A stretch of DNA of 64,000 nt from an uncultured Poribacteria bacterium. GTDB taxonomy: Bacteria > Poribacteria > WGA-4E > WGA-3G. Shown here in pieces: positions 1-64,000 of the stretch. The notes beneath the pieces were generated by a model, which worked only from the letters and a program-made list of their open reading frames with translations, ran no database searches and had not been told where the DNA came from. Numbering within the stretch: position 1 is the first letter of the stretch; each line of letters begins with the position of its first letter. The stretch spans positions 1,314,506 through 1,378,505 of the forward strand of contig OX638316.1 in assembly GCA_951812525.1 (NCBI GenBank), in the 5' to 3' direction. The position numbers and the translations under genes were made by a program.

Positions 1-2475
1 CTTCCACATCCGACTACAGTCTCTTTCTCTGCTTCGCTTAAATGCCAAACCTCAGCGGGTGAAGAACGTCGAACGGCGCAAGGTAGCGTCTCGGTCCTCC
101 CCGCACAACCCAAACCCTCGACCAAGGTAATAAAAGAGCTACACACCTATACCCAATATGGAAGCGTCGTGATGGGGAACAAACATCTTCGTATCGTTTT
201 TGTTCGCAGCACCCAGACGACTACTTCCGGCCAAAACGCTGCTGAAGGTGGATTTGCATATTACATACTTTTTGTCGCAAAAGGCAGCAACTACCAGCGA
301 GTGGCGACCAGTCCAGTACTCTCCGAGGTTACCTATCTCGATACAGCACAAAACCGTCAAACGTTTCAACTTGTTCCAACAAGATACCAACTTGCTGGGA
401 ACGCCGACGCGTCTATCATTCGGTTAAGCGGCACGAACACGGACGCTGACGGTGTGAAATGGGACTATGAGATGCAGTGGACCCTCACCGAAGATGCGAA
501 TCGGGTAAAAACGGAATACCAATTGCAAACCGATGGAGACAGAGCACTTCTCGCTTTCCGTGGTCCTACACTTTACGCCGGATGTGGGCGCAATCCAGAG
601 AAGAAAACTGCAGCACTATTCCCTGGACTCGAATTCTTGGAGAACGACGAGCACTCTTCAAACACGCGTGACGCAGCTCCACCGCTTAACAACCGTTTGG
701 TCCCGCACCCCTATAAGATTACGGTACCAGTCATGGCAGTAGAGATGCAGAAATCAGTAGTCGGGATCATCTGGAATCCGCTTGATACTTGGGATGGCGA
801 AAACCAAATGCTCTCCGCGATGTTCGCTTCACCTAATTGGCATCAGCACCAGAAAAATCACGCCTTCGGACTGTTTCTACCGACAACACCAGAATGGGTT
901 CAGGAAAACAAAACAGAGGCTTCCACCCCGTACCCATTGAAACCTTCGCGTCCCTTATCCATCAAAAGCGAAATTATCATTAACGGAAACGCCTCTATTT
1001 TAGATGCCGTAGCACACTGGACTGACGCTTACGGCACTCCTAAACCGCTTGAACCGCCCCGAAGTGATAAAGAAGAATTATTACTTTCACGGCACGGATT
1101 CATGCACACCACATGGGATGAACACACCCGAAAATCTCGTCATTGTGTGGATTGGGAAGCACACAACGAACCCGGCTTCGGAACGTTACTCTGGTACGAT
1201 TACCTCGCTACAAAAGATGAACAGGTGAAAGAACGGGTGTCGGAAATTGCTAAGAACACCATAGCCGAATCTGGTACGGAAGGGCTGGCTGCACGCGGCT
1301 CCTGTCACATTTTGAGATGGGAATTCCCTTTTTATACCGGTAATATAGACGCTGGATTAACCTATATGGAGGAAGAAGCACAGCAGCGTATCGCTACACA
1401 AGAATCCGATGGAAGTTGGCGGTGGCAACCATCAAGCACTAAAACTGCCTCTCTCGGAAAGGAAGGCGAAGCGGTACTCGGCACCTGCGCTGAATCAGCA
1501 CTCCTACTTCTCAAGCACGCGCGAATCACCGGCAACAAAACATCGCGAGACGCAGGTGTGAAAGCTCTTGAATTCATGAAGCAATTCTCGCTGCCACGCG
1601 GTGCACAAATGTGGGAATGCCCAATGTATCAACCGGATGTCCTCGCCGCCGCGCATGCAATCGGGGCTTACATTGAGGCTTACGAACTCACAAGAAAAAA
1701 AGAATACCTCAAGCGCGCAGCGTATTGGGCACAAACAGCACTGCCATTCCTCTACCACTGGCATCTTCCAGATCGACCCGGTATGCAATTCGCTTCAATA
1801 CCTGTTTTTGGTACGACTTTCTACACACACCCATGGTTCGGCGTTCCTGTTCAATGGAATGGATTAGTTCTCGCCTATTACCTACAACGTCTCAACCAAC
1901 ACACCAAGGACGAACGGTGGAACCAGATCGCTGAAGGCATTACCATCAGCGCGATGTACCAACAGTGGGAAGATGGTGAACTTAAAGGCACCTATCCGGA
2001 CGGATACTACGGTTTTTGCACCGAAGGTAGGGGACCGCATCTGAATCCTGAAGATATTATGGTAAACGTCTATAAACTCCGAGGACTTGATCCCGGTATC
2101 AAAACGGCAATCACAGGTAAGGTCCATCTTAGCTCAGGAGCAAAGATAGATGCTCTTACCTCCAATGCCGGTCAGCTAAACTGGCAGCTCAGTTACGCTG
2201 AAAACGAGTCAAGTTACTCCGTCATTGTTGGTTACGGACGCACGCCAAAAGTACTTCGCGCAAGATACCAGTTCGCATCACCCGCAGATGACGACACAAC
2301 ACCCAATGCGTCTGAACAGGTTAATGAACTGAGCAAATACGCAGAAACTGAGATCCCGGCTGTGCAAAACCTTGAAGATGTTGAATCCGGATGGTTTTAT
2401 ATCGAAGATAAGGATGCTATATTGGTAAAGTACCTGCACAGCACTACGGATGTGCAGTTTGAACTTTCCGCATAG
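1..2475 (+). CDS. Large beta-sandwich/alpha-helical-repeat protein, 5' end cut by window
   Basis: The frame is open from base 1 to the TAG at 2473-2475. The first in-frame start codons (GTG 169, ATG 172) fall inside strand-like sequence (YTQYGSV...HLRIVF), so the gene probably begins left of the window. Counting from 169, roughly residues 1-270 are beta-rich and resemble a sandwich domain. From about 290 to 620 the sequence is rich in amphipathic helices with repeated Trp, Tyr and His (for example DWEAHNEPGFGTLLWYDYLA and CPMYQPDVLAAAHAIGAYIE), as in (alpha/alpha) toroid carbohydrate-active enzymes. A short beta tail follows. I see no family catalytic signature, so a role in polysaccharide binding or cleavage is only inferred from the fold-like pattern. 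A palindromic repeat lies just after the stop. Confidence 0.6.
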   Translation, partial: LPHPTTVSFSASLKCQTSAGEERRTAQGSVSVLPAQPKPSTKVIKELHTYTQYGSVVMGNKHLRIVFVRSTQTTTSGQNAAEGGFAYYILFVAKGSNYQRVATSPVLSEVTYLDTAQNRQTFQLVPTRYQLAGNADASIIRLSGTNTDADGVKWDYEMQWTLTEDANRVKTEYQLQTDGDRALLAFRGPTLYAGCGRNPEKKTAALFPGLEFLENDEHSSNTRDAAPPLNNRLVPHPYKITVPVMAVEMQKSVVGIIWNPLDTWDGENQMLSAMFASPNWHQHQKNHAFGLFLPTTPEWVQENKTEASTPYPLKPSRPLSIKSEIIINGNASILDAVAHWTDAYGTPKPLEPPRSDKEELLLSRHGFMHTTWDEHTRKSRHCVDWEAHNEPGFGTLLWYDYLATKDEQVKERVSEIAKNTIAESGTEGLAARGSCHILRWEFPFYTGNIDAGLTYMEEEAQQRIATQESDGSWRWQPSSTKTASLGKEGEAVLGTCAESALLLLKHARITGNKTSRDAGVKALEFMKQFSLPRGAQMWECPMYQPDVLAAAHAIGAYIEAYELTRKKEYLKRAAYWAQTALPFLYHWHLPDRPGMQFASIPVFGTTFYTHPWFGVPVQWNGLVLAYYLQRLNQHTKDERWNQIAEGITISAMYQQWEDGELKGTYPDGYYGFCTEGRGPHLNPEDIMVNVYKLRGLDPGIKTAITGKVHLSSGAKIDALTSNAGQLNWQLSYAENESSYSVIVGYGRTPKVLRARYQFASPADDDTTPNASEQVNELSKYAETEIPAVQNLEDVESGWFYIEDKDAILVKYLHSTTDVQFELSA

Positions 2476-2480
2476 TAGTA

Positions 2481-2497
2481 GGCACACACCGTGTGCC
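2481..2497. repeat. Palindromic repeat GGCACAC-N3-GTGTGCC, copy 1
   Basis: A 7-bp perfect inverted repeat with a 3-base loop (ACC) sits 5 bases after the stop of the first gene. A copy differing at one base lies at 57442-57458, again directly after a stop codon. A looser relative is at 17461-17478. No T-run follows, so this looks like a REP-type dispersed element rather than an intrinsic terminator. Confidence 0.6.
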
Positions 2498-2569
2498 ATT
2501 ACATCAATGCAGTACACGCGGGGGTGAATCTCTTATTAAGTCCCGCCCAAAATAAGGAGAGTCTATAAA

Positions 2570-2908
2570 ATGGCTAAAAAAATTGCACTTACGACGCTCA
2601 CGCTGGTTACCATGGCACTTGTTGCCTTTGTCCTGTTCACACATAACGCAAACGCCCAAGACGACACAGCTGCAGTAGATGGTCCAATGGTGAACTTCAA
2701 AGCCTTGGGTGGCTTTATCGTCGAAGGTGTCGTCTTTAGTATCGTCGGTTTAATCATTCTGATGGTAGGCTACAAAGTCTTCGATATGGCGACTCCTTAT
2801 GACCTAAACCGTCAAATCGCCGAAGAGAATAACACCGCTGCAGGTATCGCCGTCGCCGGTGTTCTCATCTCACTCGGTATCATTGTAGCCGCGGCGATGG
2901 GTGGTTAG
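2570..2908 (+). CDS. DUF350-family small membrane protein
   Basis: A 112-residue protein with an N-terminal hydrophobic signal (residues about 5-28, ending ...NANAQ) and two further membrane segments (about 47-67 and 90-110). The stretch between them, 'TPYDLNRQIAEENNTAAGIA', matches the conserved acidic/Asn-Ala pattern of DUF350 membrane proteins, whose function is unknown. In many genomes they occur in two- or four-helix forms; this is a single two-helix unit with an added signal peptide. The start is supported by AAGGAG 10 bases upstream. A strong intrinsic terminator follows at 2950-2983, so the gene can end its own transcript. Confidence 0.8.
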   Translation: MAKKIALTTLTLVTMALVAFVLFTHNANAQDDTAAVDGPMVNFKALGGFIVEGVVFSIVGLIILMVGYKVFDMATPYDLNRQIAEENNTAAGIAVAGVLISLGIIVAAAMGG

Positions 2909-2949
2909 CGCAAACCATCCCCGCACACCCTAAAAAGGCACAGTACAAA

Positions 2950-2983
2950 GGGCGCGGCAACGAACCGCGCCCGCCAATTTTTT
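2950..2983 (+). terminator. Intrinsic terminator after the DUF350 gene
   Basis: An 8-bp perfect GC-rich stem (GGGCGCGG at 2950-2957 with CCGCGCCC at 2965-2972) has a 7-base loop and is followed within 5 bases by a run of six T (2978-2983). It separates the DUF350 gene from the PhyH gene that starts at 3025. Confidence 0.85.
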
Positions 2984-3024
2984 ATCTTCACTCACGCAAG
3001 CAAACAATGATAGAAGGTGGTAAA

Positions 3025-3834
3025 ATGGCACAAACAACCTACTTAGCAAGTCAGGTTGCCAGTGATGCCCAAATCCAAGAATGGGTGGAAACCTTCCACC
3101 AACGTGGCTGCCTATTCCTGCAAAATGTCTTGCCTCCCGATCTATGCGTACAACTCCGCCAGGATTTAGAGTGGGCACTCAAAAACAACCCTAATGGCTT
3201 GAACAGTGGAAATCCCACAAGTCGCATGCACCTAAGTCATCGAATGTTTGAACACAGCGAAGCCAATCGTCGACTGTTCGATCTCGAACCGATTGTCTCA
3301 TTCGCTGAAGCACTCGTCGCGGAAAACTGCCACGTCATTCACAACAACTCCTTCCAGACCTTTCCCGGCGGAGGGATCACGTCGTGGCACCAAGATGATG
3401 CACCACATTATATTGTAACAGAAGGCGAACCGCCCAAAAACGTACGACTGCCTGTGCTGCTCTTTACCGCGAATTACTACCTCACCGATGTCACTGAGAT
3501 TGAACACGGCGGCACAGAAGTTGTTCCGGGTTCCCATCTCTTCGGCGCATCGCCACCGAATCCGATTGAAGGAACGGAGTGGGAAGAAAAAGTCCAGTAC
3601 AATCTCGGAAAAGCGGGAAGTGTCATCATGTTCAACAATCAGGTATGGCATCGCGGGGGGCCAAACCAGAGCCAGCGCACCCGATATATCACTCAAGTAA
3701 CATACGCACGCCGACTCGTCGGGCATAAATATTATCCGTTCATGAACTATAACATGCCGGATTCTGTTTACAAAGATGCCAGCCCCCGCTTACGTCGATT
3801 ACTCGGCTTCCTTAATCACGGTGCTTACGGTTAA
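3025..3834 (+). CDS. Phytanoyl-CoA dioxygenase (PhyH) family protein
   Basis: A 269-residue Fe(II)/2-oxoglutarate-dependent oxygenase of the PhyH family. The facial triad is visible as H-Q-D in 'SWHQDDAPH' (about residue 120) and the distal His in 'WHRGGPNQSQRTRY' (about 210), followed by the Arg that normally holds 2-oxoglutarate. The family hydroxylates small molecules or lipids using O2 and 2-oxoglutarate; the substrate cannot be told here. I chose ATG 3025 because GAAGG lies 7 bases upstream. The in-frame ATG at 3007 would add six residues but has no ribosome site. A paralogue of the same architecture lies at 36562-37392. Confidence 0.88.
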   Translation: MAQTTYLASQVASDAQIQEWVETFHQRGCLFLQNVLPPDLCVQLRQDLEWALKNNPNGLNSGNPTSRMHLSHRMFEHSEANRRLFDLEPIVSFAEALVAENCHVIHNNSFQTFPGGGITSWHQDDAPHYIVTEGEPPKNVRLPVLLFTANYYLTDVTEIEHGGTEVVPGSHLFGASPPNPIEGTEWEEKVQYNLGKAGSVIMFNNQVWHRGGPNQSQRTRYITQVTYARRLVGHKYYPFMNYNMPDSVYKDASPRLRRLLGFLNHGAYG

Positions 3835-3895
3835 ATTCTTGTGCGACATCATCTAAAATAGGCACCCGAGAAATTTGTCGCAAACGGATTGGAAA

Positions 3896-4717
3896 ATGCA
3901 TCAAGAATACCTAAAAGCATTTGTAGATAAAGCAGATTCAGATGGACGTCCTTTAGCAGTATGGCTGGAAGGGAGCTTTGCAAAAGGAACCGCCGACAGA
4001 TACTCAGATATTGACATTCATCTATTAATCCTTGAAGAAGACAAAACGGCTTTCCAACAAAACTTAGAATCTTGGCTATCTGATGTTCAACCGCTGGTTC
4101 TCTTTAGAGAGACATTTGCCGGACAGATGACAACCTGCATCACTACAGCAGGCTTACGACTTGATGTGTGGTTACACGCTGGAGATACAATTTCTCTTGA
4201 ACGCACTAAGGTTCATGTATTGTCTGCTGCTGAAGGGTCCATCCAATTCAAGGAAGCGAGTAGAAATAAGGATCCGAAAGATGTTAGCACAGCACTAACG
4301 CAGCATTTTAACGAGTTTTGGCGCGTCTTTGCCATTCTTCCCACAGCTTTAGGACGCGATGAGTGTATTGCCGGATCTATGGGCATTACATTTCTCGTGA
4401 TGTCGCTGACCGAAGTCCTCATCATAGGGAATGGAAATCAAAGGGACAGAGGTATAAAAAATATCAATGCCTTTGTTCCACAAGCACTCAGAAAAGAGAT
4501 CGAAACTGCGTTGACAAGGCAAAGCATTAATAGAGAAAGTATTACCAAAACAAATCTCCGGTTAACAGCCATTATGCAACGGTACGGACCCGACATCGCA
4601 AAACAGCACGGCGTAATTTACCCTCTCGACTTAGAAAAAGCAGTCCTCAATTATGTCTCCAGAGAATTGCAGATATTAGGACTTTCCGATTGCTTAAACG
4701 AATTATACAGGCTTTAA
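3896..4717 (+). CDS. Nucleotidyltransferase-domain protein
   Basis: A 273-residue protein whose N-terminal third carries the polymerase-beta-type nucleotidyltransferase signature 'GSFAKGTADRYSDIDIHLL' (GS...DxD, two metal-binding Asp). A third acidic position is likely in 'GLRLDVWLH'. The C-terminal half is helical. The layout resembles aminoglycoside nucleotidyltransferase-like and other small-molecule adenylyltransferases, so it may transfer AMP to an unknown acceptor. ATG 3896 has GGA 7 bases upstream. A TTG at 3875 in the same frame would add seven residues. No HEPN partner gene is adjacent. Confidence 0.75.
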   Translation: MHQEYLKAFVDKADSDGRPLAVWLEGSFAKGTADRYSDIDIHLLILEEDKTAFQQNLESWLSDVQPLVLFRETFAGQMTTCITTAGLRLDVWLHAGDTISLERTKVHVLSAAEGSIQFKEASRNKDPKDVSTALTQHFNEFWRVFAILPTALGRDECIAGSMGITFLVMSLTEVLIIGNGNQRDRGIKNINAFVPQALRKEIETALTRQSINRESITKTNLRLTAIMQRYGPDIAKQHGVIYPLDLEKAVLNYVSRELQILGLSDCLNELYRL

Positions 4718-4737
4718 ACTGACAAGCGATAACCAAC

Positions 4738-5790
4738 ATGAAAGCAATTGTTTTCTCAGAACAGGGTAGCGTAGATGTGCTTCAGTATACAGATGTGCCG
4801 AAGCCGACGCTTGATGCCAACGAAGTGCTGATAAAAGTCAAAGCCTGTGCCGTGAACTACCTCGACCTCCATGCACGGCGGGACCGACCGGAGATAGAAG
4901 CAAAACTCCGCCGAGGAGACACACCGCATATACTCGGATCCGACATCGCCGGGACAATCGCCGAGATTGGTGCCGCTGCTCGCGGTGTAGCACTTGGAGA
5001 TCGGGTTGTCCTCGCACCATGTATTCCGTGCGGCATCTGCAGCGACTGTCATCGCGGGGCAGAAAACTTGTGTGATACCCAAGAACTCATCGGTTTTCAA
5101 ACAAACGGTGGGTACGCAGAATATGTGAAAGCTCCCGCCCAAAACGCCATTCAAATACCAAAAACACTGTCGTTCGTTAATGCCGCTGCGATGCCAATTG
5201 CATACCTTACAGCATGGCACATGCTAATGACGCGCGCACAACTTCGTCCTGAGGACGATGTTTTAATTCTCGGGGTCGGAGGTGGGGTCGGAAGCGCGGG
5301 GCTACAAATCGCAAAACTAACTGGTGCCAGAGTTTTTGCTACGGCGAGCAGCGATGAGAAACTTGAACGCGCACAGCAAATGGGGGCAGATGTTACGATC
5401 AACTATAAAGATACAGATTTTTCAGAGATAGTGCTCGATGTGACTGACGGACGAGGCGTGGATGTCGTCCTTGAGCATGTTGGTGCCACAACATGGGAAC
5501 AGAGCATCGCAAGTCTTGCTAAAAATGGAAGGTTGGTTTCGTGTGGCGTCACGACAGGGAACATTGGAACAATTAACATCCGAAAAATGTATCAGAAGGA
5601 GTTAACTGTGATGGGTTCTGCTCTCGGCACGGTTGCCGAACTTCGAACACTTATTCATCTCGCAGGACAGGGGAAACTCGAACCTATTATAGACCGGTTT
5701 TTACCGCTTGAATATGCGCGTGAGGCGCATCTATTATTGGAAAACCGTCAAAATTTCGGTAAAATTTGTTTATGTCCCAAAGAAGAGTAG
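4738..5790 (+). CDS. Zinc-type alcohol dehydrogenase-like oxidoreductase (MDR family)
   Basis: A 350-residue medium-chain dehydrogenase/reductase. The structural zinc site is intact: C98, C101, C104 and C112 in 'CGICSDCHRGAENLC'. The Rossmann nucleotide site is 'LGVGGGVGSAGLQIAK' (about 172-188). The usual first catalytic-zinc cysteine is replaced, since the matching segment reads 'AVNYLDLHAR', so the catalytic zinc may be absent, as in quinone-oxidoreductase-like MDR members. The likely reaction is NAD(P)H-dependent oxidoreduction of an alcohol, aldehyde or enone. It lies 20 bases after the nucleotidyltransferase gene and may be co-transcribed. No clear ribosome site precedes the ATG. Confidence 0.85.
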   Translation: MKAIVFSEQGSVDVLQYTDVPKPTLDANEVLIKVKACAVNYLDLHARRDRPEIEAKLRRGDTPHILGSDIAGTIAEIGAAARGVALGDRVVLAPCIPCGICSDCHRGAENLCDTQELIGFQTNGGYAEYVKAPAQNAIQIPKTLSFVNAAAMPIAYLTAWHMLMTRAQLRPEDDVLILGVGGGVGSAGLQIAKLTGARVFATASSDEKLERAQQMGADVTINYKDTDFSEIVLDVTDGRGVDVVLEHVGATTWEQSIASLAKNGRLVSCGVTTGNIGTINIRKMYQKELTVMGSALGTVAELRTLIHLAGQGKLEPIIDRFLPLEYAREAHLLLENRQNFGKICLCPKEE

Positions 5791-5837
5791 CGTCAAACAC
5801 TCGACATTAGATCGAAACCCATCGAACACTAAATACG

Positions 5838-6242
5838 CTACTTCGCATCCGAGCGTGCTTTCTTGCCTGCTGTCGCCTTTGTTGCTTCCGCTTTCGTCTT
5901 GAGAAATTCGTAGAACTCATAGAGCGTGTCTTTGTCTTTCTCAGTAAATTCCATCATGCCCTTAAACATAGTGCTCACCTTCGGATCGGCTAAGAGATCA
6001 TCGTACCGCCTCTCCTCCTTCCCTAGTAAATAATCCGTGGTTACCTTTAGGGCATCGGAAAGACTGGAGAGCGTATTAAATGAAGGCTTACGAGTTCCTG
6101 ATTCAAATTGCGAGATTGCAGCCGGAGTTAAATTCGCTACGTTCGCGAGTTCTGTTTGTGTCATCTTCAACTCACGACGACGCAGTTTTATACGTGAAAC
6201 AACCTTATCAACCTTCTTTGATTCCTTCGATCCTTTGTCCAC
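5838..6242 (-). CDS. XRE-family transcriptional regulator
   Basis: A 134-residue protein with a Cro/C1-type helix-turn-helix at about residues 16-72 ('MTQTELANVANLTPAAISQF' followed by 'ESGTRKPSFNTLSSLSDALK'). A helical C-terminal part and a basic Lys/Ala-rich tail follow. It starts at GTG 6242, backed by AAGGAG six bases upstream. It is convergent with the alcohol dehydrogenase and divergent from the large operon at 6637, so it could regulate itself or that operon. This is inferred only from position. Confidence 0.85.
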   Translation of the reverse strand: MDKGSKESKKVDKVVSRIKLRRRELKMTQTELANVANLTPAAISQFESGTRKPSFNTLSSLSDALKVTTDYLLGKEERRYDDLLADPKVSTMFKGMMEFTEKDKDTLYEFYEFLKTKAEATKATAGKKARSDAK

Positions 6243-6636
6243 GTTTGACTCCTTGTTATACGTTTATAAGACTAAAAGCACCTGACTGCTGTTGTTTTTT
6301 ACAATTTTAGCGCATCAATTGCAGATTTATAGCGACTGCCATTTCGACGAGAAGCAAAAACGTGAAATATATTTTAACCTAAAATAATCTTAAATGCAAA
6401 TTTTAATTTGACAAAAATTGCGATAATAGTATAAAATATCATTATTACGCCTTTTAACCAATATATTAACAGGCCCCGAGAAAAAGAAACTTGCCAAAAA
6501 AAATATGTAAGCCGCATTCCATTTTCTAAGATGAGTACCAGCATTGCTTTCGCTTGCGTCCGATGCTCTCTATGGACATCTTTCGCGCCGTGAAGAAAAA
6601 ATATGAAAACAAGAGATTGGTGGGAGACTTTACAAT
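6243..6636. other. Divergent intergenic region, 394 bases
   Basis: A strongly AT-rich gap between the XRE regulator (minus) and the giant envelope gene (plus). It holds a sigma70-like promoter at 6408-6435 and a leader of about 195 bases. I see no convincing small gene, riboswitch or terminator in it. Confidence 0.6.
6408..6435 (+). promoter_or_regulatory. Sigma70-like promoter for the 6.6-18.9 kb operon
   Basis: TTGACA (6408-6413), 16 bases, then TATAAA (6430-6435). The -35 box is a perfect consensus. It points at the gene starting at 6637 and is the only strong promoter seen ahead of that gene cluster. Confidence 0.65.
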
Positions 6637-9600
6637 ATGAGAATTTGTAGTAGGAGTAAGCACAACTCGCGACGTTTCAGCGCCATAGTAAATTCAACCG
6701 TACAATATATGCGTGCAAGCTGGACTGTAATGCTCTGCATCGCTATTTTACTCGCCAGTGGACTCTGCAACACCGCATACACCCAAACCGTTTCCAGCAC
6801 CGGTATGAAGACCGCAGCTATCCAGATCCGGGATGACCTATCCATCGGCAACATGCGGAAGGACATTGCCCGTCTGTCAAGCTTGGAGAGCCGCGTAACG
6901 GGCTACCCGCAAGCCGCAAGCGGTAGTAAGTACATCTTTGACCGATTCGTCGAAACCGGCTTGCAAAACGTGGAGAGCCGCGAGTTCCCTGTCACTGTGC
7001 CGATTGATCACGGCGATAGCATCATTGAAGTAATCTCACCAGAAGGTGCTGTCCTACATAGTTTCAAACTCACCCCACTGTGGCCGAATCTCGTCCGGAC
7101 TTCTCTATTGGCGGACGGAATTAAGCATATCGTTTTAGCAGATGAAACACTCCAAGACATTGCCGCAAGTTACCAGATTCCCGAAGAGGTTATCCTCGCA
7201 GATGAACGAAACAAATTCTTGGCAAGCCCTGTTGTGGAAGGAAGCAGTATATACATTCCAACAGGTGGTCTATCCGGTCCCCTCCTTTACGGCGACGACG
7301 GCGAACTTGCCGACTTTAACGGCACCAATATCGGTGGATTCTGGTATGAACTTCAAGACGGAGATACCCTCACATCGCTTGCTCGACGCCACCTCATCAC
7401 AGAAGCCAGCATTACTGATGACGTACTCAACGAACATCTACAGAAAGCATCTGACGGTATTGACAATGATGAAGATGGCACTATTGATGAATACGGCGAA
7501 ATTCCACTCCTTTCCGAGATTCGCGGATGGGCAACAGACGGCATCGATAACGATGCCGACGGTTGGACAGACGAAACCCCTGGTGACGCTACTGACGGCA
7601 TTGACAACAACAACGACGGAGAAATCGATGAATCCGGTGAATTTGTCGCTGCCAGCGAAGCACATATTTTCATCCCAAAAGGTGCTATAGTCCTCCTCGA
7701 ATTCAACTCCAGTACCCGCTACATCAATGCTACAATGCTCGGTGGCACCGCTATTATCTTTATTGAACCCGATACAACGATCCGAGGCGAAGCAGAGAAC
7801 AAATTCGGTACAGTCCCTGCCAACATACCGCGATTCTGGATCTCTAAAGCAGATGCTGCCTTCCTTACTAATCTGCTTGAACAAGAGCACAACGCAGGAA
7901 ATCAGGTAGATGTTCGCGTCAGAGGTAGAATGACTTGGGAACGCCGTGTCGGCCAGAATATACGCGGCTTTCTAGAAGGAGGCGACCCATCCCTGCGGGA
8001 TGAACTTATCGTCCTTACCGCTTACTACGATTCCATGTCTATTGTGCCTGCCATGGCACCCGGGGCAGATCCGACCTGTGGTATTGCCGCCCTCATGGAA
8101 CTCGCGAGGCTTTTTAGTCAACCGCAATACCGTCCCGGCTATTCTGTCCTTTTTGTCGCAGTCGACGGACACTTCCAAGGGCTCGCTGGCATGCGGGCAT
8201 TCATGGAAGGCATCGGTCAGGACATTGTTGGTAGTGATACAGATGCCCCCGGCACACCGACGATGCACGGGCTGCGCCGTGGATTGTCTACGGATGTTAT
8301 CGAATTTGAAGAATTAGGTAGAAGACTTCTGCTCTCGATCGACCGGAGCGTCTTAGTCGATCTACCCTCTGATTTCTTCCACGGCATACACAACGTAAAG
8401 TCGGACTTGGAATCCTTGGCGACAACCTTAGATGGTTTAGCGGAAACCCGCAGTGAGATTGAATCCCTTACCAACCAGCAGCGCGATTTCTCAGAACGCC
8501 AGAAGAAGCAAGCAGATAAGAACCGAAAACGAGAGAAGCAAGAATTTACAGGCGAAGAGAAAAGCATATTATTGGCAAACCTCGCCCGTTCAAAGAAGGA
8601 AGCACTACAAACAACGCACTTCCTACGAGATACTGTCAATGAGTTAGCTGATGTACGTGCCGTTGCCCTAAACACAAGTCGAATAGCACAGAGTGAATTA
8701 ATCGTGGAACTTGCCCTGCCAATCGCTCGCCTCGACACGTGGGCTATAGAGAAACTGGTTAAGGCCATAGAAACCGGTGCCATCGACGAATATGCTACAA
8801 ATCCAAATGATGCCTATCTGGTTCCTGTAGAACAGAGTTCGGGTTGGCAAATTCCGGTCCCCGGAGACCTCCCGCAAGAACTCATCCCCGATATTGAGAT
8901 GCTGAACCAAACCCTCGCAGACTGGGAGATGAGTGATAAACGCAAATTCGCCCTAATATGGACGCCTGAGAAAATAATGGACCGGCATCTTGATTTACAC
9001 TCACTTAACAGAGTGAAAGAGGCACGCAGTGTCCTCCGCGATACCACCGAGTCCCAAGAAATCGCCGTTCAACGCGAAATCCAACTACTCGAAAAAATCT
9101 TAGCCCAAATCCCTGACAGCCAACCTTATGAAGACCAAATCAAGACGAGTATCCGCAAGCTCAAGGAAACATACACGTCCCAAGACCCCAACCCCTTGCT
9201 CTACAGCGGAAAATTCCTTTCCAAAGCCGGCATCGAACGCTTGAACACTATTGATACGCAACTCCGGCAACGCTTAACCGAATCCGAAGACCTGACCGAT
9301 GCCGCTGTCCTGATAGCTGACCTGCTTAAAGACAAACAGAGTATCTTTGAAATCGGACTCCGAAATGCCCGTCTGGAGCGGACCCGTATCGAAAACTTGA
9401 TCGCTACTTCTGGAACGCTCGGAAGAGAATACTTAGACGAAGAACAACTCATCTTGGAAAACTACCTCTCAGACGACGAAGTAGAACAAGCACTCAAGTT
9501 ACGTTCTCGCATCGCATCATACATCAGCGAAGCAGAACTGTTGGCAATTGCCAAAAAACGGTCAGAAACAGACATAGTCGCACTCGAAAACCTCCTTGAA

Positions 9601-12600
9601 AGGTTGCCTACACTGGATACCGACCTTGACGCAGAGACCAAGGTACTTCTGCGCGATAACATGCTAACCCTCCGAAATGCGCGATTCCGCAACATCCAGA
9701 GTCGTATTGAAAAGATGCTGCGCATCGATACAGGAGAATACAATCGGAAACTCGGACAGATTGAAGCCGCCATAGCACTTCAAGACCTTTTTAATCGCTA
9801 CTATACCTCTCTCTATGTTAGCATTGATCTCTCCTCGCAGTCGAATCAGTTCGGTGTATTCAACAAAGGATGGTTCTACGACCAGCAGCCCGAATTCGTT
9901 CTACGTCGCGAGTTCGCAAGCATCGGCAATCAACTTGCTTCCTACGCAGAAGATGCCGATTTTGGGGTCCGTGTCCGCAAACTTTGGCAATGGACCGATG
10001 ATCAGATCCGACAAGCTGTTATGGAACGTCAATGGACAGTCGCAGGCGGGATTTCCGATAAATCTGCCCTCGAAGGAAAAACCCTTGAAACCTTACTGAG
10101 TGCGCACTTCAGCAAACTCACCGGACTCAGCGGTGTGAGTCGCTTAATGAAGATGCAGTTCGAGCAGTGGCGTAACCAAGGCGAACCTTCCGAGGACATG
10201 CTTAAGGATATGGACTATATCCGCAAAGAGGTCGAGCGCTTCATCCGAAACGATGTCCGTACCGCAAAGAAAAACCGGAAGAACAATATCCGGACGCGCG
10301 AGCAGTTGGACGCAATGTTACGCCTCCGACACGAGGATCCAGACACTTTCTCAGACGACGAAATTGAGGACATCAAAACTCTTATTTCAATCGTAGGACT
10401 TGGTGGCGATTCAAACTTCGTTAACGCCATCTCTGCAAGTGGCGGAAAAACTTGGAAAACTTATATTCCCGGTAAGATTGCCTTCGACAGCGAAGTAGCA
10501 ACGCTCGTCGGAAAAACCGGTATCGCTTTTGCAACTATTGAAGACGCTCGCGTCTTAACCGACACACCCCTTGACACAATCGAACGGGTCGATTTGCAGG
10601 AAGGCGGTAATCTCCATCAGCAGGCACAGACACTCGCATCACTACTCATTCAAGCACTCCGCGACGAAGAAATGCCGACCGCCGCACGCGTCGGTAACTT
10701 CTACTGCAACCTCTTCGGCGATGTCGTTGAATTTGATGCACGCGAGTCCGCACTACCGAATAAACCTGTCCCCTATCCCATCTTGACGCTCCGCAGAAAA
10801 CATAAAAGTATGATGGGTGTGCGCGGAGATCTATTCGTCATGGGCGATAATAAGGGAAATTTTGAAGTTGCCGGATTAGCCATGGAAGGTAGAGCGACAC
10901 GACGTCTCAGAGGTGTACAAGAAGTCGAAGCATATATCCTTGACCCAGACTCTGGGGATATCGTCTATGCACCTGATTTAGGGAATTATGGCGCGAAACT
11001 CCTCCCCAATACAATCCCTATCAATACGCGTAGGCGTGGTTGTCGGATCGTCACATTCCCCTGTGTATCTACAACTATCTATGACCTCGTGGATCAGCGG
11101 TACCTGCGAACCCTTCGAGAACTCGAAGTCTACGACGCACTCACCGATAGTTCACCAGAGAAATTTGGGATGTCAAAACCGTGGCAGCAGGAAGGGGTAT
11201 CGGCAGCCGAACCGATTGCGCTCGTTTATAGCGAACCGAATACCCGCATTAAGGTCGGAATGGCTTATGGACAAATAGGCAAACGTCTCTTACTCATCAA
11301 AGCGACGAAGAGCGGAATGAAAAATCCAACGCTTTACACCGGCGAAGGGTTTGTCGTTCGTGAGAACGGACGGATTCGCCTTACCCCGTACGTCGTTGTC
11401 CGCGATATGTGGTGGCTCGATGAAAACCGATCACAACTCTATAAACGTTTCGGTATCTCCAGTGACCGACTTGACAAACTTCATCAATTTGCGAATGAGT
11501 ACCTCGCACGCGCAGAAACTGAACTGCTACAAAATGACTATCAGCAAGCCCTCAAACTCGCACGCGCCGCATGGGGTTATGAATCACGCGCATATCCAGA
11601 CGTCAAACAGACCGGTAACGATGTCGTCAACGGTGTGATGTTCTACCTCGCACTGTTAATGCCGTTCGCTTACTTTATGGAACGTCTCATCTTCGGTTTC
11701 CCGAACATTCACAAGCAGATTTTAGGCTCGTTTGGGATCTTTTTACTCGTATTCTTCTTCCTAAGCCAGGTCCATCCGGCGTTCCAAATTACAACGACTC
11801 CTGTGATTATCCTAATTGCGTTCGTTGTGCTTGCCTTAACAGTTATTGTGATTAGTATCATTGTCCGAAAATTCGAGGAACAACTCGAAAAAATTCGGCA
11901 GGAGGGAAGCAAGGTCTACAAAGCAGATGTCGGAAGGTTGAGTGCCAGTGCTGCAGCGTTTAGTTTAGGGATTTCCAACATGCGGAAACGGAAAGGACGG
12001 ACAGTCTTAACCTGCTGCACATTGGTAATCCTCACTTTTACCGTCATCTCATTTACCTCTGTGCGGACGTTCATGCATCCGAATAGAACGAGTCTCCCAC
12101 AGGTAACGCCTCGCTACACAGGACTCCTCATTCGTGACCAGTACTGGCGTCCGTTAGAGGAACCGGTGCTTACGTCTATCCTGAACGACATGCAGAAAAC
12201 GCAAATCACATTTACCGCCTTAGAACGGCTGCTCGAACGCAAAAACGAATTTCTTGTCAAGCAAGGACAACAACCGATTGATATTGCAGAAGCCCGAGCA
12301 ACTTTAGAAGAAGGCGGCTTTATTGAACAGGTAGACGAAGAATCTATCGTAGTCGTTCGGAATTCCGTCGCACCGCGAGCATGGTATCAATCCTCAGGTA
12401 CCGGAGACCAGTCTTTTGTTCAACTCACACGTACGGCGAACCCTGCTGACCCGTCCCCTCCGACGCATGCACTTACGGGTGAAGCATTAACCTTTGCTGC
12501 GAATATGCTCGTCGGAATGAATGAAGCAGAACCCGATGTCAGCGGTATCAATAGATACCTCCAATACGGAAAATGGTTCAATCCTGCTGACGCAGCGGAG

Positions 12601-13989
12601 TGGCCAACAGAATGGCCCTACGCTATTGTGCTACCTAAAGGGATGGCAGAATTGCTGAAGATCACCGAAAGCGATATGGGGAAGGCAACCGTCTCTGTCT
12701 ATGGTGCCGACTTTACCGTTGTCGGTGTCCTCGGCATCGGTTTCAAGGACCTCACAGACAACGATGGCGAAGAATTAACGCCAGTTGACTATCAATTGAT
12801 GCAACAGCAACGGAGTCGCGGTGCAACTGGTGATGAAACACTCGAAGGTGAGTTACAGAAATATCTTCATCTCACACCAGACAGTGTCGCCATTCTCCCT
12901 TATGATGTGGTCATGAATCAAGGTGGCACGCTTCGAAGCGTCGCCGTCAACATGGAACCACAAGAGGATGACCCGGAACTGTTAGGGGCAATTGATAAGT
13001 TGGACCTCATCATGGCACCCCTCATGAACCGCATCGCTCTCGACTTTTTCGTAGGACGCGATAAAGACACATACCTCTACAGCAGCATCGGAATGACGAG
13101 TTTTAGCGGGATGGGTAACCTATTCGTGCCGATCCTAATTGCTGCTCTCATTGTCCTTAACACCATGCTTGGAGCAGTCTATGAACGGGTCCGAGAAATT
13201 AGTATCTATAGTTCTGTCGGACTCGCACCCGTACATATTGCCTTCCTATTCCTCGCAGAGGCGTGTGTATACGCTATTGTTGGCGCAGTGCTGGGATACC
13301 TCATGGGACAAGCAATCGCAACAACGCTTGTAAACTTCGGATGGCTTGCCGGGTTGACACTCAACTATTCCTCAATGTCAACCGTCGTTGCAACGATTAT
13401 CGTTATGCTTGTTGTTCTACTCAGTACCATGTATCCGGCAATCAAAGCATCACGGATGGCGGTCCCCGATATCGAACGTAAATGGAAGCTTCCGGAACCC
13501 GAAGGCGACGTATGGCACTTCAATCTCCCCTTTACCGTTCTTGAAGAGGAAGCACTCGGCTTGAATGTGTTCATGCGCGACTATTTCGAGGCACACGCAG
13601 ACGAGTCTGCCAGCGATTTCTATACCGACCAAGTCGCGTTTAGCGCTGTGGAATCCGAAGGCGAAGATGCCTATCAGATTAGTATGATGGTATGGCTGGC
13701 ACCCTATGACTTAGGTGTAAGCCAGTCTATTCAGTTCATTACATCTCCTGTAGGTGGAGAAGAGGAAGATCTCTACAAAATCACATTGGATGTACATCGC
13801 GAGAGTGGTGAGATCGCCTCTTGGAAGCGCGTAAACCGACGTTTCCTCAACCTACTGCGGAAACAACTCCTGATTTGGCGGACATTCAGCGTCGATATCC
13901 GGGCAGAATTCCATGAACGCGGTAGAACGGAAGGGACAGATGACCCAGCAACTGGTCAATTAGATCCTGTTCCAGCCCCAGCGGATTAA
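6637..13989 (+). CDS. Giant LysM / degenerate M28 / coiled-coil / FtsX-permease protein
   Basis: 2450 residues. Order seen: a hydrophobic signal or anchor (about 29-50); a LysM-like segment (about 171-212, 'TLQDIAASYQIPEEVILADE'); a second LysM-like start ('DGDTLTSLARRHLIT'), interrupted by three DGIDN-x-x-DG acidic repeats (from residues 273, 301 and 320) before its closing 'HIFIPKG'; and an M28-peptidase-like domain (about 440-545). In that domain the first zinc His is Tyr463 (AYYDS), Asp478 is kept, and the catalytic Glu pair is replaced by D510-G511-H512, so it is probably inactive. Long coiled coils follow (about 590-1020), then membrane helices (about 1664-1748) and an FtsX/MacB permease core (about 1779-2290). 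The FtsX part needs a partner ATPase, and a LolD-type ATPase lies at 18130 in the same operon. ATG 6637 has GGGAG about 10 bases upstream. Confidence 0.82.
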   Translation: MRICSRSKHNSRRFSAIVNSTVQYMRASWTVMLCIAILLASGLCNTAYTQTVSSTGMKTAAIQIRDDLSIGNMRKDIARLSSLESRVTGYPQAASGSKYIFDRFVETGLQNVESREFPVTVPIDHGDSIIEVISPEGAVLHSFKLTPLWPNLVRTSLLADGIKHIVLADETLQDIAASYQIPEEVILADERNKFLASPVVEGSSIYIPTGGLSGPLLYGDDGELADFNGTNIGGFWYELQDGDTLTSLARRHLITEASITDDVLNEHLQKASDGIDNDEDGTIDEYGEIPLLSEIRGWATDGIDNDADGWTDETPGDATDGIDNNNDGEIDESGEFVAASEAHIFIPKGAIVLLEFNSSTRYINATMLGGTAIIFIEPDTTIRGEAENKFGTVPANIPRFWISKADAAFLTNLLEQEHNAGNQVDVRVRGRMTWERRVGQNIRGFLEGGDPSLRDELIVLTAYYDSMSIVPAMAPGADPTCGIAALMELARLFSQPQYRPGYSVLFVAVDGHFQGLAGMRAFMEGIGQDIVGSDTDAPGTPTMHGLRRGLSTDVIEFEELGRRLLLSIDRSVLVDLPSDFFHGIHNVKSDLESLATTLDGLAETRSEIESLTNQQRDFSERQKKQADKNRKREKQEFTGEEKSILLANLARSKKEALQTTHFLRDTVNELADVRAVALNTSRIAQSELIVELALPIARLDTWAIEKLVKAIETGAIDEYATNPNDAYLVPVEQSSGWQIPVPGDLPQELIPDIEMLNQTLADWEMSDKRKFALIWTPEKIMDRHLDLHSLNRVKEARSVLRDTTESQEIAVQREIQLLEKILAQIPDSQPYEDQIKTSIRKLKETYTSQDPNPLLYSGKFLSKAGIERLNTIDTQLRQRLTESEDLTDAAVLIADLLKDKQSIFEIGLRNARLERTRIENLIATSGTLGREYLDEEQLILENYLSDDEVEQALKLRSRIASYISEAELLAIAKKRSETDIVALENLLERLPTLDTDLDAETKVLLRDNMLTLRNARFRNIQSRIEKMLRIDTGEYNRKLGQIEAAIALQDLFNRYYTSLYVSIDLSSQSNQFGVFNKGWFYDQQPEFVLRREFASIGNQLASYAEDADFGVRVRKLWQWTDDQIRQAVMERQWTVAGGISDKSALEGKTLETLLSAHFSKLTGLSGVSRLMKMQFEQWRNQGEPSEDMLKDMDYIRKEVERFIRNDVRTAKKNRKNNIRTREQLDAMLRLRHEDPDTFSDDEIEDIKTLISIVGLGGDSNFVNAISASGGKTWKTYIPGKIAFDSEVATLVGKTGIAFATIEDARVLTDTPLDTIERVDLQEGGNLHQQAQTLASLLIQALRDEEMPTAARVGNFYCNLFGDVVEFDARESALPNKPVPYPILTLRRKHKSMMGVRGDLFVMGDNKGNFEVAGLAMEGRATRRLRGVQEVEAYILDPDSGDIVYAPDLGNYGAKLLPNTIPINTRRRGCRIVTFPCVSTTIYDLVDQRYLRTLRELEVYDALTDSSPEKFGMSKPWQQEGVSAAEPIALVYSEPNTRIKVGMAYGQIGKRLLLIKATKSGMKNPTLYTGEGFVVRENGRIRLTPYVVVRDMWWLDENRSQLYKRFGISSDRLDKLHQFANEYLARAETELLQNDYQQALKLARAAWGYESRAYPDVKQTGNDVVNGVMFYLALLMPFAYFMERLIFGFPNIHKQILGSFGIFLLVFFFLSQVHPAFQITTTPVIILIAFVVLALTVIVISIIVRKFEEQLEKIRQEGSKVYKADVGRLSASAAAFSLGISNMRKRKGRTVLTCCTLVILTFTVISFTSVRTFMHPNRTSLPQVTPRYTGLLIRDQYWRPLEEPVLTSILNDMQKTQITFTALERLLERKNEFLVKQGQQPIDIAEARATLEEGGFIEQVDEESIVVVRNSVAPRAWYQSSGTGDQSFVQLTRTANPADPSPPTHALTGEALTFAANMLVGMNEAEPDVSGINRYLQYGKWFNPADAAEWPTEWPYAIVLPKGMAELLKITESDMGKATVSVYGADFTVVGVLGIGFKDLTDNDGEELTPVDYQLMQQQRSRGATGDETLEGELQKYLHLTPDSVAILPYDVVMNQGGTLRSVAVNMEPQEDDPELLGAIDKLDLIMAPLMNRIALDFFVGRDKDTYLYSSIGMTSFSGMGNLFVPILIAALIVLNTMLGAVYERVREISIYSSVGLAPVHIAFLFLAEACVYAIVGAVLGYLMGQAIATTLVNFGWLAGLTLNYSSMSTVVATIIVMLVVLLSTMYPAIKASRMAVPDIERKWKLPEPEGDVWHFNLPFTVLEEEALGLNVFMRDYFEAHADESASDFYTDQVAFSAVESEGEDAYQISMMVWLAPYDLGVSQSIQFITSPVGGEEEDLYKITLDVHRESGEIASWKRVNRRFLNLLRKQLLIWRTFSVDIRAEFHERGRTEGTDDPATGQLDPVPAPAD

Positions 13990-14099
13990 AGTTGCTATCG
14001 CTGATTCGGTTTGAAACCGTGCCCTAGGTACACCTTCAAAAACGCACCGAGTGCGACGAGAGGAAGTCATACTCGTTAAGGAAAATAATTGGAAAGAAA

Positions 14100-14273
14100 A
14101 TGGAAAAATTAGCAAGCCTTATCATTATTATTGGCACTTTCTTATGGCTGTTCAGCATTCTAGTCCTCGAAGGACGTTGGCAGTGGCAGATGTTCTCAGC
14201 ACTTGTGTTGATAATTGGCATCTTCTGTGCGCATTTCTGGGAAGAATTGCGAGACACGGACAGCGACGAGTAA
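14100..14273 (+). CDS. 57-residue two-helix membrane protein
   Basis: A short open frame from ATG 14100 to TAA 14271-14273. The product has two hydrophobic segments ('LASLIIIIGTFLWLFSILVL' and 'MFSALVLIIGIFCAHF') joined by a short Trp-rich turn, and an acidic tail ending DTDSDE. A purine-rich GGAAAG lies 5-10 bases upstream. The stop is 19 bases before the TTG start of the next gene, whose ribosome site overlaps this gene's stop region. Tight packing within the operon and the clean hydrophobic pattern argue that it is real. I do not recognise a family. It could be an accessory subunit of the neighbouring membrane complex. Confidence 0.6.
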   Translation: MEKLASLIIIIGTFLWLFSILVLEGRWQWQMFSALVLIIGIFCAHFWEELRDTDSDE

Positions 14274-14292
14274 GGAAAGGAGAACATACGAT

Positions 14293-16281
14293 TTGGCGAG
14301 AGAAAGAGTATCACAAGCAGATGAATGGCAATCTTGGGCGAATCGATACGACATTGAAGGCGGTATCCGTACCTTTGAGTCGGGGTTAACGGTTAAGGTG
14401 TTTGTTGGAGCACTTTTCGTTGGCTTGTTGATGATGCCGGGCTCCATTTATCTCAGTTATGTATCCGGTCAATCCGGGGCTGAAGCAGCACCTTGGGTTG
14501 CCGTCATCCTATTCACCGAGCTCGCGCGACGCTCCTTTACAACCGCACGGCGACAGGAGCTCTATATGCTCCTCGCACTAACTGGTGCCGCTGTTGGTAG
14601 CGGGATGCAGTACCGGAACTTTATCTGGTACGCTTACTTTATCAACACACCGCAGGCAGCTTCTTATGAAATCGCCGACAAAATTCCGGAGTGGATTGTG
14701 CCAGCAGGTGATTCCGTCGGGGTCCTCACGCGAAGTCTGTTGCACCCTGACTGGTTCCTGCCTATTGCTATCTACCTTGCCGGAAAGTTTCTCGGCACCT
14801 TGCGATTTGTCAGCGGGCAATATATCTTGTTCCGCCTCACGGCTGACCTTGAGCGACTTCCGTATCCAATGGCACCAATCCAAGCACAAGGCGCAACTGC
14901 TCTCGCAGAAACGACTGGCAAGGAAGAGACATGGCGGTGGCGAGTCTTCTCTATCGGTTCTATGGCAGGGCTGATCTGGGGATTCCTCTATATCGGTGTG
15001 CCTTCACTCACCGGGGTCATGATGAGCCAACCGATTCAGATCCTGAAAATCCCGTGGATAGACTTCACACAAAGTATTGAAGGTTTCGCACCAACAGGGG
15101 TCTTTGCTTTCCGAACAGACTTTGGACAGATGCTCATCGGGTTCGTGATGCCATTCCCAATTGTCATGTCAGAGTTTATCACTGCCATGGCAACACAATT
15201 TATCTTGAACCCACAAATCCTATACCGGTATGAGATCCTCCACCAATGGACTCCCGGATTGGATGTCCGCGGTGCTACCCTGTTCAACGGTCTAGACTTC
15301 TGGATTAGTGCAGGCATGGGTAAATCCTTTAGTCTCGCGCTTGTCGGTATGGCGGCTTCAATTCCGATGCTCATTAAACTACGGAGATCCCAAAAACAGG
15401 CAGGCGAACGCGGTTCTTTTGCGACACCTCCGAACCGGGGCGATTTTCCAATCTGGCTGATGGGCGGAATGTGGCTCATCGGTATGGTTGGGTTCGTCTG
15501 GCTTATCCATTGGATGGTCCCGAATTTCCCACTCAGTTTCTTGGTCGGATATGCCTTCCTATACACGCCGATTAATTCCTATATTACTGCACGAACTTAC
15601 GGTGTTTTAGGACGAGACCTGTTTGAAATACCATACTTGCACGAAATCACTTTTATCTTGAGCCGCTATGAAGAGATTGACATCTGGTTCGCACCGCTAC
15701 CAGACGAAGATTATGGACGCGGCACACAAGGTTGGCGAGTACTCGAATTGACTGGCACAACCTTTACCTCAAACCTCGCAGCTACACTACTAATTATGCC
15801 GATTCTGCTCGTCAGTGGGATTGTCGTCCTTCACTTTATCTGGAAGATTGCACCTATTCCGAGCGCGCAGTATCCATTTGCACAGATGATGTGGCCCATT
15901 AACGCCACAAACGAATGTCTCTGGAAAACATCGCTCCGAGATGGAAACAGCCAGATGCTCCAAGCCATTCGCGGCGATTATGTCGCCGCAGGGTTCACAT
16001 CAAGTCTCGCTCTTTATGGCATGCTGTGGGTATTCAAACTACCTTCAATGTGGTTCTACGGTATTATCGGTGGTCTCGGCACAGACCCAGGAAGTATGGT
16101 TGCACGGCTACTCGGCGCAGTTATCGGGAGATTTTACATGATCAAGCGATTCGGAATGCGGCGTTGGTATATGTTTAACCCCGTGCTTGCAGCAGGATTC
16201 GCCTGCGGGGTCGGTCTCATCGGTATGGGAACTGTTGCAATTGCCCTTGTTTCCAAAGCCGTTATCGTGAAGCCATTCTAA
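14293..16281 (+). CDS. DUF6785-like polytopic membrane protein
   Basis: 662 residues from a TTG start at 14293, chosen because AAGGAG (14277-14282) lies 10 bases upstream and the protein then begins 'ARERVSQADEW'. Upstream sequence in the frame is the shifted shadow of the 57-residue gene. About a dozen or more membrane helices are visible, with large loops carrying 'FTELARRSFTTARRQELYML' and 'ERLPYPMAPIQAQGATALAE'. The latter strongly resembles loops in the DUF6785/oligopeptide-transporter-like group found in Planctomycetes and Poribacteria. A transport role is likely and the substrate is unknown. It is the third gene of the 6.6-18.9 kb operon. Confidence 0.75.
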   Translation: MARERVSQADEWQSWANRYDIEGGIRTFESGLTVKVFVGALFVGLLMMPGSIYLSYVSGQSGAEAAPWVAVILFTELARRSFTTARRQELYMLLALTGAAVGSGMQYRNFIWYAYFINTPQAASYEIADKIPEWIVPAGDSVGVLTRSLLHPDWFLPIAIYLAGKFLGTLRFVSGQYILFRLTADLERLPYPMAPIQAQGATALAETTGKEETWRWRVFSIGSMAGLIWGFLYIGVPSLTGVMMSQPIQILKIPWIDFTQSIEGFAPTGVFAFRTDFGQMLIGFVMPFPIVMSEFITAMATQFILNPQILYRYEILHQWTPGLDVRGATLFNGLDFWISAGMGKSFSLALVGMAASIPMLIKLRRSQKQAGERGSFATPPNRGDFPIWLMGGMWLIGMVGFVWLIHWMVPNFPLSFLVGYAFLYTPINSYITARTYGVLGRDLFEIPYLHEITFILSRYEEIDIWFAPLPDEDYGRGTQGWRVLELTGTTFTSNLAATLLIMPILLVSGIVVLHFIWKIAPIPSAQYPFAQMMWPINATNECLWKTSLRDGNSQMLQAIRGDYVAAGFTSSLALYGMLWVFKLPSMWFYGIIGGLGTDPGSMVARLLGAVIGRFYMIKRFGMRRWYMFNPVLAAGFACGVGLIGMGTVAIALVSKAVIVKPF

Positions 16282-16325
16282 TGGCTATCAGTGGTCAGCA
16301 GTCGGCAAATTGACAGATAGCGGAT

Positions 16326-16367
16326 AGCAGTTAGCAATTAAGGGTTAGCAGTTAGCAATTAGCGGTT
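16326..16367. repeat. Tandem 21-base repeat (AGCAGTTAGCAATTA core)
   Basis: Two adjacent 21-base units (16326-16346 and 16347-16367) share the core AGCAGTTAGCAATTA and differ at two bases near the end. The flanking sequence 16282-16415 is a patchwork of GTTAG/CTAAT/ATCAG motifs, with an inverted stretch (CTAATCGCTAATCGCCAACT at 16388-16407) able to pair back. It fills most of the 136-base gap inside the operon. Similar low-complexity patches occur at 18003-18116 and 45838-45885. Confidence 0.6.
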
Positions 16368-16417
16368 AGAGGTTGGTTTCCAATCACTAATCGCTAATCG
16401 CCAACTGCCAATAAAAA

Positions 16418-17452
16418 ATGGACTGGAACGTTTTTGGCTGGGCAGGGATACAACTTGAAATCCCAACAACGTGGGAACTCAGCGGACTCAGTGGAGATCA
16501 GAAAACAGGTTACCTGCGGCTCGACGACGCAGAGATGCCGCGCCTTGAACTCAAATGGGCGCACACCCGGCGCAAAAAACCGGATCTCCACACAACGCTT
16601 GACGAATATTTCAAGCTGATTCGCAAAACTTACAAGAAAGGTGCTGAACTTTCCTTCCGACGGAACGTCAATCTCATCAAAGACCCTGAGTTTTTTGAGG
16701 GACGTACTGTCCTCGGTTTTAGTTGGAAAGGCAGTATCCGTGCCAACGGGCTGATCTTCCATGCCGGAAATCGGATTACGATTGTACAGGTGATGGGACG
16801 GCTCAAAGAGAACTGGCGCCCCATAGTCCTTCGTATTTTTCAGTCAATTGTGGATAAGGGTAACGCACCACAGACGCTTTGGAGTGCTTACGGACTCAAG
16901 CTGGGTGTTCCGAGAGAATACAAATTAGAACGCCAGAAACTACTAAGCGGCTACCTATTATTCGCCTTCGTCGCCAGAAAAGAACGCTTTCAAAGTGTGA
17001 CACGACTCGCTAAATTAGCAAGTAACCGCTTGCGGAACAATGGTACAGTTGAATACAAAAAACCCCTACCGTCTGACAGAGGGAGCCTCAGCGTCGAACG
17101 GTACGGTCCAGCGGAGGTAATGTTAGGGGACTACGAGGACACATCAAACCCGCTTGAGACGTGGTTTCGCGCCAAATACGCAAAAGCGATTAGAGGCTAC
17201 GGGTTTGAAGTAACATCACATACAGACACCGAAGACGAACATCTCACACTGATTGGACAACAGACACGGCTTTACGATGGCATACCGCTCTCACCCGTGC
17301 TGATGCTCGATAAATTATCCAAACGGACAACGCTCGTATTTCATCTATGGCGATGCAATCACTCTAATCGTATCTACGTTATTCAGTCTATCAGCAGTAT
17401 GAATGCGCAACCGACTGTCCAAAAGGTCGCTGAAAGCATCGAATGCCATTAA
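16418..17452 (+). CDS. Tandem PsbP/DcrB-like two-domain protein
   Basis: 344 residues with no signal peptide. Two similar halves can be aligned by eye: 'WAGIQLEIPTTWELSGLSGD' near residue 8 and 'YGLKLGVPREYKLERQKLLS' near residue 155. Each opens with a beta-hairpin followed by a YLR/YLLF strand and ends with a hydrophobic strand plus helix. This arrangement is typical of PsbP/DcrB-like alpha-beta domains, which often sit in envelope-associated proteins without enzymatic activity. The match is at fold level only. It lies between the DUF6785-like and PqqD-like genes. No good ribosome site precedes ATG 16418. Confidence 0.6.
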   Translation: MDWNVFGWAGIQLEIPTTWELSGLSGDQKTGYLRLDDAEMPRLELKWAHTRRKKPDLHTTLDEYFKLIRKTYKKGAELSFRRNVNLIKDPEFFEGRTVLGFSWKGSIRANGLIFHAGNRITIVQVMGRLKENWRPIVLRIFQSIVDKGNAPQTLWSAYGLKLGVPREYKLERQKLLSGYLLFAFVARKERFQSVTRLAKLASNRLRNNGTVEYKKPLPSDRGSLSVERYGPAEVMLGDYEDTSNPLETWFRAKYAKAIRGYGFEVTSHTDTEDEHLTLIGQQTRLYDGIPLSPVLMLDKLSKRTTLVFHLWRCNHSNRIYVIQSISSMNAQPTVQKVAESIECH

Positions 17453-17460
17453 AAGTAGCA

Positions 17461-17478
17461 GGCAGACTCCGTTCTGCC
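17461..17478. repeat. Palindromic repeat GGCAGA-N6-TCTGCC
   Basis: A 6-bp inverted repeat 8 bases after the stop of the PsbP-like gene. It shares the 'CCGT...GCCGT' layout of the palindromes at 2481 and 57442, so it may be a diverged copy of the same dispersed element. Confidence 0.4.
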
Positions 17479-17507
17479 GTCGCATATCTTAGTGTAGTGA
17501 AACAAAT

Positions 17508-17975
17508 ATGATCAATAGACTCCTATACACTCTCAAACTTAAGAAACGTCCTGATGTAGACCGCACAAAGGTCATGAAATCGTTTCCAGTGCGAAACCAG
17601 TTGATTACCTGGGAGATAGACGACAAAGGTGAAGCGTCGCTTGTCGTCCCACAGAAAGATAAACTCTGGATACGACTCGCAAGTAAATTCTTTATGCTCC
17701 CTAATAAAAGGGTGATTGTCTTAGATTCTATCGGGACTTATGTCTGGCAGATGTGCGATGGAAAACATACCATCTCACAGATTATTAAGAGTGTCCAAAA
17801 CCAGTATCAACTGACTCGAAAAGAGGCAGAAACGTCGCTTTTTACGTTTATGCAGCAGCTTGGGAAACGGAACTTCATAGGGTTTGCCATCCCTAACACC
17901 CAACAGAACGCACCGGCAACCCCAGAACTCGAACCCGAAAAACAGAGCCTTTTTGGATTCCTACAGAAACGGTAG
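17508..17975 (+). CDS. PqqD-family (RRE-fold) protein
   Basis: 155 residues. The middle carries the PqqD pattern: 'RVIVLDSIGTYVWQMCDGKH' then 'TISQIIKSVQNQYQL' and 'EAETSLFTFMQQLGKRNFIG', a winged-helix-like fold. PqqD proteins bind precursor peptides in PQQ and other RiPP pathways, but many PqqD-like proteins sit in operons with no such pathway. No radical-SAM or other peptide-modifying enzyme is in this window, so a peptide-binding role is only a possibility. The N-terminal 60 residues are basic and the tail is rich in Pro, Glu and Gln. Confidence 0.78.
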   Translation: MINRLLYTLKLKKRPDVDRTKVMKSFPVRNQLITWEIDDKGEASLVVPQKDKLWIRLASKFFMLPNKRVIVLDSIGTYVWQMCDGKHTISQIIKSVQNQYQLTRKEAETSLFTFMQQLGKRNFIGFAIPNTQQNAPATPELEPEKQSLFGFLQKR

Positions 17976-18082
17976 CTGAAAAAATACGAAGAACAATTAT
18001 AGGTTGTTAGAGGAACAGTTGTCAGCTATCGATTATCGTACATCAGTTAAAAGAGGGCTTTGCTTAACTTAAAGTGCTTTTT

Positions 18083-18110
18083 AACTGAACACTGACAACT
18101 GAACACTGAC
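18083..18110. repeat. Perfect 14-base tandem duplication AACTGAACACTGAC
   Basis: Two exact head-to-tail copies (18083-18096 and 18097-18110), then a partial third, lie directly before the AAGGAG of the ATPase gene. The upstream part of the same gap (18003-18060) has related GTCAGCTATCGATTATCG and CATCAGTTAAAAG motifs, so the whole gap looks like a dispersed intergenic repeat. Confidence 0.7.
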
Positions 18111-18129
18111 AACCCATAAGGAGAAAAAA

Positions 18130-18942
18130 ATGAACGTCCCAACAGAAATAGGCGATGTTGATGCAATTCTCGCCGAAACACCGGAAAAATTCCAGCGCAT
18201 CCTGCCAAAAGAAAATACAGTCCGCGTGCGGAACCTCATTAAACGCTATGAGATGGGCACGCAGACCGTTGATGCACTCCGCGGTGTTAATTTCCAAATT
18301 CAGCGCGGCGAATACATCTCAATCATGGGTCCCTCTGGCTCCGGAAAATCAACGCTCTTCAATATGATTGGCGGACTCGACAAACCCACTGAAGGCAGAG
18401 TCTACATCGACGAAGTAGACATCGCTCAGCTTGACGCGTACGAACTCGCATGGCTCCGCTGCCGAAAGATCGGTTATATCTTCCAAGCGTTTAACCTCAT
18501 CCCTGTCATGACAGCACTCGAAAACGTCTCTCTCCCGATGATTTTTGCTGGTATGAGTGCAGATGAAAGTAGAGAAAAGGCAGTCAGCCTGCTTGCCCTT
18601 GTCGGACTGGGTGACCGCGTGCAACACAAGCCGTTAGAACTCTCCGGTGGACAGCAACAGCGCGTTGCAATCGCACGCTCCCTCGCGAACGATCCAGCGA
18701 TTGTCCTCGCCGACGAGCCAACAGGAAACCTCGACACCAAAACCGGGTTAGAAATTATTGCCCTGCTTCGTCGACTTAATGCTGAAAATGGCGTAACCAT
18801 TATCACCGCAACGCACGACCACAAGATGTTAGATGTCTCCGACCGGATCTTCCACATGGCGGATGGAAAAGTCGATAAGATTGAATCTCGAGATGAGATC
18901 GACCTCCACGTCGGTAAATTAGACGGCGAAGAAGTCGGGTAA
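18130..18942 (+). CDS. LolD/MacB-type ABC transporter ATPase
   Basis: 270 residues with every ATPase motif: Walker A 'GPSGSGKST' (about 75), Q-loop in 'GYIFQAFNLIP', signature 'LSGGQQQRVAIARSL' (about 175), Walker B 'AIVLADEPTGNLD' and H-loop 'THD'. The sequence belongs to the subfamily that pairs with FtsX/MacB/LolC-type permeases. The FtsX-like core of the giant protein at 6637 is the obvious partner in the operon. About 30 extra N-terminal residues ('MNVPTEIGDVDAILAETPEK') precede the usual domain. AAGGAG lies about 8 bases before the ATG. Confidence 0.93.
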   Translation: MNVPTEIGDVDAILAETPEKFQRILPKENTVRVRNLIKRYEMGTQTVDALRGVNFQIQRGEYISIMGPSGSGKSTLFNMIGGLDKPTEGRVYIDEVDIAQLDAYELAWLRCRKIGYIFQAFNLIPVMTALENVSLPMIFAGMSADESREKAVSLLALVGLGDRVQHKPLELSGGQQQRVAIARSLANDPAIVLADEPTGNLDTKTGLEIIALLRRLNAENGVTIITATHDHKMLDVSDRIFHMADGKVDKIESRDEIDLHVGKLDGEEVG

Positions 18943-18999
18943 CCCTTTCTATTCAAGCGTAGGAGAGATTTCTAACCTCGACTTAATCGAAACATAGCA

Positions 19000-20115
19000 A
19001 TGAGCATCTATAAACGCCTCGGCATCCGCACAGTGATCAACGGTAACGCAACACTCACGCGACTCGGCGGTTCTATTATGCCGCCCGAGGTCGTTGCGGC
19101 GATGGCTGATGCATCGAAACACTTCGTAGACATCATCGAACTTCAAAAACGGGTCGGTGAAGAAATCGCGAAACTCACGCAGAACGAGGCAGCGTATGTT
19201 TCCTGCGGTGCCGCCGCTGCCTTGACGCTCAGCACTGCTGCGTGTGTCGCCGGGCTTGATGCTGCCAAGCGCGAAAAGTTACCACACCTCGACGATTCAA
19301 TGAAAAGCGAAGTCATTGTGCATCGCCACGGTCGTGTCGGATACGACTTTGCTGTCCGACAGGTCGGTATCACATTCGTAGAGATAGGCAACGAAAACGG
19401 CACAACACCCGATGAACTCGAAAACGCTATTACCGAGAAAACCGCTGCCATTTTCTACTTCGCTAACCCAAGTAGAGAACACCTCTGGGTCCCTTACGAA
19501 AAAGCCATCGCTATCGCCAAAAAGCACGGCGTGCCGCTTATTGTTGACGCCGCTGCGCAACTTCCACCCCCAGAAAACCTATGGCACTTCACGCAGATGG
19601 GCGCAGATTTAGCACTCTTCAGCGGGGGAAAAGGGTTACAAGGTCCACAGAGCAGCGGGTTAATCGTTGGAAAAAAATCGTTGATTGAGGCTATTGCCTT
19701 TAACGGACCACCGCACCCTTTTATCGGCAGAGGAATGAAGGTAGGCAAGGAAGAACTGGTAGGGCTCCTCGCAGCGGTGGAGTGGTATTTGAATCAGGAC
19801 CACAAAGAAATCCAACAATCTTACGAAGATCAGGTTACTTACTACGCTGAGATCTTCAAGGATATTCAAGGCATTACAGTGCACCGTAGTTTCCCATCTG
19901 AAGCTGGACAACCAATGCCCCGAACCGAAATCCGATTTGATGCCGAACAACTCAGCATTACACGAGACGAAATCCTCCAGCAGCTCCAAACAGGCGATCC
20001 CACCATTGACATTGCAGGCGCAGGTGAAAACGGCGTAGTTATCAACGGACAAACCCTAATGCCGGGAGAAGTAGAAATTATCGCCAACAGATTAAAGGAA
20101 ATTTTAGGAAAATAG
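19000..20115 (+). CDS. SelA-like PLP-dependent enzyme
   Basis: 371 residues of the fold-type I PLP family related to L-seryl-tRNA(Sec) selenium transferase and D-glucosaminate-6-phosphate ammonia-lyase. The Schiff-base lysine is probably K211 in 'LFSGGKGLQGPQSSGLIVGK', with the PLP-binding Asp in 'PLIVDAAAQLPP'. The N-terminus ('LGIRTVINGNATLTRLGGSI') is typical of the non-selenium members, so an amino-acid or amino-sugar lyase/transferase role is more likely than tRNA modification. No selD or selB gene is nearby. The stop is one base before the start of the UPF0173 gene, which suggests coupled translation. Confidence 0.85.
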   Translation: MSIYKRLGIRTVINGNATLTRLGGSIMPPEVVAAMADASKHFVDIIELQKRVGEEIAKLTQNEAAYVSCGAAAALTLSTAACVAGLDAAKREKLPHLDDSMKSEVIVHRHGRVGYDFAVRQVGITFVEIGNENGTTPDELENAITEKTAAIFYFANPSREHLWVPYEKAIAIAKKHGVPLIVDAAAQLPPPENLWHFTQMGADLALFSGGKGLQGPQSSGLIVGKKSLIEAIAFNGPPHPFIGRGMKVGKEELVGLLAAVEWYLNQDHKEIQQSYEDQVTYYAEIFKDIQGITVHRSFPSEAGQPMPRTEIRFDAEQLSITRDEILQQLQTGDPTIDIAGAGENGVVINGQTLMPGEVEIIANRLKEILGK

Positions 20116-20116
20116 G

Positions 20117-20827
20117 ATGAAACTTAACAACGGCATTCGTCTGACATGGCTCGGACATTCCACTTTCAAAATCGAAGCAGACGGGCAAACACTCCTCATA
20201 GACCCATGGGTAACCCACAACCCAGTGTGTCCTGATGCCCTCAAAACCTTTGATAGCCTTGATGTTATCCTCATAACGCACGGACACGCCGATCATATCA
20301 GTGATGCCGTGCCACTCGCCAAAACATATACACCCACAATCGTGTCGATTGTCGAAATCGCAGGGTGGCTTGGTAAACAGGGTGTCGAAAACACGATTGG
20401 GATGAACAAGGGTGGCACTGTCACAGTCGGCAACATAAAGGCAACAATGGTTTCAGCAAACCATAGTAGCAGCTTCACAGAAGAAAACGGCACGACTGTC
20501 TATTTGGGTGAACCTGCAGGCTACGTGATTGAATTTGGAAACGGCTACAAAATTTACCACGCTGGAGATACCAACGTCTTCGGCGACATGCACATCATCG
20601 GCGAGATCTACCAACCCGACTTAGCACTGCTTCCTATTGGCGACCATTTTACAATGGGACCGCGCGAAGCCGCTTACGCTGCACAATTATTGAACGTGCC
20701 AGCGATCCTACCCATCCACTATGGAACCTTCCCATTGTTGACAGGAACACCTGAAGAACTCCGTGAATTGACTGCATCTCAGGACGTAGAAATTATAGCA
20801 TTAGAAGTCGGGGAAACATTAGACTAA
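20117..20827 (+). CDS. UPF0173 metallo-beta-lactamase-fold hydrolase
   Basis: 236 residues. The metal-binding motif 'HGHADH' lies near residue 55 and further ligands appear in 'SANHSS', 'HAGDTN' and 'PIHYGTF'. The start 'NGIRLTWLGHSTFKIE' is characteristic of the UPF0173/UlaG-like group, whose natural substrates are mostly unknown. It begins one base after the PLP-enzyme stop, with AGGA in that gene's last codons serving as ribosome site. The two genes are likely one transcript. The 3' end overlaps the convergent gene at 20824 by four bases. Confidence 0.9.
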   Translation: MKLNNGIRLTWLGHSTFKIEADGQTLLIDPWVTHNPVCPDALKTFDSLDVILITHGHADHISDAVPLAKTYTPTIVSIVEIAGWLGKQGVENTIGMNKGGTVTVGNIKATMVSANHSSSFTEENGTTVYLGEPAGYVIEFGNGYKIYHAGDTNVFGDMHIIGEIYQPDLALLPIGDHFTMGPREAAYAAQLLNVPAILPIHYGTFPLLTGTPEELRELTASQDVEIIALEVGETLD

Positions 20828-21747
20828 ACTGTTTTCTGGGTGGGTTTCTTAAGCACTTCTTGATAGGGACTTTCTAACCCAAAGGCGTTGACAGACCTTA
20901 GCAGCTCTTGCGGATTGCCCGTATCATAACGGTTTCCTGCAACCCGATAACCGTACATGCCTTCCTGTTTTATCATTTCCGTCATCGCATCTCGCAACTG
21001 AACCTCGCCGTGCGTTAGGACCTGGTGCTTGTAGTTATAATCCAGAATGTCAAAGAGGAGAGGGGTAAGAAGGTCTATGCCGAAGTTGCAGAGATATTGT
21101 CCTTCTGGGATACCTTCGACGCGGAGATGTTCTTGTGCGTACCCAACAGTCGGTTTTTCGGAAATTTGTGCTAATGCATAAAGACGAGCGGATTCTACAG
21201 AAGGGTTCCCGTGAACAACACCATTGACAGAGAGTTCGCTCTCATGGCAGAGATCAAGACTCGTGACAGATTTCCCAAGCTCCACATAGACATCTGCAAG
21301 CTGCTTGGCACAAGAACCCTCTGTTTCTGAAATATAGAGATGGTCGCCAAGCAGAACTATGACCGGTTCACCTGCGGCGAAATCTCTTGCACAATAGATA
21401 GCATGCCCAAACCCTTCCGGTTCCGCCTGAATTGCGAAATGCAACCGCTCGCCTATTTCTTCCAGACGATCCGCCTGTGCTGCCAACTCCGACTTTTCAC
21501 GAATCGCAGCAGCAACGTTGCCAGAGAAATAGTCGGCAATTGGCGCAACCTGTTGAGGCTGAGCGACGAGACACACCTCTTCCACGCCTGCCGCCAACGC
21601 CTCCTCAATAATCAACTGAATGATCGGCTTTGCGAACCCATCCTGATCGATAATTGGAAAGAGCGCTTTTGGCACGGCTTTCGTGGCGGGGAAAAGGCGT
21701 GTCCCATATCCAGCAATAGGAATAACTGCCTTCTGAATTCGTTGCAT
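20824..21747 (-). CDS. galU: UTP-glucose-1-phosphate uridylyltransferase
   Basis: 307 residues. The nucleotidyltransferase signature 'IPIAGYGTRLFPATKAVPKA' sits at the N-terminus, followed by 'ALFPIIDQ', 'GFGHAIYCARDF' and 'VIVLLGDHLY'. This is the GalU layout: UTP plus glucose-1-phosphate gives UDP-glucose for cell-surface polysaccharides. The length matches GalU. Related dTDP/GDP-sugar pyrophosphorylases are possible, but the KAVPKALFPI form favours GalU. It follows the LamG gene by seven bases on the same strand and is probably co-transcribed from the promoter at 22619-22648. Confidence 0.85.
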   Translation of the reverse strand: MQRIQKAVIPIAGYGTRLFPATKAVPKALFPIIDQDGFAKPIIQLIIEEALAAGVEEVCLVAQPQQVAPIADYFSGNVAAAIREKSELAAQADRLEEIGERLHFAIQAEPEGFGHAIYCARDFAAGEPVIVLLGDHLYISETEGSCAKQLADVYVELGKSVTSLDLCHESELSVNGVVHGNPSVESARLYALAQISEKPTVGYAQEHLRVEGIPEGQYLCNFGIDLLTPLLFDILDYNYKHQVLTHGEVQLRDAMTEMIKQEGMYGYRVAGNRYDTGNPQELLRSVNAFGLESPYQEVLKKPTQKTV

Positions 21748-21754
21748 ACGATTC

Positions 21755-22525
21755 TTAATTTCTCAAGTCCTTGAGGTACCCCCAAGTGGTAGAGAGTTTT
21801 CCAGCAGGCTCAACAGGCAATTGATCGCTTTGGGACTCAAAATTCTGCATAACCTCTTTTTCGTCAAGAATCCGATCGTAAATACGGACATTATCAATCA
21901 TACCGGTTAGGTATCTGCCATCGTGTTCACTGCCAATCCGACGCTCATCCATGTTTTCGGGGGTCGTCCCAGAATTGCCTTCATCAACCAACTCACCATC
22001 AACATAGAGCTTAAGCTCATTATCTTTGGTATTGCTGGTGTAAATGATGTGATACCAAACTTCGTTCTCGCCTGCCAAGCGGATCTTAACACCGTCGTTC
22101 TTATGGACCTGGATTTGATTACCTTCAAATTTGAAATGGACCTTGCCTGGTGCCCACTGCCACGTCGACACAATACCTTGAATAGGACCAAAAGACCCCT
22201 CCAAAGCGTAGCATTCAATAGTAACGTGATCAAACTCACCAAGCGCTGGGATTTCAACGTAGTTATCCGGCTTCCCTTCAAACTCTAACGCCTCTCCACT
22301 GCCATCGGTCGCACCGTCGACAGATTTGAGGTTGCCTACGAGTTCTGCATCGTTGCCACCAAAGACATCTTTGACAACCTTACCATCAATATCCGCCTCA
22401 TTGAGCGTATACATAGCGACAAGCCCGTCTGTTACAAAATCTTGAGCATCAGCGGCACTAACATACCAGAACATGGTAAGGAGTAAACCGAGGATGCAAA
22501 TTGCGCTCATATTCCTTAGAATCAT
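21755..22525 (-). CDS. Secreted LamG-domain protein
   Basis: 256 residues with a signal peptide (about 1-27, ending SAADAQD). The rest is one concanavalin-like LamG domain: 'LVAMYTLNEADIDGKVVKDV', 'HVTIECYALEG', 'VWYHIIYTSN', 'ELKLYVDGELVDEGNS' and 'LTGMIDNVRIYDRILDEKEV'. Such domains bind carbohydrates or proteins on the cell surface. AAGGAG lies seven bases before the ATG. A 10-bp hairpin (22556-22582) lies in the 5' leader. It precedes galU in the same transcript. Confidence 0.85.
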   Translation of the reverse strand: MILRNMSAICILGLLLTMFWYVSAADAQDFVTDGLVAMYTLNEADIDGKVVKDVFGGNDAELVGNLKSVDGATDGSGEALEFEGKPDNYVEIPALGEFDHVTIECYALEGSFGPIQGIVSTWQWAPGKVHFKFEGNQIQVHKNDGVKIRLAGENEVWYHIIYTSNTKDNELKLYVDGELVDEGNSGTTPENMDERRIGSEHDGRYLTGMIDNVRIYDRILDEKEVMQNFESQSDQLPVEPAGKLSTTWGYLKDLRN

Positions 22526-22555
22526 CTGAATCTCTCCTTAATGTAAAGCAAAGAC

Positions 22556-22582
22556 AAATTTTGCCGCGTGTGGGCAAAATTT
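22556..22582 (-). promoter_or_regulatory. Leader hairpin ahead of the LamG gene
   Basis: A 10-bp perfect inverted repeat (AAATTTTGCC at 22556-22565 with GGCAAAATTT at 22573-22582, 7-base loop) lies between the promoter and the LamG start. It may stabilise the message or act as an attenuator. There is only a short T-rich stretch after it on the minus strand. Confidence 0.45.
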
Positions 22583-22618
22583 TCTTTTAGAAATTAGGTT
22601 TCATGCAAATCTTTATAC

Positions 22619-22648
22619 ATTCTACCTTATAGATGCTCCATTTGTCAA
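22619..22648 (-). promoter_or_regulatory. Sigma70-like promoter for LamG-galU
   Basis: Read on the minus strand: TTGACA (22648-22643), 18 bases, TAGAAT (22624-22619). It lies about 95 bases ahead of the LamG start and after the stop of the ABC ATPase gene. Confidence 0.55.
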
Positions 22649-22657
22649 GCCAATCGC

Positions 22658-23674
22658 CTATGCATCCGGAGATAGCGACTCCCCCAATTTACGCTCAAGC
22701 GTGAGATTATCCTCATAAACAGTCTTGATTAAGTCCTCAATATCGGGTTCCTGAATCGATACATCTACTATTCTGAACTTCTTAAGGATCGCACCAATGA
22801 GATCCGCTGCGCTAATCTCTTCTGGGGAGAACCGATACTGCACGCGAGCATCTTCCTGATACACAACATGCGCATTGGGAATACTGACATCTGGATAGAC
22901 TTCAGCGTAATCCACACTCAAAAGACGTTCTGTTGAAAGCAATCGTCGAAGTGTGGTCAGTTCCCCGTCAAAGCGGAGTCGGGCGTTGTCAATGAGAATA
23001 ACGCGCTTGCACAACCTCTCGACATCGTCCAAATCGTGTGTTGTTAACACAACCGTCACCTGCCGTTCAGCGTTAATTTGCTGGATAAACTGTCGAATAC
23101 GTGCTTTCGCAACCACATCTAAACCGATAGTCGGTTCGTCAAGGAACAGTACATCTGGATTGTGGAGTAGCGCAGCAGCAATGTCCGCACGCATCCGTTG
23201 ACCGAGACTCAACTGGCGGACAGGCGTCTGGAAAAAATCACCGAGGTTAAGCAATTCGTCAAACATCTCTACATTCTGGCGGTATTGTGCCTGCGGAATC
23301 CGATAGATACGCTGTAGCAACTCAAACGATTCTTGCACCGGCAGATCAAACCACAGATGTGAGCGCTGTCCAAATACAACACCGATATGTTTGGCGTTCT
23401 CCTTCCGCTGCCGATGTGGGATATAACCATTCACAGTCACATGACCCGATGAAGGCACCAAAATACCGGTCAACATCTTGATAGTCGTTGACTTCCCCGC
23501 ACCGTTCGGACCTAAATATCCCACGATTTCACCGCGGGCAACAGTGAAAGAGACCCGATCCACTGCTTGAACATTCCGGTGTTTGCGAGAAAAGAGATTC
23601 ACAAAACTCCCGAAAAATCCTTTGCGGTGATGATAGACTTTGAAGGTTTTACTCAGATTATCAACTTCAATCAT
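22658..23674 (-). CDS. ABC-2 exporter ATP-binding protein
   Basis: 338 residues. Walker A is 'YLGPNGAGKSTTIKML' (about 55), signature 'LSLGQRMRADIAAALL' (about 158), Walker B 'VLFLDEPTIGLD' (about 178) and H-loop 'TTHDLDDVERL'. About 90 extra C-terminal residues follow the ATPase core. This subfamily partners with DUF990-type ABC-2 permeases, and two such permeases lie directly upstream on the same strand. The three genes form a complete heteromeric exporter. The substrate (drug, lipid or saccharide) cannot be read from sequence. Confidence 0.92.
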   Translation of the reverse strand: MIEVDNLSKTFKVYHHRKGFFGSFVNLFSRKHRNVQAVDRVSFTVARGEIVGYLGPNGAGKSTTIKMLTGILVPSSGHVTVNGYIPHRQRKENAKHIGVVFGQRSHLWFDLPVQESFELLQRIYRIPQAQYRQNVEMFDELLNLGDFFQTPVRQLSLGQRMRADIAAALLHNPDVLFLDEPTIGLDVVAKARIRQFIQQINAERQVTVVLTTHDLDDVERLCKRVILIDNARLRFDGELTTLRRLLSTERLLSVDYAEVYPDVSIPNAHVVYQEDARVQYRFSPEEISAADLIGAILKKFRIVDVSIQEPDIEDLIKTVYEDNLTLERKLGESLSPDA

Positions 23675-23757
23675 CGATTTTCCTTATGTGTTCACACTAA
23701 GACCCAACATCCTCTCTCCTTACGCCTACAAACTGCACATACCAGAAACCTTTCTCG

Positions 23758-24558
23758 CTAATGTCCGGTGCTCTGATAGCGTAAAACCCCCCATCTCCAG
23801 AACAGCATAGTGATACCGAGAAAGAGGAAACCTGCGAAAGGTGCTAATACGACACCAATCGGCGAGGCACCTAATGATTCAATTTTTCCCAAAAGAAAAA
23901 GGGACGGAAAATAGTTAACACACGCAAGAGGAACAACAAAGGTGAAGAAATGCCGAAACCACCATCGATAAATGGAAAACGGATAACTGCCCATGAATAC
24001 ACCGCCGTTCGTAAAAATATTAATAATCTCAATAGATTGGACAGTCCAGAAACAGCTCGTTGCACCGATGACGAAGAGACCGATAAAAAAGCAGGTCCCG
24101 CTCATCAACGAAATCAATAGATACCCCACCTTGGTAAACGACCACGATATAGTTAACTGCGAATTGGCAATGAGCAAGACAACCAGTGCTTGTGCTATTC
24201 GCCCTAATCGGCGAAGCAGAAATTCATGTGAAAAAACTTGATAGAAAGTACCGAGAGGTCGGATGAGTATTGTATCAAAATCGCCGCGCAAAATACTTCT
24301 CTGAAAGACATCAAACCCCCTGCCAAACATTTCAGCAAGAGCAAAACAGATACCAATCATGCCATAGAGAAATCCGACTTCCCACAGACTCCATCCCGCC
24401 AACTGCTTGAAACGGTTAAAGAGAAGAGCAATCATGAAAAAATCGATGACGGAGATGCTGGCTTGGGAAAATAGTTCAAAGACAAACGAGAGACGATACT
24501 CCATCTGCGAGCGGATACGAAGTTTGACAAAATGGAAGTAGAGTGAAAGATGGTGCAT
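23758..24558 (-). CDS. ABC-2 family permease (second subunit)
   Basis: 266 residues from ATG 24558 ('MHHLSLYFHFVKLRIRSQME'). An upstream in-frame ATG at 24654 would overlap the preceding permease gene by 79 bases and add 32 residues unlike the family, so I reject it. Six membrane helices and the phrase 'RGDFDTILIRPLGTFYQVFS' match the DUF990/ABC2_membrane_6 permeases. It begins 17 bases after the stop of the first permease and pairs with it and with the ATPase at 22658. Confidence 0.85.
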   Translation of the reverse strand: MHHLSLYFHFVKLRIRSQMEYRLSFVFELFSQASISVIDFFMIALLFNRFKQLAGWSLWEVGFLYGMIGICFALAEMFGRGFDVFQRSILRGDFDTILIRPLGTFYQVFSHEFLLRRLGRIAQALVVLLIANSQLTISWSFTKVGYLLISLMSGTCFFIGLFVIGATSCFWTVQSIEIINIFTNGGVFMGSYPFSIYRWWFRHFFTFVVPLACVNYFPSLFLLGKIESLGASPIGVVLAPFAGFLFLGITMLFWRWGVLRYQSTGH

Positions 24559-24575
24559 CTTTTTTGAAATACCGA

Positions 24576-25391
24576 CTAACCGCCTTGTATAACCAACTTC
24601 GAAAATCCACGGGTTAAAAGAAAACGTCCCAATCCAAGAAAAAAGAGGCTCCACGCCATCTGTTTACCTATAGCAATCCAGATCTTGATACCCGTAATCT
24701 TGCCCAAATAGATACTAAATGGAACATCAATCAACCCTTCAAACGGCAGCCACCTCGCGATGTATGCCAACCATTCGGGCCATAACACAATCGGAACTAA
24801 CATTCCAGAAAATAAGGTAATTATGGCATAAGACATCCCAGAGATCCCCGATGTATCCAGCGTCCAGAACCCGGTGCTAAAAATTGTTATCGTGATCGCA
24901 GCACTCATGAAAATAGAGAGTATCATTGAAACCGCAAACGCCATTAAGACGGTGGGATGCTGTGGGATTACAACCTCGAAGAAGAGAAGGCTGATTAGAA
25001 AGGTCGGAAGTCCGCGCATGAATAAGTAATAGTAGGCTCTCCCACATTCATCCGCGAACCAATATGTCTGAAAGTCAACAGGTTTTGTTAATTGGAGAAC
25101 GACATCACCACTTTTAATCGCTTCTGTAACTTCAGAGGACGTGCCCCAAAACGGCATGACCATAAAAAAAACCTGACAAAGGACGAAATAGGTAATAATT
25201 TCGTCCAGATTGAGAGGTAATGGACCGGGGCGTGCTGCGTAGAAGGCGGTATAGACAAAAATCTGCACCAGTAGAAAGAAGAAATTGGTAGTTAAACCGG
25301 CAAGGTTCGCAACCCGATACTGCATTCGCTTCTGGAATGATTTCCCTGCAAATGCCAGATAGACATGGAATGCGAAATAAAGGGATTTCAT
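24576..25391 (-). CDS. ABC-2 family permease (first subunit)
   Basis: 271 residues with about six membrane helices. The conserved 'EAIKSGDVVLQLTKPVDFQT' loop is the DUF990/ABC2_membrane_6 hallmark and is shared in form with the neighbour at 23758. Its ATG overlaps the stop of the upstream Gfo/Idh gene by four bases (ATGA), so translation is probably coupled to that enzyme. Confidence 0.87.
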   Translation of the reverse strand: MKSLYFAFHVYLAFAGKSFQKRMQYRVANLAGLTTNFFFLLVQIFVYTAFYAARPGPLPLNLDEIITYFVLCQVFFMVMPFWGTSSEVTEAIKSGDVVLQLTKPVDFQTYWFADECGRAYYYLFMRGLPTFLISLLFFEVVIPQHPTVLMAFAVSMILSIFMSAAITITIFSTGFWTLDTSGISGMSYAIITLFSGMLVPIVLWPEWLAYIARWLPFEGLIDVPFSIYLGKITGIKIWIAIGKQMAWSLFFLGLGRFLLTRGFSKLVIQGG

Positions 25392-26434
25392 CCGGTCGCG
25401 ATACTTAAATCTGCGATAGGTACAGACCGTCCCTTCTGCGCAGATTCGTAAATACCGTCAAGCATCTGCATCAGCATGATGCCCTGGTCTGCTGAGGAGA
25501 TAGGCTCCTTCCCATCGACTATGCACCCGACGAAGTGTTTCACCTCTTCGTCAAAACTGTTAATCGACGGCGCGTTAAGCGGTTTATCTAGCTCTTTGCC
25601 ATCTTCTTCCGTATAAAGTGTAAAGGGACTGAGCGTTGCTCCCGCTTTCGTTCCCGACACTTTAATGTAGTTGTCACCCGGTAGGTTCAACGCCCACGTC
25701 GTTTCAAGAATAATCGTCGCGCCGTTCTCAAAGCGGATCTGGGCAAATGTTGCATCATCAACATCGTACTTAATATCGTCGGGGACGAGATGTCCAAAGA
25801 GAGAATACGATGTTCCCATAACCTCCACGGGTCTCGGAGAGCCCATTAGCCACCAGACACAATCTAAGGCATGAACGCCGATGTCTATAAGCGCACCGCC
25901 ACCTGAGCGTTCCTTATCGACAAACCAGCCTTCTCTACCCACGGGAACACCGCGCCGTCGAACATAACCGGCTTTACCAAAGTAAACTTCGCCCAGTTCG
26001 CCTTCTCGCACCAACTGTTTGAGCGTTTGGGTACTCCCATCAAATCGCTGCACGAGAGCATACATTAGCGTTTTATCGTTTTCGGCGGCAGCATCAGCCA
26101 TCGCTTTTGCTTCCTGAGCACTCCGAGCAGGTGGTTTCTCACAAAGCACATGTTTACCAGCATTTAACGCATCAATCGAAATAGGGGCGTGCAGGAAATT
26201 TGGCAGACAAACGCTAACAGCATCAATATCGCTGTTTTCCAACATTTCCAGATGATTTGTATAGACACGCGGTATTTTATACTCCGTCGCAACCTCTCGG
26301 GTATGTCCCTTATCCAGGTCACAGACAGCAATAACTTCTGAACGTGGGTCGGCAATATAGCCTTTGAGATGTTGAATCCCGGGCCAACCGAGTCCGACCA
26401 CAGCCGCGCCGACTTTCGTTGTCTGATTCGCCAC
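25388..26434 (-). CDS. Gfo/Idh/MocA-family oxidoreductase
   Basis: 348 residues. An N-terminal Rossmann fold ('AAVVGLGWPGIQHLKGYIAD') is followed by 'VSVCLPNFLHAP' and the catalytic-Lys motif 'KHVLCEKPPAR' near residue 95. The C-terminal alpha/beta domain includes 'GGALIDIGVHALDCVWWLMG'. Members oxidise or reduce sugars and cyclitols with NAD(P). Its stop overlaps the ABC permease start by four bases, which suggests the exported compound and this dehydrogenase are connected, but that is inference. Confidence 0.9.
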   Translation of the reverse strand: MANQTTKVGAAVVGLGWPGIQHLKGYIADPRSEVIAVCDLDKGHTREVATEYKIPRVYTNHLEMLENSDIDAVSVCLPNFLHAPISIDALNAGKHVLCEKPPARSAQEAKAMADAAAENDKTLMYALVQRFDGSTQTLKQLVREGELGEVYFGKAGYVRRRGVPVGREGWFVDKERSGGGALIDIGVHALDCVWWLMGSPRPVEVMGTSYSLFGHLVPDDIKYDVDDATFAQIRFENGATIILETTWALNLPGDNYIKVSGTKAGATLSPFTLYTEEDGKELDKPLNAPSINSFDEEVKHFVGCIVDGKEPISSADQGIMLMQMLDGIYESAQKGRSVPIADLSIATG

Positions 26435-26533
26435 AGCACGTGCTCCTTTACTTTTTGATGTAGTGTGTAAGCCGAAACTTGCTACTCAAATCTCCACAAG
26501 GTTCGGTTTCGGAAAGTTTGAAATGATGTGATT

Positions 26534-27769
26534 CTACTCATGACGCAGTGCTTCCGTTGGCGTGAGACCGGCAGCCTTGTTTGCCGGATAGAGCCCGAAA
26601 AACACGCCGATAAATGCCGAGACACCAAACGCAATCAAAGCAGCTTCTACAGACACAACAGCAGGCCAACTCGCCTGCATGAGTTTTGAAATAACCAGCC
26701 CAGAAACAGAAGCAAGGCTACTTCCGATAAAAATACCGATAAGCCCACCGCAAATGCTCAAAACGATGGCTTCCATCAGAAATTGAAGCAGAATGTCCTG
26801 ACGCCTCGCACCGAGGGCTTTGCGCAAGCCAATTTCACGAGTCCTCTCTGTTACGGAAACTAACATGATGTTCATGATTCCGATACCACCAACGAACAAG
26901 GCAACACTCGCAACCCCACCTAAGAGTATCTGAACAATCCGACTAACGTTTCCTACCTGTTTTATAATCTCTTTAGCCGTGAAAAATTCAAAATATTTCT
27001 CATCCCCGTGTTGCTGGCGCATAGCGACTTTGATTTCAGCGACTGCCTGATCGACCTTTTCATAACTCTCGGCTTGCGCCCACAAGAATATCCTACCTTT
27101 CTGTTGTCCGATAAACCGAATCTCCATCGTCGTAAGGGGGATAATCACCCGATTATCCCACCCTTCGCTCGCCATACTACTGCCTTTCTCCTCCATCACA
27201 CCAATGACAGTGAACCGCTCTGTGCCAACTCTAAGTTCAAGCCCTATCGGATCTTCCCTCTCAAACAGGTCTTTTTGAACTTCAGAACCGATCACACAAA
27301 CAGGTTCTCTCCGTTCCATGTCGCTCTGCGTAATAAATCTGCCCGCTTGAACGTACCAGTTATTCACCTCTTCATAGTAAGGTGTAACCCCTTCAAGATC
27401 AAGCGACTGATTAACGCCCTTATGCGATACGGTAAGATTCATCTGCGACCGTGCCGTAATTCCCTTAAGAGAAGGACAATTTTCAAGGAGAAATTCAAAG
27501 TCTTCGTATTCAATATACTCTGGATACTTATTCTCGATATATGAGCCATCCTCTCTCCGAAATGCCTCTTTTCTAAAGCAGACGATCAGTCCCGCACCAC
27601 CAATCCGTTCCAGTTCGGCGAGCATGAGGTGCTCTGCACCGCCGCCAACGGAAACAACCGCAACGACCGCTGCAATACCAATAATAATGCCGAGCGTCGT
27701 TAGCACAGAGCGCAACTTATTACGACGCAACGCTGTCATACCAACGGTAATACCTTGTGTAATCTGCAT
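26534..27769 (-). CDS. MacB/FtsX-type ABC transporter permease
   Basis: 411 residues: a cytoplasmic start and first helix ('LRRNKLRSVLTTLGIIIGIA'), a large extracytoplasmic domain (about 45-280), then three C-terminal helices with 'MNIMLVSVTERTREIGLRKA' typical of the MacB/FtsX core. It needs a separate ATPase. None lies next to it, and the nearest of the right subfamily is at 18130 on the other strand. It may serve in efflux or lipoprotein handling. Only a weak ribosome site (GAGA) precedes the ATG. Confidence 0.88.
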   Translation of the reverse strand: MQITQGITVGMTALRRNKLRSVLTTLGIIIGIAAVVAVVSVGGGAEHLMLAELERIGGAGLIVCFRKEAFRREDGSYIENKYPEYIEYEDFEFLLENCPSLKGITARSQMNLTVSHKGVNQSLDLEGVTPYYEEVNNWYVQAGRFITQSDMERREPVCVIGSEVQKDLFEREDPIGLELRVGTERFTVIGVMEEKGSSMASEGWDNRVIIPLTTMEIRFIGQQKGRIFLWAQAESYEKVDQAVAEIKVAMRQQHGDEKYFEFFTAKEIIKQVGNVSRIVQILLGGVASVALFVGGIGIMNIMLVSVTERTREIGLRKALGARRQDILLQFLMEAIVLSICGGLIGIFIGSSLASVSGLVISKLMQASWPAVVSVEAALIAFGVSAFIGVFFGLYPANKAAGLTPTEALRHE

Positions 27770-27796
27770 GATTCTCTAAATTCTTACAAAAAACTC

Positions 27797-28867
27797 TTAC
27801 TCTTCAGGCTTCATAGATTCACCGCGTAACAAAAACGCACGAATGTCGTAACGTCCCGGGCGTTCGATAGGTAAATCCCCACTCTCAATCATCAAATCCA
27901 ATGGGTTAGCATGCGTCCTAAGCGGCAATTGTACGACTTCATGCATCCGGGCAGATTCATAGATTGCCATGATAATTTCAACAGAAGCACGCCCATGTTT
28001 CGCCTCACCGCGATGTTCTGGACCACCTTCAATCCATTCAACCAACTCGGTTACTTGCGCGACATGCTGGTTGCTTCCATCAGATGGACGTTCTTCCCAA
28101 TCTGTAGCTTTATTGTTGAGGAGACGGACGCGTGCTTCCGTTACATCTGCAATACCGTCTGTTCCGTAGACGATGCCACCTTGATAGTTCGGTCTGCCAA
28201 TCTCCTGTAGGAGCATACCGATGCACCCGTTTGAAAAACCGACAATCCCAGCACTCCGATCCTCAATCTGAATACCGCGCTCGTAGCGTTCCGTTTTTCG
28301 TTCAACGTTGCCGATAACCCACTGCGGATCTGGGTCACTAAGGACATAACGCATCATATCAAAAAGGTGGGAACAATCATTCAATAACCCTTGACCGCCG
28401 TGACAGACAACCTGTCGAGGTTCACCGATTGCCCCCTCAGCGATCAGATTTCGGGCATCTGTCCAAGCTGAATTGAATCGGCGCTGATGCCCAATTACAA
28501 CTTTCACATCGTTTCGATTCGCGACGATTAGCATCTCATCGCATTCCCCGATACTTACACCCATCGGTTTCTCACAGAGTACCGCCTTCGGGCTACGCGC
28601 ACACGCAGCGATTGTCATCGGCGCATGGAGCTGATGCCATGTTGCTACACTGACAATATCAAGGTTTTCCTTATCTAACATCTCGCGCGCATCCAAATAG
28701 CAATTTTCAGCCGGTACGTCGTAGGTGTCTGCAAACTTGTCAAGTGCTACCTGGACTGGGTCGGCAAGTGCCACAATCTCTGTCTGCTCAACGCCCTGAT
28801 AGCCCCGAGCGTGGGCGTTGGCAATACCACCACATCCGATAATTCCAACTCGATACTTAGATGCCAT
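27797..28867 (-). CDS. Gfo/Idh/MocA-family oxidoreductase
   Basis: 356 residues from ATG 28867 ('MASKYRVGIIGCGGIANAHA'), with AGGAAA eight bases upstream. An in-frame start at 28954 would add 29 residues without family match. The Rossmann motif GCGGIANAHA, 'VSVATWHQLHAPMTIAACAR' and the lysine motif 'VLCEKPMGVSIGE' are present. It probably acts on a sugar or cyclitol. It is not closely similar to the paralogue at 25388. It precedes the MacB-like permease by 27 bases and may be co-transcribed with it. Confidence 0.9.
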   Translation of the reverse strand: MASKYRVGIIGCGGIANAHARGYQGVEQTEIVALADPVQVALDKFADTYDVPAENCYLDAREMLDKENLDIVSVATWHQLHAPMTIAACARSPKAVLCEKPMGVSIGECDEMLIVANRNDVKVVIGHQRRFNSAWTDARNLIAEGAIGEPRQVVCHGGQGLLNDCSHLFDMMRYVLSDPDPQWVIGNVERKTERYERGIQIEDRSAGIVGFSNGCIGMLLQEIGRPNYQGGIVYGTDGIADVTEARVRLLNNKATDWEERPSDGSNQHVAQVTELVEWIEGGPEHRGEAKHGRASVEIIMAIYESARMHEVVQLPLRTHANPLDLMIESGDLPIERPGRYDIRAFLLRGESMKPEE

Positions 28868-28924
28868 ATTTATATTTCCTATACTTCTGCCACACACGGA
28901 TTCAACCAGTGGCAATGAAATTGG

Positions 28925-28964
28925 GTTGGATTGAATACCGGATTTCACTCCCATTCAATCCAAC
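28925..28964. repeat. 12-bp inverted repeat after the dockerin gene
   Basis: GTTGGATTGAAT (28925-28936) pairs perfectly with ATTCAATCCAAC (28953-28964) around a 16-base loop, a few bases downstream of the dockerin-gene stop on the minus strand. There is no T-run, so it may be a factor-assisted terminator or a repeat rather than a classical intrinsic terminator. Confidence 0.55.
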
Positions 28965-28970
28965 TTATGA

Positions 28971-30077
28971 CTAATTACTTGTATTTTCACCGAAATGCGA
29001 GGAGACAACGACTAAATCAAGAATATTTACTATGCCATCACCGTTTACATCCGCTTTGATGGATTCCCCAGACTGACCGAATTGACCAGCAACAAGCACT
29101 AAATCCTGAATATTCACAGTGCCATCATCGTTTACATCCCACGGTGTAGGTGGTGTAGGAGGCGGTGGTATTTCTATAGTAGTCGTCGTTGTGATCTCAG
29201 CAGTCATCGTGCTATCCGTCCCAGAAGTCGCAGTTACACTAATAGCATAATCACCGGATCCTGTGAACAGGTCTCCAGCAACCTTGAGTGTAACCTCCGC
29301 AGATGCACCAGCATCAAGTTCAATTGACCTGTCACTCAGAGAACCAAGAACACTGCCTTCAATGCCAACTTCTGCTGAGGCTTCAAGTGAGACCGTATCC
29401 ATCATGTTTCCGGTATTCGTGACCGTGAGGGTATAACTCACACCCGCAACAGCATCCATCGTCGAGAGAACTGTATCCCCGACAATTTCTAAGGACACAC
29501 CTGCAACCACGGGAATCGGTGGGGTCGATTCCTCCTGTGCGGCGTAAATATAATCGTCTATAGGGTTGAAATTTCCATTGGAAGCGTTTCCAGCAGCATA
29601 GAAAGTAATAGGTCCTATATCCGTATCAGGGGCAGTCCATTCAAATTCCCAGCTGTTCGCATCGTTTCCGCCTGCAGTCCCTGCGGCAGTATGCTTAATA
29701 TACTGTTTACTGTTTGCTTCTGAAACTTGTGTATTTGCTGCAGCATCAACTGCAAAGGTTCCAGCACGTGCACCATCGGCATCCAACGCAGTCATCTGAA
29801 AGCCCCACTTGCTCTGCCCGGCACGCTCCAAATTAACAATAATCGTATACACCTCACCCGGTTCATAAGTATCGGGGGTTGTCAACATCAGTGAACCACC
29901 CGCAGTATTCAAGGCATTTCCAATATGGCAACCAGCAGTCACACAAGTGCCTTCATTCGGAGCACCGGTTTTTTCATCTGGAGGACCGGCAGTAAAACCG
30001 AACACGCTGCTACTGCTCGCAATGAAAAATAACAGCAGCAGCCCCCAAACAGGTAAGATATTTTTTCGATAATTCAA
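28971..30077 (-). CDS. Secreted choice-of-anchor V / dockerin protein
   Basis: 368 residues from a TTG start (30077) with AAGGAG seven bases upstream. A signal peptide (about 1-27) is followed by 'FTAGPPDEKTGAPNEGTCVT' and 'AGCHIG'. This is the choice-of-anchor V/Reeler-like opening, but with C-x4-C-H instead of the usual C-x2-C-H. A beta domain follows (about 60-190), then an Ig-like CARDB-type domain (about 195-300). The C-terminal type I dockerin has two calcium loops, 'DVNDDGTVNIQDLVLVAG' and 'DVNGDGIVNILDLVVVSS' (about 310-362). Dockerins bind cohesins, and the upstream neighbour at 30238 carries a cohesin-like domain. It probably acts outside the cell. Confidence 0.85.
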   Translation of the reverse strand: MNYRKNILPVWGLLLLFFIASSSSVFGFTAGPPDEKTGAPNEGTCVTAGCHIGNALNTAGGSLMLTTPDTYEPGEVYTIIVNLERAGQSKWGFQMTALDADGARAGTFAVDAAANTQVSEANSKQYIKHTAAGTAGGNDANSWEFEWTAPDTDIGPITFYAAGNASNGNFNPIDDYIYAAQEESTPPIPVVAGVSLEIVGDTVLSTMDAVAGVSYTLTVTNTGNMMDTVSLEASAEVGIEGSVLGSLSDRSIELDAGASAEVTLKVAGDLFTGSGDYAISVTATSGTDSTMTAEITTTTTIEIPPPPTPPTPWDVNDDGTVNIQDLVLVAGQFGQSGESIKADVNGDGIVNILDLVVVSSHFGENTSN

Positions 30078-30102
30078 ACAACTTCTCCTTCTGCGTATAC
30101 AT

Positions 30103-30177
30103 CAAAAAAAACGCCCCAACGCCGACTGCTAATCGGCGTTGATTCGCGGTTAGCTAAACCGGCAGATTGGGGCGTTT
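30103..30177 (-). terminator. Branched intrinsic terminator after the cohesin gene
   Basis: On the minus strand, an 11-bp outer stem (30167-30177 with 30109-30119) ends in eight T (30110-30103). Inside lie a 9-bp hairpin (30117-30125 with 30133-30141) and a small CGGTT/AACCG hairpin. The 9-bp hairpin shares three bases with the outer stem, so the two cannot both form fully. It lies between the cohesin gene and the dockerin gene and should limit read-through. Confidence 0.75.
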
Positions 30178-30237
30178 ACTTTTGAATAGCAAGTTTTGGC
30201 TTGCAAGCTTCGCCAAAAAGTGCTTTCGCTGCTATAT

Positions 30238-32733
30238 TTACTTCAGGATAACCATCCGTCGGGTTGCAGCAAAATCTGATGTTTGCAACGTGTAGAAGTA
30301 GATACCACTCGCTACACGTTCGCCTACGGCATTACGACCATCCCAATACGCAGCACTCGATGGCGTCATATATGATCCTACCGGCTGCCAGCCCAAATCT
30401 AAACTCCGAACCAAACGACCCGATACATCATATATCTGAATCGATACTTCGGTCGCTTCGCTCAACTGATACGGAATCCACGTTTCAGGATTGAACGGAT
30501 TTGGGAAGTTCTGTGCCAGAATCGTATCCTGTGGACGCACGTCACCGACTGTCAGATCCACACTCAGGAATGCGTTGCGGATGTCAGTCGTTGCGACTGT
30601 GCGTTGGAAGGGACCAGAGACGACACGACCGCGATCGTCGTAGAGAGCGATTTCGAGTTTATCGCCAGCTTCAACGACGCTTTTGCGGTTGAGATCTGCC
30701 CAGACGGCGGAGGAGCGTTTCACACCTGTTGTGATGTTCTCGGTAGCGATGGTGCCAGTGCGGAGATTCTCAGCGACGAGAGTGTAATCCGTTCCAGTAT
30801 CCATGCCTTGAATATCGCTTGTGACGATGAACGCCCATGCGGTTCTGAAGGTGGAGAGAGCAGGTGCGGCAGGTGCAGCATCAGCGGCGTCAGCGGCAGC
30901 GGCATCATCAGCGGCTCCGTCGTCAGCTTCCATGTCCTCTTCTGCCATTTCCTCTGCCATCTCTTCTGCCATCTCTTCAGGCATTTCCTCTACCATCTCT
31001 TCAGGCATCTCTTCCGCCATTTCCTCTGGCATCTCTTCTGCCATCTCTTCAGGCATCTCTTCAGGCATCTCTTCTACCATTTCCTCTGGCATCTCTTCTG
31101 CCATTTCCTCTGGCATCTCTTCTACCATCTCTTCAGGCATCTCTTCAACAACTGGTTCAGGTTCAGGTTGGTTGTCCCACGCATCACCGGTGAACTTTAC
31201 CATTCCGCCAGCGGGTGTGTTGACGATATAACCTTTACCACCATCAATGTCGAAGCCATCGCCGCCATCAGCGACGGTGTAACCAGCGAAACTCTGAGTT
31301 GCAGCATCAAGTTTAATGACGACTGTCGCGCCGAGCATTTCTGCTAACGATTTCGCTGTGTAAGGCTCTTCCGGCATTAATGGAACAGAGACCATATTTA
31401 AACCCGGTTCAAGCATGACATCAAAACCAGGAACAATCGGTTCCGGTTCCGGTTCGGGCGGCGCAGGTGCTTCAACAGGCGTAATCGTCAGCATTGCCGT
31501 CGGTTCTTCCCAGGCAAACGCTTCACCGACATCACCAACACCTTGAATACCTTCGTGCGCAGCGATGACACCATCTGCCGTCGGAACACGTTCATTACTG
31601 CCTTCTGGATCAACAGCAGGATCTAAGCCAAGTGGACCCGGAATATCAGAAGCCATCTCTGTATTGTCTTCACTACCAGCGTCATACGCATTTAAGTCGA
31701 TGTCCGCTGACACAGGCATGCCATCTTCATCAAAAAGTGCGACATCCGTAGCAGCGATGAATGCGTCATTGGTTGACACAAGCATCGAACCGACAGAAAG
31801 TGAAGAGTTTATCATGTCAGCCGTAACGGTAACCGTAACGGAACCACCGGGAGGAAGTACACCTTCAGCGACCGTGCTGTTTGCGCCAGCAGCAGCTGCG
31901 AGTGCAACGAGACCTGAGACATCTCCGTTCTCAGCCAAGAGGACGAGTGCTTCACTTGCGGCTTCGCCGACTGGAGCAAGGTCAATACCGGCAGCGTGGG
32001 TCACAAAGATTGGATGTGAGAGGACCTGTCCACCCATGCCGGGTTCGCCCATAGTCAGGTTCGTGAGCGTAATCTCGAACATCTGGCTCGTCGGCATTTC
32101 AGGTTCAACAACCTCTTCAGGGGCTTCCTCAGTGGTTACCTCAGTAGTCTCTTCTGCAACTTCTTCAGTGACCTCTTCGGTAGTCTCTTCTGCAACTTCT
32201 TCAGTGACCTCTTCGGTAGTCTCTTCTGCTACCTCTTCAGCACCAGCAACGGTAACCATACCATCTGCAGTAGTGACATCTAAAGCACTTGCAGTAGCAT
32301 CAGCCAAGGTAACACCACCTAGGCTAATAGCAGACGCTTTCGCCTCAAGGACTTCAAATGTTACTGTAGCGAGTGTGCCATCGGCATCCGCCGCCGCGCC
32401 TGTCAAAGAAGTTGCTGCAATCGTAACGCTATTGTCAGTTGTAACAACCGGTACTGCAAACGCGCCCGCGGGTAGATAATCAGCGTTTCCACCAGAAACA
32501 TAACTGAGTGCTGTTGGATCAAAGCTAATAGTCAGTTGATACCCGGCGACATCCGCGGCACCCGCTATATTAATACTCACCATGAGTTCTTCCCCGGCCG
32601 CCGGGGATTCTACTTCAGCAGGTTCTACAGAAACGACGGCTTGACCGTAACTCATCGCTGTAAACCCTAAACACATTACAACAGCTAACAAGGAAAAAAG
32701 AACTTTCCTGTTAAAAAGCTGGTTTCTCATCAT
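30238..32733 (-). CDS. Secreted cohesin / spondin-like / C-terminal sorting-domain protein
   Basis: 831 residues from ATG 32733, with AAGGAG six bases upstream (an ATG at 32754 lies before that site). Signal peptide about 1-31. A cohesin-like beta domain (about 32-165) contains 'GYQLTISFDPTALSYVSGG'. A Glu/Thr/Val linker (about 167-215) is built from 12-residue repeats. A spondin-N-like domain (about 222-400) contains 'FEITLTNLTMGEPGMGGQVL'. A further domain starts 'LEPGLNMVSVPLMPEEPYTA'. A Glu/Met/Pro repeat linker (about 530-610) and a C-terminal FlgD/T9SS-like domain ('NFPNPFNPETWIPYQLSEAT') follow. It is probably surface-displayed, offering cohesin sites for dockerin proteins such as the one at 28971. 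Confidence 0.85.
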   Translation of the reverse strand: MMRNQLFNRKVLFSLLAVVMCLGFTAMSYGQAVVSVEPAEVESPAAGEELMVSINIAGAADVAGYQLTISFDPTALSYVSGGNADYLPAGAFAVPVVTTDNSVTIAATSLTGAAADADGTLATVTFEVLEAKASAISLGGVTLADATASALDVTTADGMVTVAGAEEVAEETTEEVTEEVAEETTEEVTEEVAEETTEVTTEEAPEEVVEPEMPTSQMFEITLTNLTMGEPGMGGQVLSHPIFVTHAAGIDLAPVGEAASEALVLLAENGDVSGLVALAAAAGANSTVAEGVLPPGGSVTVTVTADMINSSLSVGSMLVSTNDAFIAATDVALFDEDGMPVSADIDLNAYDAGSEDNTEMASDIPGPLGLDPAVDPEGSNERVPTADGVIAAHEGIQGVGDVGEAFAWEEPTAMLTITPVEAPAPPEPEPEPIVPGFDVMLEPGLNMVSVPLMPEEPYTAKSLAEMLGATVVIKLDAATQSFAGYTVADGGDGFDIDGGKGYIVNTPAGGMVKFTGDAWDNQPEPEPVVEEMPEEMVEEMPEEMAEEMPEEMVEEMPEEMPEEMAEEMPEEMAEEMPEEMVEEMPEEMAEEMAEEMAEEDMEADDGAADDAAAADAADAAPAAPALSTFRTAWAFIVTSDIQGMDTGTDYTLVAENLRTGTIATENITTGVKRSSAVWADLNRKSVVEAGDKLEIALYDDRGRVVSGPFQRTVATTDIRNAFLSVDLTVGDVRPQDTILAQNFPNPFNPETWIPYQLSEATEVSIQIYDVSGRLVRSLDLGWQPVGSYMTPSSAAYWDGRNAVGERVASGIYFYTLQTSDFAATRRMVILK
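30930..31152 (-). repeat. Glu-Met-Pro coding repeat (EEMPEEM units)
   Basis: Roughly 15 units of 12-15 bases encode alternating EEMPEEM, EEMVEEM and EEMAEEM within the cohesin protein. The units are near-identical in DNA, a pattern prone to slippage. The encoded linker is strongly acidic and probably extended. Confidence 0.85.
32149..32220 (-). repeat. Perfect 36-base tandem duplication in the cohesin gene
   Basis: Units 32149-32184 and 32185-32220 are identical, and a third partial unit follows. Each encodes a 12-residue acidic Thr/Val linker element of the type EEVTEEVAEETT. The absence of silent changes suggests recent duplication. Confidence 0.85.
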
Positions 32734-33090
32734 AAGGTACTCCTTACAATTCATTTATATTTTGACGTTTTCTCTCTGCCTTTTCAACAGAGATCGATTC
32801 CTCGTTGTTTAAAGGAAATCCATTGAGATCTAGGATATCCCCTGAGTTGGTATGCTTCCGTCAGACACCCAAAGGCGGTCGCTTAAACGAGGCTTTCCAA
32901 AAGAGAAGTCTATCCTAATATTAACAATTTTAAACGTTGTAAAATCAAATTCGGTTCAAATCGGGTAATCTTTCCCAAATAAATTAGGCGAACGTCCCTT
33001 ATTTATTTTTAAGTATACCACAGACTTGAAGATAAAACAAGAAAAAACTGACAAGACAAGCCGGAGTTTGTTAACTCACTCGCGAAAGAA
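32734..33090. other. Long leader region of the cohesin gene
   Basis: A 357-base gap. On the minus strand it holds the promoter at 33012-33040 and then a leader of about 275 bases with several GC-rich patches (for example CCGCCTTTGGGTGTCTGACG at 32860-32879) that could fold. I cannot match it to a known riboswitch. No open frame of note was seen. Confidence 0.5.
33012..33040 (-). promoter_or_regulatory. Sigma70-like promoter for the cohesin gene
   Basis: On the minus strand: TTGTTT (33040-33035), 17 bases, TATACT (33017-33012). It is the best promoter match ahead of the gene at 32733 and implies a leader of about 275 bases. Confidence 0.5.
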
Positions 33091-33723
33091 CTAATCGGTC
33101 ACACGAGGCGCAAGTGCGTTCCAGACCTCTGCCAATTCAGCAACAGCCTTGTAAACCGGATAGATCGCTTCCCACATCGCCTTACGCGCTGCAGTAGCGG
33201 CATCCGTATCACTTTCAGCGAGTGCTGCTTTGAGCTGCGCTCCCATCTCTTGCTGAACCGCTGTACAAGTTTGGGTTAGTTCTTCAAGCAATTGTGATGC
33301 ATGTACTTGGCGCGCAACGAGTTCTGATACAGACACCTGCATATCCGGCTCGACATCGTAAGCACGAGGGGAAACAAAATTATGCGGCAACCGTTCGCCA
33401 TCTTCTGTCCGCGGCGTATGCGTCGGGTGTATATGCGGCGTAACCGACAAGTACATCGTCATCGGTTCATCACCGAGAACGCGCACTGTGTGCGGCTGAT
33501 CTACCAAAGCGACACACATCTGTCCTGGTCCCAACTCTTCAGTTTCGCCATCGATTTCAAATTCGACCCGTCCTTCCAAAATCAGGAAGATTTCATGCCC
33601 TAAGTCATGACTGTGAAGTTGGGCACTCTGTCCAGGTTCCATCCTTAAGAACCGTGAGCGAATCTGTGGTGTCACTAATACATTGCGTATATCCGTTCGG
33701 TAATCGTAAACAGGAAACCCCAT
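33091..33723 (-). CDS. Cupin-domain protein
   Basis: 210 residues. One cupin barrel (about 25-105) has metal-type ligands in 'AQLHSHDLGHEIFLILEG' (two His, one Glu) and a distal His in 'VDQPHTVRVLG'. A helical C-terminal tail (about 135-210) is added. Cupins of this shape bind metal and act on small acids or sugars, or serve as sensors; the role is open. GGAGG lies six bases before the ATG, and a promoter is seen at 33751-33779. Confidence 0.82.
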   Translation of the reverse strand: MGFPVYDYRTDIRNVLVTPQIRSRFLRMEPGQSAQLHSHDLGHEIFLILEGRVEFEIDGETEELGPGQMCVALVDQPHTVRVLGDEPMTMYLSVTPHIHPTHTPRTEDGERLPHNFVSPRAYDVEPDMQVSVSELVARQVHASQLLEELTQTCTAVQQEMGAQLKAALAESDTDAATAARKAMWEAIYPVYKAVAELAEVWNALAPRVTD

Positions 33724-33750
33724 TGCGTTCCTCCATGCAATTTTGGAATA

Positions 33751-33779
33751 AACATAGCATTTTCCCTGTAAAATGTCAA
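33751..33779 (-). promoter_or_regulatory. Sigma70-like promoter for the cupin gene
   Basis: On the minus strand: TTGACA (33779-33774), 17 bases, TATGTT (33756-33751), about 30 bases before the cupin start. Confidence 0.55.
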
Positions 33780-33810
33780 GGTAAATTAGGAGGCTGACAT
33801 AGATTTTCTC

Positions 33811-33838
33811 TTGACACCCCGTTTAAACATGATAAAAT
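33811..33838 (+). promoter_or_regulatory. Sigma70-like promoter for the DUF5069 gene
   Basis: TTGACA (33811-33816), 16 bases, TAAAAT (33833-33838), about 50 bases before the ATG at 33887. It is divergent from the cupin promoter. Confidence 0.6.
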
Positions 33839-33886
33839 ACAGAATAGAATAATATCTCATTTTTTGAATTGGAAGGACAACAAATT

Positions 33887-35170
33887 ATGGATTTGACACG
33901 CCAACCACCACGTCGTCCTACAAACCTCGGTATTGCGGGGATTGTAGGCGCTGCACGGATGACAGACAAAGCACGCGCACATAACGCAGAGACGATCGGC
34001 GACTATATCTATGGCGAAAGCTCTGGCTTGGATCAGCAAGTCTTGGAATTTCTGGGGATTTCCGCCGATGCCTACGCAGAAGCAGCTGACGAACATGACG
34101 ACGCTGCACTCGGTCAGTGGGTGCTCGAAACGAGTGGAAAAACAGAAGCAGAGATCGCGGAGTTTAACGACGCTACCATCAGCCTAAACCCCGATACCGA
34201 AGGACACAAACAACGCCTGAAGGAACGACTTGCTCGCTTTGCGCCAGGCAGAACCGATATTACGACAGTACTCCAATCAATGGAATTGGACGATTGGGGC
34301 AGCTTCTGGCAGGTCGATCTCACTGTCGGACCACCACGCAGCGCACGTGCTAAAGATGTAGGTGGCATTTGTGGTGTCGCCCGTATGGCTGATAAAGCAC
34401 GTGCCGAACGTGCAGGGAAAATTGGTGAATACCTATACGGCGACAATTCTGGACAAGACATCCGCATCTTGGCATTTCTCGGTATTTCAGCTGCCGACTT
34501 TCAGGAAGCAGCGGCTAACAACCCGAATAATCTTGAAATTGGGGCGTGGGTACTCGAAAACTCCGGTAAAGCACAGGACGAAATCGATGAATTCAACGAC
34601 ACGCTGGTAAACTATGGACCCAACGAAGCAACACGGGAACGCTTTGAAGCGCGATGCCAAGAAGTAGACCCAACCCGCACGGACATTACCACATGGGTAC
34701 AACTTCAAGATGTAGACGATCAATTGAGTTTTGGCATTGTTGATCTCAACCGCCGCGCGCCACGGAGTCCTTACAACACAGATGTCTATGGAATGGTGCA
34801 GCTCGCACGGTTAATTGACAAGGGACGCGCATCTAATAGCAACACGCTGGGTGCCTATTTCTATGGTGAGGATTCTGGAATCGACCGAGCGACGCTCGGT
34901 TTCTTAGGAGTTTCCGCCGCAGAATTCGCTGAGGCGTTGAAGACCTTGGCGACCGATGCAGACGTTGAAGCGTGGCTGAAGGCAAATCATCCGAAAAGTG
35001 AAGCGGATATCGCAAGCTATAATGAACGGATGACCCAGATGGGTCCCACGGATGAACGCTACAAAGCACTAATGGCAAAGATGATTAATAGGATTGCACC
35101 AGAGCGGACAGACATTAATACATGGTTCGCACTGATGGCTCTTGATGATGAGAAGACCTTTGCGTTGTAA
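33887..35170 (+). CDS. Triple tandem DUF5069 protein
   Basis: 427 residues from ATG 33887 (GGAAGGA nine bases upstream). Three homologous units of about 140 residues are visible. Each opens 'DLtxxPPRSPxxxxxGixGxARM/xDKARA', continues '...GxYxYGxxSGxDxxxLxFLGIsaxxF', then a Trp-containing helix, 'I..FN...', and ends 'RTDIxTWxxLxDxDDxxsF'. This is the DUF5069 pattern, usually a single-domain protein of unknown function. No signal peptide, so probably cytoplasmic. Domain copies have diverged in sequence, pointing to an old triplication. A hairpin terminator follows at 35191-35239. Confidence 0.85.
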   Translation: MDLTRQPPRRPTNLGIAGIVGAARMTDKARAHNAETIGDYIYGESSGLDQQVLEFLGISADAYAEAADEHDDAALGQWVLETSGKTEAEIAEFNDATISLNPDTEGHKQRLKERLARFAPGRTDITTVLQSMELDDWGSFWQVDLTVGPPRSARAKDVGGICGVARMADKARAERAGKIGEYLYGDNSGQDIRILAFLGISAADFQEAAANNPNNLEIGAWVLENSGKAQDEIDEFNDTLVNYGPNEATRERFEARCQEVDPTRTDITTWVQLQDVDDQLSFGIVDLNRRAPRSPYNTDVYGMVQLARLIDKGRASNSNTLGAYFYGEDSGIDRATLGFLGVSAAEFAEALKTLATDADVEAWLKANHPKSEADIASYNERMTQMGPTDERYKALMAKMINRIAPERTDINTWFALMALDDEKTFAL

Positions 35171-35190
35171 ATAGTGCAACAAAGCGTACA

Positions 35191-35239
35191 AAGCTGCCAG
35201 CTTGCCAGTTTGTGACAGGTGGCAGCTTCCTTTATTTTG
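35191..35239 (+). terminator. Hairpin terminator after the DUF5069 gene
   Basis: A 9-bp perfect stem (AAGCTGCCA at 35191-35199 with TGGCAGCTT at 35220-35228) is followed by CCTTTATTTT. An in-frame GTG for the next gene (35212) lies in its loop, which argues for that gene starting at 35251 instead. Confidence 0.65.
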
Positions 35240-35250
35240 GTGTATCTAAA

Positions 35251-36516
35251 ATGCAAAATCTCGAAGCGATCACAGACGTCCATTCTGGAAAAAGTAAAGT
35301 CGCCAACGCAGCATGGTGGGGATTCAACCCGGAAGACGCTACAGAAGCACTACAAGCCGCTATCGATTCCCGTGCGAAACGGGTCGTTGTCCCCAATATG
35401 CACGCCGACTGGATAATTCAGCCGATTAAACTGGCAGGGAATCAAGAATTAATTTTCGACCCAGGGACAGTCGTCACAGCAAAACGGGGTGAATACCGCG
35501 GAAAAGGCGATTCAATGTTCACCGCACAAGATGTCGAGAATCTTACCATCCGTGGATACGGCGCAACCTTCCGAATGTGGAAACAGGACTACATTAACGG
35601 GCTTGTGCTTGAACAATTCGGCTGGCACCGTTGGTATGGACAATACCCGAAGGCGGAATGGCGGATGACGCTCGCTATTCGAGGCAGCAAAAATGTAAAC
35701 GTGTCTGGTTTAACACTTAAAGATAGCGGTGGAGACGGTATCTACGTCGATGGCGGTAAAGAACGGCAAGCCTCTGAAGATGTCCTCCTACGCGATATTA
35801 TTTGCGATAACCACTATCGGCAAGGTATTAGCGTTATTAGTGCGGAAAATCTCAAAGTCGAGAACTGCGAGTTTTCAAACACCTGGGGAACGCCACCTTC
35901 GTCCGGGGTGGACATTGAACCAGACAAAATCGAGCAGCGGATAAAAAATGTGACATTCTCTGGCTGCAAGTTTGCCGATAATGTCGGAGACGGCATCGAA
36001 GTATTTTTGGCACACACCACCAGTGAATCTGATGACGTGACGCTACGTTTTGAAAATTGCCACATCAGGAGTCAACACGGCACGGGTATCCGCGTGTCGA
36101 AAATTGGAGACGATGGACCGGGCGGCAGTATTGAATTCGATAACTGCACGGTTGAAAGTACTGTCGGTTATGGCATCAAGGTTCAGGAAAAATCAGCGAA
36201 AGGGGCACGGGTGACCTTTACCAATTGTAGTGTCATCAACGCTGCCAGCGACCAGCAGTTCGGTGGCGAATGGTCCCCGATTTCGTTATCTCTACCACAA
36301 CCGGATATAGTTGAGACGATGGGCGGTATCGACTTTATCAACTGTTTTGTCGAGGATAACCGCGACCGTCCTGCCGTCGAATTCACGCAACCGAAGAGCG
36401 ATTTTCCGCTCCACGACATTACAGGAACGATTACGGTCCTGAATTTAAACGGTGTCCATACCGAGTTGGGCACATCACGCGAGAAGCTTCCACTGATTGT
36501 CAGAGAATATCAATAG
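35251..36516 (+). CDS. Right-handed parallel beta-helix protein
   Basis: 421 residues from ATG 35251. The body is a chain of short beta-helix coils with recurring 'NVxVSGLTLKDSGGDGIYVD', 'ISAENLKVENCEFSNTWG', 'IKNVTFSGCKFADNVGDGIE' and 'TFTNCSVINA' steps, as in pectate-lyase-fold proteins. No signal peptide is apparent and no lyase active site is recognised, so it may be a polysaccharide-active enzyme acting inside the cell, or a binding protein. The start is uncertain; GTG 35212 would place the codon within a terminator hairpin. Confidence 0.78.
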   Translation: MQNLEAITDVHSGKSKVANAAWWGFNPEDATEALQAAIDSRAKRVVVPNMHADWIIQPIKLAGNQELIFDPGTVVTAKRGEYRGKGDSMFTAQDVENLTIRGYGATFRMWKQDYINGLVLEQFGWHRWYGQYPKAEWRMTLAIRGSKNVNVSGLTLKDSGGDGIYVDGGKERQASEDVLLRDIICDNHYRQGISVISAENLKVENCEFSNTWGTPPSSGVDIEPDKIEQRIKNVTFSGCKFADNVGDGIEVFLAHTTSESDDVTLRFENCHIRSQHGTGIRVSKIGDDGPGGSIEFDNCTVESTVGYGIKVQEKSAKGARVTFTNCSVINAASDQQFGGEWSPISLSLPQPDIVETMGGIDFINCFVEDNRDRPAVEFTQPKSDFPLHDITGTITVLNLNGVHTELGTSREKLPLIVREYQ

Positions 36517-36561
36517 GACGCTGGCACCGCTCAGTCTAACCTACACACAGGATTCAGAATC

Positions 36562-37392
36562 ATGGCAAAAGAACAAGCACTTCCCGCTGAACCGCTACCG
36601 TCAGACACATTGAACGCTATTTTGGAGAATTTTTACCAAAACGGAGCAACAATTATCCGAAATGTGCTCTCACGCGAAGAGTGTGAACGCATAGTTGCGC
36701 GCGTCGATGAAATCTTTTCCGAGCCTTATTTCCTACAGATGCGTAACGTCAAAGGCTCTCGGCATGACGGAAAAGCCCCTATCGTCGTACATCGCCTTTT
36801 CGAGTGCGATCTTATGTTCCGCGATCTACTCGTGCGTGAGCCGATTATCAGTATCGCTGAAACTGTACTTGGTGAACACTGCCACTGCATCGCCCAAGGT
36901 TGTATCCTCAATCGAACGGATTTAGGCATCAACCGATTCCACGTTGACGACGGTGTGGAATTCCCCATCACACCCGATATGGATCGGCACGATCCGAGAC
37001 TGCGCATGCCTGTATTTCGTATGTCCGTCCAAATCGCGCTAACAGATCAGGACGATGTCAAATTCGGTCCATCCCAATTCGTCCCAGGTAGCCACTATTC
37101 CGGGCGACAACCCGATGAACCGGAAAACCCAACCTTTGACGGCAAAGAGCCGGTTTCCCTTCTTATGAAAGCCGGAGACCTCTATCTCCTCAACGGACAA
37201 ACATGGCACCGTGGCGCGCCAAACCAGACCGATCGAACCCGCTATCTGTTTCACCAAGTCTACGGACAACGCTTCGTCGCACAAAGGTTCTGGCCCTACC
37301 TGAACTATCGTATGCCCGATTATGTTTTGGAAGGTGCTGATGAACGCCTGCTCCGTGTTCTCGGCAAACATCCCGAAATGGCCTACGGATAA
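36562..37392 (+). CDS. Phytanoyl-CoA dioxygenase (PhyH) family protein
   Basis: 276 residues. The Fe(II) ligands are visible as 'NRFHVDDGVEF' (H and D) and the distal 'WHRGAPNQTDRTRYLFHQVY' with the 2-oxoglutarate Arg. It shares the ending pattern (YLNYRMPDYVLEGADERLLR) with the PhyH protein at 3025, so the two are paralogues with probably different substrates. AGGA lies about nine bases before the ATG. It follows the beta-helix gene by 45 bases and precedes the BNR-repeat gene by 26, so an operon of three is likely. Confidence 0.88.
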   Translation: MAKEQALPAEPLPSDTLNAILENFYQNGATIIRNVLSREECERIVARVDEIFSEPYFLQMRNVKGSRHDGKAPIVVHRLFECDLMFRDLLVREPIISIAETVLGEHCHCIAQGCILNRTDLGINRFHVDDGVEFPITPDMDRHDPRLRMPVFRMSVQIALTDQDDVKFGPSQFVPGSHYSGRQPDEPENPTFDGKEPVSLLMKAGDLYLLNGQTWHRGAPNQTDRTRYLFHQVYGQRFVAQRFWPYLNYRMPDYVLEGADERLLRVLGKHPEMAYG

Positions 37393-37418
37393 ATTGGAGA
37401 AATATAAGGAGAAACATA

Positions 37419-38387
37419 ATGTTCATCGCAACTCATAACGCTATTTATACCGTTGAAGATAACGGACATAGCGCACCTATCCAAGTCTACAAAGGTACAA
37501 ACCATCAAGACCTCGGCTACGGCGCAATGGTTTCACTCTCAAACGGTCAAGCCGCTGTGTTTGCTCTATCGGACGGAACACTACTACTCCTGTCTGAGGG
37601 TGATTCGAAACGGATCCCAACCGGTATCGAAGATCCGATCGCTTCATTGCTACTTATTCGTGAAAATCCCTTGACGCTGCTCATCGGAACGGATGAAGGT
37701 GCTTACGTCTATCGCCTCGTCGGAGAAGAGGGTCCGGCAGAACGAGTCGTCACCTTTGATGAATTACCGTGTCGCGAAGAGTGGTATACACCGTGGGGCG
37801 GACCTCCAGCCGTGAGGACTTTTGCCAAAACCCAAGACGGCTTTTGTTACGCAGATATCCACGTCGGAAGTATCATGCGTTCCCCTGATGAAGGGATTTC
37901 TTGGGAACCCGTCACACCGGAACTTCATAAAGATGTCCATCAAGTCACTACGTGTCCTGCAGACGATAATCGAGTTTATGCGAACACGCAAAACGGGGTC
38001 TATATCAGTACAGACCGAGGGAACTCATGGATAAATCGGATTGAAGGTTTACCCCGTCGCTATGGCACTTGCGTTGCTGTACATCCAGCGGATCCTGACC
38101 TACTGATTGCCACAGTCCAAAACGGACCGAGAGGCGGTGGGGCATGGCTCTGTCGTTCGGAGAATGGCGGCGCGATATGGACGCAACTCAACGATCAACT
38201 CACAGAATCCACTGATCGGATTAGCACGGGTTCTATTGTGTTCGCATCTGATGGTACAGCGTGGGCAGCTATTGGAAAGACGCTTTACATCGGAAAAAAT
38301 CGAGCCATAGATTGGAGTCCGTTCTGGACACCACTCGAACACCAGTCATCGTCTAACGAGTATCCGATCCAAATCCTTGCTGTTTAG
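37419..38387 (+). CDS. BNR/sialidase-type beta-propeller protein
   Basis: 322 residues without signal peptide. BNR-type Asp boxes are visible: 'SPDEGISWEPV', 'STDRGNSWINRI' and 'SENGGAIWTQL'. Between them are short propeller blades ('VYANTQNGVYI', 'LLIATVQNGPRGG'). Proteins of this type bind or cleave glycans, or serve as propeller scaffolds; catalytic residues of sialidases are not evident. AAGGAG lies seven bases upstream of the ATG. It is the third gene after the beta-helix and PhyH genes. Confidence 0.78.
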   Translation: MFIATHNAIYTVEDNGHSAPIQVYKGTNHQDLGYGAMVSLSNGQAAVFALSDGTLLLLSEGDSKRIPTGIEDPIASLLLIRENPLTLLIGTDEGAYVYRLVGEEGPAERVVTFDELPCREEWYTPWGGPPAVRTFAKTQDGFCYADIHVGSIMRSPDEGISWEPVTPELHKDVHQVTTCPADDNRVYANTQNGVYISTDRGNSWINRIEGLPRRYGTCVAVHPADPDLLIATVQNGPRGGGAWLCRSENGGAIWTQLNDQLTESTDRISTGSIVFASDGTAWAAIGKTLYIGKNRAIDWSPFWTPLEHQSSSNEYPIQILAV

Positions 38388-38428
38388 GGAATCAAAGGCA
38401 ACTTGGTTAACCGAGAAAATGGAGAGAA

Positions 38429-39070
38429 ATGATTGCCACCATATTTGATATCGACGGCACCTTAGTTGAAAGTTTCGGTTTCGATGATACCTATTACATC
38501 TCCGCAATAAGAGAGGTCTTAGGTGAAGTTTACATTCATAATGATTGGAGCAAATACATAAATGTAACCGACACAGGTAGTTTGCGACAAATCATGGAAG
38601 AAAATCAGATTCAGGAAAAGGAACAAGTCCAAGAGGTTCGCACGAAATACGGCGAATTGATTAGGCAGTATCTTCAAAACGGTGGAAAATGCCTTCCAAA
38701 AGAAGGAGCTATTCACCTGATAGATAAACTTCTCGCCTCGGATGATTATAAGGTTGGATTCGCGACAGGCGGTTGGAGACATACTGCCACAATGAAACTT
38801 CGGCACGCAGGATTTAACCTGAAGAATACGGTTTTAACCTCCAGTGACGATAGCGATAAGCGCGTGGAGATTATGGAGAAGTGTCTATTTGCGTTAGGGA
38901 GTAACTTCCAACGCATCGTATATATAGGCGATGCCGAATGGGATATGCAGGCAACTGAAAAACTCGGATGGCACTTCATAGGTATTGGCGCGCGATTAAA
39001 GGGAAAATGCGAATTTTGGGTTGAAGACTTTTCGAGTTACGATACATTCATGGAAATGCTATCTACCTAA
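38429..39070 (+). CDS. HAD-superfamily hydrolase
   Basis: 213 residues. Motif I 'IFDIDGTLVES' holds the nucleophile Asp and the acid/base Asp. Motif II is the Thr in 'VGFATGGWRHTATMKL'. The motif III Lys is in 'DKRVEIMEKCL', and motif IV is 'YIGDAEWD'. An alpha-helical cap lies between residues 15 and 85. It is probably a phosphatase of a small phosphorylated metabolite, of the phosphoglycolate phosphatase type. GGAGAG precedes the ATG. Confidence 0.85.
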   Translation: MIATIFDIDGTLVESFGFDDTYYISAIREVLGEVYIHNDWSKYINVTDTGSLRQIMEENQIQEKEQVQEVRTKYGELIRQYLQNGGKCLPKEGAIHLIDKLLASDDYKVGFATGGWRHTATMKLRHAGFNLKNTVLTSSDDSDKRVEIMEKCLFALGSNFQRIVYIGDAEWDMQATEKLGWHFIGIGARLKGKCEFWVEDFSSYDTFMEMLST

Positions 39071-39083
39071 CAAGGTTATACCG

Positions 39084-39650
39084 ATGACAGCCACTGTTGA
39101 AATCCCAGCGGAATTCAGTGATGGCACAATCACTATTCGCACCCATCAATCCAGTGACGTTCATCCCTATTTCGAGGCTGCGCGGGAATCAATTGCAGAA
39201 GTATCTCGCCACCTACCATGGCTCCACCAAGAATACGCAATCGAAGAAGCACGGGTATGGATTGAAAAGACAGTTCGTTCCCTTTGGAAACAACAAAGCG
39301 AATATCATTTTGCTATTACCGATGCGATAACCGGTACATTTCTGGGTGGATGTGGCTTAGACGAAGTCAATTGGACTAACCAAACAGCGAACCTTGGATA
39401 TTGGGTAAGAACTTCTCGAACGCGACAAGGCGTGGCAACTGCTGCATCAAGACTGCTTGTTCAATTTGGCTTCGAGCGGCTTCAACTCAAACGTATCGAT
39501 GTGGTGACTTCAATTGAAAACGTCCCTAGCGAACGAGTTGCTGAAAAGCTTAATCCTTCTGAGAAGAAATATGTAAAAAATCGTGCTTCTACCGAGGGAA
39601 ATACTGAGGATACCATAGTATTCTCGCTATTCCCACAAGATGTGCCTTAA
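39084..39650 (+). CDS. GNAT acetyltransferase, RimJ/RimL type
   Basis: 188 residues from ATG 39084 (an earlier in-frame start at 39021 overlaps the HAD gene). The acetyl-CoA-site core is 'LGYWVRTSRTRQGVATAASR' followed by 'LLVQFGFERLQLKRIDVVTS', and 'NVPSERVAEKLNPSEKKYVK' is the usual RimL helix. Its end is degraded from the family norm of Gly-Phe. It may acetylate a protein N-terminus or a small amine. It follows the HAD gene by 13 bases. Confidence 0.82.
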   Translation: MTATVEIPAEFSDGTITIRTHQSSDVHPYFEAARESIAEVSRHLPWLHQEYAIEEARVWIEKTVRSLWKQQSEYHFAITDAITGTFLGGCGLDEVNWTNQTANLGYWVRTSRTRQGVATAASRLLVQFGFERLQLKRIDVVTSIENVPSERVAEKLNPSEKKYVKNRASTEGNTEDTIVFSLFPQDVP

Positions 39651-39670
39651 CCCGTGAGGTGTAAGGCACA
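39641..39670. repeat. 9-bp inverted repeat at the GNAT gene end
   Basis: TGTGCCTTA (39641-39649) overlaps the stop of the acetyltransferase gene and pairs with TAAGGCACA (39662-39670). Only a weak T-rich stretch follows (GTTTACATC), so it may be a weak terminator. Confidence 0.45.
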
Positions 39671-39804
39671 GTTTACATCTATTACGACTAAAATAAATAG
39701 AAAGGAAATAGAGACAACCGATCTAATGAACAGCTGTGCCAAAGCAAGTAATTACACTGTCACTTTATTCATCAGGGTAGTCTCATTAATTTACTGATAT
39801 TTAT

Positions 39805-40539
39805 ATGAATTGTCACGAAAAAATAAAAAATGTTTCCCAGCACACTAAGGCGGTGTGCTGGGGCTATGAAGCAGAGAACGGACCAGAGGTTTGGGGGCAA
39901 CTCAGCTCGGAATATAGACCCTGCAGTGTAGGAATACATCAATCACCGATTGACCTTGTGAATCCCACACAGGCGAAACTGTCGCCCATTATTTTCAACT
40001 ACCAGTCAACATCCCTGAATATCCAAAATACTGGTAATACAATCCAAGTTGCATATTCAAAAGGAAGTTGGATTGAGATCGATGGAACGAAATATCACCT
40101 GCTGGAATTTCACTTCCACGCGCCCAGCGAACATACGGTGGCAGGAAACCTGTACGATATGGAGATCCACCTTGTTCATGAAAGTGAAGAAGGTTCGCTA
40201 GCTGTCATTGGCGGACTAATTAAGAGTGGGAGTATCAACACAGCGTTTAACTCTTTTTGGCACTATTTGCCGTCTGTCTCAGGCGAGTCCCGTCAGATTA
40301 ACGAGGTTATCCTAAATGCTTTCGATTTGTTGCCGAGCACAAAACACACCTATCGCTACAACGGTTCGTTAACAACACCGCCCTGTTCAGAAGACGTCAA
40401 GTGGTTTGTGCTTACAACACCAATTGAGATGTCTCAATCGCAAATCGCAGCGTTTAAAGCGATCATGTCCGGCAACAATCGACCTGTGCAACCGCTGAAT
40501 GGGCGTGAATTGCTTGTGGATGCCATCAAGGATGGATAA
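39805..40539 (+). CDS. Alpha-type carbonic anhydrase
   Basis: 244 residues. Zinc ligands are H103 and H105 in 'LEFHFHAPSEH' and H122 in 'MEIHLVHESEEG'. The start 'WGYEAENGPEVWGQL' and the closing 'YNGSLTTPPCSEDVKWFV' are classic alpha-carbonic anhydrase blocks. It interconverts CO2 and bicarbonate. Bacterial alpha-type enzymes are normally exported, yet the visible N-terminus ('MNCHEKIKNVSQHTKAVC') has no signal peptide and an in-frame stop (TAA 39787) blocks an upstream extension. It may act in the cytoplasm, or its signal sequence has been lost. Only 45 bases separate it from the desaturase gene. Confidence 0.92.
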   Translation: MNCHEKIKNVSQHTKAVCWGYEAENGPEVWGQLSSEYRPCSVGIHQSPIDLVNPTQAKLSPIIFNYQSTSLNIQNTGNTIQVAYSKGSWIEIDGTKYHLLEFHFHAPSEHTVAGNLYDMEIHLVHESEEGSLAVIGGLIKSGSINTAFNSFWHYLPSVSGESRQINEVILNAFDLLPSTKHTYRYNGSLTTPPCSEDVKWFVLTTPIEMSQSQIAAFKAIMSGNNRPVQPLNGRELLVDAIKDG

Positions 40540-40584
40540 AACTAACTAACCAGTTGTGAGTATCACGATAAAGAAGGTATTCAA

Positions 40585-41730
40585 ATGACTTATCAACCCC
40601 TTGCTGAAGTACGAAAAACGCTCCGTGTAAAATGGTACCGGAGCAAAGTAGATCACACAACCTTACGTAACCTATCAAAACGTAGCGACTTGCAAGGCTG
40701 GTTTCAGGCAAGCGGGCATCTTGCCCTCTGGCTATTGACGGGTAGCTGGGTATATTTCTTCTGGTCACAATCAATGTGGTTTGGCTTTTTCATTGCTCTA
40801 TTTGTGCATGGCACGGTCGCCAGCTTCTTCAAAGGGACAGCCAATCACGAATTGGGACACGGCACCGTATTTCGTACCAAGTGGCTGAACAAATTTTTTC
40901 TTTACTTATTCAGCCTCATAAGTTGGTGGGATCATTTTGACTACGCCAGTAGCCACACCTATCATCATCGCTACACCTTATACCCCGAAGGGGATCGCGA
41001 AAACCTTCTTCCGCTTGAACCAACACTGGGCTCCCTCTTCACGCTTCAGCTGTTTACCATAAATTTGCTTACGCAGCCCGGTCGCACCTTTAGCAAAGGT
41101 GGATTGATTGCTGCAGTTATCTGCACCATCCGTAGTGCCTTTGCCAAAGAAGGACCGCCAGACATTCCGAGTCAGGAATGGTTAGCATCATTACATGTCG
41201 ACCAACCTGAAGAACATAAAAATTCAATTTGGTGGTCTCGGATTCTGCTCCTTTTTCACGGTACCTTGCTTGTCGTTTCACTCGCCACGGGCTATTGGGT
41301 TTTCCCACTCATCATCACTGCCAGCGCATTCATTGCAAACTGGGGATCCTACCTCGTTTCTATGCCCCAACATTGTGGTTTAAAGGAAAATGACCCTGAC
41401 TTCCGCAAATGTACACGGTCAATCAAACTTAATCCGGTAGCGGAGTTTTTGTATTGGCGTATGAATTGGCACATTGAGCATCACATGTTTGCAGGTGTAC
41501 CCTGCTATAATCTTAAAAAATTGCATCATCTCGTCGCCGAAGATATGCCCGAACCGCGGACGCTTTTAGGGGCTTGGCGAGAAATGCGCGAAACTTGGCA
41601 ACGACAAAAAATCGACCCTGACTACTTTTTTGATACACCACTACCGCCAACGGCTAAGCATATACCCACCGAAGCATCCGATATCCTGGAAACCTCCATT
41701 GGGGAATTGGCACCTAAGGGTTTAAAATAA
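40585..41730 (+). CDS. Membrane fatty acid desaturase
   Basis: 381 residues. Three His boxes of the di-iron desaturase family are present: 'HELGHG' (about 92), 'HTYHHRYT' (about 127) and 'HIEHHMF' (about 298). Membrane helices lie near residues 48-85, 108-120 and 215-250. The enzyme introduces a double bond into acyl chains or hydroxylates a lipid or carotenoid-like substrate, using O2. A substrate cannot be fixed from sequence. AAGGT about ten bases before the ATG may serve as ribosome site. Confidence 0.88.
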   Translation: MTYQPLAEVRKTLRVKWYRSKVDHTTLRNLSKRSDLQGWFQASGHLALWLLTGSWVYFFWSQSMWFGFFIALFVHGTVASFFKGTANHELGHGTVFRTKWLNKFFLYLFSLISWWDHFDYASSHTYHHRYTLYPEGDRENLLPLEPTLGSLFTLQLFTINLLTQPGRTFSKGGLIAAVICTIRSAFAKEGPPDIPSQEWLASLHVDQPEEHKNSIWWSRILLLFHGTLLVVSLATGYWVFPLIITASAFIANWGSYLVSMPQHCGLKENDPDFRKCTRSIKLNPVAEFLYWRMNWHIEHHMFAGVPCYNLKKLHHLVAEDMPEPRTLLGAWREMRETWQRQKIDPDYFFDTPLPPTAKHIPTEASDILETSIGELAPKGLK

Positions 41731-41880
41731 GGCACCTATAAAAGATATTTTTCTGTATAGACCCTCCCATATTCTGACCCAGTTCTATATCCTTACTAAG
41801 TATAATCCATCTTAGTTTTACATTTCTCACGCCTTCACACGCGACCTATAATTGTGAAATCTACCATAATGCAGATTCCT

Positions 41881-41909
41881 TTGAAATCCAAGAAAACTAT
41901 CGATATAAT
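41881..41909 (+). promoter_or_regulatory. Sigma70-like promoter for the lipoprotein gene
   Basis: TTGAAA (41881-41886), 17 bases, TATAAT (41904-41909, perfect -10), about 75 bases before the ATG at 41985. It sits in an AT-rich gap of 254 bases with no other feature. Confidence 0.65.
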
Positions 41910-41984
41910 ATAAACAAGCCTACAATTCCTGACGAAAACGTAGGTGATATAACTTTCTTATATTATAATACCAAAGGACTCATC

Positions 41985-42509
41985 ATGACTATCATAGATA
42001 AAAGCATCATAAAACTCGGATTTATACTTACTATTATCACCTTGGTTGTGGGACTCTTTTCTTGCGAACGGGTTCACCAAGTAATAGCACCGCGGACTCT
42101 CCAAGCAGACACCCCAATTCAGATGGTAGAACGCGATCATGTTTGGCCAGTGGATCAGAACGGTGTTGAGGTCCCCGTACCGGGGACATGGGTCTTGGTG
42201 TCACACACACACTTAAACTCAACCTCTACGATTGGCGAGAGTTTTACTTTGCCACCAGATCCGCCACACAGTGTTCTACTATCGGACGGGACATACACAG
42301 ATGGTGAAGGCACTCTCTGGACGAAAGTGAAAATAGTATCTCATGAAGGCGACAAATGGCAGTTCCTCGAGCGTGTAGACACAAGCGTTTCGCCACATCG
42401 ACTTTACGTTGTTGTCACAGTAGATGAGAATGGACTGCCAACGCTTGCTTACGGCGAATACCCTTTCGATTTGCCGAGACATAACGTGCAAATCTGGGAA
42501 AAGCAATAA
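41985..42509 (+). CDS. Predicted lipoprotein of unknown function
   Basis: 174 residues. The N-terminal hydrophobic segment ends in a lipobox-like 'VVGLFSCERV', so the mature protein should start at Cys27 with a lipid anchor. The rest is hydrophilic and beta-rich ('GTWVLVSHTHLNSTSTIGES', 'TLWTKVKIVSHEGDKWQFLE'). I recognise no family. AAAGGA precedes the ATG and its own promoter is at 41881. Two copies of a 21-base palindrome follow the stop. Confidence 0.7.
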   Translation: MTIIDKSIIKLGFILTIITLVVGLFSCERVHQVIAPRTLQADTPIQMVERDHVWPVDQNGVEVPVPGTWVLVSHTHLNSTSTIGESFTLPPDPPHSVLLSDGTYTDGEGTLWTKVKIVSHEGDKWQFLERVDTSVSPHRLYVVVTVDENGLPTLAYGEYPFDLPRHNVQIWEKQ

Positions 42510-42520
42510 AACAAAAAACT

Positions 42521-42541
42521 GGCGAGGTTCAAAACCTCGCC
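42521..42541. repeat. 21-base palindrome, copy A
   Basis: A 9-bp perfect stem (GGCGAGGTT and AACCTCGCC) around CAA. An identical copy lies 24 bases further on at 42566-42586. It falls just after the lipoprotein stop. REP-like dispersed element; no T-run. Confidence 0.8.
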
Positions 42542-42565
42542 ATCTGTCATCCATAATTATCGGTA

Positions 42566-42586
42566 GGCGAGGTTCAAAACCTCGCC
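42566..42586. repeat. 21-base palindrome, copy B
   Basis: Identical to copy A at 42521-42541 and in the same orientation. The 24 bases between them are unique. The pair lies upstream of the Nudix gene and could also fold as one large structure. Confidence 0.8.
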
Positions 42587-42646
42587 GATTTGCAGTGTTT
42601 AAGTAACTGTAAAATTTACGACTCCACTATATTAGGGAATGTAAAA

Positions 42647-43120
42647 TTGATTCAAAAGATTGAAGAACAAGACGGGTACATGCTACTCCATTTCGGAGAA
42701 CCGCCAGCAAACGTTGGGAAAATCGAGTTTGTCAATTGCATCGCACATCAACAAAACCAGATACTATTCTGCCAATGGCGTGATAACGATTCGTGGACAG
42801 TACCCGGTGGACGCGTCGAACCCGGGGAAACGGTTGATGAAACTGCACGCCGAGAACTTCTGGAAGAGACGGGTGCTACACTGAAAAATCTCGAAGTTCT
42901 GTGTTATATCCACTGCTTCATGTACAACCTCGAATACTGGGGACTCGCTTATTTGGGAGAAATTGAAGCGTTAGGTAGCCCACTCGACCTTGAGGAAGTC
43001 AGCGAAGCGCGCCTTTTCTCACACTTCCCAGAAAATCCAACCAAACCAGGACCGTTTGAGAATCAGAGCAAAGCATTATATCTTGCCGCAATACGTAAAC
43101 TATCAGAAACAAAAGATTAA
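42647..43120 (+). CDS. Nudix hydrolase
   Basis: 157 residues. The Nudix box is complete: 'GRVEPGETVDETARREL' followed by 'LEETG' (G-x5-E-x7-R-E-U-x-E-E-x-G). It hydrolyses nucleoside diphosphates linked to another moiety; the exact substrate is unknown. Start choice is uncertain. TTG 42647 has AGGGA nine bases upstream and begins 'LIQKIEEQDGYML'. ATG 42680 is a shorter option. TTG 42590 would start just after the palindrome. It may form an operon with the acetyltransferase at 43151, 30 bases on. Confidence 0.83.
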   Translation: MIQKIEEQDGYMLLHFGEPPANVGKIEFVNCIAHQQNQILFCQWRDNDSWTVPGGRVEPGETVDETARRELLEETGATLKNLEVLCYIHCFMYNLEYWGLAYLGEIEALGSPLDLEEVSEARLFSHFPENPTKPGPFENQSKALYLAAIRKLSETKD

Positions 43121-43150
43121 AACATAACAATTACAGCAATAGAGGATTCG

Positions 43151-44269
43151 ATGAAAATTGATCGGGTATCACAACCTGATAATAGTTGGTGGATCTCGCT
43201 CTCGACTGAAGATGAGAAAGATGTAAGCGGACTTTTGCTTATTGAATATCAGATGCGGTTCGGGTCTGCAGAACTCAAGATGGGTGGCATCGCCGGGGTC
43301 GGCACGAATGAAGAACATCGTAACAAAGGATACTCTCGGCGCGTCATGGAGGACTCCACAGCGTTTATGACTGAGAATGGATTCGATGTCGCGATGCTGT
43401 TTGGTATCCCGAACTTCTACCCTAAATTTGGCTATGCAACAGTGCTACCTGAAACATGGATCTATCTTGAAATGGAAGAAGGGCAAGCGGCTGCATCTAC
43501 ATATCAGATCCGCAAATTTGAGAAGGACGACGCACCGAAGATATTGTTACTCTACGCAGCAAACAACGCCGAACGAACGGGCACACCTTTACGAGACGAA
43601 ACCCGTTGGAAAAAATTCAAGATGGGGAGTGCCTTTGGTGTCGATGCCGACCCCTATGTTGTCTTGGACGAAAGTGATGAGGTCATCGGCTATTTCGTCT
43701 GCGACGATACGGAGGAAAACTGCACCCTCTGTGACATCGGTTTTCAGAACAGAACGATTTTTGAGACAATTGCCCGCTTTCTTGCAGATCGCGCCAAACA
43801 CATCGGGGCTGCGCAGATTCGGTGCCATATCCCCACAGACCATCCATTCGCTATCTTCTGTCGACGCTATGGCTGCCGAACACATACCAATAACCCGAAG
43901 GACAGTGCCGGTATGATGCGGATTATCAATCAATCAAGCACCTTAAAAAGAATTACCAGTGAGTTGGAAAAACGTCTACAACGCGATGTCGATCTCTTAC
44001 AGTGGAGTGGGAAACTTCTCATCTCAACGGATCTCGGACAGGATTGCTTAGAAATCGATCAAGGCAGCATCGCACACACCAACAGTCAGGCAAACAGTTT
44101 CCACTTTGAGATCCCACAAGACAAACTGATCCAACTAATGATGGGGCGGCGAAGCATCAAAGATCTTGCCATTGATCCCGATGTTTTTCTAACTGAAGGA
44201 ATTATTCCTGTACTGGAAACCCTCTTTCCACTCGGTCATCCGCACGTTTGGTGGCCCGATCGATTTTAG
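43151..44269 (+). CDS. Eis-like GNAT acetyltransferase with SCP2-like tail
   Basis: 372 residues. The N-terminal GNAT domain has the acetyl-CoA loop 'GVGTNEEHRNKGYSRRVM' (about 55) and 'FGIPNFYPKFGYATVLPETW'. The middle is a second GNAT-like half, and the C-terminus (about 265-372) is a sterol-carrier-like fold ('GKLLISTDLGQDCLEIDQGS'). This three-part plan is that of Eis-type acetyltransferases. AGAGGA precedes the ATG. It ends 33 bases before the first of two strong promoters. Confidence 0.82.
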   Translation: MKIDRVSQPDNSWWISLSTEDEKDVSGLLLIEYQMRFGSAELKMGGIAGVGTNEEHRNKGYSRRVMEDSTAFMTENGFDVAMLFGIPNFYPKFGYATVLPETWIYLEMEEGQAAASTYQIRKFEKDDAPKILLLYAANNAERTGTPLRDETRWKKFKMGSAFGVDADPYVVLDESDEVIGYFVCDDTEENCTLCDIGFQNRTIFETIARFLADRAKHIGAAQIRCHIPTDHPFAIFCRRYGCRTHTNNPKDSAGMMRIINQSSTLKRITSELEKRLQRDVDLLQWSGKLLISTDLGQDCLEIDQGSIAHTNSQANSFHFEIPQDKLIQLMMGRRSIKDLAIDPDVFLTEGIIPVLETLFPLGHPHVWWPDRF

Positions 44270-44302
44270 TCAACGCCTGGTTCACCCATTCATCAGATTT
44301 TT

Positions 44303-44331
44303 TTGACATTCACGGAAATTAGGGGTATAAT
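44303..44331 (+). promoter_or_regulatory. Consensus sigma70 promoter P1 of the iron island
   Basis: TTGACA (44303-44308), 17 bases, TATAAT (44326-44331): a perfect match to both boxes with ideal spacing. A near-duplicate lies 73 bases downstream. Confidence 0.85.
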
Positions 44332-44346
44332 TAACGCAATTTGTGA

Positions 44347-44375
44347 GAAAATTTACAAATGTATTGTAAATTTTC
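44347..44375 (+). promoter_or_regulatory. 12-bp palindromic operator candidate between P1 and P2
   Basis: GAAAATTTACAA (44347-44358) and TTGTAAATTTTC (44364-44375) form a perfect inverted repeat around ATGTA. It lies downstream of P1 and abuts the -35 box of P2, so a bound regulator could affect both. The sequence does not match the Fur box. Confidence 0.6.
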
Positions 44376-44404
44376 TTGACATTTGCGAAAATTGCGGATA
44401 TAAT
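44376..44404 (+). promoter_or_regulatory. Consensus sigma70 promoter P2 of the iron island
   Basis: TTGACA (44376-44381), 17 bases, TATAAT (44399-44404). It shares TTGACATT...CG.AAATT...GG.TATAATTAA with P1, so the pair probably arose by duplication. Its expected start of transcription falls in the first Fur-like box. Confidence 0.85.
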
Positions 44405-44408
44405 TAAA

Positions 44409-44427
44409 GATACTGAGATTCGTTATC
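44409..44427 (+). promoter_or_regulatory. Fur-box-like operator 1
   Basis: GATACTGAGATTCGTTATC matches the classical 19-base Fur consensus GATAATGATAATCATTATC at 15 of 19 positions. It lies over the predicted transcription start of P2, where a repressor would block initiation. It is also an imperfect inverted partner of operator 2. Genes downstream have iron-related signatures. Confidence 0.65.
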
Positions 44428-44490
44428 AATTTACAGAAGCGCAATCTCTAACTTAAATCAAGAAATTTCAGACTAAACACCATCTAATAT

Positions 44491-44509
44491 GATAATGAAT
44501 CTCAGTATC
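44491..44509 (+). promoter_or_regulatory. Fur-box-like operator 2
   Basis: GATAATGAATCTCAGTATC matches the Fur consensus at 15 of 19 positions and is the reverse complement of operator 1 with one mismatch. It is embedded in a longer perfect inverted repeat (44483-44494 with 44506-44517). It lies 20 bases before the ATG at 44530, so the transcript could also fold there. Confidence 0.62.
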
Positions 44510-44529
44510 ATATTAGAAAACCTATATTT

Positions 44530-45789
44530 ATGAGAAAACAAGCCGACAATTTTATAAAATATCTCGCCATTTGGGGAATATTTATTTTACTAAGCACCGG
44601 TGTTTTTGCCGAATCAAATCCGCTCTCGGTCTCTGGATACGGGATAATTAACTACTCCCACTTCGATTGGGAACTCGACCCAGGCAGGCGCGCTGCCATT
44701 GACGTGGAACGTTTCGTCATCGCGCCAAAATACCGTATCAACGATACCATCCGACTCGAATCGGAACTCGAATTTGAACACGGTGGCACCGGCAGCACCA
44801 TGGAATTCGACAAATTTGAAGAATTCGGGGAATTTGAGACAGAGATTGAGAAAGGTGGCGAAGTGATCGTCGAAAAACTCGCCATTGTTTTCTCCTTCCA
44901 GCCATCCTTCAACCTCCGCGTTGGACACATCATCGTCCCAGTAGGACTCGTTGCGAAACGGCATCGCCCGCAACACTACTTTACAACAACGCGTCCCGAA
45001 GCGGAGACACACCTCATTCCAACTATCTGGCACGAAACCGGTGTTGAAATTTTCGGATCGCTCGGTTCACTGAACTATCAAGCACAAATTATTAACGGCT
45101 TGGATTCAACTGGTTTTAGTTCCCGGCACTGGATAGTTCGCGGACACCAACTCCGATTTGAAACAGCCAATGCCGAAGCACCCGCATTCGTCGGACGACT
45201 CGATTATGCGTTTAATGAAAACGCTACCATTGGTATATCCGGCTACTACGGAGATACCGCAGCAAACCGACCGAAACCCGATGTAGATTTCGATGCACAC
45301 GTCGGGGTTGTAAGTCTCCACGGATTTTACGAGGTGAATGCCGTGAAAGTTCGAGGGTTATTTTTATGGGGAACACTCGAAAATGCAGATCAACTCTCTA
45401 AAGTCAACCGAGCACTTTCCAACAACCTCAATGTAAAACGCACACCGATAGGAAGTTCAGCCTTAGGCTGGTATATTGAAGCAGGCTACGATATTTTATC
45501 ATTTTTCAGGCAACCAAGCAACAATGCCGAACATCCTGATCTGAAGGACACACCTTCGGATAAGGCTTTAGATGTCTTCGCGCGTTACGATTTTTACGAC
45601 ACGATGGCGAGTGTTGAAGGCATTATCTTTGACAATCCGCGGTGGGAAAGAAGCACTTGGACCTTTGGTATTAACTATCACATCCATCCAAAGATAGTTT
45701 TCAAGAGCCACTACTCACTGCGGAGGTTAGCGACGAAGGATAAAAACAGAGAAAATACTTTCGCACTCGGCTTAGGGTTCCAATATTAA
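44530..45789 (+). CDS. Porin-like outer-membrane protein of the iron island
   Basis: 419 residues with a signal peptide (about 1-28, ending GVFAES). The body is a succession of short amphipathic strands ('LSVSGYGIINYSHFDWEL', 'YRINDTIRLESELEFEHGG', 'NLRVGHIIVPVGLVAKRHRP') and it ends in 'LGLGFQY' with the aromatic last residue of outer-membrane beta-barrels. It resembles phosphate-selective-porin-like barrels. First gene behind P1/P2 and two Fur-like boxes, so it may pass iron compounds into the periplasm. No good ribosome site is seen before the ATG. Confidence 0.8.
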   Translation: MRKQADNFIKYLAIWGIFILLSTGVFAESNPLSVSGYGIINYSHFDWELDPGRRAAIDVERFVIAPKYRINDTIRLESELEFEHGGTGSTMEFDKFEEFGEFETEIEKGGEVIVEKLAIVFSFQPSFNLRVGHIIVPVGLVAKRHRPQHYFTTTRPEAETHLIPTIWHETGVEIFGSLGSLNYQAQIINGLDSTGFSSRHWIVRGHQLRFETANAEAPAFVGRLDYAFNENATIGISGYYGDTAANRPKPDVDFDAHVGVVSLHGFYEVNAVKVRGLFLWGTLENADQLSKVNRALSNNLNVKRTPIGSSALGWYIEAGYDILSFFRQPSNNAEHPDLKDTPSDKALDVFARYDFYDTMASVEGIIFDNPRWERSTWTFGINYHIHPKIVFKSHYSLRRLATKDKNRENTFALGLGFQY

Positions 45790-45837
45790 GGAAAGACAAT
45801 CATCAGTCCTCGGTATTTAAGTCCTGTAACCTGAGAT

Positions 45838-45885
45838 CCTCTTAACTGAATACTGATGACTGATAACCGATAACTAATATAACAT
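45838..45885. repeat. Degenerate ACTGA-type intergenic repeat
   Basis: AACTGAATACTGATGACTGATAACCGATAACT repeats a short ACTGA/CTGAT motif between the porin-like gene and the imelysin gene. It belongs to the same style of patch as 16326-16367 and 18083-18110. Confidence 0.5.
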
Positions 45886-45895
45886 GGAGGTATGT

Positions 45896-46987
45896 ATGAA
45901 ACTCTATAAATTTTGGACACTGCCCTGTTGCTTATTACTCGCATTCGCCTTTGCTGTCGGGTGTGGGAGTGATGATGAAGCAGATGAACTTGACGACTCG
46001 CAAGCTGCGGCTTTTGATGCGAGTACAATGCTCAATGATTTTGCCAATACTGTGGTATTAGCCACATACACTGACTTAGATAACAAAGCAGGCGAATTGT
46101 TGTCGGCAGTCAAGGCGTTGGCGGCGGATACCTCACAAGCGAATCTCGAAAAAGCGCAACAGGCGTGGAAAGCCACCCGAACACCTTGGGAACAGAGCGA
46201 AGCGTTCCTATTCGGTCCTGTTGACACACAGGGGCTTGATCCGGCGTTAGATAGTTGGCCCGTCGATCACGTTAATCTACAATCTGTTTTGGACAGTAAC
46301 GACACATTAACGGTGGATTTTGTCAGTGGGTTGGAAGATACGCAGAAAGGATTCCACACCATCGAATTTCTGCTGTTCCGCGATGGCAACCAACGCAAGG
46401 CATCAGATATAACGGCGAGAGAACTGGCGTACCTCGTTTCAACGACGGAGAACCTCAAGGAGAGTACCTCGCAACTGCGCTTGGCGTGGGCACCGGAAGG
46501 TGAAAATTTCAGTAATGCGGTCGCGCAAGCTGGCGTAAGTAGTGCTATCTATCCGTCGCAGAGTGCCGCCGTGCAAGAGATGGTCAACGGTATGATTGTC
46601 ATCGCCGATGAGGTCGCGAACGGCAAAATTTCCGATCCTTACAACGAATCGGACACAACCCTTGTTGAATCTCAGTTTAGTTTCAACTCCATCTCGGATT
46701 TCCAAGACAATATCCGTGGCATTCAGAACGTCTATATGGGGAAATTTATGAGCGATGGACAAGGGCTCAACGACTTCGTGAACAGTCAAGATCCAGAGTT
46801 AGACGCTCGTTTCCAGCAAGAGGTGCAGACAGCGATCGACGCTATCGGCGCAATTCCAGATCCGTTCCGAGATTCGATTTCTACAAACCGCGGTGCTGTT
46901 CAAGCTGCGATCGATGCCGTTAGCACGGTCCAACAGACGCTCGAACAAGATATACTCCCGCTCGTCCAATCGAGTGAATTTAATTAA
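45896..46987 (+). CDS. Imelysin-family lipoprotein
   Basis: 363 residues from ATG 45896, with GGAGGT five bases upstream. The signal ends in a lipobox 'AFAVGC', so the protein is lipid-anchored. The imelysin hallmark GxHxxE is G152-F-H154-T-I-E157. The helical bundle has 'DSWPVDHVNLQ' before it and a second half with an imperfect repeat. Imelysins (IrpA/ICMP group) are iron-regulated, envelope-associated, and bind iron or help its uptake; peptidase activity is doubtful. It follows the porin-like gene and precedes the di-heme lipoprotein, an arrangement known from Fur-regulated loci. Confidence 0.88.
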   Translation: MKLYKFWTLPCCLLLAFAFAVGCGSDDEADELDDSQAAAFDASTMLNDFANTVVLATYTDLDNKAGELLSAVKALAADTSQANLEKAQQAWKATRTPWEQSEAFLFGPVDTQGLDPALDSWPVDHVNLQSVLDSNDTLTVDFVSGLEDTQKGFHTIEFLLFRDGNQRKASDITARELAYLVSTTENLKESTSQLRLAWAPEGENFSNAVAQAGVSSAIYPSQSAAVQEMVNGMIVIADEVANGKISDPYNESDTTLVESQFSFNSISDFQDNIRGIQNVYMGKFMSDGQGLNDFVNSQDPELDARFQQEVQTAIDAIGAIPDPFRDSISTNRGAVQAAIDAVSTVQQTLEQDILPLVQSSEFN

Positions 46988-47052
46988 TATATCTTGTAGA
47001 AGAGTTTTAATTCCGAAATTTGTAAATACGAAAGGGCTATTTCGTTTTTGCA

Positions 47053-47077
47053 GGGAACAGCCATTTGTGCTGTTCCC
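47053..47077 (+). repeat. 9-bp hairpin between imelysin and di-heme genes
   Basis: GGGAACAGC (47053-47061) pairs with GCTGTTCCC (47069-47077). It is preceded by a small hairpin ACGAAA/TTTCGT with TTTT (47028-47049), so transcription may be partly reduced here. Confidence 0.5.
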
Positions 47078-47121
47078 TTACCATACATCCATAGTTCTAT
47101 TGTGCCGTCAATAAAAAAGAG

Positions 47122-48522
47122 ATGAAACATTTTCAGAATTTATTGTATCTAATCCTCTCAGTATCAATTCTACTGACCGCATGTGACTCCGAGTCTCCTG
47201 TGGCGGTAGAGCCGATACCGGTATTTTCGACAAGCGAACTCTCCGGCGGCGAGACGACAATCTTTGATGCGTCAAGCCACGCGTTCTCAATTCCCGCTCC
47301 CAATCTTTCAGAGGCGGCACTTGAGAAGCATCTGGAAGGCGATGTTGAATTTGAAGCCGTTTTTGTGACTGCCCCTGCGGTGGTAAACCCCGGATTAGGT
47401 CCCATCTATAACAATGTCTCATGTATTAACTGTCATTCTCGTGATGGTCGTGGACGACCGCCAGATGCTGGCGAGGGACTTGTGTCACTGCTCTTCAGAC
47501 TCAGTCTCCCGAAGACCGAGGATGCAATGGGTGGAAAGCCCCCGACTCCAGTACCTGGCTTTGGCAGACAACTTAACAACCGCGCGATTGTAGACACAAA
47601 TCCAGAAGGCAAAGTCAAGATTGAGTATACCGAACAGACGCTGACAACAGCAGACGGCACGCGTGTGCATCTGCGCTATCCGAACTACACGCTTACGGAA
47701 ACCTATCAACCGCTGCCAGAGAATGTCGAAGTATCGCCACGCGTCGCACCAGCCGTCTTCGGACTCGGTTTGTTGGAAGCGATTCCTGAAGATGCCATTC
47801 TTGCTTACGCAGACGAAAACGATGCTGATGGGGACGGTATATCAGGTAAGCCGAATTATGTGTGGAACGCCATTGAACAGCGTTACACCTTGGGACGTTT
47901 CGGATGGAAAGCCAACCAACCGACACTTCGTCAGCAGGTTGCAGCGGCATATAACGACGATATGGGCATAACGACCTCACTGTTTATGGTTGAGAATGCG
48001 GCGGGGCAATCGCAACTCACCGAACACAGCGCAACACCAGAGGTCAGCGACGAGATTTTAGACGTAGTGACGTTCTATGTTCAGACCTTGGCAGTGCCAG
48101 CGCGGCGGAACGTGGATAATCCCCAAGTTAAGCACGGCGAACAACTTTTTGCCAAAGCGCAATGCGCCAGTTGCCATGTACCGACATTTAGAACCGGTAT
48201 TTTAAAGGGGGTTCCCTCAGTTAGCAACCAGACAATCCACCCATACACCGACCTGTTGTTGCACGACATGGGACCTGGATTAGCAGACAATCGTCCTGAC
48301 TTCCATGCCAGTGGTAGCGAATGGCGGACCCCTCCGTTGTGGGGCATCGGTCTGGTACAAAGAGTTAACGGTCACACCAATTTCCTCCATGACGGCAGGG
48401 CGCGGGGCTTGATGGAAGCGATTCTCTGGCACGGTGGGGAAGCAGAAGCATCCCGGCAAGCCGTTGAACAGATGTCAAAAGCAGAGCGCGACGCGCTCAT
48501 TGCGTTTTTAGAATCATTATAA
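47122..48522 (+). CDS. Di-heme cytochrome-type lipoprotein (DUF1111/thiol oxidoreductase-like)
   Basis: 466 residues. The signal peptide ends in lipobox 'LLTACDS'. Two heme-binding CxxCH motifs are present: C101-INCH and C348-ASCH. The sequence around 'HDMGPGLADNRPDFHASGSE' and 'FLHDGRARGLMEAILWHGGE' is typical of the di-heme oxidoreductase family linked to imelysin genes. It probably carries electrons in the periplasm, perhaps for iron reduction or oxidation during uptake. Third gene of the iron island. Confidence 0.88.
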   Translation: MKHFQNLLYLILSVSILLTACDSESPVAVEPIPVFSTSELSGGETTIFDASSHAFSIPAPNLSEAALEKHLEGDVEFEAVFVTAPAVVNPGLGPIYNNVSCINCHSRDGRGRPPDAGEGLVSLLFRLSLPKTEDAMGGKPPTPVPGFGRQLNNRAIVDTNPEGKVKIEYTEQTLTTADGTRVHLRYPNYTLTETYQPLPENVEVSPRVAPAVFGLGLLEAIPEDAILAYADENDADGDGISGKPNYVWNAIEQRYTLGRFGWKANQPTLRQQVAAAYNDDMGITTSLFMVENAAGQSQLTEHSATPEVSDEILDVVTFYVQTLAVPARRNVDNPQVKHGEQLFAKAQCASCHVPTFRTGILKGVPSVSNQTIHPYTDLLLHDMGPGLADNRPDFHASGSEWRTPPLWGIGLVQRVNGHTNFLHDGRARGLMEAILWHGGEAEASRQAVEQMSKAERDALIAFLESL

Positions 48523-48651
48523 GAGTAATTACCTCATAGAAGTATTATATTCTTGAAACAAAAAAACTTGGAATCCGTTCTAACGTATGGTAAACCAATA
48601 GAGGCAATCAGCAGTTTAATTAAAACGAAATTATCCATATAGGAGAAAACA

Positions 48652-49113
48652 ATGAAAAACGGAAGAAGAAAGGCAATCATCAAAGAACTGACGCGTGCTT
48701 ACTGGATGGAATTAGAAACAACGCTTAACTATTTGGCGATTTCCGTTGATTTAGATGGCATCCGCGCCGAAGAAATCAAGAAGTCCTTAGCAGCGGATAT
48801 CCAAACAGAAATCACACACGCACAGGAACTTGCAGCTCGTATCAAAGAGATCGACGGACGAGTGCCTGGTTCGTTCGCCTTTAAACCCGAACAGGCATCA
48901 CTGCAACCACCAGAAGATTCAACGGATGTCGTAGCAACGATCCACGGTGTCATTGAAGCCGAAAACGCTGCGATCGAACAATATAATAAGATTATTCGTC
49001 TGTGCGATGGCATAGATTACGTCACGCAAGACCTCTGCATCAAACTCCTCGCCGACGAAGAGACACATCGCCGGGAGTTCAGAGGATTTCTCAAGGAATA
49101 CGAGAAGGAATAA
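48652..49113 (+). CDS. Ferritin-like (bacterioferritin-type) protein
   Basis: 153 residues, all helical. Di-iron ligand patterns lie in the four helices: E in 'AYWMELETTLNYLAI', E and H in 'EITHAQELAAR', E in 'GVIEAENAAIEQYNKII' and E-E-x-H in 'LADEETHRREFRGFLKE'. It is shorter than full bacterioferritin and lacks a clear heme Met, so it is a ferritin-like storage or ferroxidase protein. AGGAG lies about eight bases before the ATG, and a terminator ends the island. Confidence 0.8.
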   Translation: MKNGRRKAIIKELTRAYWMELETTLNYLAISVDLDGIRAEEIKKSLAADIQTEITHAQELAARIKEIDGRVPGSFAFKPEQASLQPPEDSTDVVATIHGVIEAENAAIEQYNKIIRLCDGIDYVTQDLCIKLLADEETHRREFRGFLKEYEKE

Positions 49114-49144
49114 TCTCACCAGAATAGAACAGGCTGAAAATGAA

Positions 49145-49177
49145 AACAACGGGCAATATCGCCCGTTGTTCGTTTTT
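49145..49177. terminator. Bidirectional intrinsic terminator
   Basis: A 10-bp perfect stem (AACAACGGGC 49145-49154 with GCCCGTTGTT 49161-49170) is followed by CGTTTTT on the plus strand and preceded by a run of A, which gives a T-run on the minus strand. It can end both the iron island and the convergent permease gene. Confidence 0.88.
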
Positions 49178-49198
49178 AAGAAAAGAAAAATTGTATGC

Positions 49199-50383
49199 CT
49201 ACCCCGTCCTCAATCTCGGATCCAAGGCATCGCGGACAGCGTCGCCGAACAGATTCGCCGGTAACACCAAACCGAACATAAAAGCAAACGCCGCGGTAAG
49301 ATTCCACCAGACAATCGGATCACGGGCGAGCTCCAAACGCGCCGTGTTAATCATATTCCCCCAACTGCCCATTGTCGGTTCAACGCCGATTTGGAGATAA
49401 CTAAGCACGGCTTCCGCCAGCACAAATCTGCTAAACCCTAAAATAGAGGTAATCAACACAATATGCATGAGGTTTGGAACAAGATGTTTGAGAATAATGA
49501 ACCCTCGGCGTACCCCGAAAGCTTCAGCGGCTTGTACGTACTCTAATTCCCGGAGTCTCAAAGTCTCACCACGTAAGATACGGCATAGACCCACCCAACT
49601 ACTGATACCCATGATGAGGCAGAGGTTGAATAACCCCTGTCCGAAAAGGAGCATAAAAGCAATAATAAGAAGGATACCCGGAATCGACTCAAGCGTGGCG
49701 TAGATATACTGAATAACATCATCTATCCAGCCACCGAAGTAACCAGCAACAACACCGAAAAATATCGCAAAAGGCACAGCAATTAGAGTGGTAAACCCAC
49801 CGATGATAAGTCCGGTACGGATGCCTTTTAAAGCACGATAAAAGACATCGCTACCGACCTTGTCGGTGCCTAAAAGGTGTACACGTGGATATTCAAGAGG
49901 CGGGTATTCGCGAGTCGTTCGCCCATCAGGCGTCTGGACGGTACTTTTGGCATACAGGTGAGTTGCTAAGGGTGCCGAATAGGTTTTCTCCGTCCGCTCC
50001 CGAAGGGGCGTGCAAAGTCTGTCGAGGAGACTGAGTGATCTCGGTTTGTAAACAACCCGCCCATCTTCGCGGCGGGTTAGGTCACCTTCTTGGTTAAATA
50101 ACGGATCCCGCCAGCTAATACTATCCAGTACGCCGATGAGAAGGTATCCTAAAAGAATAAAGAAACAGACAATGGCAATCCGATTTCTACGAATCTGCCT
50201 CGCAGCATTTCGCCAATGCTCCAGTTGAGAGGCGTATCGAAGGAGCCACCATACAACGACCCCACAGGCAATAATGATGACATTCTGATAAGCATCAGAG
50301 TGCCACACCCAATTGAATCGATCACTGATGCCAATATCCCCAGTATCTATTCCAAATAAAAAAATAGGCATTTCGACTGACAA
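49199..50383 (-). CDS. OppC/DppC-type ABC transporter permease
   Basis: 394 residues from TTG 50383, or 390 from ATG 50371. Neither start has an ideal ribosome site, though GGAG lies in the last codons of the preceding gene. The binding-protein-dependent permease core has 'LRLRELEYVQAAEAFGVRRG' (EAA loop) and 'DPRLRTG' at the end, as in OppC/DppC. Membrane helices are near residues 34-50, 70-90 and 195-380. It imports peptides in that family. Its direct abutment to a XylF-like binding protein is odd, since those use RbsC-type permeases. Confidence 0.85.
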   Translation of the reverse strand: MSVEMPIFLFGIDTGDIGISDRFNWVWHSDAYQNVIIIACGVVVWWLLRYASQLEHWRNAARQIRRNRIAIVCFFILLGYLLIGVLDSISWRDPLFNQEGDLTRREDGRVVYKPRSLSLLDRLCTPLRERTEKTYSAPLATHLYAKSTVQTPDGRTTREYPPLEYPRVHLLGTDKVGSDVFYRALKGIRTGLIIGGFTTLIAVPFAIFFGVVAGYFGGWIDDVIQYIYATLESIPGILLIIAFMLLFGQGLFNLCLIMGISSWVGLCRILRGETLRLRELEYVQAAEAFGVRRGFIILKHLVPNLMHIVLITSILGFSRFVLAEAVLSYLQIGVEPTMGSWGNMINTARLELARDPIVWWNLTAAFAFMFGLVLPANLFGDAVRDALDPRLRTG

Positions 50384-51526
50384 CTACTCCGTTTGATAAA
50401 CGGCTTCGCGTGTGTGAAATCCATCCCTAATGACGACATCATCAAGGTTCATCTTGTCAACTTGGATAGGCGTAAGCAGAATCGACGGCACTTCAACTTT
50501 GCCGTTGTTAACAGTCTGCGTGGCTTCAGCGATCGTTTCACCCTTTGCGAGTGCAACAGCAGCTTGTGCCGCTTTCGTTGCGATGCGGTGAATCGGTTTG
50601 TAAACCGTCATCGTTTGTGTCCCCTTGACAATCCGCTGACACGCAGCAAGTTCCGCATCCTGTCCCGAAACAAGGACACTCCTCGCCAAGTTTTGTCCTT
50701 CAAGTGCCTGGATGACACCACCGGCAGTCCCATCGTTGGAGGCGACCACAGCATCTACTCGGTTGTTCGTCTGTGTCAAGACCTGCTCCGCCTTCTTAAG
50801 GGCATCACGCGGATCCCAATTGACCGCCCAGTGTTGTCCATCTGCTACCAATCGGATGTCTCCATTATCAATTGCCGCTTGCAAAGCACGCATTTGTCCT
50901 TTTCGGAGGAGTTGAGCATTATTATCCGTTGGCGCACCACCGAGCAAGAAATAGTCACCCTTCGGCTTCTGACGAATCAGATACTCGGCTTGCAGATATC
51001 CAACCTGCTCGTTGTCGAAAGAGATATAAAGATCTGGCGAACTCTCACGAATCAACCGATCATACGCCACCACCTTGATCCCCTCCGCATGTGCGGCTTG
51101 GACAATTTGGGCAGCAGCAACACTATCCTTAGGAATAACAACGAGAACATCCACACCCTGTGTAATCATGTTCTCCGCTTGTTCATTTTGTCGCCTTTCA
51201 TCGCCATCCGCAGACTGAACAATAACCTCGGCACCGAGTTTCTCCGCTTCAGCTATGAAGATATCTCTGTCTTTCTGCCACCGCTCTACACGTAAGGAGT
51301 CCATGGATAAACCGATTTTAATCTTTTTGTCCGTCGCATCTGGAGAAGATGTGCTGGCAGTAGAATCCGCCTGTTCGCTTTTCTGTTGCGTACTCGGATC
51401 CGCACATCCAAACAGCACTACGAGCCCCACTGCCAAAAAACAGAAAAGTAATATTCTTACACAAACCTTGCTTTTAGCAGGATTTGGAAGCCTAAAGATG
51501 CTGGAAAAAGTTGAGAGACGTATCAT
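50384..51526 (-). CDS. XylF-like sugar-binding lipoprotein
   Basis: 380 residues. AAAGGAG lies eight bases before the ATG. The signal ends in lipobox 'VVLFGCADPS'. The mature part is a periplasmic-binding-protein fold with 'KIGLSMDSLRVERWQKDRDI', 'NMITQGVDVLVVIPKDSVAA' and 'ASNDGTAGGVIQAL', as in the D-xylose-binding protein XylF. The expected xylGH partners are not present. The stop touches the start of an OppC-type permease of another family. Sugar binding is likely and the exact sugar unknown. Confidence 0.86.
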   Translation of the reverse strand: MIRLSTFSSIFRLPNPAKSKVCVRILLFCFLAVGLVVLFGCADPSTQQKSEQADSTASTSSPDATDKKIKIGLSMDSLRVERWQKDRDIFIAEAEKLGAEVIVQSADGDERRQNEQAENMITQGVDVLVVIPKDSVAAAQIVQAAHAEGIKVVAYDRLIRESSPDLYISFDNEQVGYLQAEYLIRQKPKGDYFLLGGAPTDNNAQLLRKGQMRALQAAIDNGDIRLVADGQHWAVNWDPRDALKKAEQVLTQTNNRVDAVVASNDGTAGGVIQALEGQNLARSVLVSGQDAELAACQRIVKGTQTMTVYKPIHRIATKAAQAAVALAKGETIAEATQTVNNGKVEVPSILLTPIQVDKMNLDDVVIRDGFHTREAVYQTE

Positions 51527-51546
51527 ATAGCACTCCTTTTAAGAAT

Positions 51547-52812
51547 CTATTCCTTCTCTTTAGTCGCATCTGCTTCAGAAGTGGGCTGCGCCGATGCGTC
51601 AGAATCGGGGGTAACCTCGCGAACAACATCGCCGATTTTGAGCTGTTCTGTCATTTCAACGACGCGGAATACAGAAATCTTATCATTGAGGATTTCGGCA
51701 ACCGCCACGACCGCCACCTGCTTTTCAAGGTAGGTCAAGACTTCACCAGTGTCTAAGTCCCGCACCGGCTTGCCTCTGGTATAGACAGCAAACTCTTGGT
51801 TGATAGCGATACCTCTGTTAGAGCCAATATTGATATAAATCTTATCAAGGTCCTCGTTATCCACATACTGGATTTTCCCTTTGACAGGTCCACCCACTTT
51901 TTCCGGAGTTTCCTGCGCTTTTTTATCGGTTCCGGCTTTCGATTCCCAAGGTGTAATAAAATTCGGTCCAACGCTATCACGGAGCGCTAAAACGACTTTG
52001 ATGAGCACCTCATGTGTTACTACACCGAGAAGTGTCCTATCGTATTCAGCACTCGCAAATTGGATTTCATTTAGCTCCGTCGGCTTGACGATTGGGCGTG
52101 GATTTTTCCGCCGAGTGTCCGGTGTCTGACCAAACGTCAGATTTGTCCCTTCCTCTGTCGCACTCGCTTCAAGGGAAGCAAATTTTGTACCAACGTATGA
52201 ATGGTCGCGGCTGGCAGAAATGCGCGGTTCGGTGACAACACTGCCGGCGGTATTGTAAAATTTCATATTCAGTTTAATCGTGGCACGGTGGAGGGAACCG
52301 CGCAAAATAACGGGAGCCATGTAGCTTGCAGTGCCCCGCTGCGCCTGACGTCCACCCTCACGGAGTGTACGAGAAGCGTTAGTCCTCAGGCGTTCCTGAT
52401 TAAACGTGCGGATATCGCCCATCACAATCACATCCGCATTCAAACGCTTAGCAAGTGCAGCGCGTTGCTCCTGATCCAGTTTCCATAAGTTGCGCCGCGA
52501 GAGTGTCATAGATGCCATGGCATCCAAAAGTTCATCCTTGCTTACCGGTTCATATACGTTCGTTTCCACCAATTTCCGGTTAAGCATTTTGGCAAATCCT
52601 GCCTCCAAATCCCATCGTTTCTTTGTGGTAACCATATTTCCGATAAAACTGGGTATACAACCACATCCGGTGGCCGAATCAAAGCGACTGTGGTCCTCAA
52701 AATAGAGAACGGCAATTCGTTTTTTTGTCGTAGCGTCGCTAACAGCCGCAGAACCGATAATAAAACACAGGCTGAATCCCACGAATAACAAATGCGTGCA
52801 GAAACGTCTCAT
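51547..52812 (-). CDS. CsgG/LpoB-like envelope protein
   Basis: 421 residues from ATG 52812 ('MRRFCTHLLFVGFSLCFIIG'), with GGAGG twelve bases upstream. An upstream in-frame start at 52959 would add 49 residues that run through the promoter. A signal peptide is followed by the CsgG-like start 'RIAVLYFEDHSRFDS', 'RLNADVIVMGDIRTF', 'TIKLNMKFYN' and a C-terminal domain ('DKIYINIGSNRGIAINQEFA') resembling those of FlgT or LpoB relatives. No curli genes are adjacent, so a general outer-membrane or assembly role is more likely. Confidence 0.72.
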   Translation of the reverse strand: MRRFCTHLLFVGFSLCFIIGSAAVSDATTKKRIAVLYFEDHSRFDSATGCGCIPSFIGNMVTTKKRWDLEAGFAKMLNRKLVETNVYEPVSKDELLDAMASMTLSRRNLWKLDQEQRAALAKRLNADVIVMGDIRTFNQERLRTNASRTLREGGRQAQRGTASYMAPVILRGSLHRATIKLNMKFYNTAGSVVTEPRISASRDHSYVGTKFASLEASATEEGTNLTFGQTPDTRRKNPRPIVKPTELNEIQFASAEYDRTLLGVVTHEVLIKVVLALRDSVGPNFITPWESKAGTDKKAQETPEKVGGPVKGKIQYVDNEDLDKIYINIGSNRGIAINQEFAVYTRGKPVRDLDTGEVLTYLEKQVAVVAVAEILNDKISVFRVVEMTEQLKIGDVVREVTPDSDASAQPTSEADATKEKE

Positions 52813-52851
52813 TGTTTTTTGTAGCCTCCTTTGTTTGTCTCTTGACTTTAA

Positions 52852-52880
52852 AGTGTAACAGTTCCATAGACATTTATCAA
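52852..52880 (-). promoter_or_regulatory. Sigma70-like promoter for the CsgG-like gene
   Basis: On the minus strand: TTGATA (52880-52875), 17 bases, TACACT (52857-52852). It lies about 40 bases before the chosen start. Confidence 0.5.
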
Positions 52881-52930
52881 GAAAATTCAAACTTGTGGGA
52901 CATCTTGCTTCCACCCAAGCCAGAAAATAC

Positions 52931-52959
52931 TTGAAACACCCCAAAATATCTGGTATCAT
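52931..52959 (+). promoter_or_regulatory. Sigma70-like promoter for the TAXI gene
   Basis: TTGAAA (52931-52936), 17 bases, TATCAT (52954-52959), about 120 bases before the ATG at 53078. Confidence 0.5.
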
Positions 52960-53077
52960 TTCTACAAACTATTGGACTTCGCTTGTAAGCAAAACTCTGA
53001 TCGGAAATTCATCCATCAACTATTCTAAAGAAGAGTTTTCAGTCGATACACAAAACATAAACGCAAAAGGAAATCCT

Positions 53078-54136
53078 ATGTTTACAAAAGAGAGATTTGC
53101 ACGTCGCAATTTACTATCTATACCCATATTCGTTGCGTTGGCTGTGTTACTTGCCTTTTACGGGTGTAGCGACAAACAATCGAATGAAAAAGCCTCAACA
53201 GGTGATGCTTCCTCCGAAAAGAAGGAATGGCTCTCAATTATGGGCGGTGTAATAGGCGGTAGTTTTTCACAATTTGCGGGTGGCATTAGCTACGTCTTGA
53301 CACACCAAGAGTCCCATATAAAAATATCTGTTGAAGCCTCGGCAGGTTCAATCGAGAATACGCGGCGCGTGAACGACGATCCAGAAGGAATGGGTGTCGT
53401 TTTTGCTTCCGAAAGTTATCTCGGCTACCATGGGCAGGAAATCTTCGCAGAAGAAGGACCAAAAACCAATATCCGTATGGTGACGTTGCTCTTTATCGCC
53501 TACGACCAATTTTCAACGCTGGCAAACAGCGATGTTCATCAGTTCGAGGACATTGTTGGTAAAAAAATCGCTTCTGGCGCGAGTGGATCCGGCACTGCCC
53601 AGACGTTAGAACGTTTGTCGAAATTGGCAGGTATTTGGGGAGAATTCACGCCGATTTACAAAGGTGGCACCGCCGCCGCCGAAGCACTCCAAGATGGGCA
53701 AGTCGAAGCGTTTCAATGGCTCGTCAGCGTCCCAAACAGTGCCGTTATCCAATTGACTACCATCAAATCCATCCGCATGATAGATCTCGACACGCCCGCA
53801 AAAAAATACGGCTTCTACGAAAAGTACCCATTCTATCTCCCCGGCTCTCTGCCAGAGGGTGCTTATGAAGGCAAAGTTGAACCCGTGAATACCATCGTGA
53901 TGCCGACAGTCCTCATCTCAAACAAAGCAGTGAACGAGGAGACAATCTACAAACTTCTAAAGCATGTTTACTCACCAGAGGGACATCAGTCGATGCTCCA
54001 AACAAACCAAGCCGCTGCAGATATGACGATAGAAAACGGTCCCAAGGCATTTGTTATCCCCTTACACCGTGGTGCATATAAATTCTGGAGCGAACAAGGT
54101 TTGGAAATTCCTGCACAGGCGATGCCGGTAGAGTAA
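53078..54136 (+). CDS. TAXI-family TRAP-type solute-binding lipoprotein
   Basis: 352 residues from ATG 53078 (AAAGGA eight bases upstream). An earlier in-frame start at 52895 lies upstream of the promoter and is rejected. The signal ends in lipobox 'LLAFYGCSDK'. TAXI-type motifs are 'IMGGVIGGSFSQFAGGISYV', 'SAGSIENTRRVND', 'GKKIASGASGSGTAQTLERL' and 'DGQVEAFQWLVSVP'. These proteins feed TRAP transporters for dicarboxylates or glutamate. No TRAP membrane subunit is in the window, so it works with a remote partner or as an orphan binding protein. Confidence 0.85.
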   Translation: MFTKERFARRNLLSIPIFVALAVLLAFYGCSDKQSNEKASTGDASSEKKEWLSIMGGVIGGSFSQFAGGISYVLTHQESHIKISVEASAGSIENTRRVNDDPEGMGVVFASESYLGYHGQEIFAEEGPKTNIRMVTLLFIAYDQFSTLANSDVHQFEDIVGKKIASGASGSGTAQTLERLSKLAGIWGEFTPIYKGGTAAAEALQDGQVEAFQWLVSVPNSAVIQLTTIKSIRMIDLDTPAKKYGFYEKYPFYLPGSLPEGAYEGKVEPVNTIVMPTVLISNKAVNEETIYKLLKHVYSPEGHQSMLQTNQAAADMTIENGPKAFVIPLHRGAYKFWSEQGLEIPAQAMPVE

Positions 54137-54162
54137 AGAAAAATTGCTATTTTCTGAGAAAT

Positions 54163-54192
54163 TTGCTTTAAAAACAGAGAATATGCTATAAT
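54163..54192 (+). promoter_or_regulatory. Promoter of the thiamine operon
   Basis: TTGCTT (54163-54168), 18 bases, TATAAT (54187-54192) with an extended-10 TGC just before it. It is 10-15 bases before the TPP riboswitch. Confidence 0.65.
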
Positions 54193-54204
54193 TATCCAAT
54201 GACA

Positions 54205-54283
54205 CTATGGGGTGCTCTTACTTGCTTAAGAGCTGAGAAAACACCCTTTGAACCTGATCTGGATCATACCAGCGTAGGGAAAT
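54205..54283 (+). promoter_or_regulatory. TPP riboswitch (THI element)
   Basis: The thi-box core is complete: GGGGTGC near 54209, GCTGAGA near 54232, then ACCCTTTGAACCTGATCTGG (54243-54262) and ATCATACCAGCGTAGGGAAA (54263-54282). The loop between them carries a short stem. It binds thiamine pyrophosphate and should switch off the downstream transporter and thiazole genes when thiamine is plentiful. Confidence 0.96.
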
Positions 54284-54492
54284 ATGAAGAAGAGCAATCA
54301 AACGTTGGTTCTTCTTGAGCGACTTTAGTAATCGAGGGACACCCTCGATCGCACGCTTGCCGATGAGGTACCTAACCTTACGACAACGAAACGTGGAGCC
54401 GCTTCCTTTTTGGCACTGCCAAGGCTGCAGACGGGCATGTTCCCTACACCGAAAACGGAAGACGGCTTTTTCGCGTTAAGGAGTAGACACGG
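54284..54492 (+). promoter_or_regulatory. Expression platform / leader with hairpins
   Basis: A 209-base leader between the riboswitch and the permease start. It holds a 7-bp hairpin (54287-54293 with 54310-54316), an 8-bp hairpin with a 3-base loop (54331-54338 with 54342-54349) and a T5 stretch further on. A 14-codon open frame starts at ATG 54284. No classical terminator is obvious. Control may act at the level of transcription or translation. Confidence 0.55.
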
Positions 54493-55260
54493 ATGCTTAG
54501 CAAATTCGTGATCCCTGTGGCTATCTTGCTCGCAGTGTTAGGGATATGGGAAGCTGCTGTGCATCTTTTTGAAACACCTCGCTACATTCTACCGGCACCG
54601 TCGAAAATTGTGGTGACGCTATTTGTGGAACATGCACAATTACTGAAACATACACTCGTAACGCTAAAAGAGATGCTTCTCGGATTTGTTCTTGCAACCA
54701 GCATCGGCATCCCGTTAGCCATCTTAATGTTCGAGTTCCCTATACTGGAGAAAGCCTTCTATCCCTATGTCATCGGCTCACAAACGGTTCCGGTATTTGC
54801 GATCGCGCCGTTGCTGGTGTTATGGTTCGGCTTTGGGATCACCTCAAAAGTCATTATGGCGGCACTCATTGTGTTCTTCGCGATCGTCCTGAATACTTTG
54901 GACGGCTTGAAGTCCACTGATCCAGACACAGTAAACCTGTTTCGGATTTTGCGAGCGACTCGGTGGCAGATACTCTGGAAAGTACGCATCCCCTCGGCAC
55001 TGCCGTTTATTTTTTCAGGCGCGAAGATAGGCATATCTATCTCCACAATCGGCGCTGTTATCGGTGAATGGGTGGGAGCGAAGGCAGGACTCGGGTACCT
55101 TATGCTGTATGCCAACGGGAGACTCCAAATCTCACTTGTATTCGCCGCTATCTTCTGCCTAACACTCTTAGGCTTAGGTCTTTTCGGATTGATGACGCTG
55201 GTAGAGCGGTACGCAATGCCGTGGCGGCAGCACCAATATAGCAAATCAGATGTTCGGTAA
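54493..55260 (+). CDS. ThiX-like ABC permease (pyrimidine precursor uptake)
   Basis: 255 residues with six helices of the SsuC/TauC/ThiX binding-protein-dependent permease family. The EAA loop is 'RATRWQILWKVRIPSALPFI', and 'PRYILPAPSKIVVTLF' begins the core. AAGGAG precedes the ATG. It sits directly behind the TPP riboswitch and 35 bases before the ThiY-like gene, so it is likely the membrane part of a thiamine-precursor (HMP-type) transporter. The ATPase (ThiZ) is not in the window. Confidence 0.85.
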   Translation: MLSKFVIPVAILLAVLGIWEAAVHLFETPRYILPAPSKIVVTLFVEHAQLLKHTLVTLKEMLLGFVLATSIGIPLAILMFEFPILEKAFYPYVIGSQTVPVFAIAPLLVLWFGFGITSKVIMAALIVFFAIVLNTLDGLKSTDPDTVNLFRILRATRWQILWKVRIPSALPFIFSGAKIGISISTIGAVIGEWVGAKAGLGYLMLYANGRLQISLVFAAIFCLTLLGLGLFGLMTLVERYAMPWRQHQYSKSDVR

Positions 55261-55295
55261 GCATCCCGAACAAACAACAATGAAGGAAAATACTC

Positions 55296-56282
55296 ATGAA
55301 AACAGCAATTTGCTTAATGTTTCTCATCGGTTGTGGTATACTCTTAACGGGACAAATTGATAGCCATGCAGACAATCACCAGAAAACCGAAATGGAGAAG
55401 GTAACACTGCTTCTCGACTGGTTTCCCAACGTAGATCATGCTCCACTTTATGTCGCACAAGAAAACAAGGTGTTTGCCAAACACGGGTTGGAAGTCGAAC
55501 TCCTTTGGGGTGGTGATCCGGACGCTCCACTCAAACTCGTGGCGGCTGAAAAATATCCGTTCGCTGTGAGTTACCAACAGAGCGTCACGATTGCGCGGGC
55601 AAGTGAAGAAGTTTTGCCGGTTAAATCGATCGGCTTACTCGTGGAACACCCGCTCAACACGATTAGTTTCCTGAAAAAGACGGGCATTAAAACACCTGCA
55701 GATTTCAAAGGCAAGAAAATCGGATATACGGTTGCACCTCTGGACGTACTTCTGTTTAACGCGATTGCAGCGAATGCCGGACTATCAGAAGACGATTACG
55801 AATTGATAAACGTCAGTACGAATATTTCAGCATCCCTGCTGAGTGGACAAATCGACGCAGTGATCGGCCCATTTCGGAACTACGAAATTAACGAGTTGAA
55901 ACTTGAAGGCGCAGAAGCCGACTATTTCGCCCTTGAGAAGCACGGCATCCCCGACTATTACGAGTTAGTGATTGTCTCCAACGACGCTTATTTGGAAAAA
56001 CATCCAGAAATCGCTAAAAAACTGATGACAGCGATTCAGGAATCAATTCAATTCACGAAAGAGAACCCTGATGATGGCCTGAAACTCTTCTTCAAGGCGA
56101 ATCCTGATGCTCGCAAAGATTTAGAAGAACTCGCATTCCGGGATACATTAGATGTATTCGCGACAACGCAGGTACAATCCGCAGAAAAGTGGGATGCGTT
56201 CGCAAAATTCGCCTACGAAAAAGGGTTAATCTCCAAAACAATCGAAGCAACAGATTGTTTCATCAATGTCTTAAAAGAATAA
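55296..56282 (+). CDS. ThiY-like NMT1/THI5 substrate-binding protein
   Basis: 328 residues. Signal peptide about 1-25. The NMT1/THI5 start 'VTLLLDWFPNVDHAPLYVAQ' and 'YPFAVSYQQSVTIARASEEV' are diagnostic of the family that binds N-formyl-4-amino-5-aminomethyl-2-methylpyrimidine. AAGGA lies about nine bases before the ATG. Together with the permease at 54493 it should import the pyrimidine part of thiamine. No lipobox is clear; the hydrophobic start includes 'FLIGCGILLTG', so lipid anchoring is possible. Confidence 0.87.
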   Translation: MKTAICLMFLIGCGILLTGQIDSHADNHQKTEMEKVTLLLDWFPNVDHAPLYVAQENKVFAKHGLEVELLWGGDPDAPLKLVAAEKYPFAVSYQQSVTIARASEEVLPVKSIGLLVEHPLNTISFLKKTGIKTPADFKGKKIGYTVAPLDVLLFNAIAANAGLSEDDYELINVSTNISASLLSGQIDAVIGPFRNYEINELKLEGAEADYFALEKHGIPDYYELVIVSNDAYLEKHPEIAKKLMTAIQESIQFTKENPDDGLKLFFKANPDARKDLEELAFRDTLDVFATTQVQSAEKWDAFAKFAYEKGLISKTIEATDCFINVLKE

Positions 56283-56302
56283 TCGTTTCCCCTGCTGAAT
56301 TA

Positions 56303-57439
56303 ATGGCAAATAAGAAGATTATCATTATCGGTGGCGGTGTAATTGGACTCGGTATCGGGTGGCAGCTTGCGAAAGCGGGTGCCACTGTCACCATTTATGA
56401 GCGATCACAATCCGGACGCGCAGCCTCTTGGGCAGCCGCTGGTATGCTCGCGCCACTCGCCGAAGCACACAGCGAAGAACCAGAACTGCTCAAGTTGGGT
56501 AGCCAAAGCTTAGTCCGTTATCCACAATGGGCAGATGAACTAGAGGCAGACGCAGGGATGTCCATCGCCTATCGGGTGGAAGGCACCATCATTGTCGGAT
56601 TAGAACCCGACGATACGGATCAACTCCGACATCTTTACACCGCGCAACAAGATTTAGGGCTGAGTGTCGAATGGTTGACCGGACGAGAAGCACGTGAAAT
56701 TGAGTCTGTGCTCTCGCCTCGTGTGACCGCAGCCATCCGCTGTGCGACCGATCATCAAGTCGATAACAGATTGATGGTAAAGGCACTCCAACGTGCCTAT
56801 CAGGCATGCGGCGGCGTGTTGTATGAGAATAGCACCATTGAAAAAATTGTCATAGAAAACGGAGTCGCAACCGGCGTTCAAACACAAGACGGTTTTCAAG
56901 CAGCAGACGTGCTCATTCTCGCAGCAGGATGCTGGTCTGCCCAGATTGAAGGGTTACCAGACAATCTCCTCCCACCGGTGCGTCCGGTAAAAGGACAGAT
57001 GTTGGCACTGCAAATGGAAGCCGGTATTATAGTCAAAAACGTTATCCGCACCGTCAGAGCAAGATATTCGACATCGGTATATCTGGTACCGAGAACCGAC
57101 GGTAGGCTTATCGTTGGAGCGACGACCGAAGAGATGGGATTTGATACGCGTTTAACCGCAGGCGGTATATTTGAACTCCTCCGCGGGGCATGGGAAGCGG
57201 TGCCGGGTGTTTACGAACTCCCGATCCTCGAAACTTGGGCAGGTCTACGTCCCGGCAGCAGAGACAACGCCCCCATACTCGGCAAAACACCTGTCGAGAA
57301 TCTGATATACGCAACCGGTCACTATCGCAACGGTATCTTGCTCACGCCAATTACGGCTTATGAGATTGCCAACCTGATTTTGACCGGCGAGACCTCAGAT
57401 ATAATCGCCCCGTTTCAGTTAGATCGGTTTTTAAGGTAA
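56303..57439 (+). CDS. thiO: Glycine oxidase ThiO
   Basis: 378 residues from ATG 56303 ('MANKKIIIIGGGVIGLGIGW'). The upstream frame back to 56189 is only the shifted shadow of the ThiY gene. The GxGxxG dinucleotide motif, 'SGRAASWAAAGMLAPLAEAH' and the C-terminal 'TWAGLRPGSRDNAPILG' and 'GHYRNGILLTPITA' are typical of ThiO. FAD-dependent oxidation of glycine gives the imine used for the thiazole ring, and needs O2. It lies in the same operon as ThiS and ThiG. Confidence 0.92.
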   Translation: MANKKIIIIGGGVIGLGIGWQLAKAGATVTIYERSQSGRAASWAAAGMLAPLAEAHSEEPELLKLGSQSLVRYPQWADELEADAGMSIAYRVEGTIIVGLEPDDTDQLRHLYTAQQDLGLSVEWLTGREAREIESVLSPRVTAAIRCATDHQVDNRLMVKALQRAYQACGGVLYENSTIEKIVIENGVATGVQTQDGFQAADVLILAAGCWSAQIEGLPDNLLPPVRPVKGQMLALQMEAGIIVKNVIRTVRARYSTSVYLVPRTDGRLIVGATTEEMGFDTRLTAGGIFELLRGAWEAVPGVYELPILETWAGLRPGSRDNAPILGKTPVENLIYATGHYRNGILLTPITAYEIANLILTGETSDIIAPFQLDRFLR

Positions 57440-57441
57440 TA

Positions 57442-57458
57442 GGCACACGCCGTGTGCC
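57442..57458. repeat. Palindromic repeat GGCACAC-N3-GTGTGCC, copy 2
   Basis: Differs at one loop base from the copy at 2481-2497. Like it, it starts two to five bases after a stop codon, here that of ThiO, and lies inside the thi operon before ThiS. No T-run. Confidence 0.6.
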
Positions 57459-57476
57459 GTAACCACATTTGAAAAA

Positions 57477-57683
57477 ATGAAGATACACGTCAATGGCAAA
57501 GAAAAAACGGTTCGTCCGAACTTGAATATTCACGATCTGCTCATCGCTTTAGAACTGAATCCGAAGCAGGCGGGCATCGCTGTCGCCGTGAACCGCGAGG
57601 TCATCCCGAAAACCGTGTGGCAGGCAACGGAACTTCGCGAGAACAGTGAGGTAGAAATTATCCGCGCCGTTCAAGGAGGGTAA
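57477..57683 (+). CDS. thiS: Sulfur carrier protein ThiS
   Basis: 68 residues with the ubiquitin-like fold pattern ('MKIHVNGKEKTVRPNLNIHD') and the essential C-terminal Gly-Gly ('EVEIIRAVQGG'), where sulfur is carried as thiocarboxylate. Its partners are ThiO and ThiG in the same cluster; the activating ThiF is not in the window. The ATG follows the palindrome by about 18 bases. Confidence 0.93.
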   Translation: MKIHVNGKEKTVRPNLNIHDLLIALELNPKQAGIAVAVNREVIPKTVWQATELRENSEVEIIRAVQGG

Positions 57684-57700
57684 CATAACTCCAAAAACCC

Positions 57701-57730
57701 TTGATAAAGAGGTCTTGACAATGCTATACT
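57701..57730 (+). promoter_or_regulatory. Promoter of the inserted nucleotidyltransferase gene
   Basis: TTGATA (57701-57706), 18 bases, TATACT (57725-57730) with an extended-10 TGC. It lies between thiS and the next gene, so the nucleotidyltransferase and possibly thiG can be expressed apart from the riboswitch. Confidence 0.55.
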
Positions 57731-57760
57731 AACTGAAAGAGAAGGGAACTCTTAATAAAA

Positions 57761-58066
57761 ATGCAATACGGTTTGTCTGCTCAAACACTCCAAAAAATTC
57801 GTGATGTTTTTGGGCGGTATCCACAAGTAGAAGAAGTTGTATTATACTGTTCTCGCGCCAGAGGTGATTACAAAAACGGTTCCGACATTGATTTAACGCT
57901 CCGCGGCGGTAACGAACTGGCACACACGCTTTTATCCCGTATCGCAAATGATTTGGACGATCAATTGCTTCCTTATACCATCGATTTATCTATCTTCGAG
58001 AATATCCGCAACCCCGAAATGGTTGAACAGTTTGAGCGGGTAGGCGTAGCACTCTATAAAAAATAA
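57761..58066 (+). CDS. Minimal nucleotidyltransferase (MNT-like)
   Basis: 101 residues, a single nucleotidyltransferase domain: 'VVLYCSRARGDYKNGSDIDL' with DxD metal ligands and a third acid in 'PYTIDLSIFENI'. The usual Gly of the GS motif is Cys here (C-S-R-A-R-G). Such proteins usually pair with a HEPN toxin gene as antitoxin. No HEPN gene is adjacent. It sits between thiS and thiG but has its own promoter, so it looks inserted into the thiamine operon. Confidence 0.82.
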   Translation: MQYGLSAQTLQKIRDVFGRYPQVEEVVLYCSRARGDYKNGSDIDLTLRGGNELAHTLLSRIANDLDDQLLPYTIDLSIFENIRNPEMVEQFERVGVALYKK

Positions 58067-58133
58067 GATCTTCAGTGAACTTCACTTGAACAAGAACAAC
58101 GATTAGAAGAAACTCATTGTAAAAAAATAAAAA

Positions 58134-58904
58134 ATGCAAGACTTCAAAATCGCAGATCAGACATATACATCAAGACTACTCATCGGAACGGCGGGTTATC
58201 CGAATTTCCATATAATGACAGAGGCTATTGCCGCGAGTGGTGCCGAAATTGCGACGGTGTCCATGCGTCGTGTGAAATTTACAGATACATCCGGCGAGAA
58301 TCTGTTTGCACTCTTGCGCGAACGCGGTATGACGATTCTACCGAACACCGCAGGCTGTTTCACGGCAAAGGACGCGATTCTGACAGCAAATCTCGCGAGA
58401 GAAGCCCTTGATACATCGCTCATAAAACTCGAAGTTATCGGTGATGAAGAGACACAATTTCCAGACGTAGAGCAGTTACTCAATGCCGCAGAAACACTCG
58501 TTAAAGACGGCTTCACCGTGCTTCCGTATTGTAACGATGACCCGATTACCTGTAAAAAATTAGAAGACCTCGGCTGCGCAGCAGTGATGCCATTAGGCGC
58601 ACCAATCGGTTCAGGAATGGGAATCCGAAATCCGTATAATATCCAGATTATTCGCGACCTTGTGCAGGTGCCGCTGATCGTGGATGCCGGTGTTGGGACA
58701 GCATCAGATGCAGCGATTGCCATGGAATTAGGATGCGATGGCGTTTTGCTCAATACAGCAGTAGCGAAAGCACATCGCCCCGTCTTAATGGCAGAAGCAA
58801 TGAAAAAAGCGGTCGAAGCAGGTAGAGCCGCATTTTTAGCAGGACGTATTCCTCGGAAACTCTACGCAACTGCATCAAGCCCACAAGACGGAATGATTGA
58901 GTAA
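58134..58904 (+). CDS. thiG: Thiazole synthase ThiG
   Basis: 256 residues. The active-site Lys lies in '[20 protein letters not shown]', and '[20 protein letters not shown]' and '[20 protein letters not shown]' are the phosphate-binding blocks. It builds the thiazole phosphate from 1-deoxyxylulose-5-phosphate, the glycine imine from ThiO and the sulfur on ThiS. Length matches the family. The ATG has no clear ribosome site. Confidence 0.96.
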
Positions 58905-59235
58905 GGCAAGAATAATACCCTAAATCAAGGACTCAGCTACTATATCAACTCAAAGAAAAGCCGTTAAATTTGTGTTGTGAAAAGAGATTCGAGCAAATCG
59001 GGTGAGAACACTCTCTTATAACTGGAAAATTTATCTCGATACGTGTTGTTTGAACCGTCTTGATGATACCCCAACACATGCTCGGATTCAGCAAGAAGCC
59101 ACAGCTGTTGAGACAATTCTTGATTATTGCTCAATAGGACAATGGCTTTGGATTGGGAGTGAAGTTTTGGCGTTGGTTCCGAACTAGCCATTCATGTCAA
59201 CAACCCTCATGAATGGCTACAAGAGATGACAAGAA
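58905..59235. other. Gap around the broken PIN gene
   Basis: 331 bases between ThiG and the duplicated-domain gene. It holds the PIN-domain remnant at 59002-59187 and otherwise AT-rich sequence in which I see no promoter or hairpin of note. Confidence 0.5.
59002..59187 (+). pseudogene. Truncated PIN-domain toxin remnant
   Basis: 61 codons from GTG 59002. The start 'IYLDTCCLNRLDDTPTHARI' followed by 'QQEATAVETILDYCSIGQWL' is the N-terminal half of a PIN-domain (VapC-type) ribonuclease with its first catalytic Asp. The frame stops after 'GSEVLALVPN', well before the remaining acidic residues of an active PIN domain of about 130 residues. It is probably inactive. Its intact ancestor may have been paired with a neighbour such as the gene at 59236. 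Confidence 0.62.
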
Positions 59236-59709
59236 ATGAACATTCTGAAAATGACCGATAGTCAGGTTTATCATCTCGGCGTAGAAGCACTTGTAGCTAA
59301 ACTTAGTACTATTGGGGCATCCCGATTTCTTAACCTCATTGAGCCGCGTACAGGTAATTACACGCTTGAACGGCGCGAATGGCTAGATAATTTGCCAGAT
59401 ATCGACACTCTCACCCAACAGATTAGACAAACCAGTAAGGAACTAGAAGCAGAGCGCAATCGCATATCTAAACTGAAAACCGATATTTCCAAGAACGGGA
59501 AACCACAACCAACGCGTGTCCAAGAAATTCCAGACGAAGACCTTTACAGACTTGGACTTGAATTTCTCATAGATAAACTTGGGCCTGGCGGAATGTCTCA
59601 CTTTTTGAGAGTGTGCGAACCGGGGAGCGGCGTTTACGCCGTTGACCGGTACAAAAACCCTGCATTAATTAAACAAACACACAAGACAAAACAGAAACGA
59701 GCCTCGTAA
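59236..59709 (+). CDS. Duplicated small-domain protein next to PIN remnant
   Basis: 157 residues. Two similar blocks are visible: 'QVYHLGVEALVAKLSTIGAS' with 'RFLNLIEPRTGNYTLERREW' near residue 10, and 'DLYRLGLEFLIDKLGPGGMS' with 'HFLRVCEPGSGVYAVDRYKN' near residue 100. A coiled linker ('ELEAERNRISKLKTDISKNG') joins them. Single copies of this block resemble small proteins often found beside PIN toxins, so an antitoxin-like origin is possible, but I do not recognise a named family. It lies 48 bases after the PIN remnant. Confidence 0.6.
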   Translation: MNILKMTDSQVYHLGVEALVAKLSTIGASRFLNLIEPRTGNYTLERREWLDNLPDIDTLTQQIRQTSKELEAERNRISKLKTDISKNGKPQPTRVQEIPDEDLYRLGLEFLIDKLGPGGMSHFLRVCEPGSGVYAVDRYKNPALIKQTHKTKQKRAS

Positions 59710-59748
59710 AAAACATCTTCGTTATTTCACTATAGAATCGGAGTCTCT

Positions 59749-61011
59749 GTGAAAAAAACAAGCCACTTTCTGGCGCGACCTACGAACCAAAACTTACTAC
59801 TAAAAGTCATAATAGTCCTCATCATCCTTACGCAAGTGGTAGGTGGCACATTTTTAACCGATATTCAAAGTGCCTCTGCACAACTTCAGACCGACTTCGG
59901 ACAAAGTTTATTACAAAAAGAACCCGAACCGTCCGAAACCGACCCTGCAGAACTCACAATCAGTTCTCATTTCTCCAATACATTCAACAATCACATTGAA
60001 CTCGGTTTAAGCGTGGATCCATACACGAGCAGTTTGGCAGGAAAAGACGATCCGCAACTTGTGGGTATGATTAACCGCCTCGGTCTTGACTTATACGGGG
60101 ATCTACCCGCAAACGATAAACTCAGAATTAAACTACAATACATCCCTCAAGTCGAAAACTACACCGGTGCAGAGGGAAAACTCAACGAATTCGACGCTTT
60201 CAGCGACATATTCTTAACTGAACTGAGTTTCCGACCCGCCGCGAGTTTACCACCACTCGTAGCCTCACATCGGCTGCAACGCTTCGTTCGCACCTCCAGT
60301 GTCTATAACAACACAGAAAGGCAGCTCAGTCTGCGCTTTGGACGCACGCTTGAATATCAACTGCGGATACACCGATTTGATGATGACGAGGAACTTAGAG
60401 AGGATTTCCTGCTCATCGGCTCTAACAGCCACAAAATGACAGGGCGTTTACAATTCGGACTCCTCAAACAGATGCTCGGTAAAATCGAATACGGAATAGA
60501 ACACAGCAGCTACGAAACCAACCTAAACAACCTCATCTTAGGTATCGCAGGGCTTGAAGACAACCAACGCCGAACGGATTGGCGACACACCAGCACCGCC
60601 AAACTCATACAGGTAGCAACCGAACGGATCATGTTTCAGGAAGAGGTTAATTTATTTGTCAATCGTTCTAATACTGATTTTTTCAACTTCGTCAGCACCG
60701 AAGTAGCAGCAAGCTCATTCTACCGATTCGATACCGGACGCTGGCTACGGCTCCGACTCTCCAGACTCTGGGTGCAGTTTGAAGGTAGACAAATCCTAGA
60801 TGAAACGGGATTTATTTTAGAAGATGCCCCAGACCGCCGGGATACACAGATAGGTGCGAACGTGCAATTAAACTGGCAATTCAATCCGTATTTAACACTC
60901 AATGCTGATTATCAGGTTATTCAAAACCGCACGAACGAAATGGATCCTTTGCTTTACTTCCTCAATTACACGCACACCATCGCAACCGTCACACTTAAGG
61001 GAGAGTATTGA
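59749..61011 (+). CDS. Putative outer-membrane beta-barrel protein
   Basis: 420 residues from GTG 59749 (GGAG five bases upstream). Signal or anchor segment about 18-48, ending SASAQL. The remainder alternates short strands with charged turns ('NDKLRIKLQYIPQVENYTGA', 'SLRFGRTLEYQLRIHRFDDD', 'MLGKIEYGIEHSSYETNLNN') and ends in 'IATVTLKGEY', with the aromatic last residue of outer-membrane barrels. No family is recognised. It is likely an outer-membrane protein of unknown substrate. Confidence 0.62.
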   Translation: MKKTSHFLARPTNQNLLLKVIIVLIILTQVVGGTFLTDIQSASAQLQTDFGQSLLQKEPEPSETDPAELTISSHFSNTFNNHIELGLSVDPYTSSLAGKDDPQLVGMINRLGLDLYGDLPANDKLRIKLQYIPQVENYTGAEGKLNEFDAFSDIFLTELSFRPAASLPPLVASHRLQRFVRTSSVYNNTERQLSLRFGRTLEYQLRIHRFDDDEELREDFLLIGSNSHKMTGRLQFGLLKQMLGKIEYGIEHSSYETNLNNLILGIAGLEDNQRRTDWRHTSTAKLIQVATERIMFQEEVNLFVNRSNTDFFNFVSTEVAASSFYRFDTGRWLRLRLSRLWVQFEGRQILDETGFILEDAPDRRDTQIGANVQLNWQFNPYLTLNADYQVIQNRTNEMDPLLYFLNYTHTIATVTLKGEY

Positions 61012-61051
61012 AGCAGATTGCAGCTTTCTCCGTTCCTGCTGCCGTCCGCTT

Positions 61052-62581
61052 TTACCGCTTTCCTTTAAAGAGCTTCAATTTCCCTTCCGATGCGATCAGC
61101 GTATAGCACGCCGCAATCCCCTCAGCGATGACAGGTTTGTTCGGGATATCCCACAGCAACAGATAATCCACATTGTCAGCATAATCACAAAGATCTATCA
61201 TTTCCGGCTGCCAGTGGACCATTTGCACCCACTCTTTCTCGTCTAATGGGGTCTCAAAATCAGCATTGAAACGGACTGGAAAGTAATCAAACTGTATCTC
61301 ATAGTTACCGAGATTAATACACCCATTGTCAAGACAGTAGTAATTGGCGGCGTTCACAAAAATGCCCACGCGTTTCGAGCTGCCCCTCGGATCAAAGTGA
61401 AGCGGGAGGATGACCTTGTTTTTCTCAATCCGTTCTATAAAAGTGTTAAACTCGCGTAACTCAGCGTTAAGATTTCTGAAGAGAACACCGACATAAACGA
61501 TGTTAATCAGTGCCAGAAGCGTGACCACTGCTGTGAACAGACGTTTCCACCTCAACTTATCAAATTCACGAAACCATGCAAATAGAACAAGCGTGGCTAA
61601 AATGGCAATCCGATCGTTGACCCAACCACCCGGACCGATAGACTTTGGGAGAATAAAATAGAGTCCAAAAAGCACACCAACAAGACAGAGAAACGCCTTC
61701 TGCCCAGCATGCGCTCCTGTTGTCTCCTTCCTGTTTTGCCAGATTGTTACAACACCGAGAAAGATTAAAAAAGCAGAGACAGTAACAGACAACCAACTTG
61801 GAGGGTCGGTGTAGGAAATAAGCACGTGCATGCCGATCAGGTTAGCGAACAGTTCACCGACCCGTGCGAGCCCAAACTCAGGAGGTTCCCCTGCCAATAG
61901 GTCAGAAGTCGGGAGATAGACGAGAAGCAACACGGCTGCGGGTAGGAGATAGCATCCTGTAATGAGGATTCGTTTGAAGTCACGCCTGAAATGCCACAGT
62001 GCCAACAAAGCGATAGAGAACAAAATGAAGGCATAAGAGATGAGATGTGCGAAATAGGTAACAATGATGAGTAGGTTTAGGAGAACGATACGCCTTTTGC
62101 TCATCTGCTCCTTGTGTTTCCACCAGTAACCGAGTGCGAGTAAAAAGAGAGGGACGCTGACAGCAAAATTGTAGAACCCCATGAGAAAGAGATAGTTGTA
62201 GATAAATGTAAAACCAAGTATGACAAGGGCATGTCGTCCGCGTTCGACAGCATTGAGGAAATAATAGATTGCGAGGGGGAACAGGATAACATAGAGGCTC
62301 AGAAAGATTTTCTCGGCGATGAGGGGCGGAAAGACGAACATTAGGATCGCCAATGAAAAATGCGAAAGCCAATTAGGAAAAGGGTACCAGTTAATCTCGT
62401 AATAATCTCGGAATTGATACTGCGGGTTGCTGTATTCTGTCAGGATCTGGGAGTTATAGACGTGGCTCACACCATCTTGTGTCGGAAAATAGGGGAACAA
62501 CCATATCGGCAGCAGATAGATAACAATTAACACACCAATCAGAAGCGACCACTTTGTATAGAAGCGAGAGAAGTCTACCAT
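61052..62581 (-). CDS. Polytopic membrane protein (GT-C-like)
   Basis: 509 residues from ATG 62581 (GGAG seven bases upstream); an ATG at 62629 lies before that site. About ten to twelve membrane helices are seen. The first loop has 'FPYFPTQDGVSHVYNSQILT', with an Asp after the first helix as in GT-C-type glycosyltransferases, and the C-terminal 120 residues are soluble. A role in moving lipid-linked sugars is possible but unproven. It is convergent with the barrel gene. Confidence 0.62.
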   Translation of the reverse strand: MVDFSRFYTKWSLLIGVLIVIYLLPIWLFPYFPTQDGVSHVYNSQILTEYSNPQYQFRDYYEINWYPFPNWLSHFSLAILMFVFPPLIAEKIFLSLYVILFPLAIYYFLNAVERGRHALVILGFTFIYNYLFLMGFYNFAVSVPLFLLALGYWWKHKEQMSKRRIVLLNLLIIVTYFAHLISYAFILFSIALLALWHFRRDFKRILITGCYLLPAAVLLLVYLPTSDLLAGEPPEFGLARVGELFANLIGMHVLISYTDPPSWLSVTVSAFLIFLGVVTIWQNRKETTGAHAGQKAFLCLVGVLFGLYFILPKSIGPGGWVNDRIAILATLVLFAWFREFDKLRWKRLFTAVVTLLALINIVYVGVLFRNLNAELREFNTFIERIEKNKVILPLHFDPRGSSKRVGIFVNAANYYCLDNGCINLGNYEIQFDYFPVRFNADFETPLDEKEWVQMVHWQPEMIDLCDYADNVDYLLLWDIPNKPVIAEGIAACYTLIASEGKLKLFKGKR

Positions 62582-62643
62582 CAGTTGTCTCCTCAACCCA
62601 CGCTTTTGGCGTAGCTTGCAGTTTTCCAAAACCGACTATTCAC

Positions 62644-62671
62644 TTGAAATTTTCAGGACTTCAACTATAAT
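62644..62671 (+). promoter_or_regulatory. Sigma70-like promoter for the glutamine synthetase gene
   Basis: TTGAAA (62644-62649), 16 bases, TATAAT (62666-62671, perfect -10). It implies a leader of about 120 bases, AT-rich and without clear structure. Confidence 0.6.
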
Positions 62672-62796
62672 GTTATCATGTTTCTCTATTTTGTAGTTAG
62701 TATTTTTATACCAGTCACATCATACTATTGTAGAGGCAATTTTTAGTTTTATTTTCAAGACACCATCTTCTACATAAACCATTGGAGACTAATTTC

Positions 62797-64000
62797 ATGA
62801 CCCGAGACCAAGTTAAACATTTCGTCGAAGAGAACGGCATTGAGTTTTTTCTCTGCTCTTTCGTAGAAATGAGTGGAACCCCGAAGGGAAAGGTTATCCC
62901 ATCCACGCATCTTGAGGATATGGCAGAAGAGGGCGCGGGATTCGGTGGCTTTGCCGCAGGCGAAATAGGACAATACCCACACGACCCAGAGATGGCAAGT
63001 ATCCCTGATTTTAATTCCCTGACAATCGTGCCGTGGCGGAAAAACCTTGCTTGGGTAGCCGGGGATATGTACGTCGAAGGTAAATCGTGGCACTACTGTC
63101 CGAGGACTATTCTGCAACAACAAATAAAAAAGACCAGGGAAAAAGGTTACCTCTTCAATGTCGGCATTGAAGCCGAATTCATGCTTTTGAAGCAAGACGA
63201 AACAGGGCAATATTCCCCGTGGGACAAACTCGATACTTTGGATAAGCCGTGCTATGATCTGAGAGCACTGCACCGCAATCTTGATATGATGACAACCCTC
63301 ATTAAATACATGCAAGAATTGGGGTGGGAACCTTACGCAAACGACCACGAAGATGGGACGTGTCAGTTCGAGACAAACTGGACCTATTCGGACGCACTAA
63401 CGACAACTGATCGACATACTTTCTTCAAGTGGATGGTCAAAACGATCGCCGAGGCACAAGGGTTGCTGGCAACATTTATGCCGAAGCCGTTCACCAATCT
63501 GACGGGCAACGGCGCCCACTTCCACATGAGCCTATGGGATGAAGAAAATCAGACGAATCTGTTCCTTAATGAGAACGATAGAAATGGCTTGTCTCAACTC
63601 GCTTACTGGTTCACTGGGGGTATCCTGAAACACGCGAAAGCGGTAACAGCGGTTACGAATCCCCTTGTGAACAGCTACAAACGTTTAGTGCGTAGACCAC
63701 CACGTTCAGGTTCATCATGGGCACCTGTTTACGTCACCTACGGTGCGAACAATCGGACACAAATGATCCGTATTCCCGCACCAGGACGTATAGAAAACCG
63801 ACTCAGCGATGGCGCAGCCAATCCTTACCTCGCAGCGACAGCGATGCTTGCAGCCGGTCTGGACGGCATCGAAAATCAGATTGATCCCGGGATACAAAAC
63901 GAGGATAATCTTTATGAAGTACCAGAAGAAGAACTGCAGCGACGGGGCATCGGCTCCCTACCCCCAACGCTCAGTGCAGCCGTAGACGCTCTCGAAGAAG
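62797..64000 (+). CDS. Glutamine synthetase-family protein, 3' end cut by window
   Basis: 401 complete codons from ATG 62797 (TTGGAG nine bases upstream) to the window edge without a stop. The catalytic beta-grasp and guanido-kinase fold blocks are visible: 'FNVGIEAEFMLL' (Glu metal ligands), 'HEDGTCQFETNW', 'NLTGNGAHFHMSLWDEENQ' and 'NSYKRLVRRPPRSG' (substrate Arg). The layout is that of the GlnA/GlnT-type family, which includes gamma-glutamyl ligases that use amines other than ammonia. The exact substrate is not decided. Confidence 0.88.
   Translation, partial: MTRDQVKHFVEENGIEFFLCSFVEMSGTPKGKVIPSTHLEDMAEEGAGFGGFAAGEIGQYPHDPEMASIPDFNSLTIVPWRKNLAWVAGDMYVEGKSWHYCPRTILQQQIKKTREKGYLFNVGIEAEFMLLKQDETGQYSPWDKLDTLDKPCYDLRALHRNLDMMTTLIKYMQELGWEPYANDHEDGTCQFETNWTYSDALTTTDRHTFFKWMVKTIAEAQGLLATFMPKPFTNLTGNGAHFHMSLWDEENQTNLFLNENDRNGLSQLAYWFTGGILKHAKAVTAVTNPLVNSYKRLVRRPPRSGSSWAPVYVTYGANNRTQMIRIPAPGRIENRLSDGAANPYLAATAMLAAGLDGIENQIDPGIQNEDNLYEVPEEELQRRGIGSLPPTLSAAVDALEE

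What the first reader, a model, noticed from the sequence alone, without database searches (positions are those of the whole stretch)
6637..13989. Giant envelope protein joining LysM-like parts, a dead M28 domain and an FtsX permease
The M28-like domain lacks the first zinc His (Y463), and the catalytic Glu pair is D510-G511-H512, while its fold motifs (GAD at 476-478, AVDG.FQGLAGMRAF) remain. It is fused through more than 400 residues of coiled coil to a MacB/FtsX core in one 2450-residue chain. I do not know this combination as a described family. It could sense or hold wall peptides while an ATPase drives the FtsX core, as FtsEX does for wall hydrolases.
Basis: partly seen in the sequence, partly recalled or inferred. 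Interest (0 to 1): 0.75.

Follow-up and report, generated by a model that had tools for sequence, protein, structure and literature searches.

The report
ATP-driven envelope machine with re-wired aminopeptidase
This is one very large membrane protein, conserved in two bacterial phyla, that joins an aminopeptidase-like domain with a consistently altered active site to the membrane half of an ATP-driven "mechanical" transporter, and it is inherited together with several uncharacterised partners as an apparently undescribed envelope machine.

Summary
The 2450-aa ORF is real. It is intact and nearly universal in Candidatus Poribacteria (82 of 85 genomes). Shorter relatives (about 1,500 aa) occur in 198 of 291 Armatimonadota genomes. 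It is a transferrin-receptor/nicastrin-like module, a PA domain plus an M28 aminopeptidase fold. That module is followed by a beta domain, three extra TM helices, a MacB/FtsX (Type VII ABC) permease core and a conserved cytosolic tail.

Two first-reader details change. The coiled coil is not a linker: it is inserted inside the M28 domain (residues 542-1049), and the LysM/DGxDN repeats are inserted near or inside the PA domain. The Glu pair maps to H512-F513.

The "dead" site is not decaying. D465, H512, D1064 and R1305 are invariant or nearly so in 130 members, D1309 in all but one, and position 478 is acidic in all but two, while classical zinc ligands are lost.

A second small FtsX (unlinked in Poribacteria) and a polytopic protein without known family co-occur with it in 181 of 205 Armatimonadota genomes holding any of the three. 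A LolD-like ATPase, a PqqD protein and a second unknown protein complete the operon.

Best reading: an asymmetric Type VII ABC machine with a receptor-like pseudo-aminopeptidase. Substrate unknown; a single-metal hydrolase is not excluded.

The parts
6637..13989 (+). Giant protein, 2450 aa: N-terminal hydrophobic segment (29-47), PA + re-wired M28 domain, beta domain, 3 TM helices, MacB/FtsX core, cytosolic tail
   Evidence: 82 of 85 Poribacteria genomes
6832..7101 (+). N-terminal part of the M28 domain (about residues 66-155)
   Evidence: alignment with Armatimonadota orthologues; their profile matches 2ek8 from its N-terminus
7114..7260 (+). First LysM-like segment (about residues 160-208), an insertion relative to most Armatimonadota orthologues
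   Evidence: Foldseek tandem LysM 4uz2, prob 0.99; no Pfam match of its own
7333..7686 (+). Second LysM (about residues 233-350) interrupted by three DGxDNxxDGxxDE repeats that look like Ca2+ sites; insertion near/inside the PA domain
   Evidence: Pfam LysM 22.5 bits at 237-260; repeats read from the sequence; insertion shown
7687..7932 (+). Rest of PA domain, with invariant R383, E387, R399
7933..8259 (+). M28 core, first half (residues 433-541): Y463 (AAP H97), D465 (D99), D478 (D117, D or E in family), H512-F513 (E151-E152)
8260..9783 (+). Helical insertion of about 500 residues inside the M28 domain, including predicted helices of 49 and 75 residues
9784..9951 (+). M28 strand carrying invariant D1064 (position of AAP D179 by inference)
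9952..10377 (+). Second helical insertion (residues 1106-1247)
10378..10671 (+). C-terminal part of M28 with DxRxxxDTPxDT; D1309 replaces the last zinc His (AAP H256)
10699..11376 (+). Beta-rich domain (about residues 1355-1580)
   Evidence: AF2 model 2; weak Foldseek hits to pilin SpaA
11623..11862 (+). Three additional TM helices (about residues 1663-1742)
11974..13461 (+). MacB/FtsX permease core (about residues 1780-2275): TM1, periplasmic core, TM2-4
13483..13932 (+). Conserved cytosolic C-terminal domain without a known family
14215..16281 (+). Polytopic membrane protein (called G2 here; true start probably near 14290), no Pfam or PDB match, co-occurs with the giant
16418..17452 (+). Soluble protein G3 without known family, conserved in the operon in both phyla
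17508..17975 (+). PqqD-domain protein (peptide-binding fold of the RRE type)
   Evidence: Pfam PqqD 9.2e-12; syntenic
18130..18942 (+). LolD/FtsE-like ABC ATPase with intact Walker A, signature, Walker B and H-loop
   Evidence: 69% identical to the Armatimonadota operon ATPase

Best explanation
The protein is the large half of an asymmetric Type VII (MacB/LolCDE/FtsEX-type) ABC machine. It pairs with a small 4-TM FtsX protein (encoded in the same operon in many Armatimonadota, at an unlinked locus in Poribacteria) and is driven by a LolD-like ATPase. ATP binding and hydrolysis move the FtsX helices and, through them, the periplasmic part. That part is a PA-M28 module like nicastrin, nicalin and the transferrin receptor: it has lost the two-zinc site but keeps a nearly invariant acidic/His set of residues, and acts mainly as a ligand-binding or gating receptor for a peptide-like or membrane-derived substrate rather than as a classical aminopeptidase. 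In Poribacteria the module has gained LysM domains, probably gripping peptidoglycan, and long helical hairpins, probably reaching through the periplasm. The multi-spanning protein G2, the soluble protein G3 and the PqqD protein work in the same complex or pathway. SHOWN by sequence or predicted structure: domain composition, insertions, invariant re-wired site, synteny, co-occurrence. INFERRED: heterodimer with small FtsX, mechanotransmission, receptor role, wall contact. UNKNOWN: the substrate.
For: FtsX half: Pfam FtsX above cut-off; profile hits MacB 1.5e-17, LolF, YtrF, LolC; Foldseek MacB 3.2e-11, LolCDE, YbbAP. PA-M28 half: 2ek8 9.1e-24, YwaD, TfR, nicalin; Foldseek top six are the pseudo-M28 receptors nicalin, TfR and nicastrin. 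Site: D465, H512, D1064 in 130/130, R383/E387/R399 in 129/129 members covering them; four site positions all among the 36 most conserved of 441 columns, p about 4e-5 if columns were interchangeable. Second permease: best hit in own genome 9.3e-38 versus 3.6e-12 for the next, present in 80 of 85 Poribacteria. Co-occurrence in 291 Armatimonadota: giant + small FtsX 186 both, 12 and 4 alone, 89 neither; giant + G2 190, 8, 6, 87. Operon order kept across two phyla. Type VII machines that work on the periplasmic side with partner proteins, including a hydrolase, are established (PMC12646458).
Against: No complex was predicted or measured and model coordinates could not be inspected, so pocket geometry and the heterodimer are inferred. 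Near-complete conservation of H512, D1064 and D1309 would also fit catalysis. Fisher p-values ignore shared ancestry. In Poribacteria the small FtsX has its own ATPase next to it, so it might form a separate transporter. Foldseek TM-scores are low because of the large insertions.
Confidence: 0.55

Rival explanations
1. The M28 domain is a working hydrolase with a changed, probably single-metal site: D/E478, D1064 and D1309 hold one metal ion where Zn1 sat, and H512 replaces Glu151 as general base. The ABC engine presents substrate to it, as YbbAP does for TesA.
For: D465, H512, D1064 invariant, D1309 all but one, position 478 acidic in all but two of 130. The precedent for His at this position, AAP E151H (PDB 2anp), is described as functional (title). 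YbbAP-TesA is a Type VII ABC plus hydrolase.
Against: Three of five classical zinc ligands are replaced (H97->Y/F and others, E152->F, H256->D); an all-carboxylate site is not an M28 centre known to me. Position 463 varies to N, P, S in some members. The mapping of D1064 is inference.
Confidence: 0.25
2. An FtsEX-like regulator: the protein senses or holds wall peptides and mechanically activates peptidoglycan hydrolases.
For: Two LysM-like segments and long helical hairpins in the Poribacterial protein; FtsX-type core.
Against: LysM and long coiled coil are absent from most Armatimonadota orthologues, no hydrolase gene seen in the conserved operon, FtsX equivalog models far below cut-off.
Confidence: 0.12
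3. A peptide exporter or maturation system: the PqqD protein binds a leader peptide, the ABC machine exports it, and the M28 module handles it outside.
For: Conserved PqqD-domain protein in the operon in both phyla; PqqD/RRE domains bind peptides (general knowledge).
Against: Type VII systems typically do not carry substrate across the inner membrane (PMC12646458); no radical-SAM or precursor gene was noticed beside the operon (not searched systematically); near-universal presence in Poribacteria suggests a core function.
Confidence: 0.07
4. Artefact: the gene is a false join of frames or an assembly chimera.
For: Unusual size and composition.
Against: Same full-length ORF in dozens of independent assemblies, 50-95% identical; the same domain order without inserts in a second phylum.
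Confidence: 0.01

Closest known systems
YbbAP-TesA (E. coli Type VII ABC with a periplasmic hydrolase; PMC12646458)
   Same: Type VII permease plus ATPase coupled to an enzyme-fold periplasmic partner; permease with extra TM helices; YbbAP is a Foldseek hit
   Different: Partner is a separate esterase (TesA); here a PA-M28 domain with a changed site is part of the permease chain, and there are further conserved partners
LolCDE / MacB
   Same: FtsX/MacB core, LolD-like ATPase, probably two different permease halves as in LolC/LolE
   Different: No LolC or MacB orthologue (31.7 bits versus 473; 25.7 versus 966); large PA-M28 ectodomain and seven instead of four TM helices
Nicastrin, nicalin, transferrin receptor (PA-domain pseudo-M28 receptors)
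   Same: PA + M28 fold without the zinc ligands, used as receptor or gate in or before a membrane complex (function from general knowledge)
   Different: Eukaryotic, not fused to an ABC permease; the conserved acidic/His residues here were not compared with theirs one by one
Bacterial PA-M28 aminopeptidases (2ek8, YwaD; AAP E151H 2anp)
   Same: Closest sequence relatives of the PA-M28 part (9e-24); His at the Glu151 position as in 2anp
   Different: Active di-zinc enzymes without membrane or ABC parts
FtsEX-EnvC
   Same: Type VII mechanotransmission; coiled coil in the periplasm
   Different: FtsX equivalog cut-off missed (15.3 versus 255); coiled coil lies in the permease chain's own M28 domain; no amidase partner seen

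Membership tests
Type VII (MacB superfamily) ABC systems | FtsX-type 4-TM core with periplasmic domain between TM1 and TM2 | tested here: met
   Pfam FtsX 46.2 bits; MacB_PCD above cut-off in the Armatimonadota orthologue; model and Foldseek MacB 3.2e-11
Type VII (MacB superfamily) ABC systems | LolD/FtsE-like ATPase partner with intact motifs | tested here: met
   18130..18942, best NCBIfam match LolD 238.9 bits (below its equivalog cut-off), motifs intact, syntenic in both phyla
Type VII (MacB superfamily) ABC systems | Two permease halves in the complex | tested here: inconclusive
   Small FtsX co-occurs with the giant in 186 of 202 Armatimonadota genomes holding either; physical pairing not tested
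Type VII (MacB superfamily) ABC systems | ATP-driven work on the periplasmic side | not testable with these tools
   needs biochemistry
Active M28 peptidases | M28 fold | tested here: met
   Pfam above cut-off; 2ek8 9.1e-24; Foldseek
Active M28 peptidases | Five zinc ligands H97, D117, E152, D179, H256 (AAP numbering) | tested here: not met
   Y463, D/E478, F513, D1064, D1309; D1064 mapping is inferred
Active M28 peptidases | General base Glu151 | tested here: not met
   H512 in 130 of 130
PA-domain pseudo-M28 receptors (nicastrin/nicalin/TfR type) | PA domain plus M28 fold with lost zinc ligands | tested here: met
PA-domain pseudo-M28 receptors (nicastrin/nicalin/TfR type) | Common descent with the eukaryotic receptors, apart from active M28 enzymes | tested here: inconclusive
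   Closest relatives by sequence are bacterial active enzymes; no tree of M28 made
LysM proteins | LysM fold | tested here: met
   One above the Pfam cut-off, the pair by Foldseek to tandem LysM 4uz2
LysM proteins | Binding to peptidoglycan or chitin | not testable with these tools
   needs a binding assay
FtsEX | FtsX equivalog score | tested here: not met
   15.3 bits versus cut-off 255
LolCDE | LolC/LolE equivalog score | tested here: not met
   31.7 versus 473 and 17.8 versus 362
PqqD/RRE peptide chaperones | PqqD fold | tested here: met
   17508..17975, Pfam 45.6 bits, cut-off 23.4; NCBIfam equivalogs not met

The most novel reading that the evidence does not exclude
An undescribed Type VII ABC machine, core to Poribacteria and widespread in Armatimonadota, in which an M28 domain with a new single-metal, all-carboxylate plus His active site is built into the permease chain, so that ATP-driven motion directly controls access to or activity of that site, with two unknown partner families (G2, G3) and a PqqD protein.
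Probability: 0.22. Interest if true: 0.85.

Novelty: new variant of a known kind. Interest (0 to 1): 0.62.

Why it matters
Type VII ABC systems are classified by the partner protein that does the work outside the membrane (PMC12646458). Here the candidate working part is built into the permease chain, and it is a nicastrin-like fold with a nearly invariant, re-wired site. The system is close to universal in one phylum and common in another, yet at least two partners have no known family, so a whole envelope process in these bacteria may be unnoticed. It is usually single-copy in Poribacteria and held together by co-occurrence, and Armatimonadota include cultured species (general knowledge), so it can be tested.

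Tried and rejected
False join or chimera: rejected. Coiled coil as linker between M28 and FtsX: rejected; it is an insertion inside M28. FtsX or LolC orthology: rejected by NCBIfam cut-offs. G2 looked OPT-like by eye, but Pfam, NCBIfam and PDB profile searches gave nothing, so not claimed. G3 as DcrB/PsbP-like by eye: no profile support. Homology between the giant's cytosolic tail and G3: not supported (hhalign probability 0.6%); the tail has no PDB sequence relative, and the weak Foldseek PsbP hits were not followed up. Relatives in plasmids: only about 26%-identical M28 peptidases of Peribacillus. Literature: no paper with 'peptidase M28' and 'FtsX' together, none with Armatimonadetes, ABC transporter and PqqD. 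Other phyla could not be searched beyond one genome-contig scan with exact peptide patterns, so absence elsewhere is not claimed.

Full report
WHAT IS THERE. The window lies in a single-contig genome whose closest relatives on record are Candidatus Poribacteria. ORF 6637..13989 encodes one 2450-residue protein. It is not a join error: 82 of 85 genomes of the phylum hold it, most as one full-length frame at about 50-95% identity, from independent assemblies. Pfam finds LysM, M28 and FtsX above curated cut-offs.

THE ORTHOLOGUE THAT EXPLAINS THE ANATOMY. One genome scan found 1544-residue relatives in Armatimonadota (L104-L106, about 39% identical), and 198 of 291 genomes of that phylum have one or more. 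Aligning both shows that the Poribacterial protein is the short form plus insertions: LysM 1 (160-208), LysM 2 with three DGxDNxxDGxxDE repeats (233-347), a helical block of about 500 residues (542-1049) and a second one (1106-1247). The last two lie inside the M28 domain: between the H512 helix and the strand of D1064, and between that strand and the C-terminal part. Some Armatimonadota have shorter inserts at the same place.

PA-M28. A profile of the Armatimonadota module matches the PA-containing aminopeptidase 2ek8 at 9.1e-24, YwaD at 1.8e-16, and transferrin receptor and nicalin at about 1e-9. An AlphaFold2 model of residues 146-1345 (mean pLDDT 83.6) gives Foldseek best hits to nicalin, transferrin receptor and nicastrin, then glutamate carboxypeptidase II and the Aeromonas/Vibrio aminopeptidase (AAP); tandem LysM structures appear as well. 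TM-scores are low because the query carries the large insertions, and the first 145 residues had to be left out.

THE SITE. From profile alignments to 2ek8, YwaD and AAP: AAP H97 = Y463, D99 = D465, D117 = D478, E151-E152 = H512-F513, and the zinc His of the 'HTPxDT' motif = D1309. The last rests on motif matches that are not significant alone, and D179 = D1064 is my inference from the LDLSS context and the strand end in the model. Over 130 members D465, H512 and D1064 are invariant, D1309 is D in all but one, position 478 is D or E in all but two; R383, E387, R399, W434 and R1305 are also invariant or nearly so. In 35 diverse members four site positions fall among the 36 of 441 columns that are at least 97% identical. 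A decaying pseudoenzyme would not be expected to look like this. The classical two-zinc M28 site is lost, but a specific acidic/His set is kept. PDB 2anp, the AAP E151H mutant, is described as functional in its title, so His at 512 does not by itself exclude catalysis.

PERMEASE HALF. The profile of 1251-2450 matches MacB (1.5e-17), LolF, YtrF and LolC; the model (pLDDT 78.3) matches MacB, LolCDE and YbbAP. Hydropathy gives an N-terminal segment, three TM helices (1663-1742), then the four of the FtsX core. The conserved 150-residue cytosolic tail has no significant sequence relative in the PDB.

PARTNERS. In both phyla the giant is followed by G2 (about 670-690 aa, polytopic), G3 (about 300-345 aa), a PqqD protein and a LolD-like ATPase; in many Armatimonadota a small FtsX permease sits before the ATPase, and in one group small FtsX and ATPase stand upstream of the giant. 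G2 and G3 match no Pfam family or PDB chain. The window's genome has a clear relative of that small permease elsewhere (C1:362912-363583, E 9.3e-38, next hit 3.6e-12), beside its own ATPase, and 80 of 85 Poribacteria have it. Among 291 Armatimonadota genomes, giant and small FtsX co-occur in 186, alone in 12 and 4, absent in 89; giant and G2: 190, 8, 6, 87; all three in 181 of 205 with any. This holds although in several genomes (for example G161, G209, G237) the giant and the small permease lie on different contigs. The numbers ignore kinship and genome incompleteness. Four divergent giants (L163-L165, L173) have no operon partners beside them.

HISTORY. In a tree of the C-terminal half, Poribacteria and Armatimonadota are each one side of one branch; the root is unknown, so shared ancestry and one transfer are both possible.

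MECHANISM. Type VII ABC machines work on the periplasmic side through partner proteins (PMC12646458; MacB-family layouts in PMC5985334). The best-supported reading is an asymmetric machine of giant, small FtsX and ATPases whose built-in PA-M28 module binds or gates a substrate. The main rival is a hydrolase with a changed single-metal site; the FtsEX-like wall reading is weaker, because the wall-directed parts are a Poribacterial addition. Substrate and physical complex are unknown. YbbAP-TesA is the closest functional parallel.

NOVELTY. The parts are known kinds; their combination, the nearly invariant re-wired site and the co-inherited unknown partners appear undescribed in the searched library, which misses most subscription journals. 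Rated a new variant of a known kind.

Noticed in passing
window 28971..32754 (- strand): Neighbouring genes encode a Reeler + dockerin protein (28971..30077) and a cohesin + FlgD-Ig + Por_Secre_tail protein (30238..32754): a possible cohesin-dockerin pair in a Poribacterium.
   Followed up: no
window 26534..27769 (- strand): A separate, ordinary MacB-type permease with strong MacB_PCD and FtsX matches.
   Followed up: no
window 3875..4717 (+): TTG-start ORF with a match to streptomycin adenylyltransferase / nucleotidyltransferase families (Pfam 2e-8).
   Followed up: no
window about 14099..14281 (+): Small ORF of about 60 residues with two hydrophobic stretches between the giant and G2 (sequence); conservation not checked.
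   Followed up: no
L146:4926-12608 (G036:C41; also G039:C11): A second copy of the giant in family f2 genomes; in L146 no operon partners were found beside it.
   Followed up: partly
L169:12931-14529 and L170:2247-4082: In these Armatimonadota the small FtsX match is split by a stretch of about 1 kb, apparently an extra domain of its own.
   Followed up: no
L163-L165, L173: Divergent Armatimonadota giants stand without G2, G3 or the ATPase beside them, yet their genomes hold the small FtsX and G2 elsewhere.
   Followed up: partly
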